The notes beneath the pieces were generated by a model. It was not told where the DNA came from. It saw only the letters and a program-made list of their open reading frames with translations, and ran no database searches. The position numbers were made by a program, and so were the translations under genes. This document shows, piece by piece, positions 1 through 64,000 of a DNA stretch of 64,000 nt (position 1 is the stretch's first letter; every line of letters starts with the position of its first letter). This stretch comes from Phycisphaeraceae bacterium (lineage in GTDB: Bacteria > Planctomycetota > Phycisphaerae > Phycisphaerales > Phycisphaeraceae). The stretch covers positions 248,001 through 312,000 of the forward strand of contig JADZCR010000003.1 of assembly GCA_020851465.1 (NCBI GenBank). Reading direction: 5' to 3'.

Positions 1-2
1 AC

Positions 3-824
3 GCGCAATTTCATCAAGCGGCGACAGCGACCGGGCGGCTGTCGTCCAACGGTCCGAACCTTCAGAACATCCCCATCCGTACCGAGGTAGGACGACAGAT
101 TCGTAAAGCATTCATCGCTGAGCCGGGAAATGTCCTCATCAGCGCGGATTATTCACAGATCGAGCTGCGCGTGCTGGCGCATCTGTCACAGGATCCTCGC
201 TTGACCGAGGCATTCGCCAAAGATCTCGATGTGCATACCGACGTAGCGGCGCAGGTGTTCGGCGTGCCTTTCGATCAGGTGACACGCGAGCAGAGAAATC
301 AGGCGAAGATCATCAACTTCGGCATCGTTTACGGCGTCAGTGCGTACGGTCTGGTGCGAAGGATCGAGGGACTCGACCTCGAATCGGCGAAAAAACTCAT
401 CGCTGACTACCGCACGCGATTCAAGGGAATCGACACCTTCCTCCAGGCGTGTGTGCAGGAGGCGATGGACAAAGGTTACGTGGAGACGATGGGCGGGCGG
501 CGGCGAATGATCCCCGAACTCCGCTCGGAAAACGGCGCACAGCGCAGCCTCGGTCAGCGACTGGCGATCAACAGCGTGGTGCAGGGCAGCGCAGCGGAAT
601 TGATCAAGCGCGCAATGGTGAATCTCCAGCGACGGATCGACGCCGACGGACTGACGATGATGATGCTGCTCCAGATCCACGACGAGCTTGTTTTTGAGTC
701 CCCTGCCGATGATGCGGAGAAAAATGCAGCAATCATCAAAGCGGAGATGGAGTCAGCCATGACGCTGCGGATACCGCTGAAGGTAGAAGTCGGCGTGGGG
801 AAGGATTGGCTGGAAACCAAGTAA
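3..824 (+). CDS. polA: DNA polymerase I, C-terminal polymerase domain (5' end outside window)
   Basis: Replication and repair polymerase that fills gaps and removes RNA primers. The frame is open from base 3, so only the last 273 residues are visible. The family A palm and fingers motifs are intact: TATGRLSS and NLQNIPIR near the start, motif A DYSQIELR (about 147-170), the O-helix with R, K, F and YG in RNQAKIINFGIVYG (about 291-335), and motif C IHDELVFE (about 675-698). The gene stops 13 bases before the convergent gene at 838. The exonuclease domains lie outside the window, so whether 3'-5' proofreading is retained cannot be judged. Family assignment is near certain. Confidence 0.97.
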   Translation, partial: AQFHQAATATGRLSSNGPNLQNIPIRTEVGRQIRKAFIAEPGNVLISADYSQIELRVLAHLSQDPRLTEAFAKDLDVHTDVAAQVFGVPFDQVTREQRNQAKIINFGIVYGVSAYGLVRRIEGLDLESAKKLIADYRTRFKGIDTFLQACVQEAMDKGYVETMGGRRRMIPELRSENGAQRSLGQRLAINSVVQGSAAELIKRAMVNLQRRIDADGLTMMMLLQIHDELVFESPADDAEKNAAIIKAEMESAMTLRIPLKVEVGVGKDWLETK

Positions 825-837
825 CCTCGCGGCGTGC

Positions 838-2493
838 TCAGGCTCGATCTCCCAGCTCGCCGAGGATTTGTTGAGTCAGTTCCCAGAAATGAGCCTCGCG
901 GAACGCCGTCGCCGCTCCCGGCAGTGAGCCATGACGCTGGCTATGGCTGCTCCAGTGGCTTTGTGCGCTGAATAGCCTCTGACGACATAATTCGGCGGCA
1001 TCCCGATCCTGCGATTTCAGGTAACGACGGTATGCGGCAAGTCCGGCCAGCAAGTCACGCAATGCCTCAAACAATGATTCGCCATAGCTCATCGTGTTAA
1101 TCAGCGGCTCAAGTATGCTGCGGGTGCGATCAGTCAGGTGCTGGCTCAGGGCGGCGCGGTCAGAATAAAGCCTCTCCACCGCAGACTGTTTTTCGGCAAC
1201 CACTTCCTCAAGTGTGTTTTCCGGTAACCGCTGAATGATGCGCCATGCTGCCCGCGCATCGACCAGGTCATCCTGTATCCAATCCGCGTTGGGATGCCAG
1301 GGGTCAGCCTTGGTGCGTGCAAACGGGCCGATGTAAAAGCCCTGCCGGATCACTTCCGGAGAATCCACCAGCGTCTGCTGGATCGCGGCAGCAATCGGCT
1401 CGCTGACGACGCCCAACCGCTCACCGATCCAGCGCTGCGCCAGGTCAAGCGGTGCGATGGAGGGATTTTCCGCCAGCAACGGGACGGAGAAGACATTGGC
1501 GTCGATCCACGACTCATTGCTGACGAAAGGCCCACCCCACCCGCCGCCGCGAACCCACGCCCAGAGTCCGGCGAAGTTGATGCGGCCGGCGATCTGTGCG
1601 AGTCCAGCCGCAGCGCCCTCTCCCGCCTCCGGATAGCCGTCGCGCCACAGCGGCACCTGCCAGTTGGGGATGCCGCCTTTGCCTTCAAACTCCCGCTGAC
1701 ATTGAAGCTCGTAGATGATCGGCCTCTTGCCGCACGCGAGGCTTGCCGGGTTCCAGTTCTGGTAACGCCAGAAGTCGGTCTGCGTGAACTTGAACGACAA
1801 CACAAAGCGATCGTCCGTCTCTTCGCCGGGTAACTGGGTCTGCACGCGGCGACAAAGCTCAACCGAGTCGTGCAGACCGTTGGGGCGGACATTCCACGCG
1901 CGGGCGATGAGCCGCTGCCCCCGCTTTTGCACGACGAGCTTATGGAAATGATGCAGAACTAGCGTGATGCGGTCAGCCCGGCCAAGCTGGCTGCACCGGG
2001 CACAATGCGGGGAATAGATATCGTTACCCACCAGATAGGGCAGACGTGACGCATCGTTGTCGCCGAAGCGCAGCACGACACCGCTGACACTCGGAAACTG
2101 CTGAAGGAGTGATTCGAGTGCCTGGCCGGATCGTTCCAGAGCCGCTTCACTGGCGGGACAGATCGTCGATGGCCGCTTGGTGCAGGTGAGGGTGCCGACG
2201 TTTCGATCCACCACATCCCGCGCCAGGCTCAGCGCGTCATAGGCGATATACACATCGAGCTTGGCGCGCACAGCCTGCTCGATCCGCTGACGGATGATTT
2301 CGAATTGCTGGGCGACCCATCGCCTCATTTCTCCCGAACTGATGCTGTCGGGAGAATCGACGCCGGACAGCCCGGTCGTTTCGTAAAGGACAACGGCGTT
2401 ATAACCCAGCGCGCGGAGTTGCAGCGGGTCGCGGTAACGGCTGCCGGCGAACGGCTCGCCGGGGTTGTCCAGAATCGTCGCCAGCTTGAGCAT
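838..2493 (-). CDS. Hypothetical protein, possible TIM-barrel glycoside-hydrolase-like
   Basis: 551 residues with no obvious signal peptide. The N-terminal half reads like a beta/alpha barrel of a glycosidase-type protein: LRALGYNAVVLYET, then KLDVYIAYDAL, then VSGVVLRFGDND, followed by a Cys pair in SPHCARC. Aromatic patches (DFWRYQNWNP, WAWVRGGGWGGP) could line a sugar-binding cleft. The layout recalls alpha-glucuronidase-like (GH67/GH115-type) proteins, but catalytic acids cannot be assigned by eye. It follows the membrane gene ending at 2575 by 81 bases on the same strand, so it may be the distal gene of the PilM operon or independent. The coding call is firm and the function is weak. Confidence 0.75.
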   Translation of the reverse strand: MLKLATILDNPGEPFAGSRYRDPLQLRALGYNAVVLYETTGLSGVDSPDSISSGEMRRWVAQQFEIIRQRIEQAVRAKLDVYIAYDALSLARDVVDRNVGTLTCTKRPSTICPASEAALERSGQALESLLQQFPSVSGVVLRFGDNDASRLPYLVGNDIYSPHCARCSQLGRADRITLVLHHFHKLVVQKRGQRLIARAWNVRPNGLHDSVELCRRVQTQLPGEETDDRFVLSFKFTQTDFWRYQNWNPASLACGKRPIIYELQCQREFEGKGGIPNWQVPLWRDGYPEAGEGAAAGLAQIAGRINFAGLWAWVRGGGWGGPFVSNESWIDANVFSVPLLAENPSIAPLDLAQRWIGERLGVVSEPIAAAIQQTLVDSPEVIRQGFYIGPFARTKADPWHPNADWIQDDLVDARAAWRIIQRLPENTLEEVVAEKQSAVERLYSDRAALSQHLTDRTRSILEPLINTMSYGESLFEALRDLLAGLAAYRRYLKSQDRDAAELCRQRLFSAQSHWSSHSQRHGSLPGAATAFREAHFWELTQQILGELGDRA

Positions 2494-2574
2494 CAGCGGG
2501 TTTTAACGTCGCAACAGAAACGCGGCAAACGCGCGTTCACGGGATTGGCAGATAAAAGGCGAAGTTACTGACCG

Positions 2575-4416
2575 TCACTCGGAACGCCCAGCCACCGACT
2601 CGACGGCCTGACTCCGCAGACGCTGACGCAGTGAGTCATCCTTATCCGCGGCTTGAGTACGGCTGAGCATCTTGCCGCTCTGACGATCCATGTAGAGCAG
2701 GCGCGTCGTCGTCTGGTTGAAGCCCAAACCGACGGCCGGGGCGTCAAAATCAATGTCCACCACGACCGCATTGACCGTCATGTCCACGGGTTTGCCGTCG
2801 TTAACACCGGCGATGGCGACGGACTTGCCGATCGGATCGCCGGGCTGAACGGTGAACTCCTGCGATCGCCACGCACCGTTGATGATGCGCCACACTTCGA
2901 CCTGCGCGTTCTGTGCGTTGCGATTACCGCCGGTAACAAAGAAGTAGCTTTCACGCTCGATGGTCACCGGCGAGGACCAAGCGTTGTGGAACTCGACAGC
3001 CGTTTCCGTGTCCGGGGCCGATTCGATCGCCAGCTTTTCAAAATACTGCTCGCGCTGTTCGGGACGCGGTTCACGGCGTTGGAAAAGCGGGTTGAGCACC
3101 GCAACAACCAGTCGATAGCGATAAGTCTGTCCCGGCTTGACGGTCACATCGTGTGCCCATACTTCGATACGGTCGCTCATCTCCGGTACCGACTCGACAG
3201 GGGCTTGGGCATCACGGCCACCCAGAAGCGGCCTGCCATCAAACGCAGGCGGAGAACCGGCTGGGGTATCCGCGACACGCTTGATTCCACGGATTGCATC
3301 CCTCTCGTTGATGCGGTCCCGAAGATCCTGCTGAAGCTTGTTTAGATCGCCGCCGGCTAAATCCGGCCTGGGTGCCGCCGCACGACCGGGTGGACGACGA
3401 TCCCTGGGCAGCGGAGAGGGCGCGGCTTCCGGCATCGCCGAGTGAAGCGGCGGAGTCGGTTCTGCGCCGCCGCTCTTATGCAACACTTTCACCCGCTCGC
3501 GCAACCGGTTGATTTCGATGTCGAGCTGCCTGAGTCGCTTCAACTGTTCTTCGCTGAGCTGAGGTGCAGCAGAGCTTCCCGGCGCAATCCATCCATCATC
3601 CACCAGCGGCGGAGGCGCTGGCTTGGTGATCTGATCCTGTTCAATACGAACCTGGCTGATCGCTTCGTCGGCGTCCGCACCCCAGTTGCCGTTGCGGAAA
3701 TGGAAGGCCGCATTGGGAAGAGCTGCGAGACGCTGCACCGATCCCCACTGGTTAGTGGACGGATCGAGCGCCTGCCGTTCGAGGATGACATCCGCGACCA
3801 ACAGCCGGCCGCGCCACCACGACTCAGGCATCCGCTGCGCTTCGGGAGCCGACGCCAGACGCCGACGCCATTCCTTCATGTCAAACTGCCCCGCCACACT
3901 GACGTAGCGGATATCACGGACATTATTCCCGCCCAGAAGTTCGTGCCATGCGTCAACCAGTTCCTTTGGTTCGGACGGGATCGCCACCACACCGAAACCC
4001 GTGCTGGTTGTCAGGTTGGTCGCTGGCGGCGGTGTGCCGACAAAGTATTCCGGACGTACCGGGGCTTCAGTCGGAACGACTCGCGGATCGAGGCCCGGCG
4101 GTCCAAGCGGCACCTCCAGCTTGGACTTACCCGTCAGCGAGCGCACCGCGCGGGCTTTGAAATCAGTCGTGTAAGAGGGCACGGTGATCTTGGGCAGCGG
4201 GCTTTCTTTCTTGCTGATCGCTCCGTCTAGCTTTTTCGTCGCCAGGTCGATTTCCTCGACGGTTTCGGTCGGAGTCATCATGCGGGCATTCAGCTCAACC
4301 TGATACGGCTGGCCCTGCACATAAAGCCAGATCACGATGACCGCCAGCACCAGCGCAACGCCGATGACGATCTTGTGAATGTGCTTGTCGATGAAGGTGA
4401 GATTTTTGATTTTCAT
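2575..4416 (-). CDS. Bitopic membrane protein of the PilM operon, function unknown
   Basis: 613 residues. A short cytoplasmic tail is followed by one membrane segment (about residues 15-33), so most of the protein should be periplasmic. Around residues 280-315 there is a charged heptad-like stretch (LSEEQLKRLRQLDIEINRLRE), then a proline-rich linker, a second helix (LNKLQQDLRDRINERD), and a C-terminal beta-rich domain beginning near WAHDVTVKPGQTYRYR. A membrane anchor, coiled coil and beta domain in third position after pilM suggests a PilO/PilP-like alignment subunit (inference from context; no clear sequence match). It starts 39 bases after the preceding gene stops, so co-transcription is likely. 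Confidence 0.8.
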   Translation of the reverse strand: MKIKNLTFIDKHIHKIVIGVALVLAVIVIWLYVQGQPYQVELNARMMTPTETVEEIDLATKKLDGAISKKESPLPKITVPSYTTDFKARAVRSLTGKSKLEVPLGPPGLDPRVVPTEAPVRPEYFVGTPPPATNLTTSTGFGVVAIPSEPKELVDAWHELLGGNNVRDIRYVSVAGQFDMKEWRRRLASAPEAQRMPESWWRGRLLVADVILERQALDPSTNQWGSVQRLAALPNAAFHFRNGNWGADADEAISQVRIEQDQITKPAPPPLVDDGWIAPGSSAAPQLSEEQLKRLRQLDIEINRLRERVKVLHKSGGAEPTPPLHSAMPEAAPSPLPRDRRPPGRAAAPRPDLAGGDLNKLQQDLRDRINERDAIRGIKRVADTPAGSPPAFDGRPLLGGRDAQAPVESVPEMSDRIEVWAHDVTVKPGQTYRYRLVVAVLNPLFQRREPRPEQREQYFEKLAIESAPDTETAVEFHNAWSSPVTIERESYFFVTGGNRNAQNAQVEVWRIINGAWRSQEFTVQPGDPIGKSVAIAGVNDGKPVDMTVNAVVVDIDFDAPAVGLGFNQTTTRLLYMDRQSGKMLSRTQAADKDDSLRQRLRSQAVESVAGRSE

Positions 4417-4455
4417 GGCTCAAAGGCCCTGGCCGCCGCGCGGCGGGTTGCGGAA

Positions 4456-5937
4456 TTAGGGAGCTGCTGCGGGAACCTCAGCTACGGAGAGCAATGACTT
4501 GACCTCTGCGGGCATCAGCCTCGCGGTCCAGTCGCGCAGCCAGAGCGTCTCAATAAGCATGTCAACTCGAACCACGTCACACGCACCGTAGATGTAGCCG
4601 GCTTCTGCCTCTTTGTACTCGTCCACGTCGGTGATCTTCATCTTCAACACCGTCATGAAGTTGACCTGCGCGAGGTTGTCAAAAAACTCCGGCATGCGAG
4701 TCGAGTCAATCATGATCGACAGCCACACATGGCGGACATCGTAGATGTCGTTGCTGCGCCGACCGGTGGGTGCGAGTGTAAAGTCGTCGGGAAGTTTTTT
4801 AGCGGCAGCAGACGCCAATGAGCCAGTGCGCTGGCGGCCCATTGCCGCTCCCGGAGGACCGCCGGGTGCTGCACCTGGGCCCATTCCGGGGTGCATCGCG
4901 CTCGGAGCGGGTGGCGGAGCCGACGCCCTCATCGGTGCCCCGCTGCTGCTGACCGAACCAGGCCCCTCCTGCCGGATGCCCCCGTTACCGGTGATGCCCA
5001 CGTAATCGGGGAGCACCTGGAGCGTGACCAGGCGTTTGATCGGCGACGTCATCACGTTTGCCGACGGTTCCATGACCTGATTGGTCAGAGCGATCGCCTG
5101 GAGAATGTCCTCGGTGATCCAGAGTTGCATCTGACCTTCCCACACCTCGACAGGGTCGGGCTGCGACGACTCGGATGCCCACTGCATGATGGTGAAGGGA
5201 TACGAAGCATCAGCCACGTTGCTGCGGTTTCCAGAGCTGGTCCCCACAGCACTGCGGCGAGACTGCTCCGTCGTCGCATAAATGTGGATGTTCTTGGCGT
5301 ATTCGATCAGGTATTCCGCCGTCTTTTGCCGACGCAGGTCACGCAGCTCCTCGTCCTCCTTTTGCGTGAGGATCGCGCCCTGCATGTTGCTGCTGCGGTA
5401 CTCTGCATCCACTTTGTCCACAAAGGACTTGACGTCAGCCATATCCGGCGCAGAACCGGCATCGAGCTGCGGGTGATCCGAGTTCGGCGAAAACTCCTCA
5501 AAAAACTTGGTGAACGATTCTTTGTAAACGTCCTTGGCGTAAATCGCCTTCGTCGCTGTGCCGCGGATATCAGGGAACAAGCCGTCCATCATCGGCGTGT
5601 GGTCCTGCGAATTGATCTTCACCGCGTAACCGTAGATGTCGGCAAACTCCTTGTTCATCGTGCCGTAGGCGACTTCCAGATCGTTGATCGCCGCCTGATT
5701 GATCGCGATGGTCTCCTGCCGCGGCACGTCATCCGCCTTTTCACCAGGAATTTCCACCGGCTGCACGAGATAGCGGCGGAGCTTTTCCTTTTCCGTCTTT
5801 CCGTAATCCACGACGTTCTGCGTGAAAGTAGAACCGCTCAGCTGGACGTAACCAATGATGCCCAGCGAAAGCACGATCACGACGATCGAAACGACGATGA
5901 TCCAGTTATCACGCGACCATGCGATGAGTCTTTTCAC
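4456..5937 (-). CDS. Bitopic membrane protein, probable type IV pilus/type II secretion alignment-complex partner
   Basis: 493 residues. The start is GTG, overlapping the pilM stop as GTGA, which implies translational coupling. One membrane helix lies at about residues 11-32, followed by a long extracytoplasmic part with helical stretches. A Gly/Pro/Met-rich low-complexity linker is at about 330-375, and a final domain of about 100 residues reads RRSNDIYDVRHVWLSIMID and onwards. The topology and position right after PilM-PilN resemble PilO, but the protein is more than twice the usual PilO length (about 200 residues). Assignment as a PilO-like partner is inference. The sequence supports only a coupled, membrane-anchored partner. 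Confidence 0.82.
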   Translation of the reverse strand: MKRLIAWSRDNWIIVVSIVVIVLSLGIIGYVQLSGSTFTQNVVDYGKTEKEKLRRYLVQPVEIPGEKADDVPRQETIAINQAAINDLEVAYGTMNKEFADIYGYAVKINSQDHTPMMDGLFPDIRGTATKAIYAKDVYKESFTKFFEEFSPNSDHPQLDAGSAPDMADVKSFVDKVDAEYRSSNMQGAILTQKEDEELRDLRRQKTAEYLIEYAKNIHIYATTEQSRRSAVGTSSGNRSNVADASYPFTIMQWASESSQPDPVEVWEGQMQLWITEDILQAIALTNQVMEPSANVMTSPIKRLVTLQVLPDYVGITGNGGIRQEGPGSVSSSGAPMRASAPPPAPSAMHPGMGPGAAPGGPPGAAMGRQRTGSLASAAAKKLPDDFTLAPTGRRSNDIYDVRHVWLSIMIDSTRMPEFFDNLAQVNFMTVLKMKITDVDEYKEAEAGYIYGACDVVRVDMLIETLWLRDWTARLMPAEVKSLLSVAEVPAAAP

Positions 5938-8120
5938 AGTTGGTCCTCCTTGCCGTCGGTCGAGGCTGCGGGCTGTGTCGTCGGGCCTTGACTCGGAGCA
6001 TCCAGCCCGCCAGCGGGGGCGGCCTTCGATCGCTCGCGTGAGATGGCTTCACCCTGCCGGGCATCCTGAAGATGGATCAGTTGTATCTGCCAGCGGAGTT
6101 CAAACCGGATTCCTCCTCCCACCGCTAGCCGATCCGGCGGAGGCGGAGGCAAGCCGACCACGTCCTTCGACACACTGACCGTCTCCGTCAAGGTCTGATT
6201 TCGCGTGTTGCGTCCTCCCAGCGGGCTTACCCTGCCGGCTGGCGCAACAGCCGGACTGCCGGAGAACATTTCGTTCTCACCGATTTTTTCAACCTTCTCC
6301 AGTTGGTTGGTCGCGATGATGCGGTACGGCCGATCTGATCGTTCCGCGTGTGCCTTGAGCCAGTTGATGTAGCGGTCGCCGACGAGCCGCACACCATCGC
6401 TGTTCGGGGTCGTGCCTTTGAGCGTGATGATAAATGTCGGCGGAGTCAGTCCCGACGGATTGGGAGCGGGTTTGACCGGCTGCATCGGCCCCGGCGTCGG
6501 CGCGGGAGGCGTCATTTCACTGCGACGTTTGCCGAAGATGTCCTGATAGCTCGCGCCCGCGGCGATGGACGGTTCTTCGGCTTCCGAAGCATGCGCACCC
6601 GCTGCTGCCGGGTTTCCAAACTGGTACTCCGCCGTAACCTCGGAAACATAAATCCGCAGCCGCTGGTTTCGCGGAATGTGCGCGATCTTTTCATAATCGT
6701 TAGTCAGAAGATCCGGCTGGAGTATTCGGCCGTGGTCGTCCTGCATCAGCCACAGGGCCGCCAGATCGAGATCGACCATCAGTTGAGGCCAGATGGTGCG
6801 ACCATCGAGGATGCGGCGGAGATTTTCGATCTTGATGCGCGGATCGGAACTCGTCTGCACCGTCTTCATCTTGCTTTCGAGACCACGCGCCTGATTGACC
6901 ACGCGGTCGGCATTCGCCTGAACCTCGGTCTTCTGAGTCTCGTAGCCGCTCTTTTCGACAAAGAGCCGTCCCCACGACGCCCCCGCCGCCGCCAGCAGCA
7001 CAATCGCCGCCGCCGCGAACCACGGCCGCTTCGACCGCCACAGACGCGACTTGATGATGTGTTGAGGCAAAAGATTTGCGTTGACCTGTTCGACTCCCAG
7101 CCCCTGCAACGCACAGCCGTAGGCCGTCGCCAGGTTCATCGCGTGTTCCGCGAAGTCGGCCTCCTGCTTGCCGTCCACTTTGATCCGCTTGAATCCGTTG
7201 GGTCTCTCGACCTCCATCTGGAGTTGCTGCTTGAGGAACTTCTGCATCCCCGGCAGACGGAAGGTCGAACCAAGCCCGATGATGCGGCTCAATTTCGCGT
7301 CGCGGTTGAGCGTTTGGTAATAGCCCAGCGAGCGCTGGATTTCCTGAACGAGGTCGGCAAACACCGGCCGCATCGCCTGGAAAATCTGCCTCGCGTATTT
7401 GCTGGTGGAGGCTTCGCGTTTGAGCTTTTCCGCTTTGGGGAACGAGAGCTTGAACGCACGGACGAGCGCCTCGGTGAAGTTGTTGCCGCCGATAGGCAGC
7501 GTCCGCAGCCAGAGTTGACCGTTCTCCACGATGATGACATCGGTACTCGACGTGCCGATGTCCATGATCATCAGTCCCGGTGAGTCGGGGGTGAGATCCA
7601 TATCGTTCGCCAGCGCGTTGTAGGCCGCCAGCGGCGAAAGCGTGATGGCGTCGATATTGATGCCGACGTTGCGATAGTTGGTCAGAAATTGCATCACGCG
7701 ATCCTTGGTGATCGCAAAGATGCCGACCTCAACGTCGGGCGAGTCAGGCTGGGAAAACTGCTGATAGTCCCACTCGACCTGATCGATGGGGAAGGGAATC
7801 TGCTGGACTGCTTCAAACTTGACGATGTCGCCGATCTTCTTGGGATCGACAGGCGGGAGCTTGACGAAGCGGGCAAACGCCATATGCCCGGGCACGGAGA
7901 CGACGACGTTGGAGTTGGCGAGTTTATGCCGCGAGAGAAATTGATCGAGGTTGACCTGGATGGCTTCCTCGATGTTGAGGTCGGGAGTGCTGAGGACTTT
8001 CTTGAACGGGAGGATGTCGTAATCGGTGACGACCAGGTCTGCTCCCTGACGGGTGAGGCGAATGGCTTTGATGGCGTTGGCGCCGACCTCGATTCCCCAG
8101 GCGTCGTTATTTTTCGACAT
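5934..8120 (-). CDS. pilM: PilM-type ATPase fused to a PilN-like membrane domain
   Basis: 728 residues, about twice the usual PilM length. Residues 1-340 are an actin-fold PilM: GIEVGANAIKAIRL at the N-terminus, VSVPGHMAFARFVKLP, a second phosphate loop MIMDIGTSSTDVIIV (about 184-198) and GLGSTFRLPG (about 283-292). Residues 346-353 (QVNANLLP) are followed by a membrane helix at about 365-386. In ordinary systems, PilM binds a short NLLP-type motif at the PilN N-terminus, just before its membrane helix. Here that motif and helix continue in one chain, so this looks like a PilM-PilN fusion. The rest is periplasmic with proline-rich linkers. It heads an operon with two large bitopic proteins, probably an inner-membrane platform for pilus or secretion. 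Confidence 0.9.
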   Translation of the reverse strand: MSKNNDAWGIEVGANAIKAIRLTRQGADLVVTDYDILPFKKVLSTPDLNIEEAIQVNLDQFLSRHKLANSNVVVSVPGHMAFARFVKLPPVDPKKIGDIVKFEAVQQIPFPIDQVEWDYQQFSQPDSPDVEVGIFAITKDRVMQFLTNYRNVGINIDAITLSPLAAYNALANDMDLTPDSPGLMIMDIGTSSTDVIIVENGQLWLRTLPIGGNNFTEALVRAFKLSFPKAEKLKREASTSKYARQIFQAMRPVFADLVQEIQRSLGYYQTLNRDAKLSRIIGLGSTFRLPGMQKFLKQQLQMEVERPNGFKRIKVDGKQEADFAEHAMNLATAYGCALQGLGVEQVNANLLPQHIIKSRLWRSKRPWFAAAAIVLLAAAGASWGRLFVEKSGYETQKTEVQANADRVVNQARGLESKMKTVQTSSDPRIKIENLRRILDGRTIWPQLMVDLDLAALWLMQDDHGRILQPDLLTNDYEKIAHIPRNQRLRIYVSEVTAEYQFGNPAAAGAHASEAEEPSIAAGASYQDIFGKRRSEMTPPAPTPGPMQPVKPAPNPSGLTPPTFIITLKGTTPNSDGVRLVGDRYINWLKAHAERSDRPYRIIATNQLEKVEKIGENEMFSGSPAVAPAGRVSPLGGRNTRNQTLTETVSVSKDVVGLPPPPPDRLAVGGGIRFELRWQIQLIHLQDARQGEAISRERSKAAPAGGLDAPSQGPTTQPAASTDGKEDQL

Positions 8121-8152
8121 TGGCGATTCCTTACAGGTTCAGACCCGCCGAC

Positions 8153-8180
8153 TTTATTCGTTTTTCGCTTCCACTGCCAA
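8153..8180 (-). promoter_or_regulatory. Candidate sigma70-type promoter of the pilM operon
   Basis: On the minus strand TTGGCA (8180-8175) and AATAAA (8158-8153) are separated by 16 bases, about 35 bases upstream of the pilM start codon. The first box matches the consensus at five of six positions and the second at four of six. An AAGGA ribosome site sits about 7 bases before the ATG at 8120. Assigned by eye only. Confidence 0.35.
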
Positions 8181-8538
8181 CCTTCAACAACCACCCTCCA
8201 CGCCGTTTAGCCGACGGTACGGTGATCGTGCTGCGTGCTGAACGTCATTGAAAGCGTTGTGGATGGAAATCCGGGTGAAACCCGGGTCGCGCCGCGCCAT
8301 GCCCAGGACATCGCGACGATACGGTAGCGACACATTATTTAACCCGCACAGCTAATCCGGGTCAAGATTTCATCCGCCTGCGCAGGTCAGTGGAAAACCG
8401 ATTGAGTCAACAGCCTGCCTGCCTATCCCGATCACCGCTCCTCGATAGGTCAGCCTGAGTCGGCTGATACGCGAGCGCATCGACGCCTGAGAACCAAAAT
8501 AATTGAGTCGAATGATCTGATGCGGACATGCGCAGCGT

Positions 8539-8567
8539 TTGCTTACGATGTTTTCAGCCGATATAAA
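8539..8567 (+). promoter_or_regulatory. Probable promoter of tRNA-Ala
   Basis: TTGCTT (8539-8544) and TATAAA (8562-8567) are separated by exactly 17 bases and lie 18 bases upstream of the mature tRNA 5' end. The spacing and the strong -10 box fit a sigma70 promoter starting near 8574. The -35 box matches only in its TTG. Confidence 0.55.
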
Positions 8568-8584
8568 TGAGGTTTCCCCATAGC

Positions 8585-8657
<73 letters not shown>

Positions 8658-8751
8658 TTCGAGATCACACTTCCGCATGAAATTTTGCAGTCAGGCCGCG
8701 CCGCCATGCGGCTGTGCTGAACCTGTCAATCTGCGACGATAATGGCGACTC

Positions 8752-10911
8752 ATGGTGCGGTTCAGATCCATCGCTCCCGTACTGATTCTCCTGCTCGTCG
8801 GCGGCGCGATCTACAGCAACAGCTTTTCCGGGGTGATGGTCTTCGATGACCATCAGGTGCTCATCGACAACTCGATGATCCGTCATCCCCTGCAAATCTG
8901 GCTTCATCCCGCAGGCGTGCAGGAAACCGGACTTTCAGGGCGACCGGTCACAGCTTTCACCTTCGCACTCAACTATCAAATCCACGGCCTGAAAGTCTGG
9001 GGCTACCATCTGGTCAATCTCGTCATTCATCTGGCAGCGGCCTTGACGCTGATGGGCATTACCCGACGGACGCTGGACCTGCCGCGGTTTGCCGGACGCT
9101 ACGCCGCGTCCAGTCGCTGGCTCGCGTTGACCATCGCCCTTTTATGGATGGCTCACCCGCTGCAAACCAGCGCGGTCACTTATGTCAGTCAGCGACTCGA
9201 AATCCTGATGGGGCTTTGCTATCTCCTGACGCTTTACTGCGTGATCCGCTCGCATGACTCATCAAACAGCTCCCAACGGAAAGGGTGGTCCGTAGCGGCT
9301 CTGATCGTCTGCGCGGTCGGCATGGGCAGCAAGGAAGTCATGGTCACCGCGCCGCTGGTGGTTTTCATTTATGACTGGATTTTTCTTTCAGGAAACTTCC
9401 GCGAGTTGATTCGCCGACGATGGCGGCTGCATCTTTCCCTGACAGCTACGTGGGTGATCCTCGCCCTGCTCGTGTGCTACTCGCCGCGGGGGCAATCCGT
9501 CGGGTTTCATTTCGATGACCTGACCGCCCTTGATTACCTCCAGACGCAGACCAGTTCGATCCTGACATACTTGAAGCTGTCTCTCTGGCCTCACCCGCTG
9601 ATTCTCGACTACGGCCCCGCGGATTTCGGCGTGCCGATCCTCCGTCATTTCACTCAGTATGCGCCGCGCGGCCTCATCATCGTCAGCCTGCTCATCGCCG
9701 TCGTGCTCGCGCTGCGTTACCGGCCTGCATGGGGTTTTCCGGGCGTCTGGTTTTTCCTGATCCTGGCTCCCTCATCGAGCTTCCTGCCCATGCGCACGGA
9801 AGTCATCGCGGAACATCGGATGTACCTCTCCCTTATCGCGGTGATCGTGCTGGCGGTGATGGCGGCCTATCACGTCGGCGAACGGTTGTTCCGATCAACT
9901 TCCGTTGACTCCGCCCACGCATCCTCCGGCTCAACCCTGCCGTCGATGACGGCCTTCATCCTCGTCGCGGCAGCCGTCTCGGTGCTGGGTGCTCTGACCT
10001 ATATGCGAAACTGGGATTACCGCTCGGAGCTGGTGATGTGGGAAGACGTGGTTGCAAAGCGACCCGGCAACTCCCGCGCATTCGATGCTGTCGGCCTGGA
10101 GTATTCACAAATCAACCGACTACCCGAAGCTCGAACCGCGTTACTTTGCGCGCTGGCGATCCGGCCGGACTTTCAATACACGCAGGGGTTACTCGGCTAC
10201 GTGCTGATGCGGCAAGGCGATCTGGACACGGCGATGATGTATCTCGAAAAGGCGAGTCTCAATCAAAAGCCGCTGGACAACCGCACCACCGCTGCTGCGT
10301 GGTATCAGTACGGCACACTGCTGCAAAAAAAGCAGCAGCCTCGGCAGGCTCTTGAGGCCTTTGAGCGTGCGTTGCGCCTCGATCCGGACCTCGCACAAGC
10401 GCACAACGGTGCGGGGGTCGCGCTGACATTGCTGGGGAATCGAAGTCGCGCCATTAGCGAGTTTGAAGCGGCACTTGCTTCCCGCCCCGGCTATGACGAA
10501 GCACGTTTTAACCTGGCGGTCTCTTACGGCGAGAGCGGGCAGACCCGACAGGCCATCGAACATCTGCGAGATATTCTCGGTCGGCACCCGAAGCATGGTC
10601 TTGCGCTGGCGAACCTCGCCTGGGCCTACGCCACCGCGACTGACCCGGCTGTCCGTTCCCCGCAATCCGCCATCGAGTTCGCCGATCTGGCCGAACAACA
10701 GCCCAGCGGAAAGATCGCTTTGACCTATGCTGCGCGAGCCAAAGCCTATGGCGAGCTTCGGCGTTTTAACGAGGCGATTCGCGACGCACAGCAGGCGTCC
10801 AAGCTGGCATCCGTTGCAGACGATCCGTCGCTGCTGAATCAGCTCAATTCCTGGCTGGATGCTTTCCGACAGGGGCAGGTTCCCGCGGACACACAACCCG
10901 CCCTGCCATAG
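8752..10911 (+). CDS. Polytopic membrane protein with C-terminal TPR repeats (TMTC-like)
   Basis: 719 residues. The first 420 or so are hydrophobic, with many predicted membrane helices. The opening, with a lumenal-type FDDHQVLIDN segment followed by SGRPVTAFTFALNYQIHGL and GYHLVNLVIHL, is typical of bacterial relatives of the eukaryotic TMTC proteins (GT-C-like membrane proteins with TPRs). From about residue 430 to the end the sequence is TPR-type (for example AFDAVGLEYSQINRLPEART and WYQYGTLLQKKQQPRQALEAF). An acidic pair near the N-terminus fits a GT-C-type metal or donor site, but activity is inference. It is transcribed alone, downstream of the tRNA. Related bacterial proteins are mostly uncharacterised. 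Confidence 0.85.
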   Translation: MVRFRSIAPVLILLLVGGAIYSNSFSGVMVFDDHQVLIDNSMIRHPLQIWLHPAGVQETGLSGRPVTAFTFALNYQIHGLKVWGYHLVNLVIHLAAALTLMGITRRTLDLPRFAGRYAASSRWLALTIALLWMAHPLQTSAVTYVSQRLEILMGLCYLLTLYCVIRSHDSSNSSQRKGWSVAALIVCAVGMGSKEVMVTAPLVVFIYDWIFLSGNFRELIRRRWRLHLSLTATWVILALLVCYSPRGQSVGFHFDDLTALDYLQTQTSSILTYLKLSLWPHPLILDYGPADFGVPILRHFTQYAPRGLIIVSLLIAVVLALRYRPAWGFPGVWFFLILAPSSSFLPMRTEVIAEHRMYLSLIAVIVLAVMAAYHVGERLFRSTSVDSAHASSGSTLPSMTAFILVAAAVSVLGALTYMRNWDYRSELVMWEDVVAKRPGNSRAFDAVGLEYSQINRLPEARTALLCALAIRPDFQYTQGLLGYVLMRQGDLDTAMMYLEKASLNQKPLDNRTTAAAWYQYGTLLQKKQQPRQALEAFERALRLDPDLAQAHNGAGVALTLLGNRSRAISEFEAALASRPGYDEARFNLAVSYGESGQTRQAIEHLRDILGRHPKHGLALANLAWAYATATDPAVRSPQSAIEFADLAEQQPSGKIALTYAARAKAYGELRRFNEAIRDAQQASKLASVADDPSLLNQLNSWLDAFRQGQVPADTQPALP

Positions 10912-10966
10912 CTGCGATTGCTGTCACCGCCGTTCCTTGGCGCGGAAATCGATAATCTGTTATCCC

Positions 10967-13174
10967 ATGAATACCAACTGGATTGACCAGCTTCGGCTGC
11001 CTGCGATAGATGCTGAACCCGGCGCGACTGTCGCGCTCGCCTCGGTGCCGGTACCGCGTGAGGGGCCGGTGAGTGTACGGTTCAAGGGTGTTCCGTCGCA
11101 CGCGGTGACGCTGGCGCGCTGGCCGGGAGTTGACGGCCCGGGCGCCGCAAAGCGATTGCTGGTCGTCGGCGTTTCCGACAAACCTTTGAGTGACCAGATC
11201 ACGCTCGAATCCGGCGAGAGCGCCATCAAGCCTGCGACACTTCCCGCATGGCGCGTCGGCATCCTTGAGGAAAAAAAGATCGGCGTGGCGATGCGCGAGG
11301 TCAATGAGTTGGTCATCACCCACGCCGGCCGGGAAATCGGCCTGCGGCTGGGTATCGAAAAAGCGGACGGTCCGCGCTGGTGGGAGTGGCTGACCGTCGA
11401 GGAAGAATGGGCCGGCCCGTCGTGCAAAGCGATCCACGCAGCAGGTTACGTCAGCACCATCGACGTCACCGACGAAACCTTCAACCCTGCACGATACAAC
11501 TCCTGCCACTGGTTTCACCGGCAACACTGGCTCTTTTGCGAAGTCCGCATCTGGCTTTTTTCCAACGGCCTGGCTCGCGTGACCGCACGACATGTGAACA
11601 ACCGTTTCTTCGATCAGGGACGCGACCTCGAAGATATCGTACCCGTGCTCGGCTTCCGCACGGTAAACACTTCGCTGAATGAAAAACTCGACGGTCAGCG
11701 TCACGATTTCGCATTGGGCAATGTCCAGCTCGACATTGCGCGATCAACCCATCTGGTCAGTGCGGAACATCCCGGCAAACTGGCGACGCAAAACGGCGTC
11801 GTGATCTACCAGCCCTACACGGGTGCGGAAATCGAATTGGGCGAACACGGCACACCCGCGGTCGAATGGCGGCTGGCGTCCTCCGAACGGCGCATGTGGA
11901 AAGGGATGGCTCGCACGGTCGAGTTTGATCTTTCGCTTGCCGACGCACCGATCCGCACGCGACGGTTCGTCGCACCGCAGGCATGGCTGGCGTATTGCGG
12001 CGCGCTGTGGCCGGATGGCGCACTCCCGGCCCGCGGGTCGCTGAATGAAACCGCCGACCGCATGGTGGACTTCGCCATGGCCTCATCACTCAAGCCCTCC
12101 GGCAGATTTTACGAGGCATCGTCAGGCGGAGATGGCGAGCATTCCCACGGCCTGATGCGCGGAGCGTACCGCATGAGGCGGCGCGACCTCTACGACGCGG
12201 CGATTCGTCACGCCTACGCCTGTGCCGACATCGGCATGGATCATGCGGATTTCACGATCTTCATTTCCGGTCAGGTGCGCGGAGCTATTTCGCTGGTGCT
12301 TCAGCGCGTCATCGGCATGCTGGCGGCCTATCTCGAAAACGGAGATCCATACCTGCTTGAGTGCGCGGAAGCGGTCGCGGACACCGCCTATGCGATCGAC
12401 CGATCCAACTGGCCGCGACGCAGCTATGGCCGCGACGCTGCGTATATCCGCAGCTTGACGCATCTCTATGAGGTGACAGGTGAGCGGTTCTATCTTCGCC
12501 GCGCCGGTGCAGCGTGTCGGCGGGCGGCACAGTGTCAAACACCCGCGGGCTACTTCACCGATCAGGGCGGAGCTGTCGGAGCGCACGGCCACCTCAACGA
12601 GATCGTCAAACCGTGGATGAACAGCATCCTGACCGAAGCATTTGTGGACTACCTTGAACGAGCCGGCAGCGATCCGGTCGTGGAGAATGCTGTCCGGCGT
12701 GTCGGAGAGTGGCTGCTGAAAGTTCAATTAACAGATGCCGACGGCGTGTATTGGGCGTATGAACTGGCGTGGGGGCAGAACACGACCGCCCCGTACCAGA
12801 AATGGAACCCCGATAAGCCTCCTGAAAAACATCCCGTCGGCGATGTGCATCTGGATTACAACGCGCGGACGCTGCTCTGGCTCTCAAAGCACACGGGTGA
12901 CCCACGCTTCGCCCGCGCCTGGCAGGGAACCTACGAACGGTTCTTCATCCGCAAAAAGCAACTTGGCGGCGTCTATGGCGGCGTCAAGACCGCGGAAAAT
13001 TACCCCTGGCATGAGGCTCACCTCTGGAACGCACGCTGGACACCGCAAGGCGTGGTGCTCGATCCGATGCTCGACCTGATTAACGTCGGGCGCGAGGCCA
13101 CCATCGAGCTGCCGCTGGGTGGACAGATGACGGTCCTTCGCACCGCCGCGGGGGTGGAAACAAAAACTGGGTAA
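10967..13174 (+). CDS. Hypothetical six-hairpin glycosidase-like protein
   Basis: 735 residues from the ATG at 10967; an upstream in-frame start at 10859 would overlap the previous gene and was not used. The N-terminal half is beta-rich, with aromatic stretches such as CHWFHRQHWLFCEVRIWLF. The C-terminal half (from about residue 360) is helical with repeated WLL-, YL- and Y-type helices, as in (alpha/alpha)6 barrel glycosidases and lyases: HAYACADIGMDH, FYLRRAGAACRRAAQCQ, GEWLLKVQL. This order, beta sandwich then alpha barrel, is common in enzymes acting on uronic-acid or arabinose polymers. No catalytic residue could be assigned. No signal peptide is evident, so a cytoplasmic role on imported oligosaccharides is possible (inference). 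Confidence 0.75.
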   Translation: MNTNWIDQLRLPAIDAEPGATVALASVPVPREGPVSVRFKGVPSHAVTLARWPGVDGPGAAKRLLVVGVSDKPLSDQITLESGESAIKPATLPAWRVGILEEKKIGVAMREVNELVITHAGREIGLRLGIEKADGPRWWEWLTVEEEWAGPSCKAIHAAGYVSTIDVTDETFNPARYNSCHWFHRQHWLFCEVRIWLFSNGLARVTARHVNNRFFDQGRDLEDIVPVLGFRTVNTSLNEKLDGQRHDFALGNVQLDIARSTHLVSAEHPGKLATQNGVVIYQPYTGAEIELGEHGTPAVEWRLASSERRMWKGMARTVEFDLSLADAPIRTRRFVAPQAWLAYCGALWPDGALPARGSLNETADRMVDFAMASSLKPSGRFYEASSGGDGEHSHGLMRGAYRMRRRDLYDAAIRHAYACADIGMDHADFTIFISGQVRGAISLVLQRVIGMLAAYLENGDPYLLECAEAVADTAYAIDRSNWPRRSYGRDAAYIRSLTHLYEVTGERFYLRRAGAACRRAAQCQTPAGYFTDQGGAVGAHGHLNEIVKPWMNSILTEAFVDYLERAGSDPVVENAVRRVGEWLLKVQLTDADGVYWAYELAWGQNTTAPYQKWNPDKPPEKHPVGDVHLDYNARTLLWLSKHTGDPRFARAWQGTYERFFIRKKQLGGVYGGVKTAENYPWHEAHLWNARWTPQGVVLDPMLDLINVGREATIELPLGGQMTVLRTAAGVETKTG

Positions 13175-13292
13175 TGCAATAACGGAACGATTCCTCACGT
13201 TGTTGGGGAATGTGTTTGAAGTGATGGTTCGCACCAACAGCGATCGCCGCCGAGCGATTGCCTTTAGCCGGAAGCCCGGCAGGAGCAATGGT

Positions 13293-13742
13293 ATGAAGAG
13301 TTGGAAGGTTGTTGCGCTGACACTGGCGTTGGGTCTGGGAATGGGCTCTCTCGCCCTCGCCAATCAAGACGCGAACGGTGCAGGCGATAAAACGCACAAC
13401 ACCAAGGAAAAAGATCACGACGGTCACAAGGACAAACAGCCCCGGAAGGCCCGCTCCGGCAAGGTTGTCGGCGTGTCGGGAACCTCCATCACCATCGAGG
13501 TCGGCCCGAAAAACAATAAGACACAGGTCGTCATCGAAACCAACGCAGAAACCAAATTCAAGGTCAACGGCAAGGAGGGCACCATCGATGACATCAAGGA
13601 AGGCATGTGGCTACTCGCCAAGCCCCTTGATGGCGTCGCCACTCACGTGTTGGCACGCGATCCGGGCAACAAAAAAGACAAGAACAAAGACAAGGAAAAG
13701 CATGAAGATCATGAACATGACCACGATCATGAGCATGATTAA
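13293..13742 (+). CDS. Small secreted DUF5666-like protein with His/Asp-rich tail
   Basis: 149 residues from the ATG at 13293, chosen because AGGAG lies 7 bases upstream and a signal peptide follows directly (MKSWKVVALTLALGLGMG, cleavage after ALA). The middle part (KVVGVSGTSITIEV, then VVIETNAETKFKVNG, then IDDIKEGMWLLAKPL) is a small beta domain of the DUF5666 kind. Lys/Asp/His-rich segments flank it, and the last 16 residues are mostly H, D and E, a likely metal-binding tail. A terminator follows. Role unknown; periplasmic metal binding is an inference from composition. Confidence 0.8.
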   Translation: MKSWKVVALTLALGLGMGSLALANQDANGAGDKTHNTKEKDHDGHKDKQPRKARSGKVVGVSGTSITIEVGPKNNKTQVVIETNAETKFKVNGKEGTIDDIKEGMWLLAKPLDGVATHVLARDPGNKKDKNKDKEKHEDHEHDHDHEHD

Positions 13743-13787
13743 AAGTAAAGTATCCTCCCCGCTGTTTTGGGGATTCGTGTAAATGAG

Positions 13788-13822
13788 AACCCACCGGTGT
13801 CATGAGATGCCGGTGGGTTTTC
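13788..13822 (+). terminator. Intrinsic terminator after the DUF5666-like gene
   Basis: A perfect 10-bp stem AACCCACCGG (13788-13797) pairs with CCGGTGGGTT (13810-13819) across a 12-base loop and runs into a T-rich tail. It lies 46 bases after the stop codon and before the MFS gene, which supports starting that gene at 13925. Confidence 0.8.
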
Positions 13823-13924
13823 TTGTCGATGGATGCGGGCTGTGGTTTAATCTGCGGCAACACATCGCGGCTGCCCGGCGTCCCGCCTGTCTATGCGGTG
13901 CCTGGCCGTCGAGGATCCATCCCT

Positions 13925-15457
13925 ATGGCCCATCCCGTCCTCGCCGTACCGGAAACTCAATTCAGCTCACGCCAGATTCGCCAGGTCATTCTCGCCTCGG
14001 CAGTCGGCACGATGATCGAGTGGTACGACTTCTACATTTTCGGAAGTCTCGCCACCATCATCTCACCTCTCTTTTATCCCAAGGGCAACGACACGCTCGC
14101 CCTGATCGCCTACCTCTCCACCTTCGCGGTCGGGTTCGTTGTCCGTCCGTTCGGGGCGCTGTTTTTCGGACGTATCGGTGATCTGGTCGGCCGCAAATAC
14201 GCCTTTCTGGTCACGCTGCTGATTATGGGAGGCGCGACCGCGTTGGTCGGGCTGCTGCCAACCTACGCAACCATCGGAATGGCGGCACCGATCATCCTCC
14301 TGCTGATCCGCATTCTTCAGGGGCTGGCGCTGGGCGGGGAATACGGCGGAGCGACGGTCTATGTCGCTGAGCATGTTCCCGACGCTCGACGCGGCTTTTA
14401 CACCAGCTTCATCCAGATCACCGCCACGCTGGGCCTTTTCGTCTCGCTGGCTGTGATCCTTTCCGTACAGGCGTCGATGAGCAAGGAAGCGTTTGAATCA
14501 TGGGGATGGCGAGTGCCCTTCCTCATCTCGATTCTCCTCGTGGCGATCTCGCTCTACATCCGGCTGCGAATGAAAGAGTCGCCCATCTTCCAGCACATCA
14601 AGAGTTCGGGCATGACATCGGCACGGCCGCTGACCGAAGCCTTTACCCAATGGGACAACCTCAAGCGCGTGCTCGTCTCACTCTTTGGCGCGACCGCCGG
14701 ACAGGGAGTGGTCTGGTACACGGGTCAGTTCTACGCGCTTTTTTATCTCCAGACGATTCTGAAGGTCAACGCCCAGGCAGCCAACTACATCATCGCGGCG
14801 GCACTGCTGCTGGGCATGCCGTTCTTCGTTGTGTTCGGCGCGCTGTCAGATCGAATCGGACGTAAAAAAATCATGATGATCGGCTGCCTGCTGGCGGCAC
14901 TCACCTACATTCCGATCTATCAAACCATGCGCAATGTCGCTGGCTCAGGCGTCGTGACCGTCAGCACCACCACCGATCCGCTTACCGGTGCTCACAGAGT
15001 CGTGCCGCAGTCTTTCAAGGAAGGAGACAGCTCAACACTGGTACCTGCACAGGAAGTCCTCTCGCACAGCGAGCCACTCATGCTGATCGCCAACCCGGTC
15101 GCGTGGCTGCTTGTCGGTCTGGTCTTCATCCAGGTGATTTTCGTCACGATGGTCTATGGTCCGATCGCGGCTTACCTCGTCGAAGCGTTCCCCGCACGCA
15201 TCCGCTACACCGCCTTGTCGCTGCCCTACCACATCGGCAACGGTGTCTTCGGCGGGCTGCTGCCGGTGATCGGGCTGGTTCTGGTCGCAAGGACCGGAAA
15301 CATCTACGCCGGCCTCTACTACCCCATCGTCATCGCGGCTGTCACCTTCGTCGTCGGCTCGATTCTGCTTCCTGAGACGCGACACATCCTCATCTGGAAG
15401 GAATTGGAAACCGACAATCCCAACGGTGCCCGCAGTGATATCGAGGGGCCGGCCTGA
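13925..15457 (+). CDS. MFS transporter, metabolite:H+ symporter (MHS) family
   Basis: 510 residues with about 12 membrane helices. The start at 13925 is preferred over 13802 because the longer version begins inside the terminator and lacks hydrophobic start features. Family signatures are clear: SAVGTMIEWYDFYIFG in helix 1, the MFS loop GRIGDLVGRKYAFL, RILQGLALGGEYGGA in helix 4, and a repeat of the loop, GALSDRIGRKKIMMIG, in the second half. MHS members (ProP, KgtP, ShiA type) import organic acids or osmolytes with protons. A loop of about 60 residues between the later helices is longer than usual. Placement before a UxaE-type epimerase suggests a sugar acid as substrate (inference). Confidence 0.9.
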   Translation: MAHPVLAVPETQFSSRQIRQVILASAVGTMIEWYDFYIFGSLATIISPLFYPKGNDTLALIAYLSTFAVGFVVRPFGALFFGRIGDLVGRKYAFLVTLLIMGGATALVGLLPTYATIGMAAPIILLLIRILQGLALGGEYGGATVYVAEHVPDARRGFYTSFIQITATLGLFVSLAVILSVQASMSKEAFESWGWRVPFLISILLVAISLYIRLRMKESPIFQHIKSSGMTSARPLTEAFTQWDNLKRVLVSLFGATAGQGVVWYTGQFYALFYLQTILKVNAQAANYIIAAALLLGMPFFVVFGALSDRIGRKKIMMIGCLLAALTYIPIYQTMRNVAGSGVVTVSTTTDPLTGAHRVVPQSFKEGDSSTLVPAQEVLSHSEPLMLIANPVAWLLVGLVFIQVIFVTMVYGPIAAYLVEAFPARIRYTALSLPYHIGNGVFGGLLPVIGLVLVARTGNIYAGLYYPIVIAAVTFVVGSILLPETRHILIWKELETDNPNGARSDIEGPA

Positions 15458-15664
15458 TGCGCTGAGTGTTCGTCCGTGCTGTCGCCGACGAAGGCTCGGA
15501 TCAAAACGTCGAACGCCTATCGCCTCGTTTACCGATTCCGCACTCTTTCCGAAAGATGTGCATTGGACGCACTCGCGGCTGTTCGCTAGCTTGATCCGCC
15601 CGTAGTTGCATTGATGATCGCAATTAGATCCGTTCACCCTCAGCAACGCGCCCGGAGTCTTCCC

Positions 15665-16960
15665 ATGCCCGTACAAAAAGCGTCCACACTCGGCCTCGAA
15701 CCCTCCTTTGGTTTTGGTGACCGTCTGGGTCTGGCGACACCCGGCCACCTCGAAGCCCTCAAGCGCGAAGGCGGCTCCGGAGCCGGTAGCATCAAGCCCA
15801 TTTTCGCCCAGCAGTCCATCCGTGAAATGACCCGCACGAAGCGCACGCCCAAGCAAGTGATGGCTGCTGCGGCCAAAGCCCTCAAAGCGGAAAAATACAC
15901 GGATGTCTGGGGTGCCGACGCGGACCATCTCAAGACTGAGGAGGACGTGGAATACACCGCCGCTGCGGGTTTTGTGTTCTTCACGATTGACCCCTCCGCG
16001 CACGTGGACACACACGCGGACAGCTACGACAAGGCGACACTGGACGCGAAGTTTGCCCAGATCAAGAGCCAGACGCCGTGGGTTCGCAGCTATGAGGGGA
16101 AATCCGTCGCCATCAAGGATGGGCCGACGATCCGGTTTGAGAGTTCCTCCGTCAAGCGTGCCGCGGTGAAGTACGGCCGCGCCATCGCTCACACCGCCCG
16201 CATCGCCGCACACATCGCCAAGGTGATGAAGACCCGCGGTACCGAAGGCACAGCCTATGAGATCGAGCTGTCCGTCGATGAAACTCCTGAGCCGACGACG
16301 CTCGCGGAGCATTACATCATCGCGGACCAGCTTGGCCCGCGGAGCATCAACCTCGTCAGCCTCGCGCCGCGGTTCATCGGCGACCTTGAAAAAGGCGTGG
16401 ACTACAAGGGCAATCTCAAAGCCCTGGAAAAATCGCTCAACGATCACGCAGCCATCGCACGTCAGCTTGGCCCTTACAAGCTGAGCCTGCACTCAGGATC
16501 GGACAAGATTTCGATGTACCGCCTGTTCGCACGGGCGACACGAGGCATGTTCCACGTCAAAACGGCGGGGACGAGCTATCTGGAAGCCCTGCGGGTCGTG
16601 GCGCGTCACGACGCCAAACTCTTTCGTGCGATCGTCGATTTTGCGCGCGGTCGTTACGACACGGACAAGGCGACTTATCACGTCTCGGCGACTCTCGCCG
16701 ACGCAGCCCCGCCGTCCGAGGTCGCACGCATCAAGCAGTTGGAGCAAATCTATCTCCAGGATTGGTCCAGCGTGGCCAAAGGCAAGGGGTTCACCAACCC
16801 AGGCAGGCAGATCATGCACTGCACCTTCGGCTCGGTGCTGACGGACAAGAAGTTCGGCCCGGCGGTTCGGGCGGTCCTCGAAGCGCATCCCGACACGCAC
16901 CGTGAAGTTCTCGCGGATCACTTCGCGCGACATCTTGCGGCCCTGCGCAGCGGCATGTAA
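15665..16960 (+). CDS. uxaE: Tagaturonate epimerase family protein (UxaE-type)
   Basis: 431 residues from the ATG at 15665, with GGAG 7 bases upstream. UxaE-type enzymes interconvert D-tagaturonate and D-fructuronate in uronate catabolism. Features seen: GFGDRLGLATPGH near the N-terminus, FVFFTIDPSAHVD with HVDTHAD acidic/His ligands, EIELSVDETPEPTT, and the family hallmark LHSGSDKISMY at about residue 275. The C-terminal RQIMHCTFGSVL also fits. The protein sits between the MHS symporter and a large esterase-like protein on the same strand. An older name for relatives is simply conserved hypothetical, so exact substrate choice is uncertain. Confidence 0.8.
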   Translation: MPVQKASTLGLEPSFGFGDRLGLATPGHLEALKREGGSGAGSIKPIFAQQSIREMTRTKRTPKQVMAAAAKALKAEKYTDVWGADADHLKTEEDVEYTAAAGFVFFTIDPSAHVDTHADSYDKATLDAKFAQIKSQTPWVRSYEGKSVAIKDGPTIRFESSSVKRAAVKYGRAIAHTARIAAHIAKVMKTRGTEGTAYEIELSVDETPEPTTLAEHYIIADQLGPRSINLVSLAPRFIGDLEKGVDYKGNLKALEKSLNDHAAIARQLGPYKLSLHSGSDKISMYRLFARATRGMFHVKTAGTSYLEALRVVARHDAKLFRAIVDFARGRYDTDKATYHVSATLADAAPPSEVARIKQLEQIYLQDWSSVAKGKGFTNPGRQIMHCTFGSVLTDKKFGPAVRAVLEAHPDTHREVLADHFARHLAALRSGM

Positions 16961-17008
16961 ACGGCTGACGACTCCGACGCTTTCTGTCTCGGATCTTCGG
17001 GGAAAGCC

Positions 17009-18844
17009 ATGCAATCACTCTACGACACTCCCGCGTCCGAACAATCCGCCGAGTCCCAGCTTGACGAGTTTCTTCGCGCACAGTTCAAGCCGTTTGTCGC
17101 GCCGACTGATCCGGGCTGGAAGAAACGCATCGTCACGCTGCAACGCGCGTTGCTGAAAAAAGTTTTCCTGCGCGGGATTCCCGAAAAAATTTATGCCGCC
17201 AAACCGCGTGTGCGCTGGGGTCGGGTTCTGCGGCCGGACCCGTCCTATCTCATCCGCAAGCTCTGCTACGAGGCCTACCCGAATTACTGGATCCCCGCCC
17301 TGCTTTACGAGCCGACAAAGCTCACGGGTAACGTGCCGGTCATCATCAACCCCAACGGCCACCATCGCGGCGGGAAAGCGGCTGACTACAAGCAGATTCG
17401 CTGCGCCAACATCGCACGGCGGGGCATGATCGCCCTCAACATCGAATACATCGGCATGGGCGACCTCGAAGCCGACGCCCGACACAATAACATCGCCCTG
17501 CTCGACCTGACCGGAATGGCAGGAGTCGGTTTGTTTTACCTGGCTCTCAAAAAGGGCCTCGATCTGCTCCTGTCACGCCCTCACGCTGACCGCAAACGTG
17601 TCTGCTGCACCGGGCTTTCAGGCGGCGGGTGGCAGACGATCGTGCTCTCGGCCATCGACCCGCGCATCACCATGAGCGTACCCGTCGCAGGCTACACCGC
17701 CACACGCACACGCATCGGGTGCCCCGACGATCTGGGTGATATGGAGCAGACTCCCAGCGATCTCTGCACGGTAGCGGATTACGACATGATGACGGCCATG
17801 CTCGCGCCGCGACCGGCACTCCTGATCCTCAATCAGAATGACGATTGCTGCTTTAAGACCGCAACGACTCGTCCGGTGATCTACGATGCCGTCGTACCCA
17901 CTTACAAGGCGATGGGAGCTGCGGAAGTATTTGAGACTTACAACAACATCCGTCCGGGGACGCATAACTACGCTGCGGACAATCGCCGGCAGTTTTATCG
18001 CTTCGTCAAACGGCATTTCAAGCTGGCCGCCAATATGCCCGAAGGCGACATGCACCGCACTGATGAGCTTTACACGGAAGATGCGCTGCGCGTGGAACTG
18101 CCCGCCAGCCAGACGACGGTAGAGCGGCTCGCCTGGGAAAGGGCTGACGCACTGCGACGCGGACACAAGATGCCTCAGACCGTGGCGCAGAAAAAGGCGT
18201 TGAGAAAAAAGCTCGCGGCTGTTCTCCGGCTGCCGGATTATCAAGCGGAGCTTTCGACGGTGCGGGAAGAAAAGGGCGTGGAATTGCTGGCGGTAAAGGC
18301 CGGCCCCTGGACGCTCGCCGTGACCGTTGAACCTGGTAAAGAGGACCGTGAGCCGGTGCTCATCATGGGTGATGCCGGCCGTGCGACTCCGATGCCCCTG
18401 CCGATAGCGGAGGAGGGGCCGCGATTCCGGATCGATACGCTTGGCTGCGGCACGGGCAGCGCGTCCGTGTTATCCCTGATGGTGCTCGACGCGACCGGCC
18501 ACCGTTTCACGGGTATTCGTGCGGCGCAAGTCCTGGCTGCGGCAAAGGCGATCCTCAAACGGGTCAAGGCGAAGAAGCTCCACATGGTCAGCGACGGCTG
18601 GAATGCGTCATTCATCTGCCTGCTCGCCGCTGCGCTGGAGCCGGAGCTTTTTTCAACCTACACCTCTTACGGATCATTCCCCACGCTGCGGTATTTGATG
18701 GATTGGGGAATGAATTACGATCAGGCGCAGTCGTTCTTTTGTTTCGGGCTGATGGAAGTGGCCGACGTGCCCCAGATCAGGGCCTTGATGGAAGGGGTGA
18801 CGTATCGGCAACCCGGCCGCGGCGTCATTCCCGATCGACGGTAA
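17009..18844 (+). CDS. Large alpha/beta hydrolase, acetyl-esterase-like
   Basis: 611 residues, cytoplasmic by appearance. Residues 80-330 form an alpha/beta-hydrolase domain: oxyanion region VPVIINPNGHHRGG, nucleophile elbow TGLSGGGWQT (serine near residue 207), a late acid loop LLILNQNDDCCF and a His candidate in RPGTHNY. These fit acetyl-xylan-esterase or dipeptidyl-peptidase-like Abhydrolase families. From about residue 400 a second, degenerate half lacks the GxSxG elbow (MVSDGWNASFI instead) and may be structural. It begins 48 bases after the epimerase gene, so co-transcription is likely. Deacylation of a plant or algal sugar is a reasonable guess, not shown. Confidence 0.82.
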   Translation: MQSLYDTPASEQSAESQLDEFLRAQFKPFVAPTDPGWKKRIVTLQRALLKKVFLRGIPEKIYAAKPRVRWGRVLRPDPSYLIRKLCYEAYPNYWIPALLYEPTKLTGNVPVIINPNGHHRGGKAADYKQIRCANIARRGMIALNIEYIGMGDLEADARHNNIALLDLTGMAGVGLFYLALKKGLDLLLSRPHADRKRVCCTGLSGGGWQTIVLSAIDPRITMSVPVAGYTATRTRIGCPDDLGDMEQTPSDLCTVADYDMMTAMLAPRPALLILNQNDDCCFKTATTRPVIYDAVVPTYKAMGAAEVFETYNNIRPGTHNYAADNRRQFYRFVKRHFKLAANMPEGDMHRTDELYTEDALRVELPASQTTVERLAWERADALRRGHKMPQTVAQKKALRKKLAAVLRLPDYQAELSTVREEKGVELLAVKAGPWTLAVTVEPGKEDREPVLIMGDAGRATPMPLPIAEEGPRFRIDTLGCGTGSASVLSLMVLDATGHRFTGIRAAQVLAAAKAILKRVKAKKLHMVSDGWNASFICLLAAALEPELFSTYTSYGSFPTLRYLMDWGMNYDQAQSFFCFGLMEVADVPQIRALMEGVTYRQPGRGVIPDRR

Positions 18845-18929
18845 ATGGCCCATGCCGCCACGGAACCGCCCACCGCTTGCGGCGCGTCAACAACAGGCGT
18901 ATAGATAGCCGGGCCGGGGATGAGCGTTC

Positions 18930-18956
18930 TTGACGTTTTCCCGCCTCGCGGATAAC
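18930..18956 (+). promoter_or_regulatory. Weak candidate promoter upstream of rpmF
   Basis: TTGACG (18930-18935) and GATAAC (18951-18956) are 15 bases apart, slightly short for sigma70. They lie about 90 bases upstream of the rpmF start. Confidence 0.3.
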
Positions 18957-18980
18957 TTTCACGACCTTGTTTTATGGAGT

Positions 18981-18996
18981 GAACCCCAAAGGGTTC
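18981..18996 (+). promoter_or_regulatory. Small hairpin in the rpmF leader
   Basis: GAACCC (18981-18986) and GGGTTC (18991-18996) form a perfect 6-bp stem with a CAAA loop, 50 bases before the rpmF start codon. No T run follows, so it is not a terminator. It may be chance or a leader element controlling the ribosomal protein gene. Confidence 0.25.
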
Positions 18997-19046
18997 GGAA
19001 TCTCGCGCTGCCTTGCGGCGGCGGATGCACATAAGGCGGCCTCGTC

Positions 19047-19232
19047 ATGAACCCAGTCCAACGCAAGTCCAAGTCTCAGAGCCGGATGCGCCGGTCGCAT
19101 CAGGCCCTGAAAAAGATCGCTTCGGTTCGCTGCCCCAACTGCGGCGGCGCCAAGCTCCCTCACGCGGCGTGTATGTCGTGTGGCTTTGTCCGCCCGGGTG
19201 TGAAGCTGGCGCTCTCGAAGGAAGAAGAGTAG
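19047..19232 (+). CDS. rpmF: 50S ribosomal protein L32
   Basis: 61 residues, the usual size for L32. The basic N-terminus NPVQRKSKSQSRMRRSH is typical, and the zinc-binding knuckle is complete with CPNC and CMSC (four cysteines). This is therefore the zinc-binding form rather than the cysteine-free paralogue. It is the first gene of the rpmF-plsX-fab cluster and lies one base upstream of plsX, an order conserved in many bacteria and thought to link ribosome and membrane synthesis. Confidence 0.96.
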   Translation: MNPVQRKSKSQSRMRRSHQALKKIASVRCPNCGGAKLPHAACMSCGFVRPGVKLALSKEEE

Positions 19233-19233
19233 C

Positions 19234-20277
19234 TTGCGTATCGCCATCGATGTCATGGGTGGCGATCACGCCCCCGACAAAATCCTCACGGGCAGCCTCG
19301 ATGCCATCAAGCTGCTCACGCCGGAGGACCGACTGGTCCTTATCGGCGATGAGGCGATCATCCGCGAAGGCATCGCCGAACGGGGCCTCAAAAACGACCC
19401 GCGACTCGAAATCGAGGCCACGACTCAGGTCATCGGGATGGCGGAGCCTCCGGTCACCGCGCTGCGCACCAAGCCGGACAGCTCGATCGTGCGCATGGGC
19501 TGGCTGGGCGGCCAGCGCGCCAAGGGAAAACGCTGCGACATCATCATCAGTGCCGGCAACACCGGCGCGTGTGTCGCTTCCGCTCAGATGTCCATGCGAC
19601 GCCTGCCGGGGGTCAACCGACCGGGAATCGCCGTGACCATCCCCACCTTTTTCGGCCCGATCATCCTCTGCGATGTCGGGGCCAACCCCGACCCCAAGCC
19701 CCATCACCTGCATCAGTACGGCCACATGGGCGCGGTGTACGCGGAAAAAGTCGTCGGCGTCAAAAATCCTCGCGTCGCCCTGCTGTCGATCGGCGGCGAA
19801 GAGGGCAAAGGCACGCCGCTGGTCAAACACACGACCAAGCTGATGAAGCCCGACAAAACGCTCAACTTTGTCGGCAACATCGAAGGCCGCGATCTTTTCG
19901 ACGGACATTGCGATGTCGTCGTCACCGAGGGCTTCACGGGAAATGTCGTGCTCAAGCTCGCGGAAGGTCTGGCTGCGGGATTGTTCAAGACCATCGCGCA
20001 CGAGATTTTTGAAATCGATCCTGAGCTGGCGATGAAGTTTGAGCCGGTCGTCAAGAGCATCTACAAGAAACACGACTACCACGAGCACGGCGGCGCGCCG
20101 CTGATGGGCGCAAACGGCGTGTGCATTATCTGTCACGGTTCGAGTGAGGCCCGCACGATAGTCGCCGCGGTGCGCAACGCGGTCGCCTACACGCGGCTGG
20201 GGGTCAACCAGGCGATCGTCGAGCGGCTGTCCAAAATCGAACCTGCGCCCGAGTCTGCCCAAGAGGACGCGGCATGA
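19234..20277 (+). CDS. plsX: Phosphate acyltransferase PlsX
   Basis: 347 residues. PlsX makes acyl-phosphate from acyl-ACP for phospholipid synthesis. The start is TTG, fixed because the conserved N-terminus RIAIDVMGGDHAPDKI begins at once and the next ATG lies inside it. The purine-rich tail of rpmF (AAGGAAGAAGAG) serves as ribosome site. Family motifs are intact: SAGNTGA, GANPDPKPHHL, LLSIGGEEGKGT, GNIEGRD and TEGFTGNVVLKLAEG. It overlaps fabH by 4 bases (ATGA), so translation is coupled. Confidence 0.96.
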   Translation: MRIAIDVMGGDHAPDKILTGSLDAIKLLTPEDRLVLIGDEAIIREGIAERGLKNDPRLEIEATTQVIGMAEPPVTALRTKPDSSIVRMGWLGGQRAKGKRCDIIISAGNTGACVASAQMSMRRLPGVNRPGIAVTIPTFFGPIILCDVGANPDPKPHHLHQYGHMGAVYAEKVVGVKNPRVALLSIGGEEGKGTPLVKHTTKLMKPDKTLNFVGNIEGRDLFDGHCDVVVTEGFTGNVVLKLAEGLAAGLFKTIAHEIFEIDPELAMKFEPVVKSIYKKHDYHEHGGAPLMGANGVCIICHGSSEARTIVAAVRNAVAYTRLGVNQAIVERLSKIEPAPESAQEDAA

Positions 20278-21317
20278 GCACCGACTCCGCCACAGGTAGT
20301 TCCGGCGCGACCGCACGATTTACCGCACCCCGCCGCCCCGCCGGCGTGCGACTGGCGGGCACGGGCATGTGTCTGCCGCCGCAGTCGATCACCAATGTCG
20401 ATCTTTCCAAGCGTATCGAAACCAGCGACGAGTGGATTCAGCAGCGCACGGGCATCCGGGAACGGCGCATCGCCGACGAGCAAACAAGTCTGCTTCCCCT
20501 CGCCAGGGGTGCTGTTGAGGCTGCTCTCCGCGATGCCAGGATGGAACCGCGACAGCTCGACCTGCTGTTGCTGGCGACGATCACCGCCGAGATGTGCTGT
20601 CCCTCGACCGCCGCGCGGGTCGTCGCCGACCTGGGCGCCAGCCCCGCCGGTGCTATGGACATCAGCGCCGCGTGCAGCGGTTTCGTCTATTCGCTCAATA
20701 TGGCGTCGAGCCTGATCCAGTCGGGCTTCTATCGCACCATCGCCGTCGTCGGCGCCGAGGTGCTCAGCAAGATCACGGACTGGAACGACCGCCGCACCTG
20801 CGTGCTGTTTGGCGACGGCGCGGGCGCCGCCATCGTCACCGCCTCGGATAACCCCGACGAAGGCTGCATCTACCAGAGCATGTCGAGCAACGGCGGGCTG
20901 TGGAAAGAGCTATACGTCCCCCGGACGCCCGGCGATGTGCCGGGAGGCGCTGATTTTTCCGGCGCGTACAACACGCTCCAGATGAACGGCCGCGAGGTTT
21001 ACAAGTTCGCGGTCACGACCCTGATGTCGAGCATTGAAGAAACCTTGGCGGCTACGGGCTACAAGGCCTCCGACCTGGCGGTCATCATCCCGCATCAGTC
21101 GAACGCGCGCATTCTCGAATCGGCACGGGAAAAACTGGGGCTGCCTCCGGAAAAGCTTTACATCAACATCGACCGCTTCGGAAACACCAGTGCCGCCAGC
21201 GTCCCCATCTGTCTTCACGAACTGATGGCCGCCGGTAAACTCAAGAAAGGCGACCTGGTTCTCTTTGTCGCGCTCGGTGGCGGGCTGACATGGGCATCGA
21301 GCCTGTGGCGCATCTGA
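20274..21317 (+). CDS. fabH: Beta-ketoacyl-ACP synthase III
   Basis: 347 residues. FabH starts fatty-acid synthesis by condensing acetyl-CoA with malonyl-ACP. The triad is present: Cys134 in DISAACSGF, His in IPHQSNARI, and Asn in RFGNTSAAS. The signature TSDEWIQQRTGIRERR follows the N-terminal strand. About 20 extra N-terminal residues (Ser/Thr/Ala/Pro-rich) precede the usual start; a later start is possible, but the ATGA overlap with plsX favours this one. The C-terminal GGGLTWASSLWR is typical. Confidence 0.96.
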   Translation: MSTDSATGSSGATARFTAPRRPAGVRLAGTGMCLPPQSITNVDLSKRIETSDEWIQQRTGIRERRIADEQTSLLPLARGAVEAALRDARMEPRQLDLLLLATITAEMCCPSTAARVVADLGASPAGAMDISAACSGFVYSLNMASSLIQSGFYRTIAVVGAEVLSKITDWNDRRTCVLFGDGAGAAIVTASDNPDEGCIYQSMSSNGGLWKELYVPRTPGDVPGGADFSGAYNTLQMNGREVYKFAVTTLMSSIEETLAATGYKASDLAVIIPHQSNARILESAREKLGLPPEKLYINIDRFGNTSAASVPICLHELMAAGKLKKGDLVLFVALGGGLTWASSLWRI

Positions 21318-21351
21318 GACGCACCCGGTTTTCGTTTTACAAGTGAGCTTT

Positions 21352-22305
21352 ATGTCGGATCAGGGAAATAACGCAACGATCGGGCCGGCGATGGTCCTCT
21401 GCCCCGGCCAGGGCGCACAGCAGGTGGGCATGGGGAAAGCGTGGACCCAGCAGCATCCCACGGCTGCGTCCGTCTTCGCTGACGCGGATCGCATTCTCGG
21501 CATCGACCTCAGCGGCATCGCTTTTCACGGTCCCGAAGAACAGCTCAACCGAACGGATTACGCGCAGGCGGCGATCTACACCACTTCCGTCGCCTGCTTC
21601 CGTGTCCTCAAAGAGCGAGGTGTGCTCGGTGAAATCAGCGGTACCGCCGGCCTTTCGCTGGGTGAATTCACCGCGCTGCATTTGGCGGGAGCGTTCAGCT
21701 TTGAGGACGGCCTGCAACTGGTACGCAAACGCGGGCAATACATGCAGGAAGCGGCTGAGGCGAGCAAAGGCGGCATGGTCGCGCTGGTCGGCGCCGATGA
21801 GCCGCAGGCGAATCTCGTCTGTGAACAAAGTCTGGAACGAGGCGGCCCCAGCGAAGTGCTCGTACCGGCCAATTTCAATTGTCCCGGCCAGATCGTCATC
21901 AGCGGCAGTCTTGAGTCGTGTTACCGCGCCGTTGAGGTCGCTGGGACAATGGGCCTCAAAGCGACACCGCTGAAAGTCGCCGGCGCGTTTCACTCTCCAT
22001 TGATGAAACCTGCGGCGGATCGCCTCGCCGCCGCGCTTGCCGGCGTCGCGTGGAACAAGCCGGCGGTGCCTGTGATCTCCAACGTCACTGCCCTGCCTCA
22101 CGACGGACACAATCTCGACTCGATCAGGAAACGTCTCGTCGAGCAGCTCACCAGCCCGGTACGCTGGGAGCAGTCCATGGTCTGGGCTGTCGCGCACATG
22201 CCGGGTCGCTACGTCGAGCTGGCACCGAACAAGGTGCTCTCCGGTCTGATGCGTCGCATTGATCGGGCGGTCAAAGTCGAAAATCACGCGGAGCCGTCCG
22301 CATAA
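21352..22305 (+). CDS. fabD: Malonyl-CoA:ACP transacylase
   Basis: 317 residues. FabD loads malonyl units onto ACP. The PGQGAQ motif, nucleophile Ser102 in GLSLGEF, Arg in VRKRGQYMQ, His in AGAFHSPLM and Gln in VEQL are all where expected. Two starts are possible: GTG at 21343 and ATG at 21352. The ATG is preferred because AAGTGAG just upstream can act as the ribosome site, and this AAGTGAG contains the GTG itself. It lies 34 bases after fabH, in the same transcription unit. Confidence 0.95.
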   Translation: MSDQGNNATIGPAMVLCPGQGAQQVGMGKAWTQQHPTAASVFADADRILGIDLSGIAFHGPEEQLNRTDYAQAAIYTTSVACFRVLKERGVLGEISGTAGLSLGEFTALHLAGAFSFEDGLQLVRKRGQYMQEAAEASKGGMVALVGADEPQANLVCEQSLERGGPSEVLVPANFNCPGQIVISGSLESCYRAVEVAGTMGLKATPLKVAGAFHSPLMKPAADRLAAALAGVAWNKPAVPVISNVTALPHDGHNLDSIRKRLVEQLTSPVRWEQSMVWAVAHMPGRYVELAPNKVLSGLMRRIDRAVKVENHAEPSA

Positions 22306-22358
22306 ACTGCATCCGAGCTTTCATCGTCAACGCCTAACGGAACCCCCGGATCGAAACC

Positions 22359-23108
22359 ATGAGTGAATCCCAGGAACAGCGCATCGCCCTCGTCACCGGA
22401 GCTTCCCGCGGCATCGGCGCAGAGATCGCCAAGGCCCTGGCGCGGCAGGGTCGCCGCGTCATCCTGATGGCCCGGAACGCCGACAAGCTGGCCCAGGTGC
22501 AGAAGGAAATCACCGATGCCGGCGGGCAGGCGTCGTGCGTCGCCTGTGACATCGGTGACGGCAAAGCCCTCGAAGCGGCCATTGAAAAAATCGCCGACGA
22601 ATACAAGCGGCTCGACATCCTCGTCAACAACGCGGGCATCACCCGTGACGGTCTGATGCTCCGCATGAGCGACGAGCAGTTCGACGAAGTGATCAACACA
22701 AACCTCAAGAGCGTCTTCATCGCCTGCCGCACCTCGCTGCGGCCGATGATGCGCGGCAAATGGGGCCGGATCATCAACATCGGCTCGGTGTCGGGCCTCG
22801 TGGGAAACGCGGGCCAGGCAAACTACGCGACGGCAAAGGCCGGTCTGGTCGGCCTCACCAAGTCGATCGCCAAGGAGATGGCGTCGAAAAATATCACCGC
22901 CAATGTCGTCGCCCCCGGCTTCATTGAGACGGACATGACCCAGGTTCTGCCCCAGCAGGTCAAGGATCTGGCGGTCGATCACACTCCGCTCAAGCGGATG
23001 GGACGCGGCTGCGAGATCGCGGCGGCGGTCGCCTATTTCGCATCCGAAGATGCGGGATTCACCACCGGCCAGGTGCTGGCGGTCGATGGCGGGATGACAA
23101 TGTATTGA
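22359..23108 (+). CDS. fabG: 3-oxoacyl-ACP reductase
   Basis: 249 residues, a standard-length SDR reductase using NADPH to reduce 3-oxoacyl-ACP. The Rossmann motif TGASRGIG is at residues 13-20, followed by NNAG and the catalytic Ser143, Tyr156 and Lys160 in GSVSGLVGNAGQANYATAK. The C-terminal GQVLAVDGGMTMY is typical of true FabG. It lies 53 bases after fabD and upstream of acpP, which supports the assignment over other SDR roles. Confidence 0.95.
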   Translation: MSESQEQRIALVTGASRGIGAEIAKALARQGRRVILMARNADKLAQVQKEITDAGGQASCVACDIGDGKALEAAIEKIADEYKRLDILVNNAGITRDGLMLRMSDEQFDEVINTNLKSVFIACRTSLRPMMRGKWGRIINIGSVSGLVGNAGQANYATAKAGLVGLTKSIAKEMASKNITANVVAPGFIETDMTQVLPQQVKDLAVDHTPLKRMGRGCEIAAAVAYFASEDAGFTTGQVLAVDGGMTMY

Positions 23109-23180
23109 TACGGAGGGCCGATTTACGGAAAGAACGGCCCCCGACATCCACAGGAATCTTCAGGCTGCGACGTAAGCGGC

Positions 23181-23209
23181 TTGTGACGGATATGGAAGGT
23201 CGTTATATT
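23181..23209 (+). promoter_or_regulatory. Candidate promoter driving acpP
   Basis: TTGTGA (23181-23186) and TATATT (23204-23209) are separated by 17 bases, in the 196-base gap between fabG and acpP. The leader would be about 90 bases. A separate acpP promoter would fit the high demand for acyl carrier protein. Confidence 0.45.
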
Positions 23210-23304
23210 CTGGCCCCGGAGCCATTCCCGCTTTTTCATATGCGGGGCGATCGGGGAAAATCAGGGACGCCGCCTGCGAGGCCGGCAAACTCAAGGAGAG
23301 TCCG

Positions 23305-23565
23305 ATGAGCGTGACCGAAAAAGAGATCGAAGAAAAAGTTATTTCGATCGTTGCCGACCAGATGGGCGTGGACAAGGGTGAGATCAGCCGTGACACCTCG
23401 TTTGTCCAGGATCTCAACGCCGACAGTCTCGACACTGTTGAGCTGGTGATGGAGTTTGAGGACGAGTTCGAGACCTCCATCCCCGACGAGCAGGCGGAGA
23501 AGATTCAGACCGTCGGTCAGGCGATCGATTACATCAAGCAGCACATGAACAAGCCCAAAGCCTGA
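23305..23565 (+). CDS. acpP: Acyl carrier protein
   Basis: 86 residues, acidic. The phosphopantetheine site is Ser41 in [12 protein letters not shown], the classic DSL motif. Helix 1 and the recognition helix ([25 protein letters not shown]) match housekeeping ACPs closely. A strong AAGGAG (23293-23298) lies 6 bases before the ATG. It is the carrier for the enzymes encoded on both sides. Confidence 0.97.
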
Positions 23566-23656
23566 TGTTTTCCGCTTACTTTGACTCAGTGCCGCGCAGT
23601 CATTGGCCGCTCGCGTCTGCGTTGATGCCGGGCCGCGCCCAGGATTCATTCCCCTT

Positions 23657-24895
<1,239 letters not shown>

Positions 24896-25035
24896 TCGGT
24901 AATCACCGCTTCCCTGTTAGTTCCCCGCCGCCTCACGTCGTAACCCGACGATCCGTACCCAATGTCAACCGCGCAAGCCGCGACTGGCGGAGTCGGCTCG
25001 TTCCGTTTCCTGACGAAATGGGAGGAGGGACGGGC

Positions 25036-25605
25036 TTAATCGTTGTATTTCTGCCGCAACCGGCCGCTCAAGCGCAGCAGCAGGTGGACGCGCTCGAACT
25101 CGTCCAGCCAGTCCTGAAGTGTCGCCGCCAACTCGCTCTTGTCCACCGGAGCGCCGGGCAATGGGCAACTGGGGCCGAGCTGACGCTGCGCGATCGCGCG
25201 GTAGCGAGAGAGCGTGCGGTCGCCGTACCAACTGACAATCTGATAATCCTCCGCGCAAAACACGAGCACCGGCACACGCTTGCCGCCGTTGATCATCAGT
25301 TTTTCCTGCAAGTCGGCGTGGGCGTCGCGGTCCACCCAGCGGAGATCGATCTTTGCGCGGTTGGCTTCGGCGATCCGCTGGATCAGCGGCCCCTGCTGCA
25401 CGCAGTCGCCGCACCAGAGGCCCGACATTGCGATCACATTGATTCTGCGGATGAATGAGCCGACCAGCTTCGTCTGCGATTCCGTCAGCGACGCCTGATC
25501 GTAAATCCGCTTCCAGTTTTCCTGCTGTTCGGGCTTGCCCCCAGCTACGTAGGCTTCGTACGGCTTGCCGGCTTCGTGCTTGGATTGAAGGTATGTCGCG
25601 TCCAT
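25036..25605 (-). CDS. Thioredoxin-family protein
   Basis: 189 residues from the ATG at 25605; a GTG at 25635 would add ten residues and cannot be excluded. Active-site motif WCGDC (two cysteines spaced CxxC) sits after the strand RINVIAMSGL, and the later GGKRVPVLVF contains the cis-proline of thioredoxin folds. The C-terminal helix DWLDEFERVHLLLRLSG is longer than in thioredoxin, matching the uncharacterised Thioredoxin_9-like group. No signal peptide is seen, so a cytoplasmic dithiol role is likely. It follows leuD by 45 bases on the same strand. Confidence 0.85.
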   Translation of the reverse strand: MDATYLQSKHEAGKPYEAYVAGGKPEQQENWKRIYDQASLTESQTKLVGSFIRRINVIAMSGLWCGDCVQQGPLIQRIAEANRAKIDLRWVDRDAHADLQEKLMINGGKRVPVLVFCAEDYQIVSWYGDRTLSRYRAIAQRQLGPSCPLPGAPVDKSELAATLQDWLDEFERVHLLLRLSGRLRQKYND

Positions 25606-25650
25606 AATTTCGCTGTGTATTGAAAGTCGGAACACCTCACGAAGATCGGG

Positions 25651-26214
25651 TCAGGCTTTGAGCATGCCTGCCGTCTTCGCGTACTCGAAAATTCCACCCG
25701 CTTCGATGATCGGTTTGACATCGCCCAGCGGTCGAAGCTGGTAGGTCTTTCCGCTGGCGCGATTGGTCAGCGTGCCTCGATCCAGATCGACGGTCACTTC
25801 GTCGCCGGTCTTAATTTCATTGACCAGCGGCGTGGTAGTCTCGCAGGGAAGCAGGTATCCGCCGTTGACGCAATTTCGGAAGAAGATGCGAGCGTAAAAC
25901 TCCGCGACGACAACCGTGGCTCCAGCCTCGGCGATGGCCAGCGGCGCGTGTTCACGGGATGAGCCGCAGCCGAAGTTCCGCCCGCCGATGACGATCTTGT
26001 AAACGGACTTGAACTTGCCCTTTTCGACAAAAGGGGTGTTCCCCGCGGGCAGACCAGACTGCGCAGGCGGGACGCCCGCCATCGCATACATCCCGAAAAA
26101 CTTCCGCTCCTGGGGATCGGAAGGATTAAACGAGAGATACTCAGCCGGGATGATCTGATCGGTATCGATGTCGTCGCCGAGAACAAACGCTTTGCCGGTA
26201 ATGACGGTTTCCAT
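25651..26214 (-). CDS. leuD: 3-isopropylmalate dehydratase, small subunit
   Basis: 187 residues. With LeuC it isomerises isopropylmalate in leucine synthesis. The swivel-domain hallmarks are present: FVLGDDIDTDQIIPAEYL near the N-terminus, GGRNFGCGSSREHAPLAI with the substrate-recognition loop, and FYARIFFRNCVNGG. No leuC is next to it in this window, so the partner must be elsewhere. A homoaconitase-type small subunit is the main alternative. It is followed by the thioredoxin-like gene. Confidence 0.92.
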   Translation of the reverse strand: METVITGKAFVLGDDIDTDQIIPAEYLSFNPSDPQERKFFGMYAMAGVPPAQSGLPAGNTPFVEKGKFKSVYKIVIGGRNFGCGSSREHAPLAIAEAGATVVVAEFYARIFFRNCVNGGYLLPCETTTPLVNEIKTGDEVTVDLDRGTLTNRASGKTYQLRPLGDVKPIIEAGGIFEYAKTAGMLKA

Positions 26215-26323
26215 ATTTTTTCGCCGTAAAACGAGGCTGTAATCCGGTGCTGGGGATTGAGTGACCGGATCGATGAGTATAGCCGGAATTTTCGCTCCGG
26301 GCAGCCGTCCGCCGTTGAAGGGA

Positions 26324-28561
26324 TTACGGTGCCGCTGGCTGCTCCGCCGGTTGCGTGGCCGGTTGACTGGTCGGAGCAGGCGGAGGTGTCGGTTGGGCGC
26401 GACGCTCGATCTCAGTGACCTTTTCGTTCATCGTCTCGGTCAGCGCTGCGCCCGCCAGGCTGCGAATCTGAGTCGCCAGGTTTAGGGCTGTTTCTTTTTG
26501 TCCGGTGGCCAGACTGCGCTGCGCCGCAGCCAGCAGCGACTGAAGAACGGTTTCTCTTGCCGGGCTGTCAGCAGGTGCGGATTGGACGACCTGAGCCGCC
26601 CGGGTGAAAGCCTCGTTCCATTCGCTTGACGCCAGCGCAGCCTGAAAAAATCCAAGCCGCAGCCGCAGGCTCTGTGCCGCACTAAGCGTCGTGACCTGTT
26701 CGAGTTTCTTGAGGTCCGCCAGGGCTGGCGACGTCTCCCCCTGCGCCAGCCGCAGCTCTCCGCTGGCCAGAATCAGATCCACCAGCGCGGGAGGGATGGC
26801 TGCCTGAGTCGCTGGAGCGGTGTCCGCAGGTTGCGTCGCCGCCGAGTTGAATCGGGCGATGGCTGCGCTGAGCACCTGTTCGCGGAGGGTCGGCGTTTCC
26901 TTTTGCTCCAGCAGCGCATCGTTGAGCGACAGTGCCGCTTCAGGCGCGATACGGCTGCTCATCGCCACCAAAGCCCGCTGCCAGGTCTGAACCGCCTGAT
27001 CCTGATCGGGCTTGTTATGCACGAGTGCCATTGCGGTTTCCAGATCATCCCCGCGCCGCGTGGCTGCCTCGATGACAATCGGTCGGATGGCCGCATCGCC
27101 AGCGTGATCCGCCAACGAACGCAACGGACGATCCGACTGCGCCCACGCCGTCGCTGCGGCGACACGCACAGCCGTGTCAGGGTCATCCAGCCAGCGCACA
27201 ATGCGCGGCCAGTCGTCTTCCTGTGCGACTTTTCCCAGCAGTTCGATAACACGAGGTTCAGGCGGCGCATCCGGATTCACAAACCTGCGCAGACGCTGAA
27301 TCACCTCCGCGCGCTGCTGCGCGGAGAGGAGCTTGGCATCGATGGCTTTCGCCAGTGCCGCAGCCGCCTCGCCGCTCATGCCCGATTCCCCCAGCAGGTT
27401 GACCGCCACGTCCACCCCGCCGGCACGCGGTGAACGCGCCAGCACGAGCAGGTACGCCCGCACCACATCCGGGTCACGCTCGCTGCCCTGCGCGAGCCGC
27501 TCGGCCACCGCATCGGCACCGGCGGGATCAGCCAGCTCACGGAGAATGCGCGCCGTGCCCTGCCGGATCGCCGCCCCCGAATCATCCAGCCGGGCCAGCA
27601 ATGCCTTACGCAGCTCAGGGGTGATCGGCTGGGTATCGGTGAGCCGTTGAACCGTCAGCTCAATCGCCAGTTGCCGGGTCGCTTCCAGCGGGTCAGCCAG
27701 CAAAGTCACCAGCAGGTCAGGTCGAGCGTCCACGGAAGTCGCGCGGTAAAGCTGTCGCTGCAATTCGACGACTCGCTCCTGCATCTTCCGCACACCTGCC
27801 GACTCGCGCTTCGTCCGGCGGCTGTATTGGGCGAGCAGGTCTTCATACCACTGCTCCTCACTCATCCGCTTTCGTTCTTCCCACCAGGATTGCCATTGCG
27901 CCAGATCGCTGCCGAAGTCGTCGATCCCCGTCAGTTGCGCCAGCGCGGTGAATGCGGCAGCGCGGATCTGCGGCGGCTTGCCGGGGTCGGTGAACTCGAT
28001 CAATGCCTTGACCGTGGCCTGCGTGCGGTGATGGCCGAGGCTCAGCACGGAACCGCGACGACGACCCATCGGGGCGGTGGTATCGTCCACGGTCTCGATC
28101 AGTCGGCGCATCATCCGGCGGTCGTCGTACCGCCCCACCGCAGACGCCAAGTCGTGCAGCGTCGGATCATCGGCGCGATCCATGAGGGTGAACAGAGGCC
28201 AGGACAATTCCGCCGGCGGCTCATTCGGCATGGCTGCGATGCTCTGGGCGATGACGCGCTGGACGCCTGAGTCACCTTCGGGGCGAAGCTCGATCACCAG
28301 CAGTTCGACTGCTCCCGCGCGATCGAGAGTCAGCAGCTTGCCGACGGCTTCCTGACGTCTGGTGGGATCGAGTTTCGCGTCACGGATCGCGGTAAGGTAG
28401 GACTGAGCCTGTTCGCCGGTCGATTGCGGCGGCTGAGAAAGGGCCGTCTGGAGCCAGATAAGCAGGAAAAACGCAGCCAGCAGTACCGAGAGGACAGCAC
28501 CGGGGATACGTCGAGAATCCTGCGGCGATAATGGGTTAGTCAACGCGGACAAACGACTCAT
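26324..28561 (-). CDS. Membrane-anchored HEAT-repeat protein
   Basis: 745 residues from the ATG at 28561. The frame stays open further upstream, but that part would run into the divergent TPR gene. A single hydrophobic segment at about residues 17-38 anchors or exports the protein. The rest is helical repeats of the HEAT/armadillo kind, for example LDDSGAAIRQGTARILRELA and LDDPDTAVRVAAATAWAQS, with a TPR-like region near the C-terminus. It ends in a Pro/Thr/Ala-rich tail (PTPPPAPTSQPATQPAEQ). Such proteins are scaffolds; the partner is unknown. It lies upstream of leuD by 109 bases but is probably a separate unit. Confidence 0.85.
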   Translation of the reverse strand: MSRLSALTNPLSPQDSRRIPGAVLSVLLAAFFLLIWLQTALSQPPQSTGEQAQSYLTAIRDAKLDPTRRQEAVGKLLTLDRAGAVELLVIELRPEGDSGVQRVIAQSIAAMPNEPPAELSWPLFTLMDRADDPTLHDLASAVGRYDDRRMMRRLIETVDDTTAPMGRRRGSVLSLGHHRTQATVKALIEFTDPGKPPQIRAAAFTALAQLTGIDDFGSDLAQWQSWWEERKRMSEEQWYEDLLAQYSRRTKRESAGVRKMQERVVELQRQLYRATSVDARPDLLVTLLADPLEATRQLAIELTVQRLTDTQPITPELRKALLARLDDSGAAIRQGTARILRELADPAGADAVAERLAQGSERDPDVVRAYLLVLARSPRAGGVDVAVNLLGESGMSGEAAAALAKAIDAKLLSAQQRAEVIQRLRRFVNPDAPPEPRVIELLGKVAQEDDWPRIVRWLDDPDTAVRVAAATAWAQSDRPLRSLADHAGDAAIRPIVIEAATRRGDDLETAMALVHNKPDQDQAVQTWQRALVAMSSRIAPEAALSLNDALLEQKETPTLREQVLSAAIARFNSAATQPADTAPATQAAIPPALVDLILASGELRLAQGETSPALADLKKLEQVTTLSAAQSLRLRLGFFQAALASSEWNEAFTRAAQVVQSAPADSPARETVLQSLLAAAQRSLATGQKETALNLATQIRSLAGAALTETMNEKVTEIERRAQPTPPPAPTSQPATQPAEQPAAP

Positions 28562-28735
28562 CCTTGAGTACGGCGGGGAACCTTGGAAAACATCGGCGGT
28601 GCTACGCCAACGGCAGGATAAGATAATAACGGTGGGGTTACCGAAAACCACTATCGCCGTTCCTCCCGATTGGCCGATAATTTCCCGGTCCCGCGCTATT
28701 CGCGGGAGCCTTTCCGACCGAGTGAGCAGACCTCG

Positions 28736-30094
28736 ATGAGCGATTGGCACCAAGCTGAACAACACGCCCAGCGAGCCCGACAATTTTATGAATCGGGACA
28801 GTGGCATAAAGCGCTGCAAGAGCTGCGCCTCGCCTTGAACTTCGACCCCAGCCAGAGTGACTGGCACTTCGGCATGGGTTTGACGCTCGATGCCCTCGGA
28901 CAATTCGACGATGCCATCCGATGCTTCGAGGAAGTCCTCCGGCTTCGCGGCGAAGACGGCGAAGCGATGCTGCATCTGGCGGTCGATCAACTCCGCACCT
29001 CACGCTGTGAGCAGGCGATTGAAACGCTCACCCGACTCGAAAAGCTCGACCCTGAGTGCGAGGCTTCCTATTGCCACCGCGTTCTGGCGTATGCCCGCAT
29101 CGGCGATCACGATCAGGCTGAAACCATGTTCTACATGGCGCGGCAGATCAGCGATGAATGCCCCGTCTGCTATGATCATCTGGCGCACAGCCTCTCCGCA
29201 CGCGGTGACCTCGAACGCGCGACATGGTGCTGGCTCCAGACACTGCGACTCGACCCGCATTACCCCGACACCCACGCCCATCTGGCCCGCGCCTGCTGGC
29301 GGCGCGGACAACTCGCACGGGCGCATCAGTTCTTCCTCGAACAGCTCCGTGAAGATCCCGGCGACACGGATACCCTCATCGAATCCGCCAACCTGCTCGT
29401 CGAAATGGGACGACACGCCGAAGCGAGGGAAAAACTGCGCCGAGCGTTGGAGCTTAATCCCACTCTCGGTGCGGCCCACCTGCACCTGGGGGAATTGGCA
29501 CTGTTCGCGGGCCATCACGAGGCCGCCACGGTGGAACTGGAGATGGCCGGCCGGCTCGAACCGGACCTGCCCGGCGTCCACCTCGCGCTGGCGAGGATCG
29601 CTCAGCAGCGCGGCGACCACACCACCGCTCAATCGCAACTGCGTGCCGAGCTTGATCTGAACGGCCACACGCCCGACCAGGTGATGGAACTGGCGCATCT
29701 CCTGATCGATCTCCGCATGCCTCAGCCCGCGGTGGAACTGCTCACCCCCATGATCCTGGCCGCACACGATCTGGAACTCGACGACAGCCGCATGGCGACC
29801 GCGCTGCTCCACCGAGGCGTTGCGCGGATGATGACCCGACAGATCGACGAAGGCATTGCCGACTGCCGGCGTTCGCTGCGCATTGTTCCGGGTAACGTGA
29901 TCGCCATGCAGAATCTTGTGCTCGCTTACCTCGATGCTCGGCGCGTCAAACGGGCTCGTTGCTGGCTCCGCCGGGCGCGTCGGCTCCAGCCCAACGACGA
30001 CTACCTCCGCCTGCTGAGTTACCGCGTCTTTGCTGAGCGGGTAATGGGCTGCTTCCGCCGCATCCATCGTCTGCTGCACAAGCGGATTGGTTAG
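28736..30094 (+). CDS. TPR-repeat protein
   Basis: 452 residues from the ATG at 28736; a TTG at 28670 in frame is less likely. The chain is almost entirely 34-residue TPR units, beginning QAEQHAQRARQFYESGQWHKAL and continuing through SDWHFGMGLTLDALGQFDDAI, AEMGRHAEAREKLRRA-type and later units. It has no signal peptide, so it is likely a cytoplasmic scaffold. The C-terminal 40 residues are strongly basic (RRVKRARCWLRRARRLQ). It is divergent from the HEAT-repeat gene across a 174-base AT-richer gap holding the promoters of both. Confidence 0.88.
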   Translation: MSDWHQAEQHAQRARQFYESGQWHKALQELRLALNFDPSQSDWHFGMGLTLDALGQFDDAIRCFEEVLRLRGEDGEAMLHLAVDQLRTSRCEQAIETLTRLEKLDPECEASYCHRVLAYARIGDHDQAETMFYMARQISDECPVCYDHLAHSLSARGDLERATWCWLQTLRLDPHYPDTHAHLARACWRRGQLARAHQFFLEQLREDPGDTDTLIESANLLVEMGRHAEAREKLRRALELNPTLGAAHLHLGELALFAGHHEAATVELEMAGRLEPDLPGVHLALARIAQQRGDHTTAQSQLRAELDLNGHTPDQVMELAHLLIDLRMPQPAVELLTPMILAAHDLELDDSRMATALLHRGVARMMTRQIDEGIADCRRSLRIVPGNVIAMQNLVLAYLDARRVKRARCWLRRARRLQPNDDYLRLLSYRVFAERVMGCFRRIHRLLHKRIG

Positions 30095-30179
30095 CGGCCA
30101 GAGCGTAATCTCATCCCTCACGACCGATTCCGGCTGACGGCGTTACACTTCCGCGCCTCGCACTTTATGATGTGCCCCC

Positions 30180-31523
30180 ATGATCGACCTTAAGGACCTG
30201 CGTGAAAATCCGGAACGCTATAAACTCGCCGCCCAGCGAAAGCGCATCAATGCCGACATCGACGCCCTGCTCGCGCTTGATGCGCAGCACCGCGAGTTGA
30301 TTACCCGGCAGCAGCAGATCACCGCTGAAAAAAACTCCATCAGCAAGCAGATCGGCCAGCTTGCCGGCCGCCTCAAAAAAGCGACCGACGCGGAAAAAAC
30401 GCAGCTTCAGGAACAGATGAAAGCTCTGCAGGCTCGCCCGGCTGAGCTTAAACAGCAGGAGCAGACGCTCGAACCGCAGATCGCGCAGCTCGAACCGCAG
30501 ATCCATGATCTGGTGCTTCGCGTGCCTCAACCGGCCGACGACGATGTGCCGCTGGGTGCGGATGAGTCGGAAAACGTCGAAATCCGTCGCGTCGGCACGA
30601 TCCGATCATTCAACTTTCAACCCAAGGATCATCTCACGCTCGGCGCGGAGCTGGGCATGATCGACATCGACCGGGGCGTCAAACTTTCGGGATCACGCAG
30701 CTATTTCCTCACCGGTGCCGGCGTGCTGCTCCACCAGGCAGTGCTGCGCTTCGCAATGGATCTCATGATTCAGCGCGGCTTTGTCCCGATGAGCGTGCCG
30801 GTCATGGTCCGCGAGCCGGCGATGGTGGGCACAGGCTATTTCCCGCTGGGTCGGGAACAGTCCTACACGCTGACCAACGAAGACCCGCCGCAATTCCTCG
30901 TCGGGACGGCTGAGGTCGCGCTGACCGCTTTTCACATGGATGAAGTGCTCGACGAGAAAAGCCTGCCTCGCAAGTACGTCGCGATGAGCCCGTGTTTCCG
31001 CCGCGAAGCCGGTACTTACGGCAAGGACACCGCGGGACTCTATCGCATCCATCAGTTTGAAAAGGTCGAACAGGTCATTGTCTGCCGCAACGATGTCGAA
31101 GAATCCAAACGCTGGCATGGCGTGATTCTCGACAACGCCGAGACGCTCCTGAAAGCTCTCGAACTGCCCTACCGCGTCGTGTACGTCTGCACCGCTGATC
31201 TGGGTCAGGGACAGGCCGCCAAGTACGACATCGAAACGTGGATGCCCTCACGTAATAACTGGGGCGAGACGCACTCGGCATCACGTTTTTATGAGTTCCA
31301 GGCGCGCCGGCTGAACCTACGCTACCGGGAAAGTTCCGGCGAATCCGGACGCGGCGGTGAAGGGAAAGTGAAAATCTGCCACACGCTCAACAACACCGTC
31401 GTGGCCAGCCCGCGAATCCTCATTCCGATCATGGAGCTTTACCAGACCGCTGAGGGCAACATCCGCGTACCCAACGCGCTGCGGCCTTACATGAACGGCT
31501 TGGAACTGATCGAAAAGAAATAA
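30180..31523 (+). CDS. serS: Seryl-tRNA synthetase
   Basis: 447 residues, slightly longer than the usual 425. The N-terminal coiled-coil arm (about residues 28-110, rich in Q, K and E) binds the tRNA-Ser long arm. Class II motifs follow: motif 2 FRREAGTYGKDTAGLYRIHQFEK, including its catalytic Arg, and motif 3 HTLNNTVVASPRILIPIMELYQ. Between them an insertion reads SGESGRGGEGKVK, which accounts for part of the extra length. The last residues before the stop are typical of the family (MNGLELIEKK). It is monocistronic, with its 3' end facing the LolA-like gene. Confidence 0.96.
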   Translation: MIDLKDLRENPERYKLAAQRKRINADIDALLALDAQHRELITRQQQITAEKNSISKQIGQLAGRLKKATDAEKTQLQEQMKALQARPAELKQQEQTLEPQIAQLEPQIHDLVLRVPQPADDDVPLGADESENVEIRRVGTIRSFNFQPKDHLTLGAELGMIDIDRGVKLSGSRSYFLTGAGVLLHQAVLRFAMDLMIQRGFVPMSVPVMVREPAMVGTGYFPLGREQSYTLTNEDPPQFLVGTAEVALTAFHMDEVLDEKSLPRKYVAMSPCFRREAGTYGKDTAGLYRIHQFEKVEQVIVCRNDVEESKRWHGVILDNAETLLKALELPYRVVYVCTADLGQGQAAKYDIETWMPSRNNWGETHSASRFYEFQARRLNLRYRESSGESGRGGEGKVKICHTLNNTVVASPRILIPIMELYQTAEGNIRVPNALRPYMNGLELIEKK

Positions 31524-31540
31524 CCCCGCTGACGTGAGGA

Positions 31541-32344
31541 TTACTTCGCCTTTTCCCACGGCACGACCTGCACGCTCCAGCCGTGATCTTTCGGTTCGGC
31601 GGCATCGAAGACCTGATCCTCCACCGGCTCGTTGACCACGACTTTGTTCACCAGTATCACCGTCTCGTTTTCCGATTCATCAAGCGTGCGGGCCTGCGTC
31701 GGCAGCAGCGTCTCAAGGTCATACCAGAGGTCGATGCGGGTCAGGTCCGACTTGACCCCGGCGCGAGGCGTGAGCTTCAGATGTACCGTGTTTTTCGGGT
31801 CGGTTTCCTTCAACTCCGGCTCAATGACGACATCAAACTTTTTCAGAATCTGAGCCTTCTTCGTCGTGATCGGCAAAGCGAACGGTCCCTCGCCGAGATT
31901 CAACGGATCGGATTGATCCTTCGGCGCATCAGGTGCAACCACCTGCCGCTTGATGAAAGTCTTTTCCGCGTCGTTTCGTTCGATCAGCCACTTGGCGTCG
32001 TAAATGAACCATTGGTTTTGCTGCTCGACACGCCCATCGACCAGCAGGCGATCGAACTGTACGGCAAACTTCGCAGGCGGACCGACGACGTAAACGATCT
32101 TGCCGAAACGTCGTTGCTTGTCGCCGACGAGAACCTGATTGCGGTCGTAGCGCAAATCCGCCTTGAAGGTGCGGAGGTCTCTGGCTTTGGTTTCGATACG
32201 GGTAAGCAACTCATCGGCTGCGGGATCGACGCGAACCTCAGCGGCGGGTTGTGTCGCTGACGCGGTCTCGGCGGCGCAAACTGCGGATGCAGCATACACA
32301 TGCACCGAAAACGCAAGGAAACATACTGCGGAAAGTAATCGCAT
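31541..32344 (-). CDS. LolA-like outer-membrane lipoprotein carrier
   Basis: 267 residues with an N-terminal signal sequence (about 1-25, MRLLSAVCFLAFSVHVYA). After a short Ala/Thr-rich linker comes a LolA/LolB-type half-barrel: LLTRIETKARDLRTFKADLRY, IVYVVGPPAKFAVQF, QNQWFIYDAKWLIERN and LTRIDLWYDLETLLPTQARTLD. These proteins carry lipoproteins or lipids across the periplasm. The sequence is divergent, as is usual in planctomycetes, so the cargo is uncertain. It converges with serS 17 bases away. Confidence 0.78.
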   Translation of the reverse strand: MRLLSAVCFLAFSVHVYAASAVCAAETASATQPAAEVRVDPAADELLTRIETKARDLRTFKADLRYDRNQVLVGDKQRRFGKIVYVVGPPAKFAVQFDRLLVDGRVEQQNQWFIYDAKWLIERNDAEKTFIKRQVVAPDAPKDQSDPLNLGEGPFALPITTKKAQILKKFDVVIEPELKETDPKNTVHLKLTPRAGVKSDLTRIDLWYDLETLLPTQARTLDESENETVILVNKVVVNEPVEDQVFDAAEPKDHGWSVQVVPWEKAK

Positions 32345-32465
32345 GGATAGTCCCTGGAGGGTAAACGCGGGAAGCCCCGATATTATGCACGAGATTAGGT
32401 CGGATGCGGTGCGGCATCGCGACGGCAGCGGCTATCTCCTTAGTGCAGCGACTTGCTGCGACGCA

Positions 32466-33164
32466 TCACTGTGATCCTGTGCCGCGATCCCGCAGTTCCC
32501 GCTCGATGCGTTCGATCTCATTTCGTTCGGCGTCCAGTTTCGCCTTGCGGTTTTCCAGCTCTTTGGCTAATCGCACCTCAGGCGGATCGTCATGGTAAAA
32601 GCTGTACGGAATCTTTTTCCCCGGCGGCACAATGTCGATGTTCAATGGAGGCGGTGCGGCTTGAATCTCGCGCAGCGCGTGCCAGGTGAACCCCGCGCAG
32701 GTGAGAAGGATCAACACCAGCATCGCGTTCCACCCGCGGGCACCCCAGGAAGCGGAGCCGACCCACAGGAGCACGCCGGCTGCGAGCATCACCGCGCTGG
32801 TCGCGGCCACGCTCGCCAGCGCACCGGCTGCGGCGCGACGACGGTCCGCCTGCATCCCCAGCCCCAGCACCGCCATCGCCAGTCCGCCCACCGTGCTCGA
32901 CATCACCGTGAGCATGTAGCCCGCCTTTGCGGGATTCTCAAACATCCGCTGAAGTGACATCCCCAATGGCTGGCCCGCGTCAATCCGTTCAATGACATCG
33001 GTTCGTGAGAGGACCTTGTCCCACAGACCGGTCAACGTAAAGGCGCAGCAGTTGGTCAGAAAGAGCAGGATGCCCACGGTTTGCAAAACCACGCCGGTAC
33101 CCTGCGCAAAGGCACGAGGCGGCGGTTTGCTCGTCTCAGGTTTTGATTCTCTTGGTTCGGACAT
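32466..33164 (-). CDS. Hypothetical membrane protein, four helices plus coiled coil
   Basis: 232 residues. A polar Pro/Lys-rich N-terminus is followed by four hydrophobic segments at about residues 22-45, 82-104, 112-136 and 144-165. The C-terminal 40 residues form a highly charged helix (EVRLAKELENRKAKLDAERN) likely to be a coiled coil in the cytoplasm. No family was recognised. It lies 52 bases downstream of another four-helix membrane protein, so the two may act together. Confidence 0.75.
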   Translation of the reverse strand: MSEPRESKPETSKPPPRAFAQGTGVVLQTVGILLFLTNCCAFTLTGLWDKVLSRTDVIERIDAGQPLGMSLQRMFENPAKAGYMLTVMSSTVGGLAMAVLGLGMQADRRRAAAGALASVAATSAVMLAAGVLLWVGSASWGARGWNAMLVLILLTCAGFTWHALREIQAAPPPLNIDIVPPGKKIPYSFYHDDPPEVRLAKELENRKAKLDAERNEIERIERELRDRGTGSQ

Positions 33165-33216
33165 AAATCACATAGACGATACGCACCGCGTATTTTCCTG
33201 GCCCTGGCAGTAAACG

Positions 33217-33747
33217 CTACGACACGTTGCTGCGGCTGAGCCTCAGAGCGGAAATCAGCCAGCGAATGGTAAAGCCCATGATCGCCAGCAGCGTGCCCAG
33301 CGGCAAAATAACCATCGTCAACGAAGCAGGATCGCCGGCAAGCAACGCCCCGATCACACCGTTGAGCATCAGCAGGCCGAAGATGATGACCTGAGTGATG
33401 ACGAGGTATAAAGCGAGGTTGGTCGCACCCGATCTCCCCGCGCGCACGCCAAACCCCGCGATCAGATAGACGATGCCCGGCAGCACGCCTAGCGCGACCA
33501 TCATCAGGGCCATCACGCTCAACAATTTCGGGTCGGGAGCGGCGATTTCCTGGCCGTTGTCGGCAAAGATTTTTTGCAGTTCCTCGTGGGGTACTCGTGA
33601 AAACACAAACGCGGACGTCCCCAGACAGCCAAAGACGACCAGACAGACCGCGCTTAAGACCCACACCATCACCGCGGCCCGTCGCGCGGGATGATCGGCA
33701 CTGGTCGCGGGAGTCTCGTCCCATTCATTAGGGGTCGCTGGTTCCAT
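33217..33747 (-). CDS. Hypothetical membrane protein, four helices
   Basis: 176 residues with four predicted membrane helices at about 26-47, 78-100, 108-135 and 143-165. The N-terminal 20 residues are polar and Pro-rich. No family motif was recognised. It is the first gene of a two-gene minus-strand pair and is divergent from the flippase-like gene, 100 bases away. Confidence 0.72.
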   Translation of the reverse strand: MEPATPNEWDETPATSADHPARRAAVMVWVLSAVCLVVFGCLGTSAFVFSRVPHEELQKIFADNGQEIAAPDPKLLSVMALMMVALGVLPGIVYLIAGFGVRAGRSGATNLALYLVITQVIIFGLLMLNGVIGALLAGDPASLTMVILPLGTLLAIMGFTIRWLISALRLSRSNVS

Positions 33748-33847
33748 GCGTGTGTGAGTGTAGCCGCTGACGCTTCCTCGCGGCGGCAGGATGAACGCCT
33801 GAATAAAAAATTACCATCTCGACCGAAACGATTACGATAGGCTGCAC

Positions 33848-35083
33848 ATGGCGTCGTCGGAATCCTCGCCCATCAAACGCTACCTGTCCCTTGCCCTGCG
33901 GATTCTCCTGACTGCGGCGGGGATCGCCTTCATCGTCTGGAATGTGGACTGGGTGGATCGCATCGAGGTGCGGCCCGGCGCGTCACGGTTTCCCAATATC
34001 TCTCAACCGATACTCATGAGAGTCGTCGGCGGAGCGGTCGATCCGCAACATCAGGCTGAACCACTCATTCTCGAAACCGACGGACTGACCCCGACTCAAA
34101 TCACGCTCTCGCCCACGGAACTGTCAGACACCGACCATTACCTGCTGCGTCCGAGTTTCATCACGACCGTGCGTCATGCGGATCGCAGCCTGCTGTTTCT
34201 GGGGCTGCTGCTGGTCGCGCCGGTTTATCCCGCACAGGCGTACCGCTGGCTCATCCTCATGAAGGCACGCGGGCTTGAGGTGAGTTACGGACAGGCGTTG
34301 AAGCTCACGATGATCGGTGCCTTTTTCAATTACTGCATGCCCGGCTCGACAGGCGGTGATGTAGTCAAGGCGTTCTACGCAGCGCGACGCAAGGAGCGAC
34401 GCACCGAGGCGGTCATGAGTGTCGTCTTCGACCGCATCGCGGGCATGGTCGGCCTGGTGCTGCTGGCGGGTGTGGTGAGTCTGTTCATCCTCCACGAGCC
34501 GCTGGCGAAACGCATCTCACAAAATCTGTGGATCGGGGCCGCGGTGCTGACGCTGACGGCCGCATTCTATTTTTCCCGGCGCATCCGCCGCGCCCTGGGT
34601 GTGGACCGGCTTATTTCAAAGCTGCCCGGCCAGAATCTGCTGACCAAACTCGACGCCGCCGCACTGGCGTATGCCGACCACAAAGGCGCGGTGCTGGCAT
34701 CCATGGGCCTGAGTGTGCCGATCCATTTTGCGCTGGCGTCGGCGGCCGCGGTTGCAGGCTACGCCATGGGAATGGATCGCGCCGTGGCCGGCTTTGGCCT
34801 TTTGCTGACCGTGATCCCGATCATTTTCCTCGCCGGCTCTCTGCCCATCACTCCGCAGGGCGCTGGCGTCTGGGAAGCCATCGGCAAGCAGATGCTCGAC
34901 CACCCGCCCCAGGTCACGATGAACCAGATCGTCGCGATGCTGCTGATGATCCGGCTTTATCACCTCGTTTACTCGCTGACCGGCAGCGTGTTTCTCCTGC
35001 GCGGTGATGTGCATCTGCACCCCGAACGCGACGAGGAATCCGCGGAACCCTCTCAGCCGCAGCGCGATCCCCTCACGCGGTAA
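33848..35083 (+). CDS. UPF0104 / lysylphosphatidylglycerol-synthase-type transmembrane protein
   Basis: 411 residues. A first helix is followed by an extracytoplasmic stretch of about 90 residues and then seven or more helices. The family motif is clear at about residues 155-185: GAFFNYCMPGSTGGDVVKAFYAARR, with the conserved Asn and GGD. The late motif PITPQGAGVWEAIG also fits. Members of this group include the flippase part of MprF and proteins moving glycolipids. The catalytic LPG synthase domain is absent, so a flippase role is more likely than synthesis (inference). The next gene follows at 30 bases. Confidence 0.85.
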   Translation: MASSESSPIKRYLSLALRILLTAAGIAFIVWNVDWVDRIEVRPGASRFPNISQPILMRVVGGAVDPQHQAEPLILETDGLTPTQITLSPTELSDTDHYLLRPSFITTVRHADRSLLFLGLLLVAPVYPAQAYRWLILMKARGLEVSYGQALKLTMIGAFFNYCMPGSTGGDVVKAFYAARRKERRTEAVMSVVFDRIAGMVGLVLLAGVVSLFILHEPLAKRISQNLWIGAAVLTLTAAFYFSRRIRRALGVDRLISKLPGQNLLTKLDAAALAYADHKGAVLASMGLSVPIHFALASAAAVAGYAMGMDRAVAGFGLLLTVIPIIFLAGSLPITPQGAGVWEAIGKQMLDHPPQVTMNQIVAMLLMIRLYHLVYSLTGSVFLLRGDVHLHPERDEESAEPSQPQRDPLTR

Positions 35084-35113
35084 CACCACGCGGGTCCGTT
35101 ACAATCCTTCCCC

Positions 35114-36418
35114 ATGTCCGCAACCAAACAACTGCTGGCTCGCGTCACGAAAATAGTCAACGCGCAGCCCGTCACCGATCTGCACACGCACTGTTATCCG
35201 CCGAGTTTCGGCGCGTCGCCCGATCCCGGCGGTCTGCTCCTCTGGGGCATTGATGAGCTGGTCACCTACCACTATCTCGTCGCGGAGGTTTTCCGCGTGG
35301 TTCCCGCAGCCGGCCGCGACAGCCTGCCTTACGAAACTTTCTGGGCGATGAGCAAATCCGAGCAGGCGGACCACATCTGGAAACATCTGTTTGTCGAGCG
35401 GACTCCTCTGAGTGAAGCCTGCCGCGGCGTCCTGACGACGCTGGAACGACTGGGGCTGGACCCGCACGAAAAGACACTGCGGAAATACCGCAAGTGGTTT
35501 GGCGGGCAAAATCCCGATCGCTACATCGACAAGGTCATGGAAATCGCCAACGTCGATTCGATCACGATGACTAATCCGGTGTTTGACGATCACGAGCGTT
35601 CGCTCTGGAATCGCAAGCCGGGCGACATTCGAGCGGACAGGATCGGCGATGACCCGCGCTTCGCGGCGGTGCTGCGCATTGATCCTTTGTTACGCGCCTG
35701 GCCTGCCGCCGCCGGCCTGCTCACGCAATGGGGCTTCAAGGTTCAACCCGACTTTGGCGGGCAGACCGTCGCAGAGGTCAAGCGGTTTCTGGCTTCGTGG
35801 CTCGACCGGATGAAAGCGATCTACGTCGCGGTCAGTCTTGGTCCGGAATTCCGGTTTCCCCAGGGCGAAAACTCCGGGGCTGATCGGGTGATGCGTGATT
35901 GCCTGCTGCCGCTCCTGGCGGAGAGAAAGTTGCCGCTGGCGATGATGATCGGGTCACAGCTGCGCGTCAATCCTCATCTGCGCGATGCGGGCGACATGGT
36001 GGGTAAAGCCGACGTGATGAGCGTCGTGAATCTCTGCCGCGAATTCCCCGCAAATAAATTCCTCGTCACCATGCTCTCACGCGATAACCAGCACGAGCTT
36101 TGCGTGGCTGCGCGAAAGTTCGGCAACCTGATGATCTTCGGCTGCTGGTGGTTTCTCAACAACCCTTCGCTGATCGAGGAAATCACGCGGATGCGGATCG
36201 AGTTGCTCGGCAGCAGCTTCTGCCCGCAGCACTCCGATGCGCGGGTACTCGATCAACTCATCTACAAGTGGGATCACAGCCGGAAGATCATCGCCAACGT
36301 GCTGGCGGATCAATACGCGAAGCTGGAAGAGTCGGGTTATGAAGTTTCCGTTCAGCAGATGAAGAACGACGCACGACTGCTGCTGCGGGAGAACTTCCGG
36401 GATTTCGTCACCCGCTGA
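35114..36418 (+). CDS. Uronate-isomerase-like amidohydrolase-fold protein
   Basis: 434 residues. Uronate isomerases (UxaC) convert glucuronate or galacturonate to the keto form with a metal in a TIM barrel. Here the opening metal motif DLHTHCYPP (HxH, about residues 20-25) and the following WGIDELVTYHYLVAEVFR match the UxaC layout, and FWAMSKSEQADHIWKHLF fits the next helix. The C-terminal half diverges (HPRHEY-type end absent; instead LGSSFCPQHSDARVLDQLIYKW). It is therefore best called uronate-isomerase-like. Its partner in the same operon is the flippase-like gene, which says little about substrate. Confidence 0.72.
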   Translation: MSATKQLLARVTKIVNAQPVTDLHTHCYPPSFGASPDPGGLLLWGIDELVTYHYLVAEVFRVVPAAGRDSLPYETFWAMSKSEQADHIWKHLFVERTPLSEACRGVLTTLERLGLDPHEKTLRKYRKWFGGQNPDRYIDKVMEIANVDSITMTNPVFDDHERSLWNRKPGDIRADRIGDDPRFAAVLRIDPLLRAWPAAAGLLTQWGFKVQPDFGGQTVAEVKRFLASWLDRMKAIYVAVSLGPEFRFPQGENSGADRVMRDCLLPLLAERKLPLAMMIGSQLRVNPHLRDAGDMVGKADVMSVVNLCREFPANKFLVTMLSRDNQHELCVAARKFGNLMIFGCWWFLNNPSLIEEITRMRIELLGSSFCPQHSDARVLDQLIYKWDHSRKIIANVLADQYAKLEESGYEVSVQQMKNDARLLLRENFRDFVTR

Positions 36419-36455
36419 AAACCCCGCGTTACGCTGTTTATCAAACCGCGCTGGG

Positions 36456-37544
36456 TCAGACCGTCGCCAGCGGAGCCGGTTCGTCGTCGGCCTCGATCTG
36501 TTCGATCCCCCGGAGCATGAACTCCCGGAACTCATCAGCGGAAGTGATCGCCTGCACCTTGCCTCGGAGCATCGGCCACGGCTGGAGATGGGCGGAGTAC
36601 CAACTGATCCGTGACTTGATCGTGTTGAGCGCGATCCGTTCAGGGTCAATCGGATTACCTCCCCGGCTATGCGGTGCGTGCGAGCCGATCGAGCTGCGCA
36701 AACGCAGCAGATTTTCAAAATGACGCAGCACGATTCGGGCACGTTCGGAACGGGGCAGCGGCGCAAGTGTCTGACCTGTGCGCAACAGATGAGCGGTATC
36801 ACGGAAAATCCACGGCTGGCCCAGCGCGCCGCGGGCGATCATCACACCGTCACAGCCGGTGACGGCAATCATGTGCTTCGCATCGGCGGGCGTCTTGATG
36901 TCGCCGTTACCAATGACCGGCACAGCGGGATGTTTCGCCTTCACCGCTTCGACGACCCGCGCGATCCCATCGAGCCGGACACTGGGCTTGAACATCTGCT
37001 GCGTGGTCCGGCCATGAATCGTGATCGCCGCGATGCCGACATCGGCGAGGCGAGGCGCAAGCGTCGGCGCGACGATCTGGTCATCGCTCCAGCCGAGCCG
37101 CAGCTTGGCGGTGACGGGGATTTTTACCGCTTCGACCACTTGCCGTGCCAGCGCGATGGTGCTGTCGGGCGTGCAGAGGAGCATCGAGCCGCCGTTTTTT
37201 TTCGTGACCTTATCGACGGGACAGCCCATGTTGATGTCGATGGTCGTGGCGCCGTGAGTCTCAGCCCAGCGTGCCGCCTGAGCGAGGATGTCGGCCTGCG
37301 CACCGTAAAGCTGCATGCACAACGGCTGGTCCTCCGGACACGTCGCGGCCAGCCACATGGATTTGTGATTTTCCGAGAGCAACGCCTGCGGGCAGAGCAG
37401 ATCGGTACACGCCAAACCGACTCCGCCCGACGGCCCGCTGATTGAGCGCACGATCAAGCGGAACGCCAGATCGCAGTAGCCGGCAATCGGAGCGAGCAGG
37501 ACGTTAGTCGCAAGCGTGACGGAACCGATGCGAAGCATAAGCAT
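36456..37544 (-). CDS. dusB: tRNA-dihydrouridine synthase
   Basis: 362 residues from the first of two close ATGs (37544; the other is at 37538). Flavin enzyme reducing uridines in tRNA D-loops. Family motifs: LAPIAGYCDLAFRLIVR, INMGCPVDKVTKKNGGSMLL with the catalytic Cys, TAKLRLGW, ITIHGRTTQQMF, and NGDIKTPADAKHMI with GCDGVMIARGALGQPWIF. The GCP and KNGGSML context favours the DusB class, but paralogue assignment by eye is approximate. It is the last gene of a folC-amidohydrolase-dus run. Confidence 0.92.
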   Translation of the reverse strand: MLMLRIGSVTLATNVLLAPIAGYCDLAFRLIVRSISGPSGGVGLACTDLLCPQALLSENHKSMWLAATCPEDQPLCMQLYGAQADILAQAARWAETHGATTIDINMGCPVDKVTKKNGGSMLLCTPDSTIALARQVVEAVKIPVTAKLRLGWSDDQIVAPTLAPRLADVGIAAITIHGRTTQQMFKPSVRLDGIARVVEAVKAKHPAVPVIGNGDIKTPADAKHMIAVTGCDGVMIARGALGQPWIFRDTAHLLRTGQTLAPLPRSERARIVLRHFENLLRLRSSIGSHAPHSRGGNPIDPERIALNTIKSRISWYSAHLQPWPMLRGKVQAITSADEFREFMLRGIEQIEADDEPAPLATV

Positions 37545-37601
37545 TACCGTACCGCATCAGACGAATCGGCGGTGGTCCAGGAGTTCAGAGCAGCAGGGAT
37601 T

Positions 37602-38426
37602 TTACGCGGTCGCCATCGCCTGCCCGACGTGCAGCGCGAGTTTCGGGAACAGATTGAACGCATTTTCCCGCAGGATCAGCCGCTTCTGCTGATCCGTCAG
37701 CTCCGCATGATCGATCCTGGCCCGCTGCATGGCTGTGACGTAGAGCGGCGTATCCGTGCCGAAGCAGACGCGCTCCGCGCCGACCTGGCTGACCGTCCAC
37801 TCGATGTTGCGCGGGATGATGCTCATCGCGCTGGACGTATCCGCCCATACGTTGCCGTGCCTGCTTTTCTGAATCGCCCGACACTGGATCGTCAGATCGC
37901 CCACATGGCTGCATCCGATGTGCGCCAGCAGGAGTTTCATTTCCGGGTAGCGATTGGCAAAGACGACGTAATCATCGGGCAGGCTCAGCGCCTCGCCGCT
38001 GTGCACCATGACGGAAGCTCTCATCTGGGCAGCGAAGGCGAACAGCTTCTCGCCGTGCTCGGTGATGGGGTAGCGATGCTCCTCCGGGTGAAACTTCAGG
38101 CCGACGCACGTCCTGGACTGGAGCATTTGCCTCGCCTGCTCAAAAGTCTCCGGCTGGAGCGGATTGACAATCGCCAGTTGGAGCAGGCCGGGCGTCTGCG
38201 GGACGATGCGGGCCGCTTCCTCATTGCCCTTAACGGCGTCAGCCTTCCCGCGCGGAAAAAGCCCCAGCAATGGCGAAGCGATGGTGAACTGGATCCGTGA
38301 GGCGGTCGCCCGCTCGACAACCGTGGCTGCATCGGCGGACATGCAGTAGTTCGTATGCGGATTTTTATCGGTGCAGTCGCCGTAGTGGGCGTGACAGTCG
38401 ATGGCGAGGATGTCGGTGGTGGCCAT
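37602..38426 (-). CDS. Amidohydrolase (Amidohydro-rel type metal-dependent hydrolase)
   Basis: 274 residues from the ATG at 38426; a longer frame would run into folC. Metal-site motifs of the amidohydrolase-2 TIM barrel: DCHAHYGD at the N-terminus, GLKFHPE in the middle, MVHSGEA, LAHIGCSH, and a C-terminal GTDTPLY. Such enzymes act as decarboxylases or hydrolases on small acids or lactones; the substrate cannot be read from the sequence. It starts 85 bases after folC stops and ends 57 bases before the dus start. Confidence 0.85.
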   Translation of the reverse strand: MATTDILAIDCHAHYGDCTDKNPHTNYCMSADAATVVERATASRIQFTIASPLLGLFPRGKADAVKGNEEAARIVPQTPGLLQLAIVNPLQPETFEQARQMLQSRTCVGLKFHPEEHRYPITEHGEKLFAFAAQMRASVMVHSGEALSLPDDYVVFANRYPEMKLLLAHIGCSHVGDLTIQCRAIQKSRHGNVWADTSSAMSIIPRNIEWTVSQVGAERVCFGTDTPLYVTAMQRARIDHAELTDQQKRLILRENAFNLFPKLALHVGQAMATA

Positions 38427-38511
38427 GTGACCGGATCCGATGCGGTGACTCACCGCCGCTGCGTGCTGCGACTCATCCCGCGTGTACGACGCTGCTGCGA
38501 CTCCGGCTGGC

Positions 38512-39975
38512 TTACCGGCCGGCCTTAGCCCGTTTGATCGCGTTGGCCTGATCGCCGAAGTATTTCTTCGCTTCGCCTGCCAGGTAGAAGCTGCCGGTGA
38601 CGATGATGAGGTCTTCGCGGCTGACCGCACGACCGGCCAGACGCAGGGCGTCCTCCAGCGTCGGTGCGACCTGCGCCATCTTGCCCGACAGGTCGTTGAA
38701 CTTGGACATCAACTCCTCCGGCTCGCTGGCGCGGGGATTCGTGCGAGCCTTGGTGAAGATGATCTTGTCCGCACCCAGCGCGAGCTGCTTGAGCATGCCG
38801 TTGACGTCTTTGTCCTGGCCGCATCCGAAGATCACCACCAGTGAGTCGTACTGGATGTGGGCGCCCAGTGCGCGGATGAGGGCCTGAATCGAGGTCGCGT
38901 TGTGCGCGCCGTCGATCAGGATGCGCGGCTCGGTGTTGATCTGCTCCATCCGACCGTGAAGCTGCGTCGCGGTCAGGCCGGCGACCATTTTTTCTTCCGG
39001 GATGTTGAAGCCGTGGGCCTTGAGCTTGTCGAGCATCGCCAGGGCAAGGCCGCAGTTGAACGCCTGGTGTTCACCACGCATCGGCACCGCGAGGTGCTCC
39101 CAGCGGCTCGTCGGCGTGGTGATGCACACGCGCGTGTGCGGGCCTAACTCGCGGTTGGCCTCGAAGCGATAGCTGAAGTCGATCTCCTTGCCCGTAAACT
39201 CCAGCGGAGCACTGACCGCTGCTGCGGCTTCCTCAAACGAGCGGACAACGGCTGGGTCCTGCTCGACGCTGATGACCGGCACGCCCTTCTTCATGATGCC
39301 GGCCTTTTCCTTGGCGATCGTCCCAAGATCCCGGCCGAGGATGTTCATGTGGTCGAGACTGATGTGCGTCAGCCCGCAGACCAAAGGCGTGACCACGTTC
39401 GTCGCATCGAGACGTCCGCCCAGTCCCGTTTCCAATACCACGATATCCACCGCCTGATCTGCGAAGTAGCGCAGAGCCGCAGCGGTGATGATCTCGAAAA
39501 AGCTCGGCGGATGATCGCCGAACTTATCCTCGATCTTTTCGATCTGCTTGAGCAGGTCGGCCAGGTCGGCATGACTGATCATCTGACCGTCAATCTGAAT
39601 CCTCTCGCGGATATCCACCAGGTGCGGGCTGGTGTAAAGCCCCACGGTGTACCCGCACGCCTGAAGCATCGACGCGAGCATGGCACAGGTCGAACCCTTG
39701 CCCTTGGTGCCGGCGACGTGAACGCATTTGAGTTCCTTGTGCGGGTCGTCGAGGTGCCCCAGAAGTTTGCGCACACGCTCAAGGTTGAACGTCTTGCTGT
39801 TGTAAGGCACGATGCGGAGACGCTCGTAGTCGGTGTGCTCGTATAGCCAGCGAAGCATCGCCTGATAGTTGCTGCCACCCGAAGCGGTGTGCGACTTGGC
39901 GGGGGCAGCTTTTTTGGCGGTGTGCGAGGAAGACTTGCCGGAGTGGCGCTTGGTTTTCATGGTGGAGGTCGGCAT
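38512..39975 (-). CDS. folC: Folylpolyglutamate synthase / dihydrofolate synthase
   Basis: 487 residues, longer than the usual 420-450 because of a Lys/Ser/Thr-rich N-terminal extension of about 35 residues (an ATG at 39960 would shorten it by five). The Mur-ligase-type ATP loop GTKGKGSTCAML is at about 90-101, followed by TSPHLVDIRERIQI, the metal loop LETGLGGRLDATN and HISLDHMNILG. The C-terminal domain contains HGRMEQI and ILIDGAHNATS, then FGCGQDKDVNGML. It heads a minus-strand run with the amidohydrolase and dus genes. Confidence 0.94.
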   Translation of the reverse strand: MPTSTMKTKRHSGKSSSHTAKKAAPAKSHTASGGSNYQAMLRWLYEHTDYERLRIVPYNSKTFNLERVRKLLGHLDDPHKELKCVHVAGTKGKGSTCAMLASMLQACGYTVGLYTSPHLVDIRERIQIDGQMISHADLADLLKQIEKIEDKFGDHPPSFFEIITAAALRYFADQAVDIVVLETGLGGRLDATNVVTPLVCGLTHISLDHMNILGRDLGTIAKEKAGIMKKGVPVISVEQDPAVVRSFEEAAAAVSAPLEFTGKEIDFSYRFEANRELGPHTRVCITTPTSRWEHLAVPMRGEHQAFNCGLALAMLDKLKAHGFNIPEEKMVAGLTATQLHGRMEQINTEPRILIDGAHNATSIQALIRALGAHIQYDSLVVIFGCGQDKDVNGMLKQLALGADKIIFTKARTNPRASEPEELMSKFNDLSGKMAQVAPTLEDALRLAGRAVSREDLIIVTGSFYLAGEAKKYFGDQANAIKRAKAGR

Positions 39976-40024
39976 AAGGGCGATCAGCTTACCGAATTAC
40001 GGCGTTTACGTCAATTTTGCAGTT

Positions 40025-40047
40025 GTTACTCGTTTATTTTCAGTAAC
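40025..40047. repeat. Inverted repeat GTTACT / AGTAAC
   Basis: Perfect 6-bp arms at 40025-40030 and 40042-40047 with an 11-base spacer, in the folC upstream region. It could be an operator or a hairpin. Confidence 0.4.
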
Positions 40048-40064
40048 TTACGAAAATACGACGG

Positions 40065-40082
40065 TTTTGCACGCATGCAAAA
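40065..40082. repeat. Inverted repeat TTTTGCA / TGCAAAA
   Basis: Perfect 7-bp arms at 40065-40071 and 40076-40082 with a 4-base CGCA centre. The tight symmetry suits binding of a dimeric regulator as well as a hairpin. Confidence 0.45.
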
Positions 40083-40301
40083 TTCAGGGGAGAGTTATAA
40101 CGATTTTAGGCTGCCGACCGCCGTAAAACACGGGCAATCCACTAATTGCGCTGTTGGAAGCTCTTACTACGGAGACGGCCGATTGTCGTGCTGATGCGTA
40201 CAGACTGTTTGTCGCCGAAGGCGAAGGCAAGCCGACTCGCCCGCTTTGACAAACTTCGTTACGCTCGCCGACTTGATTCCTCAGACGCAACGGGCTTAAC
40301 C

Positions 40302-41072
40302 ATGACAGTAAATCGCGCTTTCGATCTTTCGGGTAGAGCAGCATTGGTGACCGGGGCTGGAGTCGGGATCGGTCAGGCGGTGGCGGTCGCGCTGGGTGCC
40401 GCTGGCGCAAAGGTGTCGATCCACTACAACTCCAGCCGGGCCGGCGCGGACGAGACGCTCCGCCAAATCCGTGCTGGCGGCGGCGAAGGCGCAGTCATCC
40501 AGGGCGACCTGACGCGCGAAGATGACGCCAATGCCGTCGTCGATGCAGCCGTTGAAAAACTGGGGCGGCTGGACATTCTCGTCAACAATGCCGGCGCGTT
40601 GCTGGAGCGTGCCACGATCGAGGGTTGCTCACTCGACCTGTGGAACCGCACGCTGACGGCGAATCTCACCAGTGCTTTTCTGGTGACGAAACGCGCGATC
40701 CCCTCGCTGCGGAAAAGCGGCAAAGGCTCGATCATCAACATCCTCTCGCTGTCGGTCCAGACCGGCGGGGCGAACGGTGCCGGAGCCTATGGCGCAGCCA
40801 AGGGCGGCCTGCTCACTTTCACACGGACATTGGCGCGCGAGCTGGCTCCGCAGGTAAGGACCAACGCGGTAATGCCCGGCGTGATCGAGACGCGACATCA
40901 CGAGGTCGCCAGCAGTGCCGAAGCGATGGAGAACTACCGCAGGCAGACGCCGCTGGCGCGCAACGGCAAGGCCGAGGAAGTCGCCAACGCGGTGCTGTTT
41001 CTGGCGAGCGATGCGGCGAGCTTTACCAACGGCTCGCTGCTCGACATCAACGGCGGGCGTTTTCTCCGCTAG
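40302..41072 (+). CDS. SDR-family oxidoreductase
   Basis: 256 residues from the ATG at 40302; the in-frame start at 40146 would add a non-conserved basic tail. Classical short-chain dehydrogenase: TGAGVGIGQAVAVAL for the cofactor, NNAG, Ser in NILSLSVQTGG, and the Tyr/Lys pair in YGAAKGG. The C-terminus GSLLDINGGRFLR is FabG-like, but the genuine FabG lies in the fab cluster, so this is a paralogue of unknown substrate. Its last 26 bases overlap the convergent DUF2784 gene. Confidence 0.88.
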   Translation: MTVNRAFDLSGRAALVTGAGVGIGQAVAVALGAAGAKVSIHYNSSRAGADETLRQIRAGGGEGAVIQGDLTREDDANAVVDAAVEKLGRLDILVNNAGALLERATIEGCSLDLWNRTLTANLTSAFLVTKRAIPSLRKSGKGSIINILSLSVQTGGANGAGAYGAAKGGLLTFTRTLARELAPQVRTNAVMPGVIETRHHEVASSAEAMENYRRQTPLARNGKAEEVANAVLFLASDAASFTNGSLLDINGGRFLR

Positions 41073-41472
41073 TTTCCTCACGAGCAGATCGACTTCGCCG
41101 CGGCGCGCCCCAGATGAACGTCGCCGCCACCGCCGCACCAAAGAGTGAATAGGCGAGCGTGAAGACCCACGGCGGCGCATCGAAGAAAAAGAGCTGATGC
41201 ACCCAGTAGCCGATGAAACCGCGCGGATAACCCTGCTGCTTCGCCGCTACACGTAGCTGCTCCTCCCAGACCGTCAGCGGGCAATTCACGCCGAGCCACG
41301 CCTCCGCAACGACGTAACCGATGCAGACCAGATGCACAATGCGGAACGGCAGATGGCGCACCCACCGCCAGCGACGAAAGAGACCAATGACGATCAGCAG
41401 TTCGCCGCCAACGACGAACACGATGAACGCTGCATGAACGAGTGCGACAAGATCAGCGAGGAGTTTGTACAT
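41047..41472 (-). CDS. DUF2784 family membrane protein
   Basis: 141 residues from the ATG at 41472, chosen because GGAG lies 3 bases upstream on the minus strand; a GTG at 41481 is the alternative. Four hydrophobic segments. The family motif NCPLTVWEEQLR lies after helix 3, and LVHAAFIVFVVGGELLI is helix 1. Function unknown; members are small inner-membrane proteins. It follows the aminotransferase gene by 39 bases. Confidence 0.85.
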   Translation of the reverse strand: MYKLLADLVALVHAAFIVFVVGGELLIVIGLFRRWRWVRHLPFRIVHLVCIGYVVAEAWLGVNCPLTVWEEQLRVAAKQQGYPRGFIGYWVHQLFFFDAPPWVFTLAYSLFGAAVAATFIWGAPRRSRSAREETSGENARR

Positions 41473-41511
41473 GATCTCCACACGGGTTGGTCCTGATCCC
41501 GCGCCCGTTGG

Positions 41512-42666
41512 TCAAGGCAATGCTTCGATTAACTGGTCGATTTGTTCAGGCGTGTTGTAGAAGTGCGGGCTGGCACGCAGCCGCCCTTCCCGCACCACGA
41601 TGACGATCCCGCGTGACTCCAGATCCGCGACGATTTTCTCCAGCGGAGGCACGCTCCGTACCGCTGGTGCAGGCGGGATGAAGCTGACGATCCCGCTGCG
41701 CTCGCCGTTGTTGCGAGGGCTGAAAACACGGTAGCCCTTCGCGCGTAATCCGTCGCAGAGACGGGCGGTCAACGACTCAATTCTCGACCAGATATTTTCG
41801 ATGCCGTATTCGAGGATCAATTCGAGTGACGCACCGAGTCCCATGATGCCGGGAATGTTGTAGCTGCCAGGCTCAAACCTTCGCGCGTCGCGCTGAAACT
41901 CAAATTGATAGTTGCCGTAATCGGAGGCGTTGACCATGTTCATCCAGCCGACGATGTTGGGATGCAGCGTGGAGATGAGACTTTCACGGCAATAAAAAAT
42001 ACCGCAGCCTTCAGGCGACAGCAGCCACTTGTGGCCGTCGGCGGAAAGAAAGTCGATCCCCAGCTCGCTGACGTTCACCGGCATCGCGCCGACACTCTGG
42101 ATCGCATCCACGCAGAGCAGCCCGCCGGCGTTGTGAACCATCTCGCTGATGGGCTTGAGGTCGATCCGGTAGCCGGACGCATACTGCACATGCGAAATGG
42201 CGACCACGCGCGTGCGATCGGTCACCGCCTGCGTGACATCCTCGACATCAATGCGGCCATCGGCATGTTGCGGCACCTCGACGATCTCCACGCCGAACCG
42301 CTTCAGGTCCTCCCACGGATAACGGTTGGCGGGATATTCGACGTTGGTGATGACGACATGATCGCCCGGCCGCCAGTCGATGCCCTTGGCGACGAGACTG
42401 ATGCCGGTCGAGGTGTTGGGGATCAAAGCGATCTCCGCTTCACCGGCAGCGCCGATGAGCCGGGCGGCCAGCCGCTTGACCTGCCGCGCCCGGGAGTACC
42501 AGTGCGAGTTGAGGTAGGACAGGGATTCCGCCTGATCGGCATAAGCTCTGACGGCTGCGGCGGCGCGGCCGCTGATCGGCGCGACGCCGGCATGATTGAA
42601 AAACGCCAGCTTCCCCAGAATCGGGAACTCCCCCGCCCGAACGTCCGTCACATGCTGATCCGTCAT
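41512..42666 (-). CDS. Class V aminotransferase (cysteine-desulfurase-like)
   Basis: 384 residues of PLP fold type I. The PLP lysine is near residue 212 in SADGHKWLLSPEG. The cofactor-binding Asp/Gln part is VDAIQSVGAMPVN, and the substrate loop FFNHAGVAPISG is at the N-terminus. Cysteine desulfurases carry a reactive Cys in a late loop; no matching Cys was identified here, so another role (isopenicillin-N-epimerase-like or selenocysteine-lyase-like) is possible. It begins the two-gene unit with the DUF2784 protein. Confidence 0.85.
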   Translation of the reverse strand: MTDQHVTDVRAGEFPILGKLAFFNHAGVAPISGRAAAAVRAYADQAESLSYLNSHWYSRARQVKRLAARLIGAAGEAEIALIPNTSTGISLVAKGIDWRPGDHVVITNVEYPANRYPWEDLKRFGVEIVEVPQHADGRIDVEDVTQAVTDRTRVVAISHVQYASGYRIDLKPISEMVHNAGGLLCVDAIQSVGAMPVNVSELGIDFLSADGHKWLLSPEGCGIFYCRESLISTLHPNIVGWMNMVNASDYGNYQFEFQRDARRFEPGSYNIPGIMGLGASLELILEYGIENIWSRIESLTARLCDGLRAKGYRVFSPRNNGERSGIVSFIPPAPAVRSVPPLEKIVADLESRGIVIVVREGRLRASPHFYNTPEQIDQLIEALP

Positions 42667-42781
42667 GACCTGATCCTATCGCGCCCTTGAGATAAAAAAT
42701 TATTCGACTACTTGACTTTTTATGCCCGCTTTGGTTAAATACTCCAAGAATGCGGCACGTGCCGCCCAAGGGATTCCGGCC

Positions 42782-45463
42782 ATGATCCGTACCGCCGCTC
42801 ATCTCCCTCCGTCCAACGCCAGCCGCCGCGCGGGTGGTCCCGGCCCCCTATCCCTGCTCTGGCTGGTCCTGCTGGGAATCCTGCTGCCTGCCGCGTCCGG
42901 CCATGCTGCCGCATCCCCGGCCGGCAAGCCTGACTTCAACGTCGAGCTGGCCCCCACGGTCACCAAGCTCCTCGACGATAAATCGCTCAGTCCGGCTGAG
43001 CGGAGAAGCCTGGCCATTTTCCACGGCCAGTCGGATCGACTCAAGGATTTGACCATCACCGAGCAGGCACAGGTCGCCCTGCAACGCTACGACCTGAACA
43101 ATTCCGTGTTCAGCCAGGATGTGCCCGTGGTCCTGCGGGCCAAGGCTGCGCTGCTCCGAGGCGAGCCGGAACAGACGCTGGCCTTGCTGGACAAGGACAC
43201 GTCCGCGGAAGCGACGCTGCTCAAGGCTCGCGCCCTTGAAGACCTTGGCCGGGTTGCTGAAAGCCTGGCCATGTTGACTCCTCTGCGGGAGACGCTCAAG
43301 GCAGGCGATCTGACTGACGCAGCGGAGTTGACTGCCGCGACCGAGGGGCTGCTCATGCTCGCTCGGCTCGAAGGTCGCCCGGCTCAGGATTACCGCCTCG
43401 CGCTGTCGCTGCTGGCCAAGGCACGCGGTGAACTCGACCGCATGTACTGGCCGGCTTATCTGGCTGAAGCCCGCCTGCTCGACGAGAAAGACAATCCCGC
43501 TGAAGCATCGGGGGCGATCCTCGACACGCTGCGGCTCAATCCACAGGCGAGCGAAGCGTGGTACCTACTGGCACGGATGAGCGCGGAGTATTTTGATTTC
43601 GACAAAGCCGCCGCCTGCGTCGCCAGGCTCCGCGACATCAATCCGCAACATCCGCTGGCTGACGACGCGGAGGTTCGCCTATTGCTCGCCCAGCGTGACG
43701 CCCAAGCTGCCCAGCAGGTGATCGGCGAAGCTCTCAAGCGATATCCCCGGCAGCGAAACCTGCTGGCCCTCGATGCAGCAGTGGAGGCGTTGCTGTTCAA
43801 CGACTCCGCCCGCGACACAGCTCTGGCGCGATTTGACCAACTGGCACCGAAAAACCCGCTGGCGTTCTTCACCGTCGGCAAGTACCTCGCGCAGGCACGG
43901 CAATACAAGGCCAGCGAGGCCATGCTCCGCCGTGCCATTGAGCTGGCACCGAACTGGCCGGACCCGCGTGTCGAGCTGGGTCTGCTGTTGATGCAGTCGG
44001 GTGATGAAACCGCCGCGCAGACCGAGCTGAAGCGTGCCAGCGATCTGGACCCGTTTAACTTCCGCGTCTCGAATCAGCTCAAGCTCATCGACGAATTACT
44101 GACCTGGGGCAAGCTGGAGACGCCGCATTTCCTCATTCGTTACAAGCCGGGGATTGATGAAGTTCTCGCGCGTGATCTTCAGGAGATGGTCGAGCAGATG
44201 TACGCCGACGTAACCTCGGTTTTCCAGTATCAGCCGGAAAACAAGACGCTGATCGAGGTACTGCCGGATGAGAAATGGTTCGCGGTGCGCATCACGGGAT
44301 TGCCGGAAATCTGGACGATCGGCGCCAGCACGGGTGATGTAATCGCCATCACTCCGCCGCGTGCGGGGGCGCATCAGCGCGGAGCGTTCGACTGGGATCG
44401 GGTGATCCGCCACGAGTTTGTCCACACGGTGACTCTCGCGCAGACGCGCAATCGTCTGCCGCACTGGTTTACGGAAGCCTGCGCGGTTTCGCAGGAGCCG
44501 GGCGGACGTGATTACAACACCTGCCGTCTGCTGGCGGACGCGCTGCAATCCCATCAGCTTTTCGCGCTGGATCAGATCAACTGGGCGTTCATCCGTCCCA
44601 AAACGCCGCGCGACCGTCCGCTGGCGTATGCGCAGGCACACTGGATGGTGGAGTACCTCACTGCGACCTACGGCCATGAGGCAATCGTCAAGCTGCTGAC
44701 GCTCTACGGCCAGGGAGTACCCAACGAAGCGGCTCTGCAGCAAATCTCCGGCAAGACATCGGCTGAGTTGATGGCGGCATTTCAGATCTGGGCAACCGAA
44801 CAGGTGAAACGATGGGGCCTGCTTGTGCGCCCGGAAGACGCGGAAATCAGCAAAACTTTAGCCGGCAAACCTCCTGATCCCGCTGCGTTGGCACCGTTGC
44901 TGGCCAAATACCCGGACAATCCCTCGCTGCTGCGATTCGCAGCTCAACATGCGATCGACTCCGGCGATGCGGAGACTGCGCGGCAGGCGGTCCTGCGTTA
45001 CGCGGCATCGCGGCCGGTGGATTCGTGGTCGGATCAAATGCTGGCCGACCTGGCGTTGAAGACCGGCCGGCCCGACGAGGCGATGGGGTCACTCGAACAG
45101 CTCGACCGTCAGACGCAGAATACGGGCATCTGGTCCTATCAACTCGCCAAGGTCTATCGCGCCAGAGGGCAGTTGGGAGCGGCGGCGGCAGCGGCTGAAC
45201 GGGCGCTCAACCGTGACCCGTACAACGCCGCCTATCGCGAGCTGGCAGCCGTCATCAATCTCCAGCGCGGTGACGAACGCGATGCGCTGCGACATCTGGA
45301 AGCGATGACGCTGCTTGAGCCGGATCAGGCTGTTCACTTCGTCCGCCTCGCTGCGTATTACGCAAAGCTCGGCAGAAAAGGCGACGCGAAAATCGCTGCT
45401 GAAAAGGCGAGGAAGATTGATCCGCAGGCGGATGTCGGAGCGTTTCTGGACACCGGCGGATAG
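42782..45463 (+). CDS. Secreted TPR protein with gluzincin-type metallopeptidase core
   Basis: 893 residues from the ATG at 42782, preferred over 42722 because AAGGGA lies 8 bases upstream and a signal sequence follows (hydrophobic core LLWLVLLGILLP). TPR repeats occupy about residues 60-470. Next comes a peptidase-MA-like core with zinc motif HEFVH at 544-548 and the third ligand Glu565 in HWFTEA, then more TPRs from about 680. The order TPR, protease, TPR is unusual: the repeats could present substrates or bind the envelope. Substrate unknown. Confidence 0.88.
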   Translation: MIRTAAHLPPSNASRRAGGPGPLSLLWLVLLGILLPAASGHAAASPAGKPDFNVELAPTVTKLLDDKSLSPAERRSLAIFHGQSDRLKDLTITEQAQVALQRYDLNNSVFSQDVPVVLRAKAALLRGEPEQTLALLDKDTSAEATLLKARALEDLGRVAESLAMLTPLRETLKAGDLTDAAELTAATEGLLMLARLEGRPAQDYRLALSLLAKARGELDRMYWPAYLAEARLLDEKDNPAEASGAILDTLRLNPQASEAWYLLARMSAEYFDFDKAAACVARLRDINPQHPLADDAEVRLLLAQRDAQAAQQVIGEALKRYPRQRNLLALDAAVEALLFNDSARDTALARFDQLAPKNPLAFFTVGKYLAQARQYKASEAMLRRAIELAPNWPDPRVELGLLLMQSGDETAAQTELKRASDLDPFNFRVSNQLKLIDELLTWGKLETPHFLIRYKPGIDEVLARDLQEMVEQMYADVTSVFQYQPENKTLIEVLPDEKWFAVRITGLPEIWTIGASTGDVIAITPPRAGAHQRGAFDWDRVIRHEFVHTVTLAQTRNRLPHWFTEACAVSQEPGGRDYNTCRLLADALQSHQLFALDQINWAFIRPKTPRDRPLAYAQAHWMVEYLTATYGHEAIVKLLTLYGQGVPNEAALQQISGKTSAELMAAFQIWATEQVKRWGLLVRPEDAEISKTLAGKPPDPAALAPLLAKYPDNPSLLRFAAQHAIDSGDAETARQAVLRYAASRPVDSWSDQMLADLALKTGRPDEAMGSLEQLDRQTQNTGIWSYQLAKVYRARGQLGAAAAAAERALNRDPYNAAYRELAAVINLQRGDERDALRHLEAMTLLEPDQAVHFVRLAAYYAKLGRKGDAKIAAEKARKIDPQADVGAFLDTGG

Positions 45464-45480
45464 CGCCGATACCCATCGGG

Positions 45481-46224
45481 CTACCACTCGCCCTTGTTGC
45501 CGAACTTCGCTTTGGCTGCTGCGCTGAAGCGAACGACCGATTCATCAATGCCGCTCAGCACCTGGTCGATGGACTTGCCCGCCGTGTTGACCGCTGCGTC
45601 GATCACCGTGTTGCACTCGTTCTGATCCATAAAGCGGGCGGCTTCGAGCAGATTTTTCTCCTCGCCTCTGGGGATGGCGAGAAATCCGTGCTTATCGGCA
45701 TGGATGAGTTGTCCGGGTTCGATGCGCCGGCCAAAGACGACGACCGGTTCGCCCCACCGCACGGGAATTACATGAGCATGACCGACACAAAGCCGCCGAG
45801 CCAGAGCCTTGAAACCAGCCCCGGTCATTTCGTCGAGGTCACGGATGCCGCCGTCGGTGATCGTGCCGACACAACCAAGCGACCTGGCGATACTCGACAT
45901 CACTTCGCCCCAGAATGATCCGTAGAGAGCGGGTTTGTCGAGATCCTGCACGACCACGATCTTTGGCCCGCTGACACTCGCAAGGTATCGACGAAACTCG
46001 CTGAATGCCCCCGGGTTGTCCGCACGATGCTGTCGATTGCTCGGCTCGATGACCAGTGTCAGGGCATAACCGACCATCGGTCCCATCTGCGGCATGAAGT
46101 CGCGCGTTTCTTCAAGGTTGAAAGCATCTCGGCCGGCATCGCCTTTGGTGATCTGCTCCCAGCCGTTGTAGATCGTGGGTGTATTCCAGCGTTTGAGACC
46201 AAGGAGTTCATCAATGTTAATCAT
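45481..46224 (-). CDS. RraA-family protein
   Basis: 247 residues, longer than E. coli RraA (about 160) because of an N-terminal extension with NTPTIYNGWEQITKGD. The core motif is GSFWGEVMSSIARSLGCVGTITDGGIRDLDEM, which holds the Arg-Asp pair that binds metal and acid in RraA-like aldolases. Members range from RNase E inhibitors to HMG/CHA-type aldolases. The neighbouring aldehyde dehydrogenase, 37 bases upstream on the same strand, supports a catabolic aldolase role over RNase regulation (inference). Confidence 0.8.
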   Translation of the reverse strand: MINIDELLGLKRWNTPTIYNGWEQITKGDAGRDAFNLEETRDFMPQMGPMVGYALTLVIEPSNRQHRADNPGAFSEFRRYLASVSGPKIVVVQDLDKPALYGSFWGEVMSSIARSLGCVGTITDGGIRDLDEMTGAGFKALARRLCVGHAHVIPVRWGEPVVVFGRRIEPGQLIHADKHGFLAIPRGEEKNLLEAARFMDQNECNTVIDAAVNTAGKSIDQVLSGIDESVVRFSAAAKAKFGNKGEW

Positions 46225-46261
46225 GAGTTGGATTGTATCGAATGTATTTTTGAGATTGTGG

Positions 46262-47722
46262 TTACTTGTCGGCGACGGTCTGCGTCTGGCAGAACTCCAA
46301 AAGTCCCTCGACGCCGCCCTCTCGTCCGAGACCGGACTCCTTCATGCCGCCGAAGGGCGCTTCAGGTGTCGGGCCGGTACCGGTGTTGATGCCGACGTGT
46401 CCGCACTGGATTCGTGCGGCAACGCGCTGACCACGCTGCGGGTCAGCGGTGAAGACGTACCCCGCCAGTCCGTAAGGCGTGTCGTTAGCACGGGCGATCG
46501 CTTCCGCTTCATCCTCAAAAGCTATCACCGCCACCACCGGGCCAAAGGTTTCCTCCTGCGTGAGCGCCATGTTCGGCCTGATGCCGGTGAGAACCGTCGG
46601 CGGGTAAAAGTGTCCCCACGTCCGGTCGGACGAGTCCGCGCGGGTGACCGCTGCTGCGGTCAGACATGCGGCTCCTTTTTTCAGGGCATCGGAGACGTGG
46701 CGTTCCACTTTCTCAAACACGGCACGGTTGATGAGCGGCCCGATGTCCGTGGCCGGGTCCATGCCGTTACCGACGCGCAGTTGCGACACTCGCTGGGCGG
46801 CCGCCTGTGTAAAGCGATCGAGAATTCCGCGTTGCACGAAAATGCGATTGGCACAGACGCACGTCTGGCCGCCGGCGCGGAACTTATTGGCCATCAGAGC
46901 TTCGACCGCGGCATAGAGGTCAGCATCATCGAACACGATGAACGGCGCATTGCCGCCAAGCTCCAACGCCAGACGTTTGACGTGCGGGGCTGTTTTTTCC
47001 AGCAAAAGTTTGCCGACGCGGGTCGAACCGGTGAAACTCACCATGCGCACCGCGGGATGCGAACAGATCACATCACCAATCGGTCCCGGCGCGCCGCAGA
47101 CGAGATTGCACCAACCCGCCGGCACACCGACCCGCTCCAGGACGGCGCAGAGCGCGATGGCCGAGAGCGGCGTCAGCTCGGAAGGCTTGACGACGACGGC
47201 ACAACCGGCCGCCAGCGCGGGGGCAATTTTTTTAGCGAGCATCGCCAGGGGGAAGTTCCACGGCGTGATGAGAGCCGCGACGCCGGCCGGCCGGTGATGA
47301 ATCGTCCACCGCGCACCGCGAATCGGCTGCGGAAGCACTTCGGGGCCAAGGTGATGAAGCTGATCAGCGAAGTAAGAAAAAAAACCCGCAGCGTACTCGG
47401 TCTCCGCGATGCCTTCCCGGTGCGGTTTGCCGTTCTCAAGCGTGATGATCCGACCAAACTCCTGCTTGTCAGCCAGCAGCGATTGGCTCACGCCGCGGAG
47501 CCAGTCGCGCCGTTGCGCGACGGGAAGCGGTTCCGCCATAACGCGGGCGGCGGCTCCGATTGCGCTGGTGGTGTCCGCTGCTCCCATGTCAGGCACTTCG
47601 GCGAGCGGCTCTCCCGTGGCAGGATTGATCACCGTCAGCGTGCTCCGTGCGTCGCCTCGCGTCCATTGACCGGCGATGTAGCCCAGCGTCTGCGGTAAAA
47701 GCGGTGAAGTCAGCACGTTCAA
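46262..47722 (-). CDS. gabD: NAD(P)-dependent aldehyde dehydrogenase, succinate-semialdehyde type
   Basis: 486 residues, the normal length for the family. Glu near 254 in LELGGNAPF and Cys near 288 in GGQTCVCANR are the catalytic pair. The cofactor stretch is TPWNFPLAMLAKKIAPALAAGC, then FTGSTRVGK. The GQTCVC context and NAPFIVFDDAD match succinate-semialdehyde dehydrogenases (GabD/SSADH), but other short-chain semialdehydes are possible. It forms an operon with the RraA-like gene. Confidence 0.9.
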   Translation of the reverse strand: MNVLTSPLLPQTLGYIAGQWTRGDARSTLTVINPATGEPLAEVPDMGAADTTSAIGAAARVMAEPLPVAQRRDWLRGVSQSLLADKQEFGRIITLENGKPHREGIAETEYAAGFFSYFADQLHHLGPEVLPQPIRGARWTIHHRPAGVAALITPWNFPLAMLAKKIAPALAAGCAVVVKPSELTPLSAIALCAVLERVGVPAGWCNLVCGAPGPIGDVICSHPAVRMVSFTGSTRVGKLLLEKTAPHVKRLALELGGNAPFIVFDDADLYAAVEALMANKFRAGGQTCVCANRIFVQRGILDRFTQAAAQRVSQLRVGNGMDPATDIGPLINRAVFEKVERHVSDALKKGAACLTAAAVTRADSSDRTWGHFYPPTVLTGIRPNMALTQEETFGPVVAVIAFEDEAEAIARANDTPYGLAGYVFTADPQRGQRVAARIQCGHVGINTGTGPTPEAPFGGMKESGLGREGGVEGLLEFCQTQTVADK

Positions 47723-48364
47723 CTCTCAGCGAAAGAGAATCACGAATGATAGCGACGTTACCCGCGCAGCTGCTGAACGCATCGAGCCGGACGAGGACGA
47801 TTGAATCGGATGCGACGGAGCAAAGCGTGGAAACAAAAACCCGCACGCCACCGGCATGCGGGTCCATCTCCTCCCCGTCGGCAAGAGCGGTGGGCGTCCA
47901 GGCCCGGCCCCAAACTCGCCCCAGCAACCTTACCGTTCCACACTTGAGCCGCACGACGGCTCCGACCGTCGGCCACGCGCGTCCCGGAAACCGCGCGGGG
48001 CCTGCATCACGCTCCAGCCGGCGGAGGCCGTCACCTCACATCCAGCGACACAGACGCAGCGATCCAACAGCACCGACAAAGCTCGGACCTCACGCGCCGC
48101 TTCCTCCGATTTTCCTCCTTATGCAGCCGCCCGGCGAAATGAGTCCGGGTGTTTTTCCTGTCCCGCGAGATGACAGCCCGACCATGCAGGCCCAGCGGAA
48201 CCAATGAGCCAAGCTAAACCCCGCCAATGCGTCAAGCAAGAAAAATTATCACGCATTACGGCGTTAAAGACCGCAAAAAATCGGCTGTGTCAGCGCAGCT
48301 CCATTTATCACCAAGGTTTACGCTCATGCGAGATAATGCGGAAAAGTTGACGGTAACTGCAAAA
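47723..48364. other. Long intergenic gap between mfd and the aldehyde dehydrogenase gene
   Basis: 642 bases with no recognisable protein family on either strand. It ends in a strong minus-strand terminator (47834-47863), about 500 bases after the mfd stop. Upstream of that terminator, purine-rich ribosome-site-like strings (TAAGGAGG, GGAGG) occur on the minus strand near 48090-48120, followed by only a tiny open frame. Hairpins such as CGACGG/CCGTCG lie near 47953-47971. A small RNA or a long mfd 3' tail are the two main options. Confidence 0.5.
47834..47863 (-). terminator. Rho-independent terminator on the minus strand
   Basis: On the minus strand ACCCGCA (47863-47857) pairs with TGCGGGT (47845-47839) across an 11-base loop, followed by TTTTGTTT. 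The full 7-bp G/C-rich stem and the T run make it convincing. It lies far beyond the mfd stop codon, which raises the question of what it terminates. Confidence 0.75.
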
Positions 48365-51300
48365 TTACTCGGCAGGCGACTGCAACTGGAGCGGTCGGAC
48401 GAGCAATTTCCGCAACACCGCCACGAGCGTCGGCGGTTCGAGATAGGCGGGCGGCGGGCGGTAGTACACAGTGCGATCGTCGATCATCGTCGCCCGACCC
48501 GGCGCACCGGTGAAAACAGCGTCGAGTTTTTGCGGTTGACGAGTGCGAAAGATCAGGTCCGGTCCGTCGAGTTTGATCGACTCGACAAAGTGCAATCCCG
48601 CGGCCAGACGAATCTCCGTCAGGTGAATCAGTGTTTGGGCAATCGGCGGCGGCTCGCCGTAGGCGTCGATCAGGTCGCGTACCACGGCGGCAAGCTCATC
48701 GAGCGTGACTGCCCGGCTCAACCGCCGATACGCTTCCATGCGGAACTTATCGCTGGCGATGTAACTCTTGGGAATCTGCCCCGTCAACGGCAACTCCAGA
48801 TGCGTCCTTGGCGGCTCGCTGTCCTGCTGCTGCTTGAGGCGACGCTGTGCCTGCTCAAGGAGGTGGCAATACATCTCGTAGCCCACCGCGGCGATATGTC
48901 CCGACTGCTCCTCGCCGAGCAGATTCCCCGCGCCACGGATTTCAAGGTCGCGCATCGCGATCTTGAAACCTGCACCGAGCATCGCATATTGCTCGATGGC
49001 CCGGAGACGCTGCGACGCCACATCGGTCACGGGGCGATCTTCGGGCAGAAGCAGGTAGCAATAGGCGCGATGCTTGTAGCGGCCGACACGCCCGCGAAGC
49101 TGGTGCAGGTCTGCCAGCCCGAACTGGTCGGCACGGTTGATGAACATGGTGTTGGCGGTCGGAATGTCCAGACCCGACTCGATGATGGTGGTCGAGACGA
49201 GGATGTCCGCCTCACGCCGGATAAACCGCATCATCACGTCTTCCAGCTCGTGGCCGGGCATCTGACCGTGACCGATCACAATCCTGGCATCGGGCACCAA
49301 TCGCTGCACATCATCGGCTACGCTCTGAATGTCGAAGACGCGGTTATGCACGAAGTAAATCTGCCCCTCACGCGCCAGCTCACGCTGGATCGCCTGCTTG
49401 ATCCGGCGGGTGTCGTAGGGAATCACTTCCGTGACGATCGCGCGACGATCCATCGGCGGAGTCGAGAGCGACGAAATATCACGAAGCCCCAGCATCGACA
49501 TATGCAGCGTGCGGGGAATCGGCGTCGCGCTGAGCGTCAGCACGTCCACCGTCAGACGCAGTTGCATGAATTTGTGCTTGTGCTCGACGCCGAAGCGTTG
49601 CTCCTCGTCGATGATGACAAGCCCCAGGTCGGCAAATTCCACATCCGCGCTGAGCAGGCGGTGCGTGCCGATGATGATGTCCACCTCGCCCCGCTTGAGC
49701 GCGTTGAGCGTCTCCCGCGCCTGCGATGGTGTCTTAAACCGGCTGATGCTCTCGACACGGAACGGATAGTCGGCCATCCGCGTGCGGAAAGTCCGCTCGT
49801 GCTGCTCCGCCAGCACCGTGGTGGGGACGAGCACCGCGACCTGCTTGCCGTACTCGGCGGTTTTGAACGCCGCCCGGATCGCCACCTCGGTCTTGCCGAA
49901 TCCCACGTCGCCGCAGATGAGACGGTCCATCGGCTGCTCGTCGGACATATCGCGTTTGATCTGCGCGATGGCGGCGAGCTGGTCAGGCGTCTCCTCGTAG
50001 GGAAACTCCGCCTCAAACTCCTTCTGCCATGCGGTGTCGGCTGGGTAACGGATGCCCGGCATGCTGGCGCGTGCCGCCTGAACGCGCAGCAGATCGGCGG
50101 CCAAGTCCTTGACCGCTTCGGCGACCTGCTCCTTCTGCTTCTGCCATCGCTTGCCGCCCAGCAGCGACAACGGAGGCCTGCCGTGGAACCCGCCGACATA
50201 CTTCTGAATCAGGTCGATCTGCGTGGCCGGCACATGCAGCAACGCATGACCATCAAACTCCAGCGTGAGGTACTCCTCGCTCTGACCGCCCTTCTTCATC
50301 GTGCGCAGACCGTTGAACCGCGCGATGCCGTGATCGACGTGAACGACGTAATCTCCCACGAGTATTTCGAGGAACGCATCGGACGCCTTCGTGCCTGCTC
50401 CGCCGGCGGCGGAGATTCGCCGCACCCGGCGGCGCGTGTGGTAGCGGTGGAAAAGCTCCTGATGGGGAATGAGAAAAAGCGGAGCCGACGTATCGCCGGC
50501 CTCCTGATCGTTCCAGATAAACCCGCGATGCAGGTACCCGACCTTCACCTTTTCCTGCGGAACAGCCGCCTGATGGTCGGCGATGATCTCCAGCAATCGT
50601 TCACGCTCCGCCGCTTTGGAACACAGCACGACCGTCTCGCCCTCACGGGACATCTCCGCGACTTCACCGACCGCCTTACCCGCGTCGTGGTCGAAGGTCG
50701 GCAAAGGGCGCACGGGCATGTTCACGACCTGCGTGCGGTCGCCCGTCGAGGAGTACTGGTTGATCTCGACGTGTTGCCGCCGCGTGATGGTCTGAAAGAT
50801 CGTGTTGAATGGATAGATACCGCGTGGGTTTGTCAGCCTTTCGTAATAACCGCGAGCCTGCTCGGACAGTTCGAGCATCTCGTGCATCACGACAAGAGCA
50901 TCCGAAGGAAGCAGTGCCAGCAGATTGGTCGTCGCATCATCGCTCTGGAGCTGCTGGACACTGGCTCCGATGATCTGAATGGTCTGAACCTGCTCGCCCG
51001 AACCCATCGTGTCGGGATCGATCCGGCGGATGGTTTCGATCTCATCACCAAAGTAGTCCAGCCGGATCGGGCCGGTGGCGTGGGCTTCGTCGGCTCCGGC
51101 GCGTGTCCCCTTGACCGCGCCGGCAGGCGGGTAGATGTCCACGATCCCGCCACGGGTCGCAAATTGCCCCGGCTCCTCGATGCCATCCACCCGCGCGTAG
51201 CCCGCTGTCGCCAGCCAATCCATGAGTTTGGCGGGGGAAAGTTCCAGTCCCTTGCGGAGCGTCAGCGAAAGCGTCCCCAGCGCGGAAGGCTCAGGGACCG

Positions 51301-51739
51301 ACTGCATCAGGGCCTGAATCGGTGCAACAAGGACGCACGGGCCGGCAAGACCGGGCATGTCCGCACCCGTGCCGGAGTTTTTCTGCCCTTGTGCGGAAAG
51401 CCGCGAGACGACGCTCAATCGCTCAGCGAGCAACTCCAGACTCACCGACGACTCGCCGGGCAAAACCTCCAGCGCGCCGAATCGCTCCGACGACAACGCC
51501 ATTCCCGCTACAGGGAACAATTCCAGATCATCGAGTGCATCGTCCGCATCATCCAGATGAGGCACCACGAGCAGGACCAGTCGGTTTGTGCGTACCGCCA
51601 GGCTGCCGGTGATGAGAGGCGTACTCGACCCCTGCGATCCTTCCGCCACGATGCGCGCATGGTCGCGCAGGCGGAGGACCAATTGATCCACCACCCGCGA
51701 TCCAACAATTCGCTCAAGCCAAGCGTGGTCGCCGGGCAT
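48365..51739 (-). CDS. mfd: Transcription-repair coupling factor
   Basis: 1124 residues, normal length. Mfd removes stalled RNA polymerase and recruits UvrA. The N-terminal UvrB-like module (about 1-330) is followed by the CarD-like polymerase-binding domain (VGDYVVHVDHGIARFNG, near 465-480). The helicase part has Walker A GDVGFGKT near 610, DEEQRFG near 711 and the downstream TRG-type motif, SATPIPRTLHMSMLGLRD, QLRGRVGR. The C-terminal domain with ELPLTGQIPKSYI and VRDLIDAYGEPP is complete. It follows the dioxygenase gene by 48 bases. Confidence 0.96.
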   Translation of the reverse strand: MPGDHAWLERIVGSRVVDQLVLRLRDHARIVAEGSQGSSTPLITGSLAVRTNRLVLLVVPHLDDADDALDDLELFPVAGMALSSERFGALEVLPGESSVSLELLAERLSVVSRLSAQGQKNSGTGADMPGLAGPCVLVAPIQALMQSVPEPSALGTLSLTLRKGLELSPAKLMDWLATAGYARVDGIEEPGQFATRGGIVDIYPPAGAVKGTRAGADEAHATGPIRLDYFGDEIETIRRIDPDTMGSGEQVQTIQIIGASVQQLQSDDATTNLLALLPSDALVVMHEMLELSEQARGYYERLTNPRGIYPFNTIFQTITRRQHVEINQYSSTGDRTQVVNMPVRPLPTFDHDAGKAVGEVAEMSREGETVVLCSKAAERERLLEIIADHQAAVPQEKVKVGYLHRGFIWNDQEAGDTSAPLFLIPHQELFHRYHTRRRVRRISAAGGAGTKASDAFLEILVGDYVVHVDHGIARFNGLRTMKKGGQSEEYLTLEFDGHALLHVPATQIDLIQKYVGGFHGRPPLSLLGGKRWQKQKEQVAEAVKDLAADLLRVQAARASMPGIRYPADTAWQKEFEAEFPYEETPDQLAAIAQIKRDMSDEQPMDRLICGDVGFGKTEVAIRAAFKTAEYGKQVAVLVPTTVLAEQHERTFRTRMADYPFRVESISRFKTPSQARETLNALKRGEVDIIIGTHRLLSADVEFADLGLVIIDEEQRFGVEHKHKFMQLRLTVDVLTLSATPIPRTLHMSMLGLRDISSLSTPPMDRRAIVTEVIPYDTRRIKQAIQRELAREGQIYFVHNRVFDIQSVADDVQRLVPDARIVIGHGQMPGHELEDVMMRFIRREADILVSTTIIESGLDIPTANTMFINRADQFGLADLHQLRGRVGRYKHRAYCYLLLPEDRPVTDVASQRLRAIEQYAMLGAGFKIAMRDLEIRGAGNLLGEEQSGHIAAVGYEMYCHLLEQAQRRLKQQQDSEPPRTHLELPLTGQIPKSYIASDKFRMEAYRRLSRAVTLDELAAVVRDLIDAYGEPPPIAQTLIHLTEIRLAAGLHFVESIKLDGPDLIFRTRQPQKLDAVFTGAPGRATMIDDRTVYYRPPPAYLEPPTLVAVLRKLLVRPLQLQSPAE

Positions 51740-51787
51740 AGACTCGGCAAGTGTAATGCAGACGCGGGGGGCTTGCCTTGTTCGTTG

Positions 51788-52594
51788 TTAAACGCCTGCG
51801 GCTTCCAACAGGGCTGCGGGAGACAACGCCCCCGGACCAAAGATGGTCGAGTACGTCTCGCCGTTGGCGGCTTTGGTATCCGCGGACATGTAACAGACGC
51901 TGAACGCCCGCCGTGAGATGGCAGTGCGATTCACATCGGAACGATGACAGACCCAGTTGTGCAGCAGGGCGACTTCGCCGGGCTTGAGTTCGAGGTACTC
52001 AGCCTTTTCATCGGGACATTCCACCGCTGCCTGCTCCGGCGTGAGAAACCCTGAGAGGTGCGATGGGTTGATCAGCCGCCGATGGCTGCCGGGGATGTAC
52101 TGGACGCAGCCATTCTCTTTCGTGCTCGGATCCAGCGCGGACCAGACGGTGATCAGCGGATCCTTATCGAGGTAGTTCCAGCGGTCCTGATGCCAGGGCA
52201 GCATCGTGCCGCGATTGGAGGGCTTGTTGAAGAACATCGCTCGGAAGCAGGCGATCGACACATCGCCGTACACGTGGCGGCAGATTTCGCGGAAAATCGG
52301 CAGTTGCATGTACTCCAGGAACAGCGGGTCGAATTCCAATTCCTGAATTTTGCGGTAATCCAGCCGCGCCCCTTTGTGGCCGCGACTCTGCACCCCCGCG
52401 TCCTCGTATGCGCCGGTCGTGCTGTCAAGCTGCATCAGCATCCGGTCGTAGTTCACCTTCGCCTGTCCGAGCATGATCTGGTCGATCCGCTTCTGGAGCT
52501 TTGCCAGACCCTCATCAGAAAGGACTTTCCCCAGACGGATGACGCCATCTCGCTCGTACTCGGCCCACTGCTGCGCACTGATACCCGATGTCAT
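51788..52594 (-). CDS. Phytanoyl-CoA dioxygenase family protein
   Basis: 268 residues. Fe(II)/2-oxoglutarate-dependent oxygenase of the PhyH group: metal motif HxD in LPWHQDRWNY, distal His in ALLHNWVCHRSDVNRT with the Arg that binds 2-oxoglutarate. The stretch ENGCVQYIPGSHRRLINPSH matches the GSH loop of PhyH enzymes. Substrates range from fatty acids to secondary metabolites, and none can be chosen here. It lies upstream of mfd on the same strand, spaced by 48 bases, but functional linkage is unlikely. Confidence 0.9.
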   Translation of the reverse strand: MTSGISAQQWAEYERDGVIRLGKVLSDEGLAKLQKRIDQIMLGQAKVNYDRMLMQLDSTTGAYEDAGVQSRGHKGARLDYRKIQELEFDPLFLEYMQLPIFREICRHVYGDVSIACFRAMFFNKPSNRGTMLPWHQDRWNYLDKDPLITVWSALDPSTKENGCVQYIPGSHRRLINPSHLSGFLTPEQAAVECPDEKAEYLELKPGEVALLHNWVCHRSDVNRTAISRRAFSVCYMSADTKAANGETYSTIFGPGALSPAALLEAAGV

Positions 52595-52810
52595 GTCATT
52601 TAACTCCTCAAATGCTCAGGACATCCTACCCGGCAAGGCGGGAACAGTGAACAAAACCTCATCTCGAACCACGTTCCGCAATACAGCCGAAACGTCCTAT
52701 AAGCCGTAAATCGTCGGATTTTGATCCATTTCAGGTCAAACGGTCGATTTAACGGCCTAAGCCATATTTCGCGCATGGTTGATCGCGCACGGACACAAGC
52801 GAGGGTTCGC

Positions 52811-53530
52811 ATGAAACGTCTTTTTTCAACGGGTCTTTTTGTCATTGCCGGTTTGGGTGTCCTGCTTGATGGCAGCCAGGTGACCCACGCAGCCACGATC
52901 ACCGATGCCTCGACTATTGCGGGACTTAATCTCGCCATTCCCGACGACACCTACACAGGCGCCCTGGCATCGATGACACCCAGCACCATCACGGTGATTG
53001 TGGCAGGAAGTGAGCAGATCATCGTTGATGTGGATGTGACAATCGCGCTCGATCACACTTACGCAGGCGATCTGACTATCAAGCTCCAGTCCCCCGCGGG
53101 GACGTTGGTGACACTGCTGAATCGTCCCGGTCTGTTTACGCCGGATGACGGCTCTCAAACCGGAGGCGACGCATCCAATCTCAGCGCGAGCTTCGCCATC
53201 ACTTACGACGACTCGGCAGGCGACAGCGCGGAGGACATGGGACAGGGTTTGCTCGACACCGATATCATCGGCAATCCGTTGAACGGCTCACCCAGCGTTT
53301 ATTATCCCGATGCTGACGGAGCGGGAAACGACCGGCTCGCCACTTTCAACACAGAGAACGCCAACGGCACGTGGACGCTTTACATCGCGGATGGCGCACC
53401 GGCTGCAATCGGCGCTCTTCAGCAATGGTCGCTGCACATCACCACCATCCCTGAGCCGACGACGGGATGGCTGGCAGCAGGGGCAGCGATAGCAGCGACA
53501 GCGCTTCGACGACCCAGATCATCGAAGTGA
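52811..53530 (+). CDS. PEP-CTERM protein with a lone P (proprotein convertase) domain
   Basis: 239 residues from the ATG at 52811, with GAGGG 5 bases upstream. A signal peptide (MKRLFSTGLFVIAGLGVLL, cleavage near HAA) is followed by a beta-sandwich P domain: TIALDHTYAGDLTIKLQSPAGTLVTLLNRPG, then NGTWTLYIADGAPAAIGALQQWSLHI. The C-terminus IPEPTTGWLAAGAAIAATALRRPR is a PEP-CTERM/exosortase sorting signal (PEP motif, short membrane helix, basic end). P domains usually follow a subtilisin-like protease, which is absent here. It is probably a cell-surface or matrix protein. Confidence 0.88.
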   Translation: MKRLFSTGLFVIAGLGVLLDGSQVTHAATITDASTIAGLNLAIPDDTYTGALASMTPSTITVIVAGSEQIIVDVDVTIALDHTYAGDLTIKLQSPAGTLVTLLNRPGLFTPDDGSQTGGDASNLSASFAITYDDSAGDSAEDMGQGLLDTDIIGNPLNGSPSVYYPDADGAGNDRLATFNTENANGTWTLYIADGAPAAIGALQQWSLHITTIPEPTTGWLAAGAAIAATALRRPRSSK

Positions 53531-53586
53531 ACTTCGTGACTCAAAATCGGAGGGAGCAGAATCAGATGGAGAAAAGTCTCGATCAC

Positions 53587-53973
53587 TCATTGGCCGAGCA
53601 GACATTCCAGATCGTCTGCGGCACGGCTGGAGCCTGCAGGCTCAACCAGCATCGCCCACATGGCGTCATTCGCCGCCACGGGTGCGGCGTTGACCTGATG
53701 GGAGGTGAAGGCGGGGAGCATCGCACGGCTGCTCGCCGAGGCCAGCCATATTTTGCTCGCCTCCGCACGCGCTACCGTGACCGCCTGCTCAAACACTTCG
53801 CGGCCCAGGGAGTCACCCGCGCCGAGACGGATTATCTCCCGCGTGGCGACCCGGCTGGAGTCGAACGAGTGGTTCATCAAAGACTTGCTTGTGGGAGCGG
53901 CAGGGTTGGACTGGCACCCAAAAGCGAGAGTTGAGAGCCCCGTCATCGTGATGGTTGCGATTAATTTATTCAC
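53587..53973 (-). CDS. Small putative lipoprotein
   Basis: 128 residues from a GTG at 53973, chosen because GGGAG lies 6 bases upstream; the ATG at 53991 would add six residues. The start VNKLIATITMTGLSTLAFGC is a lipoprotein signal with lipobox LAFGC, followed by a Ser/Pro-rich linker. The rest is Ala-rich and helical, with no family recognised. The opposite strand has an open frame of similar size with its own ribosome-site-like string, so the strand call is moderately sure only. It is divergent from the TpsB gene. Confidence 0.55.
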   Translation of the reverse strand: MNKLIATITMTGLSTLAFGCQSNPAAPTSKSLMNHSFDSSRVATREIIRLGAGDSLGREVFEQAVTVARAEASKIWLASASSRAMLPAFTSHQVNAAPVAANDAMWAMLVEPAGSSRAADDLECLLGQ

Positions 53974-54136
53974 AACTTGCTCCCGTTCCATAGTTTGGGC
54001 TATTTGCGTACTTCGGACTTATCGACGACTTAGGTTGCTTGGTTAAGCAGTCGGAGCAGTTTGGGAAACAGTTTTTTCCCGCTGCGATAATTCGGTTGCC
54101 GATGCAAGGATGAGCCCTGCTGGACATAGGAGGTCC

Positions 54137-56077
54137 ATGAAGCTCAAAACGCAGGTGGGAGCGGTGCTGGTTGGCGTTACGGTCGCCAGTTCGCCGCTCT
54201 CTGCAAAAGTTGAATCGAAAGCGCCTCCCGAATCTCCCGGCGCTGCGACCCCCTGGCGCGACGAAGCCGACGACATGGTTTATGTCGTCAGCAGCTTCGT
54301 TCCGCGATACCTGCGCGATCATCCCCAGCTCCCTGATCCGGATAGTGTTCTGGATACGACCGTCAGACTGTCACGCGACGGCGACATTTTCACGGCCCCT
54401 GCCAAAGAAGGTTCCGCAGAAAAAATCCGATTGCGTGACTTGAACGGCAGCCCGCACTCATTCCGCGCCAGCGCGTTGCAAACTATCCTCGAAGCCATCC
54501 GCGATCAATATCTGGCGAAAAATTACATGGGGGTATTCGTCGCACCTGACCCCTTCGAAATCAATCAGGAAGGTCAGGACCTCCGCCCTGCTGACAACCA
54601 ATCGCTGCGGCTGGTGATCACCGTTGGCATCGTAAATCAATTACGGACCTTGGCTTCGGGCGCACGGGTCGATCCCGACGAACGGGTGGACAATAAAGCC
54701 CACGCCCGGATACGCAGGCAGTCACCCATCCAACCGGTCCAACCGGGTCAAGACGCTGCCGACAACAAATCCACACGCACCGACCTGCTCCGCCGCGACC
54801 GGCTTGACGATTACGTTCACTGGCTCAGCCGTCATCCCGGTCGGCGTGCGGACGTGGCACTATCGCCCTCGGCCGAGCCGGGCGGTGTGACGCTCGACTA
54901 CCTCGTCACGGAAAATAAGCCCTGGTCGGTGTACGCGCAGGTCTCCAATACCGGCACGAAAGAGACCAGCCGATGGCGCGAGCGGTTCGGCGCGTTTCAC
55001 AACCAGCTCACGGGTAACGATGACATTCTCAGCATCGACTACGTTACGGCCGGCTTCGAGGATACGCAGGGCGTCACGGTGTCCTACGACTCGCCGATCG
55101 GTGACAGCCGCCGATTCCGCTACCGTTTATTCGGTGCGTGGAGTGAGTTCACCGCGACCGATGTCGGGTTCGCCGCGGACACGTTCGAGGGTGAGAGTTG
55201 GAATGCCGGCGGTGAACTGACGTGGAACTTTTATCAGCATCGCGATCTCTTTCTCGACGCCGTGGCCGGTGCGCGATTTGAAAACGTCAAAGTCTCCAAC
55301 AGTCTGCCCGGTTCCGTTTCGGGAGAGGAAGACTTCCTCTTTCCTTACGTCGGCCTGCGCCTCGACCAGCAAGCGGAGTGGCATACCACGCGAGGCGCTA
55401 TCACTGCCGAGTGGATGGACGGCGGTACGACTGGTGTCAGCAGAGATCAGATCGACAACCTCGGCCGTCCCTTACCCGACCGAAGCTGGACAGTGCTGCG
55501 CGTCGATCTGTCTCATTCAGTTTATCTTGAGCCGCTGCTGTTTCATCAGACGTGGGAAGACCCCAACTCACCGCACGCGACGTTGGCACATGAAGTTTAT
55601 TTCGCCTTCCGGGGGCAATATACCTTTGACTACCGCCTGATCCCTCAACAGGAGGAGGCCATCGGCGGGTTTTATTCGGTGCGTGGTTACCCGGAGTCAG
55701 CCGTCGCGGGAGATTCGGTGTTTGTCGGCACGGCTGAGTACCGTTATCACGTTCCTCGTGCATTCAAGGTGCAGGAGGAGCCGGGCAAACTTTTTGGCAA
55801 GCCGTTCCGCTACGCGCCGCAATATCCCTATGGCACGCCGGACTGGGATTTGCTTTTACGTGCTTTTGTGGATGTCGGCCGCGTGAAAACCAATGATGGC
55901 GAGAGTCTGGGGGAGTTTAACGCCACGCTGGTCGGCAGCGGTATCGGTGCGGAACTGACGATCAAGCGAAACCTCAGCCTGCGGCTCGACTGGGGCATTG
56001 TTCTCAAGGATGTGGATGAGTTGGGGATCGACGCTGGATCGAGCAGGCTGCACTTTGTTGCTACGATCCTCTATTGA
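54137..56077 (+). CDS. TpsB-type outer-membrane transporter (ShlB/FhaC family)
   Basis: 646 residues from the ATG at 54137, with a textbook TAGGAGG ribosome site 3 bases before it; the TTG/ATG-type start at 54110 is not needed. A signal peptide is followed by POTRA-like segments: LQTILEAIRDQYLAKNYMGVFVAP and SLRLVITVGIVNQL, then LSRHPGRRADVALSPSAEPGGVTLDYLV. From about residue 265 a 16-strand-type beta barrel begins with KPWSVYAQVSNTGTKETSRWR and ends with a terminal Tyr (FVATILY). TpsB exports a TpsA partner. The partner follows 16 bases downstream. Confidence 0.9.
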   Translation: MKLKTQVGAVLVGVTVASSPLSAKVESKAPPESPGAATPWRDEADDMVYVVSSFVPRYLRDHPQLPDPDSVLDTTVRLSRDGDIFTAPAKEGSAEKIRLRDLNGSPHSFRASALQTILEAIRDQYLAKNYMGVFVAPDPFEINQEGQDLRPADNQSLRLVITVGIVNQLRTLASGARVDPDERVDNKAHARIRRQSPIQPVQPGQDAADNKSTRTDLLRRDRLDDYVHWLSRHPGRRADVALSPSAEPGGVTLDYLVTENKPWSVYAQVSNTGTKETSRWRERFGAFHNQLTGNDDILSIDYVTAGFEDTQGVTVSYDSPIGDSRRFRYRLFGAWSEFTATDVGFAADTFEGESWNAGGELTWNFYQHRDLFLDAVAGARFENVKVSNSLPGSVSGEEDFLFPYVGLRLDQQAEWHTTRGAITAEWMDGGTTGVSRDQIDNLGRPLPDRSWTVLRVDLSHSVYLEPLLFHQTWEDPNSPHATLAHEVYFAFRGQYTFDYRLIPQQEEAIGGFYSVRGYPESAVAGDSVFVGTAEYRYHVPRAFKVQEEPGKLFGKPFRYAPQYPYGTPDWDLLLRAFVDVGRVKTNDGESLGEFNATLVGSGIGAELTIKRNLSLRLDWGIVLKDVDELGIDAGSSRLHFVATILY

Positions 56078-56093
56078 CCGATAAACGGGGGGC

Positions 56094-59000
56094 ATGGCAC
56101 GGAAAAACTCGAAACAGGGACGGCCTTCAGGAAACGGCAGCAAGCAAGGAATGGCCGGGGCAACTTCGCGTCAGAAAGCGGCTTGGACGTTCAAGCGTCT
56201 GCTCGCCGGAGCCGGCGCGGTCAGTCTGCTGACCGGCCACGTCAAGGCCGCACCTCAAAACGCGCAGGTTGTCGCCGGATCGGCCTCGGTAGCCCAGCAG
56301 GGCAATGTCACCACGATCCAGGCCGGTAATAACGCGATCATCCAGTATTCGCAGTTCAACATCGCGCCGCATGAGACGGTGCGATTCGTGCAGCCATCCG
56401 CCCAGTCGCGCGTGCTCAACCGGGTTACCGGCCAGTCCCCCAGTCAAATCGCCGGCACGCTTAGTTCCAACGGCATCGTTTATCTCGTCAATCCGCGCGG
56501 CGTGTACTTTCTGCAAGGCTCGGCGGTGAATGTCGGCGGCCTGTACGCGGCGGCGGGGAATCTTTCCAACGCTGATTTTCTTTCCGGCAACAATTTCTTC
56601 CGCAATCTGGCCGGCCAGGTCGTCAACGAAGGATCACTCCAGGGACGCGCGATACATCTGGTCGGTAACGCGGTCGCCAATCGTGGTTCCATCGTCAGCG
56701 ATGCGGGCGTGGTCACGATGGTGGCTGGCGGTGAGGTGTATCTCAAGGAGCAAGGCAGCCGCATTACGGTGAAGGTGGACGGCAGGGAGATCACAGATCA
56801 GCCGCGACCAGCCAGCGGCGGTGCCAAACCAAACATCAGCGGCGATCCGGCGGTGGAGAATACCGGCAGCGTTCGCGCCAGACGAGGCAGAATCGTGCTT
56901 GGTGCGGGCGACATGTACTCGCTGGCAGTACGCAACTCAGGGAGCCTCCAGGCTGACGGAGGAACGATCAACGTCGCGGCAACCGGCGGCGCGGTGGTCA
57001 ATGATGGTCGCATCGCAGCCGGCTCAACCGCGCAGGCTTCAGGTGAGGTGATCGTGCAGGGGCCGGCCGTCGTCAATGGCGGGGAGATTTCCGCCGATGC
57101 TTCGGACGGTGCCGCACGAACCGGACGAGTAGCGGTCACCAGCGATACGCACACTTATCTGCTTGACGGCAGCCGCATCTCCGCCGCCGGGAAGCAAACC
57201 CCTGCGGCAGGCGGCGAGGTGCTCGTACACAGCTACCACGGCACCACATCCGTCGCTCCACGCGCGGTGATCGATGCCTCCGGCGGAACCACGGGCGCGG
57301 GCGGAAGTGTCGAAGTATCCGGACAGGCACTCGCGATTCATGGGTTCATCGATCTGCGCGGCGGTGACGGCGCATCGGCAGGCCAGCTCTTGATCGACCC
57401 GCTGGACCTCATCATCGGCGATACCGGATCGCAAGACGCCCTGCTCGCCGATCGACAAATCGACTTTGCCGAACCTGATACCACCAGCTTGACGACTGTC
57501 TCCGACGAAGCACTGGAAGCGATCACCGGATCGATCACGCTTCAGGCGACACGGGACCTGGTGGTTAACCAAACGGTTGACCTGACAAAGAACAACGACG
57601 TAACGCTCGAAGCGGGACGCCACCTGACACTCAATGCCCCGATCAATGGAGCACGCAATTTCACCGCACGATCTGACAGCGACGGCAATGCGGACGGCGA
57701 CCTGACGATCAATGTCGCGCTGACATCCATCGGGCGGGCAGCTCTGTTTTCGGGGAACCGCATATTCCTCAACGGCGCGACGATTGCTACTGGGCGGACG
57801 CAGCAGTTCATCGGCGATGTGACACTCGGTGCGGATACCGTGCTCAGCGCGACGGGGACGCGATTTGAAAATCGGCTCGACTCCGACGTGACGCCTCGCT
57901 CCCTGACCGTCAACGCCAGCACTTACTTCGGCGGTCCGGTCGGCAACACGGCCCCGCTGTCGTCTCTATTGGTTCAGGGCGCAGCCAACTTCTACGGCGG
58001 CCGCGTCACCACACTGGGCGCCCAGACTTATCGTGAAGCAACGGTCGGTAATGACACGGTCCTCACCGGCACGACAATCCATTTTCGTGATGCGGTGAAC
58101 GGCGACATCGGGGCTGAGGGCCTGCGTGTGGAGGGGAATGCCATCTTCGACGGCACGGTCGGCGAAACCCGGCTGCTCAAGAATGTTTTCGTCACCGGCA
58201 CGACCGATCTCAACGGCGGACTTGTTCACACGGTTGACGATCAGGATTACATCGGTGCGGTGACGCTTGGCCGGGATAACTCCCTGATTAGCAACAGCGG
58301 CGATATCCGCTTCACTTCGACTATTGACGGTCCTTACTCGCTGGGCGTTTTTGCCCGACTGGGCAACATTCGGCTGGGTGATACGGTCGGGGGCGCGACG
58401 AAGCTCGCGTCACTCGAGCTGGCGGCCGGCCCGTTAATCACCATCGATGCCCCGCTCGTGCAGGCTGTGGGTGACATAATCATGAACCGCGACGGCAAAA
58501 GCGCGATTCCCACCGTCGCCACGATCGCTGCCCCCAGCGGTGACCTGCTCATCCATTCCGATGCGGGCGATTTTCTGGTCGGCCCCAATGAAAAAATCAC
58601 CAACATCGGCGCGTTGACGATCGACCTGCCCGGCACGGGTGCCACTGCGACCATCGGCGACCTCAACAGCCTCGGCGATATGCGGATTAACGCTTCGAAC
58701 ATTCTCCTGCGCCTCCGCAATGCAAGCACACTGCTGAACTCCACAGGAGCTATGGATACCGATGCCGGCGTGGATATCGTCACGGGAGGTCGGTTGTTTT
58801 TCAGCAGCGTACCGTCCACAACAGGCGCGGGCGGCGTTCCGCGAATCGGTTCACCGGATGGTGCGGCGGGCGATATGTCTGGAACGCTCAGCGGAATCGG
58901 GGTGACGAAAATCGCGCCGCTGACGACGGATCGCTTTACCTACAACGGCACGGTGCTGGACCTGAGAGTAGTCCCGCTGTCTGATCCGCCGCCGGTTCCG

Positions 59001-59633
59001 CCGCCGACTCCAACGGGGGCGACATCGCGGCTCGCCGATTCGCTGCCGGGGAGTTCGGGGCCGATTCCGTTTGTAGATCGTGTACTGCGTGATGTTCTGC
59101 TTGGCCCTCCAGGTCGATATTCGTTGTCGCAGGAAGTAGCCCTGCCGACGCGAAGTCTCCGTGGCTTCGAGGTCGCGCAGGTACTCAGCGGACGCGAGCT
59201 GTATAACGATCTGGGTGCTCCGCGTGCGGACGAACCGGATGCCAACGCTGCTGGCCACGATGTTGCCATCCATCGCATTCGGCGGCAGACGGCTATGCGG
59301 CTCATCGCTGAATACAGCGAACTTTTTGCGTTGCGGGACGACGGCAGCGTCAACCCCGGTCTGGCATCACTCCGTGAAGCGTGGCAGGCGTTCCATCAAC
59401 AACCCGACGGGCCTGCCGACACGAAAGCGTTTCGCGCTTTCATGACCAGAGAAACGCAATACCGCGACGCGCTGGCTTACTTCGAGCGAGTCAACGGCTT
59501 CTTCAACGACCTGAATCTCGTCGGCATCACGCCAGCGGAACGGAAGGCGGTAATCGCGCGGGTACGTGAAAAGATGCTCCCGCCGACACAGGTGGCAGCC
59601 CGACCTGAGACGGATACGGTGTTCCAGCGATAA
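56094..59633 (+). CDS. TpsA-type exoprotein with filamentous-hemagglutinin N-terminal domain
   Basis: 1179 residues. A long N-terminus with basic residues precedes the hydrophobic export segment (LLAGAGAVSLLTGHVKA, cleavage near residue 50), as in extended TPS signals. The secretion domain follows: IIQYSQFNIAPHETVRFVQP, NRVTGQSPSQIAGTLSSNG and YLVNPRGVYFLQGSAVNVGGLYA. A right-handed beta-helix of roughly 750 residues comes next, rich in Gly, Asn, Asp and Thr. After a Pro-rich linker (about 960-976) comes a helical C-terminal domain of about 200 residues, including HDVAIHRIRRQTAMRLIAEY. No toxin motif was recognised. Probably surface-attached or released adhesin. Confidence 0.9.
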   Translation: MARKNSKQGRPSGNGSKQGMAGATSRQKAAWTFKRLLAGAGAVSLLTGHVKAAPQNAQVVAGSASVAQQGNVTTIQAGNNAIIQYSQFNIAPHETVRFVQPSAQSRVLNRVTGQSPSQIAGTLSSNGIVYLVNPRGVYFLQGSAVNVGGLYAAAGNLSNADFLSGNNFFRNLAGQVVNEGSLQGRAIHLVGNAVANRGSIVSDAGVVTMVAGGEVYLKEQGSRITVKVDGREITDQPRPASGGAKPNISGDPAVENTGSVRARRGRIVLGAGDMYSLAVRNSGSLQADGGTINVAATGGAVVNDGRIAAGSTAQASGEVIVQGPAVVNGGEISADASDGAARTGRVAVTSDTHTYLLDGSRISAAGKQTPAAGGEVLVHSYHGTTSVAPRAVIDASGGTTGAGGSVEVSGQALAIHGFIDLRGGDGASAGQLLIDPLDLIIGDTGSQDALLADRQIDFAEPDTTSLTTVSDEALEAITGSITLQATRDLVVNQTVDLTKNNDVTLEAGRHLTLNAPINGARNFTARSDSDGNADGDLTINVALTSIGRAALFSGNRIFLNGATIATGRTQQFIGDVTLGADTVLSATGTRFENRLDSDVTPRSLTVNASTYFGGPVGNTAPLSSLLVQGAANFYGGRVTTLGAQTYREATVGNDTVLTGTTIHFRDAVNGDIGAEGLRVEGNAIFDGTVGETRLLKNVFVTGTTDLNGGLVHTVDDQDYIGAVTLGRDNSLISNSGDIRFTSTIDGPYSLGVFARLGNIRLGDTVGGATKLASLELAAGPLITIDAPLVQAVGDIIMNRDGKSAIPTVATIAAPSGDLLIHSDAGDFLVGPNEKITNIGALTIDLPGTGATATIGDLNSLGDMRINASNILLRLRNASTLLNSTGAMDTDAGVDIVTGGRLFFSSVPSTTGAGGVPRIGSPDGAAGDMSGTLSGIGVTKIAPLTTDRFTYNGTVLDLRVVPLSDPPPVPPPTPTGATSRLADSLPGSSGPIPFVDRVLRDVLLGPPGRYSLSQEVALPTRSLRGFEVAQVLSGRELYNDLGAPRADEPDANAAGHDVAIHRIRRQTAMRLIAEYSELFALRDDGSVNPGLASLREAWQAFHQQPDGPADTKAFRAFMTRETQYRDALAYFERVNGFFNDLNLVGITPAERKAVIARVREKMLPPTQVAARPETDTVFQR

Positions 59634-59641
59634 CGGACCGG

Positions 59642-60958
59642 CTATGGAGTGCGGTGCCGACCATGATCGCACTGGCTGTCAAAGTCAGAGCGATACACCT
59701 GTCGACCCCACTTGAGATCTTCGCGCAGCAGGAACATGCCGCCGCACCGCCAGCAACCCTTGCGTTTGACATGATCGAGAATCACACGACGTAACGTGGT
59801 GTCACGCGGGGCGGTGTCGAGGTTGTCCGGCTTGCTGCCGAACACTCGTTCCCACGTCTGAAAATCACTCGTACCCTCAAGGGGTGTCAGATAAAACTCC
59901 CGCTGAAAGCGCACGATGTTGCTCTGTGACGGCAGATAATCGCCCAGTTGATCGTCAAAGAGCCAAGAGGCAGAGCAGAAACCGCGAAAACGATGACGCG
60001 GAAACCAGCGGGGAAAGCATCTCATCGCAGCAGCGAAAGACTTTCCGCATTCAGCAAAATCCATCGGACCCATTGCTGGAATGTGTACGCCGAGCATGGG
60101 GTCACCTTTTTTGAGCACGATCTTCCACTCACGGGAGCGCAGGTTGATCGCCTGTCGCTGCACCTGTCCCCTTGGTGTAATGCAGAATCCACGGATGATC
60201 TGATTGTGACGAGTAATGGTCGCGGTCCACTCGCCGCGCCCTGGTCGCTGATCGGCAGGGACGAACTGCCCCTGGGCATCCATCCTCGCGCCGTGTCCGA
60301 CCAATGCGACAGTCCGACCGGTGCGCCGGTGACGGTAAACGACGATGTTCTGATTGAAAGTCGTCGGCTCAAACTGCAAGCGACCGAGGCGCAGATTCCG
60401 CCCGGCGAGGTGAAGCATCAGCCACCCTTGGCGGGTAAAACCCCAGACTCCATGCCGCGCGAGATGGTCGCGCATCCACACTTCCACATCCGCTAATGTT
60501 TCTCGCGTGATGCGGACCGGTATGCCTCGTTTGGCGTTGGCTCTTTCCAGATCAGGCAACCCGGACAGCACCACGACAGCGTAGAGCAGCCGCCCCGGCT
60601 CACCCAAACACTCATCCATTGACGGCCAGGAATACGAGGGAATCTGTTGCGGCCTGCCGGAATGAAAAGTCATCCAATGGCAATGCCAGGCAATGCGTTC
60701 AAGGGTGGGATCATCCGCGATTCCTGCTGCTGCCCCAGCCATCGCTTCGCGTGCATCCGGCTGCATTCCAACCCGCTGACAGAGCGAGCGGATCGCAGAG
60801 GGCTTCAGAAAAGGAACTCGCCCGGCCCGATAGGTCCGCTGCGATCTCGACCAATCCGCTGCCCACGCAGCTTGCGCTTTGGCGGTGCTTTCAATAGACA
60901 AGCCCAGTGCTGCGATGGCGGCACCGGGCTTGCTGGTTGGCGTGATCTTTTTCATCAT
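59642..60958 (-). CDS. Acyltransferase-domain protein (NAT_N/GNAT_C type)
   Basis: 438 residues. The layout matches the poorly studied family with an N-acyltransferase N-terminal domain and a GNAT-like C-terminal domain: LYAVVVLSGLPDLERANAKRGIPVRITRETLADVEVWMRD, then VHIPAMGPMDFAECGKSFAAAMRCFPRWFP, and SASWLFDDQLGDYLP. The last 50 residues add cysteines (CWRCGG and a later C) that may form a small metal site. GNAT enzymes use acyl-CoA; the acceptor is unknown. It converges with the TpsA gene 9 bases away and follows the PA-IL-like gene by 16 bases. Confidence 0.75.
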   Translation of the reverse strand: MMKKITPTSKPGAAIAALGLSIESTAKAQAAWAADWSRSQRTYRAGRVPFLKPSAIRSLCQRVGMQPDAREAMAGAAAGIADDPTLERIAWHCHWMTFHSGRPQQIPSYSWPSMDECLGEPGRLLYAVVVLSGLPDLERANAKRGIPVRITRETLADVEVWMRDHLARHGVWGFTRQGWLMLHLAGRNLRLGRLQFEPTTFNQNIVVYRHRRTGRTVALVGHGARMDAQGQFVPADQRPGRGEWTATITRHNQIIRGFCITPRGQVQRQAINLRSREWKIVLKKGDPMLGVHIPAMGPMDFAECGKSFAAAMRCFPRWFPRHRFRGFCSASWLFDDQLGDYLPSQSNIVRFQREFYLTPLEGTSDFQTWERVFGSKPDNLDTAPRDTTLRRVILDHVKRKGCWRCGGMFLLREDLKWGRQVYRSDFDSQCDHGRHRTP

Positions 60959-60974
60959 CGACCGGCGATTTTAA

Positions 60975-61997
60975 TCACGGATTGGTTGACTTCGGCCGGA
61001 CTTTGATTTTGACGTTGTATTTGCCGGGGAAACTGTTGGACGCATACCCCTGGTGCATGGCGATGGCAAATTGCAGCTCGCCGCTCTGCTCTGCGGTGAA
61101 CGTGTTATTCGATCCGACTTTGAACACCGAACCACTCTTGCCGATCTTCGCGATCAGCATCCCCATCGGAATCTGGTTCTGGATGTACCAGCCGTAGTTC
61201 GGCGCACCATCAGGCGTGGACTGAGCATCGCTGCCCCAGGGCGTCATCACCAGCGTGCCGTCAGCCTTGACCGTGATCCGATCGCCTTTGCTCACCTTGA
61301 TGCCCGATTCCTTGAATCGCAGTTGCACAAGGTTAGAGCCGTCCACGGAGAGCGACTTGTTGATCTCCTCCACGCCCTTGCTGATATTTCGTGAAGCGTT
61401 GCGGATATCGCTGAGCTTCACCGTCAACTGACCGTAATTACTTGTGACGGCAAATGACTTGGGGACGATCCGCCCGACGATGGTGAAATCCGCTGTCTGG
61501 ATCATGTCCAGACGGATGACCGCAGCTGGCTGCGGCTCATCTTCATCGACCGACACATCATCGTTGAACTCCTCAAGAATCGCATTGATGCGAAGCTTGC
61601 GCTCCGGGTCGGCGGTCGCCTGATAACGCACCAGCTCGTTGCGGAGCGACGGCCCCATGCGGATCAGAGCCTTCTGGGCGGCGTCGCGTTCGGTGACTTC
61701 CTGTGAACCGAGCTTCTCGACCAGCTTTGCGAAGTTCGCCTGAAAATCCGTGTGGCTGTCCAGCCCCGGCGTGACCGAAATGATCTTGGACACCGGCACA
61801 ACCAGTGCTCCGAAATCTGTATCAATCGGAATTTCCTTGACACCCAGCGTGCCGCTGATGATGGATCCGTCCATCAGATTGAAGGTGACCAGACCACTCG
61901 ACGCACTATCCGCGGGACGTGTCGTCTGCGCGTCAGCCGCCGAAGCGAGCATTCCAAGAATCAGAAGCAATGCGGGAAAGCGGAGATGGATGTTCAT
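60975..61997 (-). CDS. Secreted protein with C-terminal PA-IL-like (LecA) domain
   Basis: 340 residues with a signal peptide (MNIHLRFPALLLILGMLASA, cleavage near ADA). The N-terminal part reads like a small SH3/Sm-type beta motif (VTFNLMDGSIISGTL), seen twice (second copy FTIVGRIVPKSFAVTSNYGQL), separated by a short helical repeat (AAQKALIRMG). The last 130 residues resemble PA-IL-like lectin domains: GIKVSKGDRITVKADG, ANYGW-type loop, LIAKIGKSGSVFKVG and LQFAIAMHQGY. The LecA calcium loop Asp/Asn cluster is replaced here by MHQGYASNSFPGK, so sugar binding is uncertain. It follows the PQQ gene by 72 bases. Confidence 0.72.
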   Translation of the reverse strand: MNIHLRFPALLLILGMLASAADAQTTRPADSASSGLVTFNLMDGSIISGTLGVKEIPIDTDFGALVVPVSKIISVTPGLDSHTDFQANFAKLVEKLGSQEVTERDAAQKALIRMGPSLRNELVRYQATADPERKLRINAILEEFNDDVSVDEDEPQPAAVIRLDMIQTADFTIVGRIVPKSFAVTSNYGQLTVKLSDIRNASRNISKGVEEINKSLSVDGSNLVQLRFKESGIKVSKGDRITVKADGTLVMTPWGSDAQSTPDGAPNYGWYIQNQIPMGMLIAKIGKSGSVFKVGSNNTFTAEQSGELQFAIAMHQGYASNSFPGKYNVKIKVRPKSTNP

Positions 61998-62069
61998 GAG
62001 ATGCGTTCCTTTGTTGACTCTGCTGAATAAGCCGACACATCATGCCGTAGGCATGACCTGCTGGCTACT

Positions 62070-64000
62070 TTATGGTGCCGCTGTCCGGTACCCGACTACT
62101 GTCGTGTCGGTGATGAGAATCAGCGTTTGATCGACGGCGAGCACAGACCCGCCAGTGGGTTCCGTATCAAACTCGGTAAGCATCTGGGTGATTTTGCCGG
62201 TCTTGCGGTCGATGTCGAAAAGCCCAGCCGTACCGTAGAGGTAAACCTGTGACTGGGTAAATAGCGGAGCATCGACATTTTTACCGAACAACTCCGACCA
62301 CCAGCGTCGCTCCAACGAACTCGGCTTATAGGTTGTCAGCGCATCGCCGAGTACGTAAAGCTCGCCATCAATGATGCCCAGCAGTGCATCCGTTGATCCG
62401 ATTTCTTTGGTCCAGAGGAGGGAGCGATCGTTGATGTTTACTGCGTGTAATTCTTCCTGTCCTTTGTCCTTGAAATAAAGGATGCCATGCTCGATCGGCA
62501 GATCACCGCGCCGACCGCCAGTCGACGGCATCGCACCGCGGCGGCGAGATCGATTGGAAAACATTTTTCGACCTTCACCGTACATATACGCCCAGGCTAT
62601 TCGCTTTTCCACGGGATCCACCGCCACCAGAGCACCGTCATTGGTCAACACGAAGATCTGATTGTCAGTCGCTTCGATCTGTGGTTCCAGGTCCACGTTG
62701 TACCCGCCTCGCGGGTTTTGAGTCGGGTTTCCCAGCACCAGTTCCCAAAGTTTTGTGCCGCTGGTCCGGCTCATCGCCACCAGGCTCAGCTCGCCGCGCA
62801 TCTGTTTCAACGCGGTGCAATAGACCACGTCACCCTCGATCACGGGTGAACCGAGGAAGAAGTATTCCCCCAGCCCTGAGTTACCCGACGTGTTCCATTT
62901 GAGCTTTCCAGAGGCAGCGTCATAACAGGCAATCCTCAAGTAAGGCATACGGTTCTGTTCGTAACCCGTGCTGAAGATCAAGCCGCGATCAAGCAACATC
63001 GCGCCGCTGTTGAATATTCCGTAATTGACCATCTGCTGGACACGTGGCGCGATCGCTTCGGGTTTTTCTGATTGCCAGATTACTTTGCCTGTTTTGGCGT
63101 CGATCGCGGTCGTCAAACCAAACCAATTGACGTACACCCGCGTTTCATCGCTAACTGCTTCGGGGCGCAGATTGTCGATCATCCCGCTGCCATAGCCGCT
63201 GTTCTGAAACGCCACGGCAACCTGTTGTCGGAGATTTTCGTTGAAGAACTCATACTTCCACGCCGGGACGTCAGCCTTGGGAAGCGGAATTTTGTCCGGC
63301 ACCGGGTTTGATGCGGCAGCGAGTCCGGCAGCGTCGGCAGCATCCGAAGCGCGTTCCTTCGCCAATGCGGTCAGATACTCGGTCACAGCGACCTCGCCGC
63401 CGCCGATCACGACTTTCTCTTCGGGGTATCTTGTCTGAACACGCTGCTGAATCTGATCAAACCGCGTCCAATCACCCGCTCGCGCCAGGGCCGTCGCCTG
63501 TTTCACATAAAGTCGGGCAACCGAGATCGTTGAATCCGGGCAGTAGGTGATGATGTCCGCCCAACATTTGGCGGCCTGAGAAAAATCACCACGTTCAAAA
63601 TAGGTGTCTCCAAGCCGATCGGCGGCGGCGGGGCCATAACTGGAGATGAGATACTTCTGGTACACCTTCTCCAGTGCGGCTAATTCTTCGGAAGAACCTT
63701 CGGGTTTCTCCAGCAGAGCTTTGGCCTGTGCATCGTAAAACACACGAAACGCCTGCCGACCATCCGGCGGAAGTGATGCCAATCGTCGCCGACCGTAGAG
63801 GTCCACCGGCATGACAAAATCGTTCGCCGTGCGAACCATCGGTACAGGGTTGGCCGATTGGAAAGTCTCCATCGCACGGAAGGCTTTGTCCCACTGTTTA
63901 TTGGTCAGCAATTGCTCAAAGTCGGCGACGGCGTCAGTGGTTTGCTGCGACTCTCCGGGAACACGAAAGGCAGCCATGCTGGAAACCGACTCACCTTGAG
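62070..64000 (-). CDS. PQQ-like beta-propeller protein with N-terminal TPRs (5' end outside window)
   Basis: At least 635 residues; the frame stays open to the window edge and no signal peptide is visible, so the true start lies outside. The N-terminal part is TPR-like (FEQLLTNKQWDKAFRAMETF, GDTYFERGDFSQAAKCWADI). From about residue 250 come propeller blades with PQQ-type motifs: AIDAKTGKVIWQSEK, CYDAASGKLKWNTSG, SGTKLWELVLG and NINDRSLLWTKEIG. The cofactor site is not obvious, so this is probably a scaffold or BamB-like sensor. It heads the minus-strand run with the PA-IL-like and acyltransferase genes. Confidence 0.85.
   Translation of the reverse strand, partial: QGESVSSMAAFRVPGESQQTTDAVADFEQLLTNKQWDKAFRAMETFQSANPVPMVRTANDFVMPVDLYGRRRLASLPPDGRQAFRVFYDAQAKALLEKPEGSSEELAALEKVYQKYLISSYGPAAADRLGDTYFERGDFSQAAKCWADIITYCPDSTISVARLYVKQATALARAGDWTRFDQIQQRVQTRYPEEKVVIGGGEVAVTEYLTALAKERASDAADAAGLAAASNPVPDKIPLPKADVPAWKYEFFNENLRQQVAVAFQNSGYGSGMIDNLRPEAVSDETRVYVNWFGLTTAIDAKTGKVIWQSEKPEAIAPRVQQMVNYGIFNSGAMLLDRGLIFSTGYEQNRMPYLRIACYDAASGKLKWNTSGNSGLGEYFFLGSPVIEGDVVYCTALKQMRGELSLVAMSRTSGTKLWELVLGNPTQNPRGGYNVDLEPQIEATDNQIFVLTNDGALVAVDPVEKRIAWAYMYGEGRKMFSNRSRRRGAMPSTGGRRGDLPIEHGILYFKDKGQEELHAVNINDRSLLWTKEIGSTDALLGIIDGELYVLGDALTTYKPSSLERRWWSELFGKNVDAPLFTQSQVYLYGTAGLFDIDRKTGKITQMLTEFDTEPTGGSVLAVDQTLILITDTTVVGYRTAAP

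Follow-up and report, generated by a model that had tools for sequence, protein, structure and literature searches.

Organisation of the locus

The window, the whole stretch of 64,000 nucleotides that was analysed, carries on its minus strand three genes, here called P1, P2 and P3. P1 (5934..8120, minus strand) is the first gene of the unit, a single open frame of 728 residues with an ATG start, and joins a PilM and a PilN in one chain. P2 (4456..5937, minus strand) occupies the position of PilO; it begins with GTG and encodes 493 residues with an N-terminal hydrophobic segment, distantly like Amuc_1100. The conserved third gene, P3 (2575..4416, minus strand), stands in the position of PilP and encodes 613 residues with an N-terminal helix; the original prediction had missed it. 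The stop codon of P1 overlaps the start codon of P2 in the sequence GTGA (5934..5937, minus strand), and this four-base overlap is as had been claimed. An overlap of exactly 4 bases is found at 53 of the 67 loci with both genes (from the best 80 of at least 554). Among these best 80 of at least 554 confirmed P1 loci, P2 is present at 67 and P3 at 64; at the 13 loci without P2 the available DNA stops no more than about 0.6 kb past the end of P1. The commonest other recurrent neighbour occurs at 24 of the same best 80, with its median place on the opposite strand. In Phycisphaerae the three genes P1-P2-P3 form a unit, with P1 as the leading gene. Alignments were made of 64 of the 67 P2s and of 58 of 60 usable P3s (64 found), each with the window sequence added. 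In the list of open reading frames for positions 1-16000 of the window, five of them scanned against family libraries, no pilin, motor or secretin gene was recognised.

The model of P3 (pLDDT 82.6) has a helix at residues 8-34. Compared with known folds, it gave a best Foldseek match with E 0.059 and no convincing PilP, GspC or other fold. The best VIA match (Z 7.2) is a chain of the CNTN3-APP complex and lies within the range that the tool rates as common. Assignment of P3 as a PilP/GspC-type domain (HR beta-sandwich) was tried and rejected, and as the model has no convincing fold match, PilP identity is not claimed for P3.

Structure of P1

The PilM actin-like domain comprises residues 1-341 (7098..8120, minus strand). 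PF11104 covers residues 9-339 (E 2.1e-38, 132.6 bits against a cut-off of 27), and the pilM model TIGR01175 gives 164.5 bits, exceeding its cut-off of 133. The AlphaFold model of P1 (pLDDT 82.8) matches PilM (2ych) with Z 35.3 and an rmsd of 2.7 over 325 aligned residues, 3jc8 with Z 35.1, and 5eou_B, the PilM:PilN(1-12) crystal construct, with Z 31.8 and an rmsd of 3.7 over 340 aligned residues spanning 4..353. Residues G9, G13, D187, G189, G211, G212 and G284 are invariant among relatives; they may line a nucleotide site.

The N-terminal motif of PilN, NLLP, is read directly in the sequence at residues 349-352 (7065..7076, minus strand) and aligns with the NLLP of 5eou in a profile alignment. 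In the model a single helix follows (353-388) and then a second, 394-424, predicted as a coiled coil. The transmembrane segment is placed at about residues 370-388 (6957..7013, minus strand) from hydropathy and the model helix, the most hydrophobic 19-residue segment beginning at 370 with a mean of 1.72. A PilM-type fold running into NLLP and a membrane helix in one chain is what had been predicted, and it is confirmed here. Neither outcome that would have spoken against the prediction was seen: P1 has its membrane helix, and relatives of comparable length retain the motif. The P1 alignment holds the window and 68 of 80 named loci, the best of at least 554; 11 open-ended loci and L065, whose start is cut, were dropped. 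Across its 69 sequences the motif Asn is found in 69 and the Pro in 66, and 63 have a 19-residue stretch with mean hydropathy of at least 1.4 after the motif. Separate PilMs from relatives and from this genome (28 rows, 27 different sequences, as L196 duplicates L161) show the hydrophobic stretch in 0 of 28 and the motif within the last 60 residues in 0 of 28. Being conserved in 69 aligned P1 sequences and absent from 28 rows of separate PilMs, the motif and helix are not a matter of chance. As a check, the original prediction had asked whether the motif docks on the PilM fold of its own chain. The structural alignment with 5eou_B reaches the motif, its range of 4..353 giving the first and last aligned residue only; docking in cis, as read from this range and not from coordinates, is a putative feature.

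Could the fusion be an artefact of sequencing or frame that joins two genes? In the relative G052 the match is split over two frames; in the window nothing speaks for it. The single open frame found here, together with the phylum-wide matches listed (down to about 3e-61), all of which lie within open frames of at least 536 residues, makes an artefact extremely improbable.

The periplasmic part, residues about 443-681 (6078..6794, minus strand), shows in the model an alpha-beta-beta/alpha-beta-beta secondary structure with long low-confidence loops. The elements are a helix at 443-457, strands at 491-500 and 562-571, a helix at 576-590, strands at 599-602 and 607-612, and a strand at 671-681. 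PilN and PilO cores are described in an excerpt of PMC5805733 as having the alpha-beta-beta topology twice; the same excerpt reports that in the solved PilN of T. thermophilus the arrangement of the elements differs. The modelled order in P1 fits a PilN-like core of two alpha-beta-beta motifs. When P1 from residue 342 onward was compared with a profile of separate PilNs, 173 columns aligned with probability 70.8 and E 3.8e-5, while the controls P2 and P3 gave probabilities of 8.2 and 5.2 against the same profile. The profile contains 23 rows in which the motif was found, 22 of them different (the C1 protein is that of L196), and one, L197, was trimmed at the wrong place. The periplasmic part by itself has no sequence similarity to the PilN profile (probability 0.8), and PF05137 (PilN) is not among the matches for P1 (E up to 1) or the 69 members (E 0.1). 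The PilN-likeness of this part rests on its predicted topology.

Distribution in the phylum

A search of the phylum with P1 matched 283 of 294 genomes, a figure whose weak end mixes fused and separate PilMs and which is not a count of fusions. Within a search of 61 genomes a match was found in 60, G019 and G024 having a weak match of the separate type only. Of twenty loci drawn from 16 other planctomycete families, 16 have the motif Asn and all 20 the Pro; a nearby match to the P2 profile is found at 12 and to the P3 profile at 13. At six of these 20 loci (L181, L187, L189, L191, L192 and L193) the same strand carries, 1.2-3.7 kb downstream, a secretin of the type that this genome encodes on contig C17. 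The same six were obtained from open reading frames of more than 800 residues at 10 of the 20 loci and from a rerun over all 20. Partners recognised by profile are found in this group at L181 (P3) and L191 (P2 and P3) only, and L189 has just one gene between P1 and the secretin. The gene order at such loci elsewhere in the phylum is pilMNOPQ-like, with M and N fused. Of 78 genomes from across the phylum, just 9 have a match to the P2 profile, so that P2 outside the class is known mostly by position. The arrangement recurs in many families, and this genome is therefore no special case in having the fusion.

The family tree of PilM proteins places the fused PilMs (33 rows) and the separate ones (26 rows) on opposite sides of one branch with SH-aLRT 100. 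It was built from 13 of the 69 P1 alignment rows, the 20 loci of other families and 26 of the 28 separate PilMs; L213, which is short, and L196, the copy of L161, were left out.

Comparison with type IVa pili and GspL

With the type IVa pilus proteins PilM and PilN, P1 has in common the PilM fold (2ych, 5eou, 3jc8) and the order of NLLP then helix. In type IVa systems these two proteins are separate, whereas P1 unites them in a single chain. Unfused PilM and PilN genes occur in this genome as well, at two loci, L161 (379 and 221 residues) and L162 (423 and 264 residues).

Fusion of PilM and PilN is known as a kind from GspL/PulL of type II secretion, PulL being described as a PilM-PilN fusion in an excerpt of PMC10191384. 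The rearranged inner-membrane platform of the original prediction holds, but as an arrangement with this precedent and one that recurs in many families. GspL/PulL/EpsL and P1 share their overall layout: in each, a single polypeptide carries an actin-like domain on the cytoplasmic side, one membrane helix and a PilN-like part in the periplasm. On this ground P1 could be a GspL, and the unit would then belong to a type II secretion system. The GspL model TIGR01709 does match P1, with 16.9 bits, and 3 of the 69 P1 members (from the best 80 of at least 554 loci) at E <=0.1. The score is below the cut-off of 65, on which GspL membership was rejected, whereas the pilM score is above its own. P1 is of the PilM class by both profile and structure, the best structural matches of its model being PilMs, and unlike GspL it retains at the junction the NLLP of a once-separate PilN. 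P1 is also followed by P2, P3 and, at 6 of 20 loci elsewhere, by a secretin. The PilB, PilT and PilC encoded on contig C3 of this genome have no match at E 1e-6 in the 20 loci of other families; at those loci the unit is thus not accompanied by a motor gene of this kind, and this too counts against GspL. We consider a type II secretion system improbable.

Candidate secretin and motor

The best match in this genome to the six P1-linked secretins is encoded on another contig, C17, and not beside the unit. It matches all six with 119-192 bits; a second secretin, on contig C1, matches five with 21-51 bits. The C17 secretin has TPR repeats and a C-terminal secretin domain, and its best NCBIfam match is MshL (91 bits). 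A PilB-PilT-PilB-PilC-pseudopilin cluster lies on contig C3 at 213.5-224.6 kb, about 26-30 kb from P1. A search of this contig for other PilM, secretin and C1-type PilN genes matched none. These two observations and the pattern of PilC occurrence are a lead, and only that, for tying P1 to the C3 motor cluster.

Co-occurrence of P1 with the TPR-secretin and a C3-type PilC is mixed. C3-type PilC of 46-57% identity is found in the P1 genomes G037, G046, G077, G139, G168 and G275, and G144, which also has P1, has it as two fragments (48 and 65%). G275 gave no match in the phylum sequence search; by profile it has a partial P1 match, and the contig with this match also carries its secretin. Ten genomes have no P1 match even by profile. 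Five genomes of family f56 without P1 have no strong TPR-secretin (none in three, matches at 9.0e-8 and 2.8e-6 in two), and their PilCs are at most 36% identical to the C3 PilC. In four genomes of family f43 without P1 the TPR-secretin is matched at about 1e-30 to 3e-36, and the PilCs are 39-42% identical. G042 (100% complete, 2 contigs) has a secretin and a C3-type PilC of 57% without P1 and P2.

Two observations favour a fusion that has lost its pilus role and, as an actin-like membrane protein, serves regulation or scaffolding alone: G042 keeps secretin and PilC without the unit, and no recognised motors or pilins adjoin the unit. The unit is, however, widely kept in the phylum with P2 and P3 beside P1 and with a secretin at 6 of 20 sampled loci, and G9, G13, D187, G189, G211, G212 and G284 are invariant in relatives. 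We regard a purely scaffolding protein as very improbable; P1 most likely serves a pilus/secretin machine as its inner-membrane platform.

Relation to the Akkermansia proteins

By sequence, P1 is a PilM-class fusion related to Amuc_1101/MUL2B of Akkermansia. The Amuc_1101 model NF045709 matches P1 with 244 bits and E 3.8e-72, below its curated cut-off of 650, and is matched by all 69 P1 members (from the best 80 of at least 554 loci). The match runs from residue 1 to 452 of P1 and from 1 to 458 of the 608 positions of the model, that is, over PilM, NLLP and helix. P1 (728 residues) is longer than the model, and the likeness is one to a family profile. The likeness of the other two genes is weaker: Amuc_1100_fam (NF038287) matches 5 of 65 P2 members at E <=0.1 (best 1.3e-4) and not the P2 of the window, and Amuc_1099_fam matches one P3 relative of 59, weakly (E 0.028). 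Proteins from distant families in the position of P2 (four) and of P3 (three) matched no Amuc family and had no convincing match in Pfam. PilQ of Akkermansia, Amuc_1098, is described in an excerpt of PMC4960237 as having TPR repeats and a C-terminal secretin domain, a layout shared by the C17 secretin. Amuc_1098_fam (NF042912) matches the C17 secretin with E 2.1e-19 and 69.1 bits, below its cut-off of 750; the match is unspecific, mainly to the shared secretin domain, and the C1 secretin also matches with 56 bits. In the open-licence PMC literature that was searched neither Amuc_1101 nor any planctomycete protein was found to be called a PilM-PilN fusion.

Proposed role

Our data make it probable that P1 is a natural PilM-PilN fusion which, with P2 and P3, makes up the platform in the inner membrane for a type IV pilus-like machine, the TPR-secretin of this machine being encoded on another contig. 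The PilM actin-like domain would sit in the cytoplasm, and the NLLP of the same chain would fill the groove of PilM that is normally taken in trans by the N-terminus of PilN. The chain would then span the inner membrane and end in a PilN-like periplasmic domain. P2, as a putative PilO, and P3, in the position of PilP, would complete the platform, and the TPR-containing C17 secretin is the candidate for the outer-membrane part. Fusion would set PilM:PilN at 1:1 and abolish the free pool of PilM. Signals through PilM (nucleotide state, PilB/PilT docking) would in consequence cross the membrane directly, as proposed for GspL. The motor and the substrate proposed for the machine are putative.

A putative role in polysaccharide capture is plausible. 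Polysaccharide import by some planctomycetes is described in an excerpt of PMC11131199 as having an unknown mechanism, and in an excerpt of PMC5394234 crateriform structures with dextran-binding fibres are tentatively linked to uptake, the machinery not being named. A wider reading would make P1-P2-P3, the C17 TPR-secretin and the C3 motor cluster one machine, the planctomycete counterpart of the MUL2 locus of Akkermansia. This machine would be a membrane-bridging crateriform complex whose dextran-binding fibres bring polysaccharides to the periplasm, and the M-N fusion an old innovation common to planctomycetes and Verrucomicrobiota; we think this reading rather doubtful.

P1 is a second case, besides GspL, of the same parts joined. 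The PilM-PilN contact, which crystallographers have built artificially, would occur in it naturally and within a single chain. The conserved platform and its candidate partner secretin provide named genes to delete and tag. The fused arrangement, seen in many families of the phylum, is a pointer to a pilus-like machine that is as yet unstudied and may be related to the one that serves a gut bacterium in its use of mucus sugars.

The PilM–PilN fusion protein

The fused protein P1 (5934–8120, minus strand) has 728 residues and is followed by P2, the protein in the PilO position. In a profile search, residues 9–339 match PilM_2 (PF11104, 2.1e-38), and P1 scores above the family cut-off of TIGR01175 (pilM). 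Direct reading locates an NLLP motif at residues 349–352 and, with prediction, a hydrophobic helix after it; the PilM fold, the motif and the membrane helix lie in one chain, as in the original prediction. In an alignment of 69 P1 sequences, the Asn of the motif and W361 are invariant, the Pro is kept in 66, and a hydrophobic stretch is located downstream of the motif in 63. The final 60 residues lack both motif and hydrophobic stretch in all 28 rows of separate PilMs (27 different). A set of 20 loci of 16 other planctomycete families keeps the Asn in 16 and the Pro in all 20; some of these carry the classical PilN form (VNLLP in L187 and L194, INLLP in L193). A tree of the PilM domains only (33 fused and 26 separate rows) has long stems and divides the two sets at a single branch (SH-aLRT 100). 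As it was built by quick search with midpoint rooting, it gives a clean split rather than a dated origin.

The AlphaFold model of P1 has a mean pLDDT of 82.8. The PilM part exceeds 90 in each 10-residue block, the first excepted; values below 50 occur in the periplasmic loops 510–527, 529–538, 540–550 and 620–656 and in the tail. The best structural matches are solved PilMs (2ych, Z 35.3; 3jc8, 35.1; 5eou_B, 31.8). 5eou is PilM joined with residues 1–12 of PilN as a single chain. The alignment of a profile of P1 relatives with 5eou passes through its NLLP, and the structural alignment with 5eou_B extends to model residue 353, which places the natural P1 motif at about the location of the construct's motif. 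The periplasmic elements are predicted in the order α-β-β-α-β-β, an order that PMC5805733 gives for the cores of PilN and PilO; the same paper reports a different arrangement for the solved T. thermophilus PilN. Comparing profiles with separate PilNs supports the junction-to-periplasm stretch taken whole but gives no support for its periplasmic portion alone, and PF05137 (PilN) gave no match in a profile search of P1 and its relatives.

The three-gene unit

P2 (4456–5937, minus strand, 493 residues) and P3, in the PilP position (2575–4416, minus strand, 613 residues), form a conserved unit with P1. The GTGA overlap proposed to link P1 to the next gene is present, and an overlap of four bases is kept in 53 of 67 loci with both genes. 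The 80 best of at least 554 confirmed P1 loci mostly carry the labels Phycisphaerae, Phycisphaerales, Phycisphaeraceae or Planctomycetota. Of these 80, 67 have P2 after P1 and 64 have P3; in loci lacking P2, the sequence stops just past P1. The flanks are irregular, the commonest flanking gene occurring in 24 of these 80. No homologue of the 551-residue protein past P3 (838–2493, minus strand) was found in them at E 1e-4, so it lies outside the conserved unit; it gave no convincing family match in a profile search. Divergent to P1 is a 719-residue protein (8752–10911, plus strand) with C-terminal TPR repeats.

Among the 20 loci of other families, 12 match the P2 profile and 13 the P3 profile. 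Of 78 genomes searched directly with the P2 profile, only 9 gave a match; P2 is difficult to identify outside the class. A structure search with the P3 model returned no convincing known fold. The planctomycete genome G042 (100% complete) has the TPR-secretin and a C3-type PilC but no P1 or P2; other sampled members of its genus (G037, G046 and G050) have P1. The absence reflects either natural loss or an assembly gap.

Secretin and motor genes

In six of the 20 distant loci (L181, L187, L189, L191, L192 and L193), P1 is followed on the same strand, at a distance of 1.2–3.7 kb, by a secretin of 848–1237 residues. The order resembles pilMNOPQ, with M and N fused. The genes between P1 and the secretin in L187, L189, L192 and L193 (a single gene in L189) are recognised from their position and a hydrophobic N-terminal segment, not by profile. 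The genome of the window has two secretins by PF00263. One, on contig C1, is clustered with motor genes and with separate PilM and PilN genes. The other, on contig C17 (99319–102696, plus strand; locus L163 3319–6699), has 1126 residues and combines TPR repeats with a secretin domain at its C-terminus. It scores 119–192 bits against the six operon-borne secretins, whereas the C1 secretin reaches 21–51 bits, in five of the six. From this much closer sequence likeness, we infer that the C17 secretin is the displaced partner of P1–P3. Its best NCBIfam match is MshL; it also matches Amuc_1098_fam, but so does the C1 secretin, and the likeness to Amuc_1098 is not specific.

In Akkermansia, the Amuc_1098–1102 cluster is described as pili-related (PMC5332112). 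Its Amuc_1098 is reported to be a TPR-repeat secretin (PMC4960237), and its Amuc_1101, named MUL2B, to be a PilM protein of a locus for mucin utilisation (PMC13174399). The NCBIfam Amuc_1101 profile matches P1 through the helix, with a score under the cut-off. Provided that the genes are numbered along the chromosome, 1101-1100-1099-1098 corresponds to P1-P2-P3-secretin; P2 and P3 may weakly resemble their Akkermansia counterparts.

Separate PilM and PilN genes are located on contigs C1 and C6, and 39 of the 41 genomes searched have a match to the C1-type PilN with E no higher than 0.001. On contig C3, about 26–30 kb from the unit, a motor cluster (213.5–224.6 kb; locus L159 7568–18609) encodes PilB, PilT, a second PilB, PilC and then four to five pilin-like proteins, as named by domain matches and reading of the sequences (pilin-like by N-termini). 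Searches of C3 for a further PilM, a secretin or a C1-type PilN gave no match.

Proposed function

The fused chain, the conservation of the unit and the neighbouring secretin in other planctomycetes are observed. In the mechanism proposed from them, the NLLP motif of P1 would dock in cis, and P1, P2 and P3 would form an inner-membrane ring, with the TPR-secretin as the outer ring. The PilM domain would be the docking place of a PilB/PilT-type motor. The negative PF05137 search, the P3 fold result, the elusiveness of P2 outside the class and G042 count against this platform. Dextran-binding fibres occur at crateriform structures, according to PMC5394234. By analogy with these and with MUL2, we speculate that the machine built on P1 may capture polysaccharides.
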